Shown here: one piece after another, positions 1-27,192 of the stretch
Layout of the letters: the number at the start of each line of letters is the position of its first letter
Position numbering within the stretch: position 1 is the first letter of the stretch
From: a virus
Virus record (IMG/VR): IMGVR_UViG_3300030085_001083
Coordinates: 8,282-35,473 of that record
Strand: one strand, 5' to 3'
Length of the DNA: 27,192 nucleotides
Made by a program: the position numbers and the translations under genes
Notes under the pieces: generated by a model
Databases searched by the model: none
Told to the model about the DNA's origin: nothing
What the model saw: the letters and a program-made list of their open reading frames with translations, nothing else

Positions 1-74
1 TGCTGTTCACAACAATGAAAATCAAGCCACAGAATGTCAAAGTAATTAGTGAAGATACGATTTACCACTGCTGA
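1..74 (+). CDS. C-terminal end of an upstream gene (partial)
   Basis: A reading frame enters from the left edge (first full codon at position 3) and stops at TGA 72-74. It ends with KVISEDTIYHC. Only about 23 residues are visible, too few to assign a family. The stop overlaps the GAGGAGAT ribosome-binding site of the next gene (73-80), so it is probably cotranscribed with it. From the position before tail-chaperone-like genes it could be a tail tube or head-tail protein, but that is guesswork from gene order. A short independent peptide from the ATG at 15 is also possible. Confidence 0.45.
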   Translation, partial: LFTTMKIKPQNVKVISEDTIYHC

Positions 75-83
75 GGAGATAAT

Positions 84-305
84 ATGCCAATGAGAATAAT
101 AAGGTCTCTAAACGCTGTCAAGCAGGCTATATTTGTCGAAGATGCAGAAGAAGAAGAGGAAGAGGGTGGAGAATACCTCTTCGACCCAGAAGCAGGGCGA
201 GCCAGTGATGACCCATTCGCTCACCTGAAACTGGAGGATAGTCCCTCGGAAGAGGCACTATCCGATGAGGAAGTGAGTAAGTATGTCACAGGAGAACAAG
301 AGTAA
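84..305 (+). CDS. Small acidic protein, unknown function
   Basis: The product is 73 aa. Its start is fixed by a strong Shine-Dalgarno sequence GAGGAGAT (73-80) just before ATG 84. The N-terminus is basic and hydrophobic (MPMRIIRSLNAVKQAIF); the rest is strongly acidic, with a run of six glutamates near residues 22-27 and many further Asp/Glu up to the end. There is no transmembrane segment or cysteine motif. Its 3' end overlaps the next gene by 23 nt, so the two are translated as a coupled pair. Small acidic proteins are common just before tail assembly chaperones in tailed-virus modules, so a role in tail assembly is plausible, but I do not recognise a family. Confidence 0.7.
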   Translation: MPMRIIRSLNAVKQAIFVEDAEEEEEEGGEYLFDPEAGRASDDPFAHLKLEDSPSEEALSDEEVSKYVTGEQE

Positions 306-618
306 GATAACGATAGACGGCAAACCAATAGAAGTTAGTAAGCGGCGACTGACCTTTTACCATATACAGAAAGTAGCCCCGCTGATGACTCACGGTAGCC
401 TAGACTTTTCGGACTACTGGCGACATGCATTTAGCCACTGGCTTAGTTATACAAATCCTGATGGGAAATCTATAGAAATTGACATAGAAAGCCTATCTCC
501 AGAAGATGGTAAGAAACTTACCAGCCTTTTACCAGACCCTAGTCAGGTTATGGAATGGTTAGTTTTTCGGCCAGCGAAGTCGGACAAATCAAGTACTTCA
601 TCAACGGGAGACCTGTGA
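283..618 (+). CDS. Putative tail assembly chaperone (G-like)
   Basis: The product is 111 aa, from ATG 283; an in-frame TGA at 274-276 excludes any earlier start. It is a compact soluble protein beginning KITIDGKPIEVSKRRLTF, with a helical middle (YHIQKVAPL, DYWRHAFSHWLSY), a PDPSQVMEWLVFRP segment near residues 84-97 and a Ser/Thr/Lys-rich tail. No catalytic motif is visible. Size, fold impression and position (small protein, then an overlapping partner in the -1 frame, then a coiled-coil protein at the tape measure site) match the lambda gpG/gpGT-type chaperone arrangement that guides tape measure and tail tube assembly. The assignment rests on gene order more than on sequence identity. The ribosome site is weak (GAGG 267-270, 12 nt away), so translation may depend on coupling to the previous gene. 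Confidence 0.6.
   Translation: MSQENKSKITIDGKPIEVSKRRLTFYHIQKVAPLMTHGSLDFSDYWRHAFSHWLSYTNPDGKSIEIDIESLSPEDGKKLTSLLPDPSQVMEWLVFRPAKSDKSSTSSTGDL
606..610 (+). promoter_or_regulatory. Shine-Dalgarno that selects GTG 615
   Basis: GGGAG lies 4 nt before GTG 615, and that GTG overlaps the TGA stop of the preceding gene (616-618). No comparable site precedes the earlier in-frame ATG 555, so GTG 615 is the preferred start. The spacing is slightly short. Confidence 0.55.
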
Positions 619-830
619 GTGACCGGCTTCGCTATCAGAAACAAGCAATGGAATATTTACTAATGACACACTACAATATGACACTCAAGGATGTGAGAGA
701 AATGAATATCAATGACGCTAAGCAACTTCTTTACTGGGCTCAGGCTATGCAAGGTGAAGAACAGGCTGCTGAGAACGCAGTTTATTTGGGCTATGACATA
801 TTGGCTAGACTGGAGGAAGACGAGTGGTAG
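615..830 (+). CDS. Putative second tail assembly chaperone (T-like)
   Basis: The product is 71 aa from GTG 615, chosen because GGGAG stands at 606-610 and because the start overlaps the previous stop in the usual coupled form. The frame is open back to 543 and an ATG at 555 would give 91 aa, but that start lacks a ribosome site. The protein looks all-helical (KQAMEYLLMTHYNMTLKDVREM, then NINDAKQLLYWAQAM) and ends in an acidic EEDEW tail. It sits in the -1 frame relative to the previous gene and overlaps it, which is the geometry of the gpG/gpGT frameshift pair. Here separate coupled translation seems more likely, since I see no canonical slippery heptamer. A helical companion chaperone is the best guess; the family is not proven. 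Confidence 0.55.
   Translation: MSDRLRYQKQAMEYLLMTHYNMTLKDVREMNINDAKQLLYWAQAMQGEEQAAENAVYLGYDILARLEEDEW
812..817 (+). promoter_or_regulatory. Shine-Dalgarno that selects GTG 824
   Basis: GGAGGA lies 6 nt before GTG 824, inside the end of the preceding gene. It is the strongest site in this small-gene cluster and supports a GTG start for the 136-aa protein. Confidence 0.7.
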
Positions 831-1234
831 ACGAGAATATAGACCCAAGGACCGTAGAGTCCATGAAGAAGTTTAGCGATTACAGCAAAACGGCTAAGGA
901 AAACATGCAGGCTTTGCAGCAACAAATGGATAAGTTCACCAAATCGATGGCTATGACTAAATCGAATACAGTTGACCTTACTAAATCTCTCAAAGACATG
1001 AGTAACACTCAGCCTATGCAGCAGGTTGTTAACGATACGGCCATACCTACTGGAGGCGCAACTGCTTCTCAACAGAACAATGTTACTGTCAATCTCAAAA
1101 TAGATGTTAGTGGAGTTACTGACAAGACTGACAAACGAGCCTTGGCCAAAGAAATCAGTGCCATGGTTAGTAAGGAACTCAAGTCTAAGATTGGTGGCTC
1201 TTTGACACAAAGTGGTTTCAACAGGAGTGGCTAA
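824..1234 (+). CDS. Coiled-coil protein at the tape-measure position
   Basis: The product is 136 aa from GTG 824 with GGAGGA at 812-817, overlapping the previous gene by 7 nt. Residues about 10-60 form a helical, probably coiled-coil stretch (TVESMKKFSDYSKTAKENMQ and following heptads). Residues about 75-95 are a low-complexity linker rich in Gln/Asn/Thr. The end holds a beta strand plus helix (NNVTVNLKIDVSGVTDKTDK, then ALAKEISAMVSKELKSKI) and the tail GGSLTQSGFNRSG, which resembles the C-terminal end I associate with tape measure proteins. Real tape measures are usually several hundred residues or more, so this is either a very short tape measure, only a C-terminal remnant of one, or a different tail-completion protein. 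No transmembrane segment is visible. Confidence 0.55.
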   Translation: MVDENIDPRTVESMKKFSDYSKTAKENMQALQQQMDKFTKSMAMTKSNTVDLTKSLKDMSNTQPMQQVVNDTAIPTGGATASQQNNVTVNLKIDVSGVTDKTDKRALAKEISAMVSKELKSKIGGSLTQSGFNRSG

Positions 1235-1244
1235 CTGTGGAGCC

Positions 1245-1250
1245 GGGAGA
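1245..1250 (+). promoter_or_regulatory. Shine-Dalgarno that selects ATG 1255
   Basis: GGGAGA lies 4 nt before ATG 1255. The alternative in-frame GTG 1237 has no site of its own. Starting at ATG 1255 also makes the N-terminus (MPIRLVQENG) line up with the paralogue at 3802 (MAIPIRLLLANG). Confidence 0.65.
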
Positions 1251-1254
1251 AAGA

Positions 1255-3792
1255 ATGCCTATTCGCCTTGTTCAAGAGAACGGTGAAACTATCTCTCTCG
1301 ACGCTACTAGCGTAGACATTGTTGTTGAAAGACAAGCCAGTAACTTTGGAATACCATTCTTTGATGCTAAGAAGATGGGTATAGATTTGAATCAAGCCTC
1401 TGTAGCAGTCGAAATACAAGGAGTGTTTGCAGACGAAACAGGTCAGGAAGTTACTAGTCAGTCACAAGCAATCATAGATTTCTATCAACCTCAGCAACTT
1501 ATCAGTGAAAAAGCAAATGCAGGGAAAGGTGGAGGTACATCTGGTAGAGAGCAAAGTTTGTACAATAAGAAAAAGGCAGTCGGTGAACAAACCGGCATAG
1601 GTGTCAAAGAATCAGGAAAAGGGTTAGGAAAAGGTGGAGGAGTAGGTAGGCCCGGAGCACCTTTGTTTCACCCTGCTCTTGGTAATAGTGTACTTGATGA
1701 TTGGCAACTAAAGTACATGGATTTCCCTGTGGCTTATTGGGTAGAGCAGAATACTGTTTTAGATAACCCTGTGAAGACTGGTTTACAGTTATGGTTGAAA
1801 GGAGAAAACTATAATCGCCCTACTGGGTGGACAGACTCTAGTGGATTTAATAGGAATGCCACACAGTCTACTATCGGAAATAGACCGTTTCTTCGAGAAA
1901 ACGGTGTAAATGGTAACGCAGGTGTTTTTTTTACTGGTAATAAATTTCTGGAAATACCATTCGCTACTGACTTAAACTCTAGTAAATTCACCATATTTGT
2001 AGTAGCAAGGGCTACGGGTACGGGAGATAAACCAATTCTCGACTCTGCTACAGATGGCTATGGTTTATCTTTGAATGCACAAGCCTCATCTCTTAATTCG
2101 CAACTTATTGCTCATTGGGTCGATACAGGTGGTGCTGATAGTAAAGCATCTCCTACTGGTGTTAATGGAATTAGGTTAAATAGATACGAGGCTTCTGTAT
2201 TTACATACACTATGGAGGACACTGGTTCCAATGGTACATCTGACACAGTAAATCTATACTCCAATGGAAGAAATGTGGCTACAGAAACCTCTGGTGTAGA
2301 TTATACAGGGGCTTCAAGTGGTGTTTTAAGAATTGGCTATGACGGTAGTAATTATTTCAATGGTGATATCTATGAAGTGTTGATTTATAGTTATACTTTA
2401 TCTGATGAGGATAGGCAGAATGTAGAGGGTTATCTTGCCAGAAAATACGGTCTTAGTTTAGCATTTGGTCATAAGTATGCAGGTACGGGTCGTTATTCAA
2501 ATCAAATAGAGCATGTAAGAGTTGCTTTTGATAAACAGATAAAAGGCTCAAAAGCAGAGCCCTATGGGTTTTTAAATCAAAGAAGAATTATCTATGATAT
2601 CACTAACGCTTCTAATAAAATAAGAATAAATGGTACTCCTAGTGGTAACACTATAAATGTAGATGGAGGCGACCCTCGTGCATGGTTTGAACCGGGCCGA
2701 AGGCATAGAATTATATTTTCTCAGGTTGATTTTGATTATAGTCCACTTGTAAGAAAAACAAGCGGAGGTGAAGACTACTACGCAGAAGTAGTATCTACAA
2801 CTGCTAATTCTATCACAGTAGTATTTAGTAAAACAGGAGGGACACATGCTAACAACGATTACATCTATATTGAACCAGTTGATTATGGTTCTGCTAATGT
2901 AGTTAGTACTGATGTAGCCCCTGTTATTATTTTACCAATAGCCAACGCAGATACTCATATAAAAGGTAATATTTCAGAAGAGGCTGTTGGACCTACCCAT
3001 CCCAACTTTGCTGATACTAGTGCGAGAGATACTACTCATGGTTCCGACATTACGAGGACAGACGAATACATAGCATTTCTAATGTCCAAAGCGCTTACAT
3101 CTACTTACATGCAGTTAGGTAGGGATATTGACGCATCTAGTACTACCCCTACTATGAGTAATGTTTACTCAGTAGCCTTATCTGAATCATATAACGGGCA
3201 CAACGCTAGGTTAACTATTACACAAAAGTATGCAACTTCACTCGGTCAAAAAAATAAGATTATCACTAATCTAGGAGCAGGTCAAATACCAGTCATACAA
3301 GATTTCTCTGGCGGCAAAGCCGGTAAGAAAGTTAAGAGTGGTGGAGATAAAGCACAGGACTTACTGGGTATCTTAGCCAACAGTAACAACTTCCTAAACA
3401 TACAAAACAGTAGGTCTGATAAGATAAATGCATTATTAGAAATGACTACTGGCTTTGTTCAACAAACTGTATACAACACCCCAGATTCACAGGGCGACTT
3501 TATCAGAGGGTTACAGATACCATACAATTCCTTAGCAACGAAGGGTAAAGATACTCTCGATACAGAAGTAGCACAAAGAAACTTTTTCGTTACTACGACT
3601 AACGCTCGTACAACAGATAAGATATCTACTGCCAACACTAAACACGCTAGTCGTCAATTTTCACACACTGCTGAGGGCCATGAGAAAAATGGCATCAGTG
3701 GTTTAGTTGCAGATTTTAATATGCACAGGGATGCTGAGATGAAAGCATACGAGTTTAGCCTAGTCTTCATGGCGGCTGATATAATACTATGA
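1255..3792 (+). CDS. Baseplate/tail structural protein with LamG-like domain
   Basis: The product is 845 aa from ATG 1255 (851 aa from GTG 1237). Residues 1-85 are a domain shared with the next gene (MPIRLVQENG, ATSVDIVVERQASNFGIPFF, GIDLNQASVAVEIQGVFADE). Residues about 88-135 are a Gly/Lys-rich linker. Residues about 176-402 are a concanavalin A/LamG-like jelly roll, from GLQLWLKGENYN through GVFFTGNKFLEIPF to GDIYEVLIYSYTLSDEDRQN and GYLARKYGL, the classical ending of such domains in secreted and viral proteins. Further beta-rich modules follow. The C-terminal region (GGDKAQDLLGILANSNN, RGLQIPYNSLA, RNFFVTT, AYEFSLVFMAADIIL) again matches the next gene. LamG folds bind glycans or proteins, so a surface or host-contact role in the tail tip is likely. 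No signal peptide or membrane segment is visible. Confidence 0.7.
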   Translation: MPIRLVQENGETISLDATSVDIVVERQASNFGIPFFDAKKMGIDLNQASVAVEIQGVFADETGQEVTSQSQAIIDFYQPQQLISEKANAGKGGGTSGREQSLYNKKKAVGEQTGIGVKESGKGLGKGGGVGRPGAPLFHPALGNSVLDDWQLKYMDFPVAYWVEQNTVLDNPVKTGLQLWLKGENYNRPTGWTDSSGFNRNATQSTIGNRPFLRENGVNGNAGVFFTGNKFLEIPFATDLNSSKFTIFVVARATGTGDKPILDSATDGYGLSLNAQASSLNSQLIAHWVDTGGADSKASPTGVNGIRLNRYEASVFTYTMEDTGSNGTSDTVNLYSNGRNVATETSGVDYTGASSGVLRIGYDGSNYFNGDIYEVLIYSYTLSDEDRQNVEGYLARKYGLSLAFGHKYAGTGRYSNQIEHVRVAFDKQIKGSKAEPYGFLNQRRIIYDITNASNKIRINGTPSGNTINVDGGDPRAWFEPGRRHRIIFSQVDFDYSPLVRKTSGGEDYYAEVVSTTANSITVVFSKTGGTHANNDYIYIEPVDYGSANVVSTDVAPVIILPIANADTHIKGNISEEAVGPTHPNFADTSARDTTHGSDITRTDEYIAFLMSKALTSTYMQLGRDIDASSTTPTMSNVYSVALSESYNGHNARLTITQKYATSLGQKNKIITNLGAGQIPVIQDFSGGKAGKKVKSGGDKAQDLLGILANSNNFLNIQNSRSDKINALLEMTTGFVQQTVYNTPDSQGDFIRGLQIPYNSLATKGKDTLDTEVAQRNFFVTTTNARTTDKISTANTKHASRQFSHTAEGHEKNGISGLVADFNMHRDAEMKAYEFSLVFMAADIIL

Positions 3793-3798
3793 GGTGAT
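3791..3798 (+). promoter_or_regulatory. Strong archaeal-type Shine-Dalgarno for ATG 3802
   Basis: GAGGTGAT lies 3 nt before ATG 3802 (5 nt from the GAGGTG core to the start). It is a near-perfect complement to the conserved 3' end of 16S rRNA. It begins within the TGA stop of the preceding gene. Confidence 0.7.
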
Positions 3799-3801
3799 AA
3801 G

Positions 3802-5826
3802 ATGGCTATTCCAATAAGACTACTTCTTGCCAACGGTAACAATGAGATTGACTTGGTGGCTCAAAGCATAGACATGTCAGTTAACAGAAATATCAGCGCT
3901 TTCCCTACGCCTAATAATGCTTTACAGAGATTTGCTGTAGACACCAACACTCCTTCTATCAAGATTGACATTAATGGTATATTCACAGACGATGAAGGAC
4001 TCAATGTAGATTCTGGTAGTGCTGTCACTCTTGATTCAGAACCTATGAGAACTGCGATAAATTTCGGAGCGTTACTACCCACTAAGCGTAATGACTTTAC
4101 ATATGCAAGGTATGTTAGCGGCTCAGGGGCAGGGGATATTTTAGTCACTACCTGTAATGTATCAGGTGTTAATTCTGATGACTTTTATTCAGAGTTTTCT
4201 TTTTTCAAAAACCAAACTAATACTTTGAGTTTAGTAGGAGCAGTAGGGACAATATACGAAGAGGCTTCCGAAGATACAGAAGAAATAAATGTAAAGCCAT
4301 TTACTAATTTTAAATCAACAGGTAATTTTTCTGGAGTTAACCAAATAACCGTCTCCTATGTTCCAACTGTTTTAACCAACACAGCAGAAAATTTAATAGA
4401 GGTAGGTGAAAGATTAGTAAAAGAAGATGGCTCTTTACTAGGTATTGTAAGTTCTATTTCTGGCAACACTATTAATTTTGTAAGTAATATAGCAACAGGC
4501 CTATCTACCAATGACCGAATACATATTTCACTAAGAGTATTTAATCATATAGGGGAAGAAATAGGATTCGCTGATTATTTAATTGACGACCCAGCAGTAG
4601 ATGATGGTGATACTGCAAAGTATACGCTAGGATTAACTGATACAAACTCTGCTCATATCCATGAAGGTCAATTAGTTACTATAAATAGACAGTCACCAAT
4701 TGATGGGAGATTTAGAAATCAAACTATAAAGTTAATACCGAGTTATTGGCTAGAGAACCCTCCTGTTGGGTTGTCTGGACTTACTAGAGATAGTTCTATG
4801 GAAAGTAGACTTAATGCTAATGGTTCTACTAATTCTGGTAGCACAGGCAATATACCTAGGGTAGGTATAAGATTAGACTTTGACTTAAATAAACCGTATA
4901 CTGATTCCCCTTTTGTTTCGAATACAGGGCTAATAACCAGTTCTACTCCTCAGTTTGCTTCTTTTACTGACGCTGCTACTTATGATGTAGTTATTAATTT
5001 ACCAATAGGAGATATAGATACAGCGCCTAATCCAGCACTTGCGATGGCAGAGCAAGTCCAAAAAGCATTGGATGGAACTGTAATAACTAGTAATTTAGTA
5101 GGTAGTACTAAGACTGGATTTAATGCTAGTAATGACAGGACATTAGCATCTGCGTTTACAGTAACTAGAAGTGGCGTAATAGTTACGATTGAGCAAAAGT
5201 ACAAACCCGACATAGACATAATACACCCTAGTTGCTTTAGTCCAGACTTAGTTGATTTGTTTAGTAGAGATTTAGAATTCCACAGTGCTGGCAGTACTCC
5301 AACACAATCAAAGAAATCAGCAGGAGATAAAGCGCAGGATTTGATTGGGTTAGTCTCTAATGCTAACAGGAATACTGACTTACTAAGAGGTATACAGATA
5401 CCTTACGATAGTTTAGTCAACAGTTCTGGATTGACAGGGGTAGCAAGAAATTTCTTTATCACCTTTGGAGAAGTTCCTACTAGCGACAAAAAATCAGAAA
5501 GTAATTCAATGGCTGCGTCTCAAACTATGACTGACCTTACTCTAGGTATGAGTGATGGAGGTACTGGTGACGAGAGTCCAGATAAGTGGTATGAGAGGAT
5601 TTTGAAGAGTGTTGGTTTAGAAGAAGTCGAGGCTATCTTTGGTTTCTTAGTGGGTGCTGCAAAAGACGCTCTTTGGATAACATTAAGTCAGAACGGTGCA
5701 GATGGAGGAAATAGTGGCGGTATTCGTATAATTCCTGAAAAACTTCATGTGCGTTATGATGCTGGGAACAACTACTATGCGTTTAACCTTGAGTTACTAG
5801 CCTCCGATTATGTGATAGGTGTATGA
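3802..5826 (+). CDS. Baseplate/tail structural protein, paralogue of preceding gene
   Basis: The product is 674 aa from ATG 3802. Residues 1-80 repeat the N-terminal domain of the 1255 gene (IPIRLLLANGNNEIDLVAQS, SIDMSVNRNISAFPTP, SIKIDINGIFTDDEG). Residues about 195-246 hold a small beta module (VGERLVKEDGSLLGIVSSIS, then NDRIHISLR) also found in other proteins here. Residues about 390-480 contain a helix AMAEQVQKAL and a strand SGVIVTIEQKYK. The C-terminal third again matches the paralogue (SAGDKAQDLIGLVSNANRNT, RGIQIPYDSLV, RNFFITFGEV) and ends HVRYDAGNNYYAFNLELLAS followed by DYVIGV. It lacks the LamG insertion. Two homologous proteins in tandem suggest alternating or stacked rings in the tail tip or baseplate. 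The family is not named with confidence. Confidence 0.7.
   Translation: MAIPIRLLLANGNNEIDLVAQSIDMSVNRNISAFPTPNNALQRFAVDTNTPSIKIDINGIFTDDEGLNVDSGSAVTLDSEPMRTAINFGALLPTKRNDFTYARYVSGSGAGDILVTTCNVSGVNSDDFYSEFSFFKNQTNTLSLVGAVGTIYEEASEDTEEINVKPFTNFKSTGNFSGVNQITVSYVPTVLTNTAENLIEVGERLVKEDGSLLGIVSSISGNTINFVSNIATGLSTNDRIHISLRVFNHIGEEIGFADYLIDDPAVDDGDTAKYTLGLTDTNSAHIHEGQLVTINRQSPIDGRFRNQTIKLIPSYWLENPPVGLSGLTRDSSMESRLNANGSTNSGSTGNIPRVGIRLDFDLNKPYTDSPFVSNTGLITSSTPQFASFTDAATYDVVINLPIGDIDTAPNPALAMAEQVQKALDGTVITSNLVGSTKTGFNASNDRTLASAFTVTRSGVIVTIEQKYKPDIDIIHPSCFSPDLVDLFSRDLEFHSAGSTPTQSKKSAGDKAQDLIGLVSNANRNTDLLRGIQIPYDSLVNSSGLTGVARNFFITFGEVPTSDKKSESNSMAASQTMTDLTLGMSDGGTGDESPDKWYERILKSVGLEEVEAIFGFLVGAAKDALWITLSQNGADGGNSGGIRIIPEKLHVRYDAGNNYYAFNLELLASDYVIGV
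5817..5821 (+). promoter_or_regulatory. Shine-Dalgarno that selects ATG 5828
   Basis: AGGTG lies 6 nt before ATG 5828. The earlier in-frame GTG at 5819 is inside this site itself and has nothing suitable upstream, so ATG 5828 is preferred for the giant gene. Confidence 0.6.
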
Positions 5827-5827
5827 T

Positions 5828-8800
5828 ATGAGTTTACTAATTAATGCTGGATACGGTTTGAAATTCAACGGTATCAGCGATAGCGTTCTCGTACCTACCA
5901 ACAACACTAGTCTACACGGTAAGCCTAGTGGAGAAAGAAAAAGGTTACCTGCAACAATGAACTCATTTACACTAGAGACATGGTTCATCCCAGATTCTGG
6001 AGGAACTATATTTGAACAAGACAATATGATGAGATTGAGTGTAGGCTCACCTAGTAGCCCTGCACCTGCTTCTTTTGAGGTTAGGTTACAAAACAAAAAC
6101 ACTGGTAGAGATTCTGTTTACACATTGACAAGTGCAAAGCCTGTCAACAAGGCTAACGGAACATTAGCCTATTGGGATGGCATACTCTTCCCATCAGTCA
6201 ATTCAGTCATAACTGGTTCTAACCTAGGGTCTAGCGTAGACTCTAACGATGTCAGTGCATTTACTGATGGTACTAGGGAGTTGCTAAATGTTACTGTTAC
6301 ATTCGACAGGAGAATACTAAGCATGCATGTCAACGGTGATTTGTTAGTAGAGCAGGTCTTAGAAGAAGAGCATCAGTTAGTTCCACAACAAAGCCAGATG
6401 TTCCTAGGAGGTAGAGGTGGAGATTTCAGAGGAACGCTTGAAACTATACATCTGTCAGCAGGTGCTCTGCCATCCGGTAGAAGTGACTTCGCTCCAATAA
6501 AAAGCGACAGTACTCTTGGACTTTGGCGATTTGAAGAACCAATCAATCCTATTGCTATGAGAGTTACTACACCTGCTTTGACAGCAAGTACTAGTGCATC
6601 TACAATCTCTATAGGTACTACAGCAGCCGCAGCGTTGATTGAAGAGTTAACTGGACAAACTGATAAAACCTTTGTCAACTTCGCTTCTTCAACGGGTGTC
6701 TATAACCAAGGTCAGTACAAATTTAAGAAATATGCAGCGACCTCTACCAGTGACATATCTATTCCGAAGGTACCTTACAACCTATTGATAAATCCTTTAG
6801 GTTATGATTCAAAAACGGGTAAGCCTACTAACAAAGCCCCTGAAAGAGTTAGATTATTTACTATAAATAGTAGCACTGGTGCCATAGTAGTAGAATCAAT
6901 TCACCTTGATTTTGCTGCGTCTAGTAGTGGTCGAAGAGGATTACTAATGGCTCACGACGCTGGTGAATTCGTAGTTATTACAGGTGACTGTCTTGTAGAC
7001 AGTGGTAATGGTAATGTATTTCAGCCACAAGGTAGCGGCACCCAGTTTTCACAAAGGCAAGGTCAGGTCATTATAGATGAAAGTGATTTTGAAAATCACG
7101 GCTTAATGTTTTCAATGAGTATGGCTATTGACTCTCACGAATACAACCAGTTTTCAGCAAGTACAACTAACATGGGTGAAGAGTTCTTGATAGGACACAG
7201 TGGTAGGCACATACTCAACCATGTAACCAGTCATCCGTTTATGGGAGCATTACCGCCCACAGAATCGCATATAGTAGAAAAGAAACTAGATGCAGGTAGT
7301 GATGTAGTAACTGCTACATTTATTCCTCAGTTTGGTAACATAAAAGATATTATCCCTGTCAACTCAGTAGTGTCTAGTTTCGACGAACACGGACCAGTTG
7401 CACTAAGTAATGTAGTATCATCTTCAAGAGTATCTACCTTTGTAGAAAATGGTATGGCTGATATAGATGAAAGTCAAAGGGGACTTTTAGCATTAGGTGG
7501 GCCACAATTTGATACAGAACCTTTCTTACTCAAATCTATTTCTTCTACTGATTCAAATACAAATATCAAAGCAGTCATACCTTCTATAGAAAGTAGAATT
7601 GCTACACTAATACTACCGGAATTAGAAACTTATGATTATGCACCGTTTGTACAGATTCACTACAATGCTATAGATAGAACTGGTGAACACTTTAATGTAG
7701 GTGCAACTTCTAGGCTTACTGCTAATATATCAACAGCAACACTAACTCTACAGAGTATCAAGTCTTTTGGTGCAGATAATGCTGTAATCCCTGCCCAAAA
7801 GATAACCATAGATGGACATAAACCATTCAGCAGTGCTACTAATCAAACTGCTAAAATAAGCCATTCTGCTAAGACAATAGTGTTTTCAGCCACTCCTAAC
7901 AATAGTAGTTTCAATTCTGCTGCTGTTACTAATGCTATAGTTAAACTAGCAGACGGCTCTCCTAAGTTGTTAGTAAGTAAAACCTTACCTGATGTAAGTA
8001 CAGTCGTTACTGGCTCTACTCGTATTATTGATTTGATAAGAGATTCTATGGCTATTAGACCACTTGCTTTAGTAGCACCCGGAGGATTAGTTACTTTTGA
8101 TACACCTGATTTGTTCCCGTTTGAAGATGGTCATTTAGAAGGAGAAGACTCTGAGGGTATAGTAGGCGAAGACAAATTAGATTTGACTTTGTGCCCAACT
8201 AATTATTTACCTAGAGTAGGTACAGATACACCTCAAACTACTCCTCAAGCAATAAGTGTAGCGCAATCAGAATTAGCCTCTAGGTCTTCTGTTTTTCATA
8301 AGATTCTAGTAAAGACTAATTTAGTTAGAACAGATGATTTTTCTGAGGTCGCTGGTGTTAAATTTAGAAAAGCAAGTAACGGTAGTAGAGGAAGAATTGG
8401 TTTGAAAATAAATAACTCCGGTGGTTATTCGGCATCTACTACGGCTGCTATGTCCGTTGATGGAGGTACTGCAAATCAATTAATTGCAGTTGATGACAAT
8501 CTCTACAAAGCCAATGGCAAACTACTAGGTATAGTCACAGCCGTTACCACTAACAGTGTTACTGTAGGGGCAGGTACCGCTGACGCTGTAGTAGACGATG
8601 ATGAATTATTCATAGAACCTCAGTCTGCGGGGAGAGGTAGCGCTAACCAAAGCACAATTGTTCACGAATACTTTGATATCATTGAGCATAAGTCCAGAAA
8701 GAATGTTACTAGTTTAGTAGTACAGCCTTGTGATAGGAACCGTTTTGCTCAGTTATCAAAGGTAGTTACTGACAAAGGTATTGGTAATCATATTACTATA

Positions 8801-11800
8801 GAGCACCTTTCATCCAAAGGTAGAGTATTATCATTTGGAGACGACTCTGAAGGTAATACTGTACTCAGAGCGCATGGTTTACTTAGCGACATAGCATCCT
8901 CTACTGTTAGTGTCAAAGGTTCAGCCAGTCCAGATTCTCACATTGTCAAAGAAATCATGCCGGGTGCCCCGGTAGTGACAATGACTCTTGGTGGCGGAGG
9001 TCAGGGAGCAGTCAACACAAAGGAGACTTGGGACCCGGCCCCACTCAGCAGATTGGCTTGGAACACTCGTAGAGACTGTCAAACCAAAGTAGTCGCTGTT
9101 TCGAGCGTTGGTCCAAGGAGGCGTATAATGGTATTACCTTTGAACAACAATGCCGGTGCTTTACAATCGTGGGGAACTTATTGTTTCCCCGCCACAGGAA
9201 AAATTTATCTTGAACTGTCAGGTAATCAAGGTGAACAAAAACAATTTGCTAGTGCTGAATATACCAGTAAAACAGGTAATTCATTTGTATTTACTAACAG
9301 CACTGGACTTGTTGGTTCGGGCACATTTGTATTAGCAGACGGCTCAGAAGCGGATTCATTCAACGCTTGGGTTACTGCTACTGGAATAGATGAGACTAGT
9401 GTGTTGCATGTCGATGATAAGTTTAGTGAAGAGTCAATGTGTAATGACGGGACCACAATCAACGACAGATTGTTCCAGAGCCTAGACACGGTTCAGCACG
9501 ATTATCAGTTAGGTAGTCAGTACGCAAGCACTCGTGCGCTTGTCGAAATACCTCTATTCGAGGAGTTCTTCTTTGACAATCCAGACAAAGGTATTTTCCC
9601 CGGCCCTGACAACAGTATGAAGTTGCACATAGACGCTACTCATACAGCGCATTCTTGGAATCCTAATCCAGTCGGTAGAAGAGCAGATGCTATCTCTCCT
9701 CAAGACCCTGAGATTTTTGGTCCGTTTTCTTACACTATCCAAAGAGACAGACATAGTAGTGGTACCAAAGTAACCAGACCTTACGATTCGGCTAACTACC
9801 GAGTATATGTCGAAGATGCTAATATTTTCCCTATACCGACAGCGCCTCCTACAGAAGTTGCCGAGTTAGGAGGTAGTGCTAGGTACAGAAGAGCGTTTTT
9901 GCCTAATGGAGAATGGTTTACTTACAGCGCTAGAAACATCTCTGACCACTATCTTACTATTGCTGATTCGGCAGATGACCATGCTTTCAGTAAGGATTTT
10001 TTCCGTGACCTAAAGGTAGGCGCTCATCTTACACCAGCACCCGGCTATCAAGATATGAATTACAACAGTATTGCTGACAATCCAAGTTTGATTAGTGCTG
10101 GTTACGAAAGAAGAAGGTCATTTTACTATGACCGTTCTAATGTTACAACTCAAGGTGGTAACGCTGACTACGGACTAAAGCAGTATGTTAGTGCTATAGA
10201 ATTAAGGGCCGGTCCTTCGACTAACCCTCACTTGCCGAAGATTATCAACAAGCGACCCAGAGCAAAGGCAATGGTAGTCACCGGAAGCCCTGTTACTTCT
10301 ATTAAAGTAGACGATGCCAGCCTTTTCCCTATCAAGAGTCCTGACAGCGATTACAATTTCAGAGTTGCTTGGATAGACTCTAGTGGAAATGTAAAAAGAG
10401 GATTTTACAACAACAGGGTAGGGAATGTATTAACCATCACTAATCCTGACACTGGCTTTACTCCTTCATCAGGTGATGAAATATATGTTGAGGACTTGTA
10501 CGCCACTTCTGCAAGCACTTGGCCAAAAGTTAAGGAGACATTCCTAAACAGGGCTTGGGCACATCCTTACTGTCCGGGTGGACTTAGACAGGGCGATACA
10601 ATATGGATGAATATGCACTATACTAATCCTTACGCAGTTGAAGGTTTGTTCTGTAAGAGTAGAGGAACACTCAATGAAGCAGAGGTTTGGAAAGGCTTTA
10701 ATGGCGGAGTGGGAGAAGTAAATGCCAATCCGAGAGATAGTATTCCATTAGAAAACTTCCTCATCGGAAATAGTTGTATAGAAACGGCTCAGAATTTAGT
10801 ACAGCATATTAACAAAACTATTGAACTAAACTACGGCGAGGTCGTAGCAGGCTCGATAACTCCACCAGTGGTTGCTTACCTAGACCCTTACCAGTGTACA
10901 GATGATTTTGTTAGAATATTACTTTACGATGTAGGCCATGACCGTGAATTTATTGCATTCCAAGATTTACATATGCAGGTTCAATCAAGTCCTGCTGCTG
11001 CTAGAATTAGCGAAGAAGATACTAACAAGACAGGAGTTGTCAAAAATGATGTTACTAATTCTGGTACACAGTTAGATGTTGCTGCTGGGTTCCCTAGTCA
11101 AAACAAGAGAATGAATACTACTACAAAATCTGATTTCATTGAGTCAAGTTACGCCCACGCATCTGATTGGAACGAAAGTTACTCCGGTGCAATATCAGAG
11201 CATAATGTCGGTGGGTTAGCAGATATAGACAAAGACAGTTACAGCAGTAGAACAAATCCAGCAGTAGCGGCAGCAGATGAAGCATTGATTCAGCACCGAG
11301 TAATCGACGACACAAGTAGAGAATCTTCTACCTTCTTTGATACTCCAGACGGTACTAGAGTCATACCTGCTTTCTTAGCCATGAAAGGTATTAGGAACTC
11401 GGTATTAGACTTAACTTCACACACCGAAGCAAGATTGCAGTATCTTGACCAATGGACTGATATGGATTTCGTTAGAAGACTGACCGTAGACTTAGGAGAG
11501 GTTGCGCTCAAAGATGGTGTGACAAACATAGAATCGGCTGCTAGAGAAGTAGTTAGGCTAATCAACCAAGCGGGCGCAAGAAATGGTAAAACACACGCCC
11601 GTAGACCAAACGACCAGTTTTTAGGTGACAGTTCTAAGTTTGACTTGTCCAGCCCCGGACCTAAATCAAATGCTTACAGCACTAACATTGACCCAGCAGC
11701 CACACATCTTCATGCTGATTTCGCTGCTACTGCTTCAACGCACGACCCTGCGCCTTTCTGGGACCCAAGTAAAGCGTTTTCAAGCCATGACCGTGGTACT

Positions 11801-14800
11801 CACATGGGATATGTTCGTGCCCATCTTGGAAGGGTCGTTCTCGACTCGGAAGATAATCCGGGCTTTTCTATAGTAATACACTCTACTATTCCGGGCGCTG
11901 CTGGTCGTAATTTCTGTACTTGGTTGGACAGCAGTAAAGCACAGAGCCCTTACAGACCACAGTTTTTGATAGGACACGGTGGTCGTTTCAGAAACTATTG
12001 GTGCCAGCCTGATGAAATGACTGGAGAAAATATGCATCCTGCACCTATGCCTATCAACAGGTTTGGTAGACCTTTCGCACCTATCACGACACTGAAAGAG
12101 CATTTACCTCCAGAGAACCCTAGTGACCCATTCTTGAACAACTTGAATTTCGGACCAGATAGGACAGACAGTGGAGGTGCGCTAGCATCCGCAAATGTAG
12201 AGGTTGTCAGCGGAAGGAATAGTAATACGGTGCTCAATGAATCGTTTGAAACCAAGAGCCCTGCTTCTACTTTAGTAGACGGACTCAGGATAGGTACAAG
12301 AGCCAAGGCTAGAATTAACTTTGGTGGCTTAACCCAAGCAGGTATACCCGGCTGGGCACCTGATGTAAGTAGATGGGGCTACGATAATGATGGTAGCCAA
12401 AGTCATTTCCGTTCTAAATATGGCACTTCTTCTGTCGCAGCCAGACCAATGACTGAAACTACGGTTGGTGCGGCTAATGGTTACATACCTCAAGATGATA
12501 TGAAGAAAGAAAATATAGGCAATAACCCACTTTACGGATTTAGGTTTGTCGACCATCGAGGAGATAACCACACAATCAGAATGGTTTACAGGCAGTTTGG
12601 TCAAAGTTTCGCTAACGACAATACATACTTACCTCCTACACTTGATGAAGAAGTTATCATCCATTTTGATGACAGAGATGTAGGTCAAGGAGGTTTTACT
12701 ATCGGTAGACATGTAGTAGGTACTGGTGAAGTTTGTGGAGAAAAGACTGGTGGGACTACTCAGCAATTAAAGGGTAATCTTTGGAACAATTATCCTGCTC
12801 CAATTGTCGGGGTAAAGGTTGCCACGACTTACTCAAGTGGTACAATGACTGTGGTACTGGATGCACCTTACGATACGAGTGCACCAGCAGTAATGCAAAC
12901 TCACCCCGACATACTGGGTTATCTTGGATTCCCAGAAAGCGGTATGTTCCAACTTTCTACACAAAGCGGTATTCAAGGTTTAAATTTTTACTACACTAGT
13001 AGAACACACAATGATTACAGCGGTACTCATAAGTTCTTTGGAGTCTTAGGTGGCTCTAGTAGTCACACTAACGGTGATTGGTTTATCAGCCCCAGACTCA
13101 ACTTTACCTCTTTGTTGACTGATGAAGTGATTGCCGCAGCAGTTGAACATGCCATCAACATGCCTGATTCAGACTTAGAAGGACTTGATGCTACGAGTTT
13201 TGATTGTACTAGTATGTTCGCACCTGATGGAAAAACGCTGGGCGAATGGGGAGTAAGTCCTACTGCTATTAGAATAAATACTAGAGCAGATAGAAAGGTA
13301 GCGTTGAGTAAATTATTCGAGGCCACAAGAAGCAAAGACTGGGGGTTATTAGAAGGTGCTTCGACTGATGCAGTTGTATCCACTAAACACACTGGTGGTC
13401 TGAGTACAGGTGAAACAGACGCAGGTACAAGATTAGATATCGGTTACATTCCTAGCACTGTGCTACATATCACTACTAAATACCGAGGCGCTAATGCCAA
13501 CACTGCTACTCCTATATTAGTTGACAGTCAAAACAATATGGTCGATATTACTAATTGGCAAAGAAATCTCAGAGGGGAAAACTTCACCGATGTAGCGGGA
13601 GACCATATCATACCAAGAGTCGACTCACCTTGTATAGAAGTACATTCTTTTTCAAACCCTGATATAAGTGTAGCAACAAATGAGTCTTGGGCCCTTCTAG
13701 GAAAACCTGCTAGTGACACTGCTAACAGTTGGGGTGAACCATTTACTATCTGGCATAGTAATGACAATTGGGCACTAGTAAGAAGCAAGGCTGGTGTTAG
13801 TGACCCAGAAGAAATTGTAACGATTGGTAGTAAAAGTTCTGATTTCCCCAACCCTGCTGCTGGAGATATATTGTGGAAAAGAACTTCTAGTGCTTATACT
13901 GATATCATTACTGATGGTGTTAGAAGAGCAGGTAGTAAGAAAGCCAGCCCTTTCCTTTATTTCCGTGGCGGTAGAGACAGCCCTGACCACTGGGTGCCGC
14001 TTTACTTCGGCGGCGGATTCAGCGGTGCTGTTGTAGATATTAACGACGGAACTCAAAATGATTACAGTGAGTTCTACACGCATCCGTATTCTTCTGGACC
14101 GACAGGTAGCGCAGGTATGCAGAATATAGGAGAAGTGGCTGGCTCTTACGCATTGTTAGATACCAATGCTATGTTGGCAATGTTCCCCGGTACACCTTAT
14201 CTCGACCAACATCGAGGACAGAACAATCCACCTTTCTTTAACCAAGATGCTCTGTTGACATTTGATATGACAAAGACTGCTAATAACAAAGTCACAGGAA
14301 TAGATTACACTGATGGGACAAATACCGTAAACGCAAACATTCCTAGCCCTATTGTCTTGAGATTTGCTCATCCTCACGCCAGATATAGTCCGTCAGGAGA
14401 TGCCACGGACCACACCACTTACATGGTATTTGGTCCCGGTCAGGCTTTCCCGCACAACACAGCAGCGCATGAACCACAAGGCTCTCGTATAGTTACACTA
14501 GGTAACGGCTACAGCGCAGTACCTATTCACTACAATAACGATGCGACTAAAGATACCTTCTTACCTAATCAGTTGGCTAACGGCGACTCGACTGAGCACA
14601 GTGGTTTCAACAGAGGTAGCGCCGAGGCTCACCTACCTATGACTACCTTTTTCCAGAAAAATAATGAGACTGGGTTCAACTATGTTATGAACTGGCAACC
14701 TACCAAAGGTTTCCCATCAGAAGATGCAAGTGCTACTAAAAGTTACGACCAAACAAATGTAAAGGCTTTCTATTACGAAGGTAGTGCGGTTGCATCTGCT

Positions 14801-17800
14801 AGACCCAAACATTATCATCCGTTTAATCATGTTCCTGTAGCAATCGCAGGTGGTGCTGCTAATACCATAGGCGGCTCTAATTTCTTACAAACCAGAGCAT
14901 CTGCTGCTGTTTGGCACATGGATGGCGGATATCATCCGGGTGGCCATTTCTTAGACAACCATGTAAGTAAAAATCCTAGTCATCCTCTAGGAGTAAGGCT
15001 AGATACTGGTAGCGACGCTGCTCACAATGTGTCTGCATTCAGACCCTGTGGTCTGTTAGCACACGCTTATTTAGCCTTCTATGGCGGAAACCCTACTGAA
15101 CAGGTAGTCAGTGAAAACATAGTGATTGTCGACGCAACTCGTGTCCAGAACGCAGAAGAATTGGCTACAATTATTAGTGCGTCAATCAATACTTTCCCCG
15201 GCAAAGACCCTCTCAAAGCAATGGGTGGCACATTTATGCCATCTATGCAAAACGCTCACAAGCAAGACAGATACGGTTGGGTCAAATCAACTGCTAAGAG
15301 TTATTCACAAGAAGTAGGCGGAACCCCTGCTACTGTAGTCATTGATGGTAGTTTTGACAAATTACCTGAATATGGCTGGGTAAGATTGAGTGACGGAACT
15401 AACGCTTATTACGCACCTTATGTGTCAACATCTTATTCAGCACCTAATTTAACTTTAACATTAGGTAAGAGTCCCGGCGCTTCCGGCGCTACTAACTTTG
15501 TTAACCCTCATGATAACTCAGTTTTGACCAGTCTTGCTGGAGGTACGACTTACGAGGCTTATATTTGGACAAAGGCAGGTACTCATAGGCACAATAACGA
15601 TGCGGCTAATACTTCAAGAGACCACATGTGTCAGGTTCACTTTAGTGGGTTTGTCGACGCTGTAGACCGAACTAGACCAGTAGGTGCAGTAGGATGGCAT
15701 GGTGAGAGATATTCTTACTTTAACTCATTAGACTTGGGTAGTAATACTTACGCTGCTGGATTGGGTGCTTGGCATCCTTTCCTAGGCTTTAACCCATACG
15801 GGGCAGCAGAGACTTGCTTGGCTGGTTCTGCACCTGTAACTATTACTGGAGAAGGAACTGCGAATACATTTACATCTGACTATTGCGTTACTGGTTTAGC
15901 CAGTAGGCACTTGATTGTGATTAGTCACGAAAGTGAATTACCTTTGATTGCTAAGGCTGACCGTAACGGGACAACTTGTACAGGTGATTTACTAATTGCC
16001 AATCAAACAGATAGGAATGACGGCGTTGGGACAATTCCTTGGGATACCGGAAAGGTTCACAACAAAGACCGATATGTCGGACCTGCTACTGCCGGTCCTC
16101 ATGTAGAAGTTCAAATTCACAAAAGTCAATTTAGGCCGACCACTGCTGACGATTACCCTAACGGTAATAGTCTACCAAGCGATGCTCAGTGGCACAGGGC
16201 TTTCCAAAGCGGTGACATGGTAAGAGCCAACGCTTGTAGATATCCTACTGGTGATTTGTTTTGGGATGAAAGTCTGTTACCGAGTAATACATTGTCAGAG
16301 TACGCAGGCACTTATGCTACTGAGTGCGTGGGTATAACTGGACAAGACCACTACTTAGATTCAGCCGCTAACCAAGGTCATACTGGTTTATTCGGTTATT
16401 ACAATAAGAGAAGTGCAGCAAGAAATTTCCTACCTGAACATGTCGTTTGGAAGCGTATGGATGGTGGCAGTCTAACCATGCCTGCTGTTAACGCTAGAGG
16501 TCTCGGTATGATTCCTTGGGTTAAGAGGAAAGATAGCAGTGCTACTGATTACAAACTAGTAGGAGAAAAAATACTTGGTAATGTAAGATTTAGTTTTGAG
16601 ACTACAAATGCCGCTATGTTCCCAATCATCCAAGCACAGGAACTAGGGCACCCTCAGTTAGCAGAGCAACATCCTCTGGAAGTAAGGAATGCCTTACTTA
16701 TACCAAACGAACACCTACAGTTCGACAGTGTACAGGTAGTTGATGACACAGGTCAGGAGCATAGGATAGAAGGAGGTTCTCCTTTCGGTACCGTTATTAT
16801 GGACTTTAGGCACATCAGTGACAGAGAAATAGAAGGCTTAGCGCCTGCTCTAGCCGGTGCCGGTGTAAATCCAAATCTCAAAATCAGATTACCAAACCCA
16901 GACGAAGTACCGGGTAACATCGTAATTAGGTCAGGATTTGACAGAATACAGGCTTATCAAAACGAAACGATTGGCTCTGGCGGTCTACAACATCCTGCTC
17001 AGAACATAACTCAGATAAGACAAATGTTCGACCATGAATATGCTGGACCGAGACTTTGGCCAACATGGGAAAACAATGGCTGGGAACACCTCAGTCAGGA
17101 TAGTGATGATATTTCGTTGGATAAAGCCAATAGCAGACTAAAGTTCCCTGCTTCTAACAAAGAAGGTTGGAACGACCATACTGATAATAATCCTCTCAAG
17201 TCTTCGTTTGAGCCTCACGACAGGTCGTTATATTTCCATGTGACAAGAATGGGAACAACAATGACACATCGTTACGATTTACAAGAATTAACATTTATGG
17301 GTTATTCATTAGATGACGGCATCATAGATACTAATGTTAATGCAGATGCAAGTATTTGGACAGATACCACGCAGTTAAGCGGCGGTAGATATTTCTTAAG
17401 AGTCTACAATCCCGCTACCGATAAAGGTGTGATTGCCTCTTATACTCAATTGGCATCAAAGAAAGGTTTTGGCACTGTGTCTAATAAAGTCGTATTTAGT
17501 CCAGACTTTGAGCAGTTTATCATAGATAACCATGACGACATCACTTTCAATTTGCGAATAGTGCCTTCTTATTATGTCCCTGCTGGAACAACAAGAATGT
17601 TTGCTGCTCGCAGACTCAGAGACCACAGCGAGTACAGCGGTGCAAGTCCAGATATGCAAAAGATAGATTGGCATGGAATGTATAGTGCTTTACCTACCAA
17701 TAACACAGAATTGTCAGGAGGTGCTGGTAAAATTTTACACTCTGTATTCAGTGCGCCAAAAATGACACCTATGCCTATACCAAGAATGGGTCACCACTAT

Positions 17801-20800
17801 GTCACTCCGAGCATGGCATTGATGCCCGGACATTATGCCCATCCCGCCTATCAAAGGATATACGATTTACATACTGCTTGTAAGAGTTCTAGTCATTCTC
17901 CTTTTGACAGTGACTTGATTGGCACAATAGAAGCAAGTAGATTAGGATTGGATTCAGAAGATGTAACTGCTAAAGGCTTTACTAGAGACCCGTTGCTGTG
18001 GTTCTCAGCAGCGAGTGCGGCTTATGGACCAAGTGACATACACGGCGGCGCATTTACGCTACTTACCGAGACCAAACTAAAGTATGAAGGATACGGTATA
18101 GCAGCCAGTGTAGGTACTAATGCAGGTGACATAAACGCAGCGGGAGGGCACACGCTTGTTCTCGAAGCAGCGGCTACATACACTATGAACAATCACTTCC
18201 CTGACCCGCTGGAAGTAGGTTCTTACCAGATTATTATTCAGCCGAATGTGTTTAAGCAACAGTTACAAGGATTCCATCAAAATCATAGTGACCCTATAAA
18301 GGCACCTAGCGAGGCTGGTACAAAAGTAACCGAACTGACAGGTCAGCAGGTTAACACAGTGATTGCTATAGAAAAGAATGTCAACACCAGAGGTGCTTAT
18401 GCGCTTATTTTAGCCGAGGCTATGATGGCCGATGTAAGAGGGTGTGAAGTAATACTCAACGAAGTCATATTGGATATCGACCCTGACCCCGGCAGCCAGT
18501 TTGCTTCTCTTCCACCTCTAGCACTTTACAACCCACTTGGTGTACAAGAATCTACTAGCCCTTCTTTTACTAGAAGAAGTCTACCTTACAGGCCGGGTAT
18601 GTTTGTAAGTTCTACTCCGGGTAGAACCTTGACCATACCATGGTGGAGTATACTGCACAAAGACGGTGCGACTGCTAGTGGTGCGAGCAGATTCAAGCAC
18701 CTTGAGTGGTACAAACCTGATAATTACTACGAGTTGTGTAGAGCAGGTTACGGTGCTGTTGGCGCTCAGATTACTTTGGCTGGATATCCTACATCTTTCC
18801 TTGACATATACGAGCCACACAAGAGAGTCAGAAGTCTAAACCCTCACTGCGTAGTGATATCTGCGACACAAGGCTCCAGTGAAATCGTAGTCGACAACGC
18901 TGACTTGTTCCCGATTTATCCTTATTACGGAGAGGTATTAGAATATACAAAAGACGGGAAAAGATATACTGCTTCTTACACAGATGTTAGAGGTACACTT
19001 GCCACAGGAAGCCTAGGTCAAACAATTGCATTTGATGGTGTTACTCAGATAACTATTGGCTTCTGGACAAACATAGCAGAGGATACTATACTGAAGTTAA
19101 GTAGACCTTATGATAACGGTAGTGCATCAACACTTTACCTTGATTCTGACACTAGTTTACTAACTAGAAACTTACCTCAACTGGCTAACGGTAGTAGGGA
19201 TACGAATTCCTTACATCCTGCTGATGCTTTCCTTTGTATGTGGCACCCTAATCTGGGCAGACCATTTACTTGGTATAGCGATGACTCTTCTAGGACTATC
19301 TATACCAAAGCAGGTACGACTGATACACCTGTAGACCAAAAACCGTACAATCATGTACCAGAGCATTTCGAGACTATACATTACCACGATTTCAATTATG
19401 TTGCTAGCAAGGGTCCATTTGCGCTTGGTATGAAATGGCCAGCCCCGCCACGCGACCATGATAACAACGGTAGTACCGTTCTAAGACACGATGGTACGGC
19501 TTACACTGCTTCCCAAATGGATGCACTGGTCGATGGTTCTGGTACATTGAATAACCAAGGAGGTACAATAGGTGCAAATAAATACAACTTCTTTGGATTT
19601 TGGCCGGGTGGAAGCCACGGTGGAGGTGCTGTTAGTAGACTCGAATCATACGGCCATTCATTGATGGGTTGGGGTAGCGATACCTTCGGCATGGATTGCG
19701 AGACTTACCGAAATAATGACGGTGTTGAGACTCTGAGTTTACCTAACGATAGAAACAGGTGTTTCGGTTACAGGATGGCAGTTAGACAACTGTATAACAG
19801 ACCAAGATGGTCCCCTTACATTCGTGGTTGGTTAGAAGTAGCCGACTCAAACGCTATGCTTGGATACTACAACGGGCCACTAATCCAACAAGATTCTAAG
19901 ACAAATGGCTGGGATTATGTAGGTACTGTCAGTGGTCAATCTGATGAAGATTTCGGTGCACTGTATGTAGGTATACTTGAGAGAATAACGCAAGTTTCCA
20001 GTTTACTCGGACAAGACCAACTGGGTCGTCAGGTCAGGTACAGTGATGGCAGGAGAATGACAGGACCATTCGGTTGCCCGGTTAGAACTGCAAGAAATGC
20101 ATCTACTGTAACCCGCTTCTTCCCTAATGATGAAGAAGGACAAGGCATCGAAGAGTTGTCACAAGCCCACAGACATTACATGGTCGACTGGTGGGGCAAC
20201 ACTCGTGGCGAAGATGTCAGGCGTTTCCCTGTGAGAGGATTCGGGCTACGGCCTTCTTGGGACCCAGAAGATGCTTACAAAGATACTAATGTAAGTCATA
20301 GACCTGCTGCAAACGCTTTGTTTGGTGGAGATGGTAATGACAGACAAAGCGGTAATGCAAATACAGTCAATAACGATGCTACTAACATGGGTGTTGTAGA
20401 TTGGTTCAACCCAGCAAGTATGTTGAGAGTCGGTGACCGAGGAGACGGTAGAGGTTGTAGATGGCCCACAGTTTTCAACGAGAGTCTACTTATGGCTGTC
20501 AGCGAAAACCATGACGCTACTGGACTTGTATTGTCAAGTAACACAGCCGAACCTGTCTACGGACAAGGTTTGGTTAGGCCGAGCAACGAGACATTGCAGG
20601 CTGGTGAAATCGAAAGAGGTATCAGCGATAGAGTAGACTTAGATTCTGATGACGGTCTACTCAAGCCTAGTGCACATGTCGGTGAGGCCATTGAAACTGT
20701 CAACGCAGATACTAGAGGTGCTGAGCCTGTATCAAGAGATGATGTTAGATTAGGGCTAGATGTAGATACTATCGCAGAACTAAACGACGGTGTAAGTAGA

Positions 20801-21637
20801 GAATACATCGTTATGTCAACAGAAGCCCATAGTCTACATACAGACAGAGAAGTTGGACAAAGGACTAATATTAGAGGAGCATATAACTTCGGAAATAGAA
20901 CTCTCAAGGATTTAGACATGACTGCTCTTGATTGGAGTACTGCTCCTGTCACTGGTGTAGTTAAGCACTCTGACGCACACGCCATGTGGCCACTTGGTGG
21001 TACTTATGTAATAGATTGGAATAAACACGCTGGTAATTTGGATGTTACAGGTTGGGGCAAAGATGGAGTTACTACCTCATCTAACCCTTATCAAGACAGC
21101 AATCATCAACACCCTCTAAAAGAAAACCTAAACCACTCCGACAGCAACATACAATTCTTGTATAGACCAGCGTTTGGACTTGACTTCAAGCACAGTCAGA
21201 TGTTCAGGTCTTATGTAGCACTGAAAGGTAGCAGCCCTCAAGAAAACTCAAACTTCTACAGGGCTACTGCTGGTGGTAAGTATGGTATGTTTACTAGTGA
21301 TGCACCGGGTGCTCGTACAGGTACTCCGAGTAATCCGCCTTACGCACCTGTCTATACCGTAGACCCGGCGACCAGTACAACTGTACCTGTCAGTCAAGGG
21401 CCGAACATACCCGGTGTCGATGTCACAGGCTATGATAAGTCAGATATTACCAGCCCAGTCGCCAGAGTGGTCATGTCAGAAAACACTCTTGAGCACTTCC
21501 GAGCCGACGCAAGTCGTCGTTCTATAGATGATGATGAGGGTGATTACAATGTTCAACCAAGACACAGCCAGACGCTACATCCAAAGGGTAGTAAAGGGGA
21601 TGCATCTTATAATACAGGGGACCATAGTGGGGAGTGA
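5828..21637 (+). CDS. Giant 5269-aa structural protein with N-terminal LamG-like domain
   Basis: One uninterrupted frame of 5269 codons from ATG 5828 (GTG 5819 is possible), roughly 0.57 MDa. Residues 1-235 are a LamG/concanavalin A-like domain: GLKFNGISDSVLVPTNNTSL, NSFTLETWFIPD, LSMHVNGDLLVEQ, QMFLGGRGGDFRGTLE, GLWRFEEP. Residues about 860-938 hold a beta module shared with the hub-like protein. A 'VDxAxLFPI' beta motif recurs near residues 1326, 1492 and 4353, with a looser copy near 3169. FLIGHxGR occurs near 452 and 2046. Helical 'xxAxxLxxxIN' motifs recur near 1652, 1902, 2431 and 3108. The sequence is rich in Gly, Asn, Asp, His and Trp, has no obvious signal peptide or membrane helix, and shows no catalytic motif I recognise. 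The setting among baseplate genes suggests a giant tail-tip, fibre or adhesin protein for host binding; the exact role is inferred. The reading frame shows no break, so it is likely functional. Confidence 0.85.
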   Translation: MSLLINAGYGLKFNGISDSVLVPTNNTSLHGKPSGERKRLPATMNSFTLETWFIPDSGGTIFEQDNMMRLSVGSPSSPAPASFEVRLQNKNTGRDSVYTLTSAKPVNKANGTLAYWDGILFPSVNSVITGSNLGSSVDSNDVSAFTDGTRELLNVTVTFDRRILSMHVNGDLLVEQVLEEEHQLVPQQSQMFLGGRGGDFRGTLETIHLSAGALPSGRSDFAPIKSDSTLGLWRFEEPINPIAMRVTTPALTASTSASTISIGTTAAAALIEELTGQTDKTFVNFASSTGVYNQGQYKFKKYAATSTSDISIPKVPYNLLINPLGYDSKTGKPTNKAPERVRLFTINSSTGAIVVESIHLDFAASSSGRRGLLMAHDAGEFVVITGDCLVDSGNGNVFQPQGSGTQFSQRQGQVIIDESDFENHGLMFSMSMAIDSHEYNQFSASTTNMGEEFLIGHSGRHILNHVTSHPFMGALPPTESHIVEKKLDAGSDVVTATFIPQFGNIKDIIPVNSVVSSFDEHGPVALSNVVSSSRVSTFVENGMADIDESQRGLLALGGPQFDTEPFLLKSISSTDSNTNIKAVIPSIESRIATLILPELETYDYAPFVQIHYNAIDRTGEHFNVGATSRLTANISTATLTLQSIKSFGADNAVIPAQKITIDGHKPFSSATNQTAKISHSAKTIVFSATPNNSSFNSAAVTNAIVKLADGSPKLLVSKTLPDVSTVVTGSTRIIDLIRDSMAIRPLALVAPGGLVTFDTPDLFPFEDGHLEGEDSEGIVGEDKLDLTLCPTNYLPRVGTDTPQTTPQAISVAQSELASRSSVFHKILVKTNLVRTDDFSEVAGVKFRKASNGSRGRIGLKINNSGGYSASTTAAMSVDGGTANQLIAVDDNLYKANGKLLGIVTAVTTNSVTVGAGTADAVVDDDELFIEPQSAGRGSANQSTIVHEYFDIIEHKSRKNVTSLVVQPCDRNRFAQLSKVVTDKGIGNHITIEHLSSKGRVLSFGDDSEGNTVLRAHGLLSDIASSTVSVKGSASPDSHIVKEIMPGAPVVTMTLGGGGQGAVNTKETWDPAPLSRLAWNTRRDCQTKVVAVSSVGPRRRIMVLPLNNNAGALQSWGTYCFPATGKIYLELSGNQGEQKQFASAEYTSKTGNSFVFTNSTGLVGSGTFVLADGSEADSFNAWVTATGIDETSVLHVDDKFSEESMCNDGTTINDRLFQSLDTVQHDYQLGSQYASTRALVEIPLFEEFFFDNPDKGIFPGPDNSMKLHIDATHTAHSWNPNPVGRRADAISPQDPEIFGPFSYTIQRDRHSSGTKVTRPYDSANYRVYVEDANIFPIPTAPPTEVAELGGSARYRRAFLPNGEWFTYSARNISDHYLTIADSADDHAFSKDFFRDLKVGAHLTPAPGYQDMNYNSIADNPSLISAGYERRRSFYYDRSNVTTQGGNADYGLKQYVSAIELRAGPSTNPHLPKIINKRPRAKAMVVTGSPVTSIKVDDASLFPIKSPDSDYNFRVAWIDSSGNVKRGFYNNRVGNVLTITNPDTGFTPSSGDEIYVEDLYATSASTWPKVKETFLNRAWAHPYCPGGLRQGDTIWMNMHYTNPYAVEGLFCKSRGTLNEAEVWKGFNGGVGEVNANPRDSIPLENFLIGNSCIETAQNLVQHINKTIELNYGEVVAGSITPPVVAYLDPYQCTDDFVRILLYDVGHDREFIAFQDLHMQVQSSPAAARISEEDTNKTGVVKNDVTNSGTQLDVAAGFPSQNKRMNTTTKSDFIESSYAHASDWNESYSGAISEHNVGGLADIDKDSYSSRTNPAVAAADEALIQHRVIDDTSRESSTFFDTPDGTRVIPAFLAMKGIRNSVLDLTSHTEARLQYLDQWTDMDFVRRLTVDLGEVALKDGVTNIESAAREVVRLINQAGARNGKTHARRPNDQFLGDSSKFDLSSPGPKSNAYSTNIDPAATHLHADFAATASTHDPAPFWDPSKAFSSHDRGTHMGYVRAHLGRVVLDSEDNPGFSIVIHSTIPGAAGRNFCTWLDSSKAQSPYRPQFLIGHGGRFRNYWCQPDEMTGENMHPAPMPINRFGRPFAPITTLKEHLPPENPSDPFLNNLNFGPDRTDSGGALASANVEVVSGRNSNTVLNESFETKSPASTLVDGLRIGTRAKARINFGGLTQAGIPGWAPDVSRWGYDNDGSQSHFRSKYGTSSVAARPMTETTVGAANGYIPQDDMKKENIGNNPLYGFRFVDHRGDNHTIRMVYRQFGQSFANDNTYLPPTLDEEVIIHFDDRDVGQGGFTIGRHVVGTGEVCGEKTGGTTQQLKGNLWNNYPAPIVGVKVATTYSSGTMTVVLDAPYDTSAPAVMQTHPDILGYLGFPESGMFQLSTQSGIQGLNFYYTSRTHNDYSGTHKFFGVLGGSSSHTNGDWFISPRLNFTSLLTDEVIAAAVEHAINMPDSDLEGLDATSFDCTSMFAPDGKTLGEWGVSPTAIRINTRADRKVALSKLFEATRSKDWGLLEGASTDAVVSTKHTGGLSTGETDAGTRLDIGYIPSTVLHITTKYRGANANTATPILVDSQNNMVDITNWQRNLRGENFTDVAGDHIIPRVDSPCIEVHSFSNPDISVATNESWALLGKPASDTANSWGEPFTIWHSNDNWALVRSKAGVSDPEEIVTIGSKSSDFPNPAAGDILWKRTSSAYTDIITDGVRRAGSKKASPFLYFRGGRDSPDHWVPLYFGGGFSGAVVDINDGTQNDYSEFYTHPYSSGPTGSAGMQNIGEVAGSYALLDTNAMLAMFPGTPYLDQHRGQNNPPFFNQDALLTFDMTKTANNKVTGIDYTDGTNTVNANIPSPIVLRFAHPHARYSPSGDATDHTTYMVFGPGQAFPHNTAAHEPQGSRIVTLGNGYSAVPIHYNNDATKDTFLPNQLANGDSTEHSGFNRGSAEAHLPMTTFFQKNNETGFNYVMNWQPTKGFPSEDASATKSYDQTNVKAFYYEGSAVASARPKHYHPFNHVPVAIAGGAANTIGGSNFLQTRASAAVWHMDGGYHPGGHFLDNHVSKNPSHPLGVRLDTGSDAAHNVSAFRPCGLLAHAYLAFYGGNPTEQVVSENIVIVDATRVQNAEELATIISASINTFPGKDPLKAMGGTFMPSMQNAHKQDRYGWVKSTAKSYSQEVGGTPATVVIDGSFDKLPEYGWVRLSDGTNAYYAPYVSTSYSAPNLTLTLGKSPGASGATNFVNPHDNSVLTSLAGGTTYEAYIWTKAGTHRHNNDAANTSRDHMCQVHFSGFVDAVDRTRPVGAVGWHGERYSYFNSLDLGSNTYAAGLGAWHPFLGFNPYGAAETCLAGSAPVTITGEGTANTFTSDYCVTGLASRHLIVISHESELPLIAKADRNGTTCTGDLLIANQTDRNDGVGTIPWDTGKVHNKDRYVGPATAGPHVEVQIHKSQFRPTTADDYPNGNSLPSDAQWHRAFQSGDMVRANACRYPTGDLFWDESLLPSNTLSEYAGTYATECVGITGQDHYLDSAANQGHTGLFGYYNKRSAARNFLPEHVVWKRMDGGSLTMPAVNARGLGMIPWVKRKDSSATDYKLVGEKILGNVRFSFETTNAAMFPIIQAQELGHPQLAEQHPLEVRNALLIPNEHLQFDSVQVVDDTGQEHRIEGGSPFGTVIMDFRHISDREIEGLAPALAGAGVNPNLKIRLPNPDEVPGNIVIRSGFDRIQAYQNETIGSGGLQHPAQNITQIRQMFDHEYAGPRLWPTWENNGWEHLSQDSDDISLDKANSRLKFPASNKEGWNDHTDNNPLKSSFEPHDRSLYFHVTRMGTTMTHRYDLQELTFMGYSLDDGIIDTNVNADASIWTDTTQLSGGRYFLRVYNPATDKGVIASYTQLASKKGFGTVSNKVVFSPDFEQFIIDNHDDITFNLRIVPSYYVPAGTTRMFAARRLRDHSEYSGASPDMQKIDWHGMYSALPTNNTELSGGAGKILHSVFSAPKMTPMPIPRMGHHYVTPSMALMPGHYAHPAYQRIYDLHTACKSSSHSPFDSDLIGTIEASRLGLDSEDVTAKGFTRDPLLWFSAASAAYGPSDIHGGAFTLLTETKLKYEGYGIAASVGTNAGDINAAGGHTLVLEAAATYTMNNHFPDPLEVGSYQIIIQPNVFKQQLQGFHQNHSDPIKAPSEAGTKVTELTGQQVNTVIAIEKNVNTRGAYALILAEAMMADVRGCEVILNEVILDIDPDPGSQFASLPPLALYNPLGVQESTSPSFTRRSLPYRPGMFVSSTPGRTLTIPWWSILHKDGATASGASRFKHLEWYKPDNYYELCRAGYGAVGAQITLAGYPTSFLDIYEPHKRVRSLNPHCVVISATQGSSEIVVDNADLFPIYPYYGEVLEYTKDGKRYTASYTDVRGTLATGSLGQTIAFDGVTQITIGFWTNIAEDTILKLSRPYDNGSASTLYLDSDTSLLTRNLPQLANGSRDTNSLHPADAFLCMWHPNLGRPFTWYSDDSSRTIYTKAGTTDTPVDQKPYNHVPEHFETIHYHDFNYVASKGPFALGMKWPAPPRDHDNNGSTVLRHDGTAYTASQMDALVDGSGTLNNQGGTIGANKYNFFGFWPGGSHGGGAVSRLESYGHSLMGWGSDTFGMDCETYRNNDGVETLSLPNDRNRCFGYRMAVRQLYNRPRWSPYIRGWLEVADSNAMLGYYNGPLIQQDSKTNGWDYVGTVSGQSDEDFGALYVGILERITQVSSLLGQDQLGRQVRYSDGRRMTGPFGCPVRTARNASTVTRFFPNDEEGQGIEELSQAHRHYMVDWWGNTRGEDVRRFPVRGFGLRPSWDPEDAYKDTNVSHRPAANALFGGDGNDRQSGNANTVNNDATNMGVVDWFNPASMLRVGDRGDGRGCRWPTVFNESLLMAVSENHDATGLVLSSNTAEPVYGQGLVRPSNETLQAGEIERGISDRVDLDSDDGLLKPSAHVGEAIETVNADTRGAEPVSRDDVRLGLDVDTIAELNDGVSREYIVMSTEAHSLHTDREVGQRTNIRGAYNFGNRTLKDLDMTALDWSTAPVTGVVKHSDAHAMWPLGGTYVIDWNKHAGNLDVTGWGKDGVTTSSNPYQDSNHQHPLKENLNHSDSNIQFLYRPAFGLDFKHSQMFRSYVALKGSSPQENSNFYRATAGGKYGMFTSDAPGARTGTPSNPPYAPVYTVDPATSTTVPVSQGPNIPGVDVTGYDKSDITSPVARVVMSENTLEHFRADASRRSIDDDEGDYNVQPRHSQTLHPKGSKGDASYNTGDHSGE

Positions 21638-21642
21638 AGCGT

Positions 21643-22068
21643 ATGACACCGATGGATAAGGCTTGGCGATTACTCAAGATGCCTCAAGAGGCTCGTGAAT
21701 TTGCTACACAGGCCCATGGTGACCAAATGTATGGCGAACAGCCTTATATGACCCATGTAGAAGATGTAGCGAGTGGATTCACCGACCCTCATTTACAGCG
21801 AATTGCTTACTTACATGATGTCGTAGAAGATACAGGTATAGGTTTAGATGAAATTCATGAAAGATTCGGGCCAGAAGTCGGTTCAGCAATCGATGCTTTG
21901 ACTCGCCGTGAAGGAGAACAATATTTTGATTTCATCCAACGAGTCAACGAACACCCCGAAGCAAAGCAAGTTAAACTGGCTGACTTACATGCTAATTTAA
22001 AGAGGCAGCCGCATGAAAGCCTTGCTCGAAGATACAACAAAGCAATTGGTATATTGAGGGGGGAGTGA
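21643..22068 (+). CDS. HD-domain (p)ppGpp hydrolase-like enzyme (MESH1/SpoT hydrolase type)
   Basis: The product is 141 aa from ATG 21643, with GGGGAG at 21629-21634; GTG 21634 would add three residues but lacks a proper site. It matches the HD family of SpoT/MESH1-type pyrophosphohydrolases: AHGDQMYGEQPYMTHVEDVA gives metal ligand H38, AYLHDVVEDTG gives H58-D59 with the catalytic E62-D63, and VKLADLHANL gives D114. Typical companions IHERFGPEV and LTRREGEQYFDFIQRV are present. All key residues are kept, and the length is near the catalytic core (MESH1 about 180 aa), so it is a trimmed but apparently active enzyme. The expected reaction is Mn2+-dependent removal of the 3'-pyrophosphate from (p)ppGpp or a related nucleotide. 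It sits between two structural genes with coupled starts. Archaea generally lack classical ppGpp signalling, so the real substrate is open. Confidence 0.8.
   Translation: MTPMDKAWRLLKMPQEAREFATQAHGDQMYGEQPYMTHVEDVASGFTDPHLQRIAYLHDVVEDTGIGLDEIHERFGPEVGSAIDALTRREGEQYFDFIQRVNEHPEAKQVKLADLHANLKRQPHESLARRYNKAIGILRGE
22058..22065 (+). promoter_or_regulatory. Shine-Dalgarno that selects ATG 22071
   Basis: A GGGGGGAG run lies 5 nt before ATG 22071. GTG 22065 is in frame but overlaps this site, so ATG 22071 is preferred. The preceding gene stops at 22066-22068. Confidence 0.65.
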
Positions 22069-22070
22069 AC

Positions 22071-23723
22071 ATGGCGCTAGGTAAGAATCTCGCAACAGGT
22101 CGGGCAGACGCTGCTCAAGATACTATAATGAAGAAGATTCGTAAGCCACGCTTTGTCGATAACGCTGTCCGTCATGCTCAATACACCAAAGTAAAGGCTG
22201 GCTTTGCGGCCAACAAACCTACCAAAACAGACTTCGTACCTACACCTGAGCGTAGATACAAACTCATAGAAGAAGAAGATACCATCCGTTTGCTTCACAA
22301 TCCTACAGACAGTATGACCTATGAGGGCTCGTTGTTTTATGATGGTGACAAAGTGGCCACTACCAGTACGCTACCTGCACTGGCTGTTGGCAGTGAAAAC
22401 CATACTCAAGCACTGGTTATGTCCGAAATCAAGACATCAAACAAGGGTAATAGGTACGGAATAGAGAACTTGAAGGGTAGAAAGTTACATGATATAGGCT
22501 TCACTGACAAAACCATCCGTTTTGTTCAGAAAGTGGGAGTAGGGCTGAGGACTTCTGACCTCGCAATCAAGTTAGGTAACTCGTCTAAGAGTTCAATAAA
22601 TGGCATCAAGGTCAAATCCCACAGCGGAACATTCGTTGCTAGGGACTTTTATGGGGTAGATTCGATAAATGCACTAAGATATCTAGCAAAACACGACTTC
22701 TATTCACCTAGAAGCGATAGATTTGGTAATTTACTGTATGTACCTCAGACACAGATTGAAAGAGAGCACTTTTTGAATGAAAACAGGGTATCTGGGGGTA
22801 CTTCTGAGAACAATAACGACGCTGTACCTAACAGAGTAGTAGTCAGAGGTAAGTCTAGGGCTAATAACGACCAAAATGTAGTCCAAGTAGACGATTTTGG
22901 CACTCAAGTAGACACCGTAAATGAAGTACCGGGCGGAATATCGGCTCCAACTGCTCTAACTAAGGCTAGTGCTAGAAAAATAGGTCAGAATATGTTGAGA
23001 ATGGCCAAAAAAGCCATTGGTTCTAAGAAATATAATGATGTTTTAGCAGCAACACAAGTTCAGCCCGGAGACTTGGTAAATTACCAGTCAAGACACGACA
23101 GTGAAAAGAAAATAGTGCTGAGTGGGACTTATGACTTAATAAATCGCAAGTCTGACCTACATGTCAACTCAGTTGACGGTACATTGGAAGATGTTTTACA
23201 AAGATTCCAAGAAGTCGACATAAGTGGTAGTATGGATGATAATTTCGATAGAAACAGACAGTTTGGTGTAGAAGAATTCAGTACATCCTTTGGTTTGAAG
23301 ATGAAAATCAACTGGGAAATTGCTGAAAGAGTAGATTCTAATAGAGGTGTTGGGTTTAATCTCGGTCAGCCGAATAGAGACACTATACATGGGGCTCGTA
23401 GGCTACAAAGTACGGGCGTTCTGATAAACAACGGCGGTGGTTACGCAATCAATACTACATCATTTACAACCGATGGAGTAAATGCTAATTCTGTCTTTAC
23501 TACAGATAACCAAGCGGTCTATACTAGCAACGGTAATAAGTTAGGTCATATACATTCGGCTAGTGTAGGAACTAATACTGTAGTGATTAAATCAAGAAGC
23601 GTTCATAAAGTATTAGATGACGAAGAGTTGTATTTACTCCCAGATACTTTACCAGAAGCAAGAAACAGCCACCTTAAGTTAGGAGTGGTTCAGACTAAAT
23701 ATTCGAGAACAAGGAGAGGATGA
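22071..23723 (+). CDS. Putative baseplate hub / late-control-D-like protein
   Basis: The product is 550 aa from ATG 22071. The basic N-terminal region (residues 1-75) is followed by a beta-rich part (DTIRLLHNPTDSMTYEGSLF). Residues about 150-310 contain the pattern I associate with tail hub proteins of the gpD/gp27 type: FTDKTIRFVQKVGVGL, INALRYLAKHDFYSPRSDRF, GNLLYVPQ, NRVVVRGKSRANND, VQVDDFGTQVD, then helix SARKIGQNMLRMAKKA and VQPGDLVNY. Residues about 449-533 hold an appended beta module (INNGGGYAINTT, NGNKLGHIHSAS, LDDEELYLLP) very similar to one in the giant protein. Hub proteins sit at the centre of the tail tip and connect the tube to the baseplate. The position after the giant protein and before fibre genes fits. 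The hub call is by pattern, not by alignment. Confidence 0.6.
   Translation: MALGKNLATGRADAAQDTIMKKIRKPRFVDNAVRHAQYTKVKAGFAANKPTKTDFVPTPERRYKLIEEEDTIRLLHNPTDSMTYEGSLFYDGDKVATTSTLPALAVGSENHTQALVMSEIKTSNKGNRYGIENLKGRKLHDIGFTDKTIRFVQKVGVGLRTSDLAIKLGNSSKSSINGIKVKSHSGTFVARDFYGVDSINALRYLAKHDFYSPRSDRFGNLLYVPQTQIEREHFLNENRVSGGTSENNNDAVPNRVVVRGKSRANNDQNVVQVDDFGTQVDTVNEVPGGISAPTALTKASARKIGQNMLRMAKKAIGSKKYNDVLAATQVQPGDLVNYQSRHDSEKKIVLSGTYDLINRKSDLHVNSVDGTLEDVLQRFQEVDISGSMDDNFDRNRQFGVEEFSTSFGLKMKINWEIAERVDSNRGVGFNLGQPNRDTIHGARRLQSTGVLINNGGGYAINTTSFTTDGVNANSVFTTDNQAVYTSNGNKLGHIHSASVGTNTVVIKSRSVHKVLDDEELYLLPDTLPEARNSHLKLGVVQTKYSRTRRG
23713..23719 (+). promoter_or_regulatory. Shine-Dalgarno that selects ATG 23726
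   Basis: GGAGAGG lies 6 nt before ATG 23726, whereas the earlier in-frame ATG 23720 directly abuts it. The product therefore begins MPVLNEGTRF. Confidence 0.65.
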
Positions 23724-23725
23724 TA

Positions 23726-24082
23726 ATGCCCGTATTAAATGAAGGAACGAGATTTTTAATAGATACATTGAAAGCAAGAATAAACGAAGTGGTATTCGGA
23801 TTTGACGGAACAGTTGCCACCCAACAGGATGGGGGCATAGGTAGACCAGCAGTTGTAGTCAAACCGGATGTCAAGGTAATAGATGACAATACACTGTCAA
23901 TAGAAGCAAAACTGTCATTAGATGTGAGTTTCACGCTACCTCTGAGGGAAGTAGTTATCAGATACCAGAACCCAACAGATTTGACTGATACTACTGATTT
24001 TTGTAGATACACTTACAATTCTATAGAAAAGACAAGTAATAACGAAATTAAATTTTCAGCAGTAATAGAGGTGGGGCAATGA
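23726..24082 (+). CDS. Small beta-rich tail/baseplate protein
   Basis: The product is 118 aa from ATG 23726. An N-terminal helix (MPVLNEGTRFLIDTLKARIN) precedes strands EVVFGFDGTVA, AVVVKPDVKVI, LSIEAKLSLDVSFTLPLREV, VIRYQNP and IKFSAVIEV. This alternating pattern and the phrase LREVVIRY recall small beta-sandwich proteins that join fibres to baseplates, but the family is not certain. It begins just after the hub-like gene and its stop overlaps the start of the fibre-like gene (ATGA at 24079-24082), so all three are translated together. It has one cysteine, no signal peptide and no membrane segment. Confidence 0.6.
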   Translation: MPVLNEGTRFLIDTLKARINEVVFGFDGTVATQQDGGIGRPAVVVKPDVKVIDDNTLSIEAKLSLDVSFTLPLREVVIRYQNPTDLTDTTDFCRYTYNSIEKTSNNEIKFSAVIEVGQ

Positions 24083-25260
24083 CTAATCCAAAAGCAGGAC
24101 ATACCAGTGCTACTGGTTACGGCATTAATTCACAAGGGCTCAGAGACGGCGATGGACTTACTAGTCCTAGCCTTACCAACCTGTACGAAGGTCTACATGG
24201 TAACGGTATCTTGAGGTTAGGTGACGGGGCTGCTGGTGACTCTCTAAGAAACAGTATAGTTTCTGGAACACCGGGGTTTGTCACTATATCCAGTGGAGGA
24301 GTTGTTACTGTAAACGGTGGCTACTGTGTACTTGACGGTATATTGTACAAGTTTGCTAACGGTCCAGCAGGTACAGAAGCGTTTACCGTAGGCACCAGTA
24401 CTAATTTCGCAGGCGACTTACCAAGTGTACCTAGTTCAAGCGGTGAAGTGTTCGTTGTCATCTATTTGGTTGGTAGAAGTTCGCCGGAAGCCCACCTCAT
24501 GTATGAGATGGGAACTCCAGTCACCGCTTCTGCGGGTACGCCTTTGATTCCTAACCGCTTCTTGTCAGACCCAAGTATCACAGCGAACACTGACTTGAAT
24601 CACAACTCAACTGTACTAGCGGTATTGAGATACACAGTAACTAGTGGTGCGGCTAACATCAACGCTTCGTTGAGCGCTACTGCTACTGTATTCGACAGAA
24701 GGACATTCATTAGAAACAGCCCACTCTATCTAACACCTATGACAGACGGGTCGATAGGTGATGTGACTACAGCAAACGCTGTAAACTCCGCTGGTGATAT
24801 GGATGCTTTCTTTGCCTCGCCTGAAAATGGAGATTTGGCTGGTAGTCCCTTTGGTGCAATTTGGCAGAGTCATCGTGAAGATAGGTCAAGTGGTAAGCAT
24901 GGTGTAATCTACGCTGCTATACCTAAGAACTTACACGCTACTGCTGCAACAGAAACCGTAGTGCTAGGGCCTAACAGGATATCTATACTAACGGCTAATA
25001 CTACTTTCACCTTTGACCAAGAGAATATCTTCTTAGTCAATCCAAACGGTGGCAGTGCACACGCTACACTTACTCCTAGTGGTGATTTCCCATCTGGGCA
25101 TATCATAGAAGTCAGGAACATATCTACTTCTGGTTCTTTCAACACCAAGTTCACTGCTAAGACCAACAACGCAGCGGCAGCCGTCGTTGATATAACCAAC
25201 GGTCAATATGCGAGGTTCGTCTATGATGGCACTGACTGGCACCTGTTGTTCAAGGGTTGA
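24079..25260 (+). CDS. Tail fibre-like protein
   Basis: The product is 393 aa from ATG 24079, with GAGGTG at 24068-24073. It starts MTNPKAGHTSATGYGINSQG and is rich in Gly, Ser, Thr, Ala and Asn. An N-terminal beta domain (residues about 45-130: SGTPGFVTISSGGVVTVNGG, then VFVVIYLVGRSS) is followed by a middle region with RTFIRNSPLYLTPMTDGSIG. The C-terminal part (about 310-393) reads TTFTFDQENIFLVNPN, SAHATLTPSGDFPSGHIIEV and ends YARFVYDGTDWHLLFKG, a pattern I associate with C-terminal domains of marine phage fibre or tail-tip proteins. A role in host contact is likely. It is the last structural gene before the zinc-ribbon gene. Confidence 0.65.
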   Translation: MTNPKAGHTSATGYGINSQGLRDGDGLTSPSLTNLYEGLHGNGILRLGDGAAGDSLRNSIVSGTPGFVTISSGGVVTVNGGYCVLDGILYKFANGPAGTEAFTVGTSTNFAGDLPSVPSSSGEVFVVIYLVGRSSPEAHLMYEMGTPVTASAGTPLIPNRFLSDPSITANTDLNHNSTVLAVLRYTVTSGAANINASLSATATVFDRRTFIRNSPLYLTPMTDGSIGDVTTANAVNSAGDMDAFFASPENGDLAGSPFGAIWQSHREDRSSGKHGVIYAAIPKNLHATAATETVVLGPNRISILTANTTFTFDQENIFLVNPNGGSAHATLTPSGDFPSGHIIEVRNISTSGSFNTKFTAKTNNAAAAVVDITNGQYARFVYDGTDWHLLFKG

Positions 25261-25264
25261 TGTT

Positions 25265-25522
25265 GTGGGTAGACTAGTAGAGATGCTTAGGCATAAGTGC
25301 GAGAACTGTGGTAGGAAATCGTTGCCTTTGACAATCTCAGGGAAATACCTGTCAGGTGAGCCTGCGGTATTACATGAGTGTTCCTTCTGCGGATACATAC
25401 GGTTCCACGGCCAACTTGGATTCAAGGGTGTTCGTAAGCGCAAGGCTGAACCCTTGTCCAAGAAGGCCAATGGTCGCTTGTCCCGTTATCTCAGACAAAT
25501 GGCTGAGAAGTTAGGAAGGTAG
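25265..25522 (+). CDS. Small basic zinc-ribbon protein
   Basis: The product is 85 aa from GTG 25265 (in-frame ATG 25283 would give 79 aa and lacks a ribosome site; ATG 25208 would overlap the fibre gene by 53 nt). Two CxxC pairs (HKCENCGRK and HECSFCGYI), separated by about 24 residues, form a probable zinc ribbon. The C-terminal part is very basic and helical (FKGVRKRKAEPLSKKANGRL then SRYLRQMAEKLGR), which suggests nucleic acid binding. It could be a late transcription regulator or a DNA-associated factor; the function cannot be fixed from sequence. The stop TAG (25520-25522) directly abuts the end of the convergent - strand gene. Confidence 0.65.
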   Translation: MGRLVEMLRHKCENCGRKSLPLTISGKYLSGEPAVLHECSFCGYIRFHGQLGFKGVRKRKAEPLSKKANGRLSRYLRQMAEKLGR

Positions 25523-25618
25523 TTACTCTTCTTCGTCTTTTCCACGGAGACACGCTAAACAGTATCTAAATCCTCGATGGGCTAGATTGAAACAACCTCT
25601 TTTTGAGCATAGTCTCAT
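25523..25618 (-). CDS. 31-aa zinc-finger-like peptide downstream of thermosome
   Basis: This short - strand frame runs from ATG 25618 to TAA 25523 and lies one base after the thermosome stop, so it could be translated by reinitiation. The peptide begins MRLCSKRGCFN and ends YCLACLRGKDEEE. Its four cysteines (CxxxxC then CxxC, 13 residues between pairs) fit a mini zinc finger, and the tail is acidic. No clear ribosome site exists apart from a weak GGCGAG. The cysteine spacing and the tight coupling support a real gene, but at 31 aa chance cannot be excluded. Confidence 0.45.
   Translation of the reverse strand: MRLCSKRGCFNLAHRGFRYCLACLRGKDEEE
25600..25604 (+). terminator. Possible U-tract terminator for the + strand run
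   Basis: A run of five T lies about 78 bases after the last + strand stop, preceded by pyrimidine-rich CTCTTCTTCGTCTTTT (25526-25541). Archaeal transcription can end on such U-tracts. There is no hairpin I can see, and the site lies inside the opposing 31-aa frame, so this is weak. Confidence 0.2.
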
Positions 25619-25619
25619 G

Positions 25620-27116
25620 TCACTCGCCACGCTTTACTACGATATCGTCTATCCTTAGTATGCTAATGGTGACTTCGCTAGCAGATTGCACTGCTTGCTT
25701 GACTAGGTCAAGTGGCTCCCATACATTGGCTTCTACCATGGAACAAGCCCCACCATTCTCTATATCTGGACCAGCGTCGCTGTTACCTTGTTGGTGTTCG
25801 TTTCTTAGAGTCAATACAGTGTCTAGTGGGTCATGACCTGCGTTCTCAGCGATAGTGGCAGGTATAGACTCAAGAGCCTCAGCAAACGCATCGATAGCCA
25901 TCTGCTCTCTACCACCTGCTTCCGCAGCCCTTTGCCTTAGATGGAGGGCTGCATTGAGATAGGCAGAGCCTCCACCGGGCACCACGCCTAGAGTGGTGTA
26001 AGCCAAGCAGACCACACCTAGTGCGTCTTCAAAGCCACGCTCAGTCTCATCGAGAGTTTGCTTAGTAGCGCCTCTTAGAATAAGTGTAGTTACTTCTCCT
26101 TCACCCTTAACTACGACATACTTCATGTCACCGATAGTCTTGCACTCTGCGTCGCAGTTTACAGCCTCTTGTAGGTCTTCTGTAGTGTGCGCTATTGTAG
26201 TGTTGAGTAGTTTGGACAAAGCAGTCATGTCACTCTCAGGAACTCTATGAACCAGAGAAATGCCTTGTTTTGCTAATGTCGCCGCAACTACCTCATTCAC
26301 GCTATCTCTAACGAATACGGTACCGCCATCCGGTAACATACTGATGATTTGTTGCGCTTTTTCGACCCAGTTGTCACGACCAGTCTGTCGTTTGTACTGT
26401 TGATATTCAGCAGCCGAGCCCAAACTCAGTTGGACATTGTCATCGCTTTTACTGTCACTCAGACTAGTGTTGATGAGTATAGCCTTGCCATTTGGTTTCA
26501 TAGGCATGGCAGGTAGCATGAACTCCTTATGGAGGACTACGCCACTAAAGCACGATGAATCGTCTAGGCTACCACCGGGTTGACAAAGAACACGGATTCG
26601 GTCAAACTCTCCCCCGGCCTTCTCAACTGCTTCTACGCACAAAGCACTTACATGCTCGATGCTAGATTCAAGCGCTTTCCCTGTGATTGAAGTCTTAGCC
26701 ACATTCTGTAGGTGGTCTTTGGCATCTACTTTGAGTGTCTCAAGATGTTCTGTAGTCCACCTAGATGCCTGTCTGTAACCTCTACAGATTACATTGGCGT
26801 GTAGGCCTTTGTTGAACAGGAGTTCACTGTTACCCAGTAATTCACCTGCTAAGACCACTGTACTCGTAGTACCATCATAGCACATACTTTCCTGTGTGTT
26901 GGCAGCCTCGACTACCATCTTAGCGGCAGGGTGACTTGCATCTAACTCCTGCAATATGGTAGCACCGTCGTTAGTGACTATCACATTGCCACCAGCGTCT
27001 ACCATCATTTTGTCCATCCCCATCGGACCCAGTGTAGTTTTCACTGTACCGACAGTTCTCTTTGCTGCTCTTATATTGTGCACTACTGCACTAATGCTCT
27101 GTTCTTGTTCGCTCAT
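25620..27116 (-). CDS. Thermosome subunit (group II chaperonin)
   Basis: The product is 498 aa on the - strand; ATG 27116 is chosen because AGAGGG (27123-27128) stands 6 nt before it (ATG 27140 would add eight residues and lacks a site). Group II chaperonins form double rings that fold proteins with ATP. Equatorial motifs are clear: TTLGPMGMDKMMVD (27-40), NDGATIL (49-55), DGTTSTVVLAGELL (81-94), ERGFEDALGVV (359-369, catalytic-type D364), VVPGGGSAYL (378-387), ENAGHDPLD (424-432) and SASEVTISILRIDD (478-491). The apical lid helix region (about 231-260) is kept, so it is group II and not GroEL. Oddities: the usual N-terminal segment before the TTLGPKGMDKM motif is about 25-30 residues shorter than in host thermosomes, and the conserved GDGTT reads YDGTT. 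Usual length is about 540-550 aa. Its place beside viral tail genes suggests a virus-encoded folding helper. Confidence 0.95.
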   Translation of the reverse strand: MSEQEQSISAVVHNIRAAKRTVGTVKTTLGPMGMDKMMVDAGGNVIVTNDGATILQELDASHPAAKMVVEAANTQESMCYDGTTSTVVLAGELLGNSELLFNKGLHANVICRGYRQASRWTTEHLETLKVDAKDHLQNVAKTSITGKALESSIEHVSALCVEAVEKAGGEFDRIRVLCQPGGSLDDSSCFSGVVLHKEFMLPAMPMKPNGKAILINTSLSDSKSDDNVQLSLGSAAEYQQYKRQTGRDNWVEKAQQIISMLPDGGTVFVRDSVNEVVAATLAKQGISLVHRVPESDMTALSKLLNTTIAHTTEDLQEAVNCDAECKTIGDMKYVVVKGEGEVTTLILRGATKQTLDETERGFEDALGVVCLAYTTLGVVPGGGSAYLNAALHLRQRAAEAGGREQMAIDAFAEALESIPATIAENAGHDPLDTVLTLRNEHQQGNSDAGPDIENGGACSMVEANVWEPLDLVKQAVQSASEVTISILRIDDIVVKRGE

Positions 27117-27192
27117 TGTTTTCCCTCTCAAAATATTCATCTAATATGGAATCTATACAGGAAGTACATACTCTGTGCTTAGAGCATCTAAT
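27091..27192 (-). CDS. C-terminal end of zinc-knuckle-like protein (partial)
   Basis: A - strand frame enters at 27192 and stops at TAG 27091-27093, overlapping the thermosome start by 26 nt. The visible 33 residues begin IRCSKHRVCTSCIDSILDEY and end NNERTRTEH. The cysteines (C, then CxxC six residues later) look like part of a zinc-binding site. The overlap suggests translational coupling to the thermosome. The N-terminal part is outside the window, so function is unknown. Confidence 0.45.
   Translation of the reverse strand: MRCSKHRVCTSCIDSILDEYFERENNERTRTEH
27123..27128 (-). promoter_or_regulatory. Shine-Dalgarno that selects thermosome ATG 27116
   Basis: Read on the - strand, AGAGGG lies 6 nt before ATG 27116. 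It makes the protein start MSEQEQ rather than at ATG 27140. Confidence 0.7.

Follow-up and report, generated by a model that had tools for sequence, protein, structure and literature searches.

A small HD hydrolase gene as candidate cargo of a tag-addressed cassette system, with proposed loading into the virion, in marine archaeal tailed viruses

Introduction

Alt of bacteriophage T4 is an ADP-ribosyltransferase. Both Alt and the internal proteins of T4 are provided with a capsid-targeting sequence (PMC3012670). These proteins are diverse and swappable, and only a short N-terminal sequence is common to them.

A solved (p)ppApp hydrolase, 7smg from Bacteroides caccae, belongs to the Aph1 family. 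In a study on a Pseudomonas phage, a gene of a similar type was named small alarmone hydrolase, with its substrate left open (PMC12846349). An earlier survey identified a few archaea in which such hydrolases occur without synthetases (PMC3153485). For tailed viruses of archaea, published trees place the HVTV-1-like major capsid proteins (MCPs) in a large, mostly marine clade which includes the magroviruses (PMC8651126).

Here, an HD-domain gene is described which was identified in a window of 27,192 nucleotides, the whole stretch of DNA analysed, which is part of the 35,473-base IMG/VR record IMGVR_UViG_3300030085_001083 (positions 8,282 to 35,473). On balance, we consider it somewhat probable, by analogy to T4, that this gene encodes one cargo of a cassette system with which marine archaeal tailed viruses would load tagged proteins into their virions.

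The HD hydrolase gene and its borders

The gene codes for an alarmone-hydrolase-like protein of 141 amino acids (21643..22068, + strand), as judged from Pfam HD_4, PHROG_990 and AlphaFold/Foldseek. The upstream border of the site is formed by the gene for a giant structural protein of 5272 amino acids (5819..21637, +), the stop of which overlaps the HD start by GTGA, and the downstream border by the gene for a 552-amino-acid neighbour protein (22065..23723, +). An alternative in-frame GTG start of the HD gene at 21634 (+) overlaps the upstream TGA, so that GTGA overlaps are present with both neighbours (21634-21637 and 22065-22068). These overlaps make the coupled translation proposed in the earlier note plausible, and its placement of the gene in a late structural block is supported by strand and position.

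The match to Pfam HD_4 is just above the cut-off (28.4 versus 27.2 bits), and the match to PHROG_990, a phage family of "metal-dependent phosphohydrolases", has an E value of 5.8e-36. Orthologues with 61-99% identity were identified in ten further IMG/VR contigs, and relatives below 60% identity in 391 phage records. The AlphaFold model has a pLDDT of 94, and its top Foldseek matches are all alarmone hydrolases. According to the profile scores, the orthologues and the confident model, the gene is not a chance open reading frame. A recent bacterial contaminant as the origin of the gene was excluded, since ten virus contigs, all from one lineage, contain orthologues.

The hydrolase domain comprises residues 14-141 (21682..22065, +), with the match to the 7smg profile starting at position 14. 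In an alignment of 27 viral homologues, Y35, H38, Y56-L57-H58-D59, V61, E62, D63, K111 and D114 are invariant. All residues named from the sequence at the outset were found in place: the first metal-binding histidine H38 (21754..21756, +), the HD motif H58-D59 (21814..21819, +), the catalytic pair E62-D63 (21826..21831, +) and D114, which is located together with K111 at 21973..21984 (+).

Enzyme family and candidate substrate

With its HD fold and the H...HD...ED...D residues, the protein falls into the superfamily of HD alarmone hydrolases. When the orthologue profile was compared to the PDB, the best match was the (p)ppApp hydrolase 7smg (1.5e-24), followed by RelMtb (6e-19), RelSeq (2e-17), PaSAH (about 1e-12) and MESH1 (3e-12). 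By fold, 7smg was again first, with Foldseek TM scores of 0.82 for 7smg, 0.78 for PaSAH and 0.76 for MESH1. Thus, 7smg is the best solved match both by sequence and by fold, and the viral protein is nearer to it than to the (p)ppGpp hydrolases. The two proteins are of similar length (149 and 141 amino acids), and they share the HD fold, the metal residues and a stretch of the form Y-x-D-[FY]-I-x-R...P...VKLxDL. In contrast to 7smg, the HD protein is encoded by an archaeal virus and carries 12 additional residues ahead of its domain; the identity is about 30%, and hydrolysis of (p)ppApp is a prediction.

The hydrolase domains of MESH1 and SpoT/Rel are members of the same superfamily, and all their catalytic residues are present in the HD protein. 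However, the HD protein is shorter and its matches to this group are weaker. In addition, the alignment places Met-Tyr where RelSeq has the Arg-Lys pair R44-K45 before the G-x-PY motif, and R44 of RelSeq is involved in guanine stacking. On the basis of the 7smg match and of the replaced Arg-Lys pair, the protein was filed as a small alarmone hydrolase nearest to the (p)ppApp type; by profile as well as by model, it is a small HD hydrolase which has the (p)ppApp hydrolases as its nearest relatives. The alarmone-hydrolase-like identity suggested in the earlier note therefore stood, with 7smg replacing MESH1/SpoT as nearest kin. The proposed action on NADPH, as for MESH1, became a weaker parallel for the same two reasons.

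It is improbable that the HD protein has an ordinary metabolic role late in infection, such as that of a MESH1-like NADPH or PAPS phosphatase, on which the N-terminal residues would be incidental. MESH1 is indeed a structural relative and was crystallised with NADPH and with PAPS, but the (p)ppApp hydrolase is nearer by sequence and fold, and the HD gene occupies a cassette site with tagged inserts, as described below.

No RelA/SpoT (alarmone) synthetase domain was identified in the 24 virus records searched; among four archaeal control genomes, only Methanosarcina acetivorans contained one. A toxin-antitoxin pair with a partner synthetase in the virus was rejected, since none of the 24 records contains the synthetase domain.

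The virus lineage

From its gene content, the virus is assigned to an archaeal lineage of Caudoviricetes with an HVTV-1-like MCP. In the phage collection, relatives of the MCP were found only in haloarchaeal tailed viruses and in one Methanofastidiosa virus. A gene for a thermosome-type (group II) chaperonin, an archaeal marker, is located on the strand opposite to the HD gene (25620..27140, -), and the same type of chaperonin is present in 9 of the 12 records tested, including that of the window. No close relative of the chaperonin of the window was found in the phage collection. Together, the MCP relatives and the chaperonin bear out the archaeal virus recognised at the outset. The best matches of the terminase are bacteriophages, and it is of no use for host assignment.

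In the relatives (G001-G009, up to 99.6 kb), a common block consists of the genes for terminase, portal, maturation protease, MCP, tail proteins and the giant protein, a homologue of which is present in all of them. The giant protein ahead of the cassette site is a single chain of 5272 amino acids here and comprises 6119 amino acids in G007. The MCP family and the gene order terminase-portal-protease-MCP are shared with the Druskaviridae (HVTV-1) and the marine archaeal tailed viruses including magroviruses. Unlike the lineage of the window, HVTV-1 is devoid of the N-terminal tag, and by its MCP this lineage is without a close isolate in the phage collection.

The N-terminal tag

When the neighbours of the HD gene were compared among relatives, unrelated genes in tandem were found to open with the same 12 residues. 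In the HD protein, this tag is MTPMDKAWRLLK (12 codons, 21643..21678, +); it lies outside the HD domain and begins a predicted helix of residues 3-25. Its consensus over residues 1-12 is M-x-P-[MFI]-D-x-A-W-x-[LVI]-L-K.

With the strict DNA pattern M-x-P-[MFIL]-D-x-A-W-x-x-x-K, at least 119 stretches were identified in IMG/VR, with about one expected by chance according to a rough estimate from base frequencies. Among the matches listed, the tag is present on 205 unique proteins, which fall into 98 payload families after removal of the tag. To name the host, cellular genomes and proviruses were searched, and in 257 Gb of GTDB genomes only four chance-like matches were obtained, in frames unlike those of real tagged genes. 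Bacteriophage relatives of the HD protein start at the HD helix and are devoid of the tag; it was absent from 24 contigs (about 4.2 Mb) of unrelated phages which encode HD homologues, and was found neither in HVTV-1, the nearest isolate, nor in vir519. A description of the tag was not found in the literature searched, which covers these viruses incompletely.

All synonymous codons are used for the tag proline among the matches listed (CCA 63, CCG 56, CCC 48 and CCT 38), and this free codon use implies that the conserved unit is the peptide. The pattern itself fixed the proline and partly D, W and K, and left free the last L before the final K, which is present in 179 of 200 cases. Sequence comparison thus shows that, in this virus lineage, many proteins without relation to each other carry the tag, which is conserved at the protein level.

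Within one virus, the tags are identical in 25-33 of 36 nucleotides, and the likeness among tags of different cargo is 0.297, compared to 0.201 under shuffled virus labels (reached in 0 of 300 shufflings). Such a likeness would follow from a separate tag receptor in each virus, and gene conversion would fit as well. It would also be expected if the first 36 bases served as a recombination hook or translational leader for cassette swaps, with a peptide devoid of function. We regard this explanation as very improbable: codons vary freely, yet P, A, W, L and K are the same from virus to virus; tags have been retained inside fusion proteins, where some of the copies are located at the joints; and the tag is present on each of the 47 counted inserts of the cassette site.

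The cassette site

The site was sampled independently of the tag, by use of the gene for the 552-amino-acid downstream neighbour. Both borders were identified in 77 viruses. In 43 of these, no gene is inserted, and the stop of the giant gene overlaps or abuts the start of the neighbour gene. In the other 34 viruses, 47 of 47 counted inserted open reading frames carry the tag, with differing payloads; at two further sites (L346 and L152), tagged open reading frames are present which the counting cut-off missed. The cargo consists of 15 ADP-ribosyltransferase-like proteins, six HD proteins, six DUF6321 proteins and seven smaller groups.

Three relatives (G006, G008 and G009) have no insert at the cassette site; their HD gene belongs to a gene cluster which precedes the terminase gene, and in two of them it is fused to other modules. 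A conserved place beside tail genes, which the earlier note had suggested to look for, is therefore not fixed. A tie of the HD gene to the tail was likewise rejected as a rule, since in some relatives the site is unoccupied and the HD gene is found at another place. Neither the tag nor the cassette character of the site had been noticed in the earlier note.

Strand and place of the tagged genes

An HVTV-1-like MCP was identified in 32 of 40 long contigs picked for the tag, and the remaining eight may be fragments. Conversely, tags were found in 8 of 19 contigs picked for the MCP, and a reversed control pattern gave none. In the 32 contigs, every strict tag (48) and every relaxed tag (111) is located on the strand of the MCP gene, compared to only 39-62% of the open reading frames. 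All 23 tags from the MCP-picked contigs are also located on the MCP strand of their own contig; counted by contigs, since tandem genes are not independent, strand and tag agree in 40 of 40. Of the relaxed tags, 84 of 111 are located 22-33 kb upstream of the MCP gene and 10 are located 3-7 kb downstream, while two are at +29-30 kb, the place of the HD gene in the window. By strand and position, the tagged genes are part of the late structural set. Gene maps thus show tagged genes on the structural-gene strand at a few fixed places, with the cargo swapped and the tag kept.

Payloads of the tagged proteins

The payloads include HD hydrolases, ADP-ribosyltransferase-like, GNAT-like and DNA-binding proteins, DNA methyltransferases and others. 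Profile matches were obtained for the D12 DNA adenine methyltransferase (E value 2.7e-17) and for DUF6321 (1.2e-17), and matches below the cut-off for GNAT, PARP, zinc ribbon and winged helix. The HExxH and ParB-like assignments are based on motifs read by eye. For the largest payload family, the model has a pLDDT of 78, and the top Foldseek matches are KptA/Tpt1, followed by PARPs; this moderate model and the sub-threshold profile matches suggest an ADP-ribosyltransferase-like family. With PADLOC, no match was obtained for five cargo proteins.

The late-strand location and the lineage restriction of the tag would fit equally well if it docks to a late partner inside the cell, such as an assembly factor, a chaperonin, the tail complex or the replication site, and if the enzymes act late without being packaged. 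A chaperonin gene is located nearby in most close relatives. However, in G007, an incomplete 38-kb record, tags are present and no chaperonin was seen. In addition, the cargo (ADP-ribosyltransferase-like, GNAT-like, methyltransferase, HD and DNA-binding proteins) looks like a set for host takeover, which is usually most useful early. A late intracellular partner is thus rather unlikely, though it deserves consideration.

Proposed loading into the virion

In the best reading, the tag would serve, like the capsid-targeting sequence of T4, as a virion-loading signal on swappable enzymes for host takeover or counter-defence. As in T4, a short conserved N-terminal sequence is present on otherwise unrelated proteins, an ADP-ribosyltransferase is predicted among the cargo, and the gene for a head maturation protease adjoins the MCP gene (G008:C1:29856-31280, matching gp119 of HVTV-1 with an E value of 1e-19). 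The payload set, with ADP-ribosyltransferase-like, D12 methyltransferase, GNAT-like and DUF6321 proteins, recalls injected proteins. In contrast to T4, the lineage is unrelated, far more payload families are present, and packaging is deduced from the genes. A virion-carried enzyme, which the earlier note held to be conceivable, is now the best lead, since the same 12 residues are common to unrelated late-strand proteins; we lean towards one 12-residue tag that would load a large and fast-exchanged arsenal of enzymes into virions for injection into archaea.

According to this loading model, the tag would form an amphipathic docking helix, by which tagged proteins would be taken into the virion during assembly, like those with the T4 capsid-targeting sequence, and would enter the archaeon along with the DNA. 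With less certainty, the HD cargo might then strip the 3'-pyrophosphate from nucleotides that resemble (p)ppApp or (p)ppGpp, or from tRNA ends which toxic alarmone synthetases have modified, and might thereby blunt a stress or defence response of the host.

If this model is true, the tag would be a key to injected effectors and counter-defence proteins of widespread marine archaeal viruses, the proteins of which are mostly unannotated, and any protein behind a tag would be a candidate. The concept of swappable packaged defence proteins, known from T4, would be extended to archaeal viruses, and sequence alone would suffice to recognise this general system of cargo delivery. An archaeal defence based on alarmone-like nucleotides or on pyrophosphorylation would become testable.

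Several observations on single proteins were made in addition. The maturation protease of G008 is a candidate for the cutting of tagged cargo. Long proteins with several internal tags (GEPMDIAFQLLK and similar), each ahead of a new module, are present in G009:C1:1946-3100, G008:C1:6439-7356, L216 and L168, as if tagged cargo genes had been fused or were made as polyproteins. The tagged DUF6321 proteins (L213:9865-10179, L413 and L416) are short and very basic; they are probably DNA-binding, and a role as internal virion proteins is plausible. In G008:C1:6439-7356 and its relatives, a recurring module near "ERKSPEAMRRKLEYDKRYEKTPERRKY" and "HTQGGKLTLEPEHANRARHFKNRGT" (phrog_6437) often follows an internal tag and resembles a small nuclease or a domain that binds nucleic acids.
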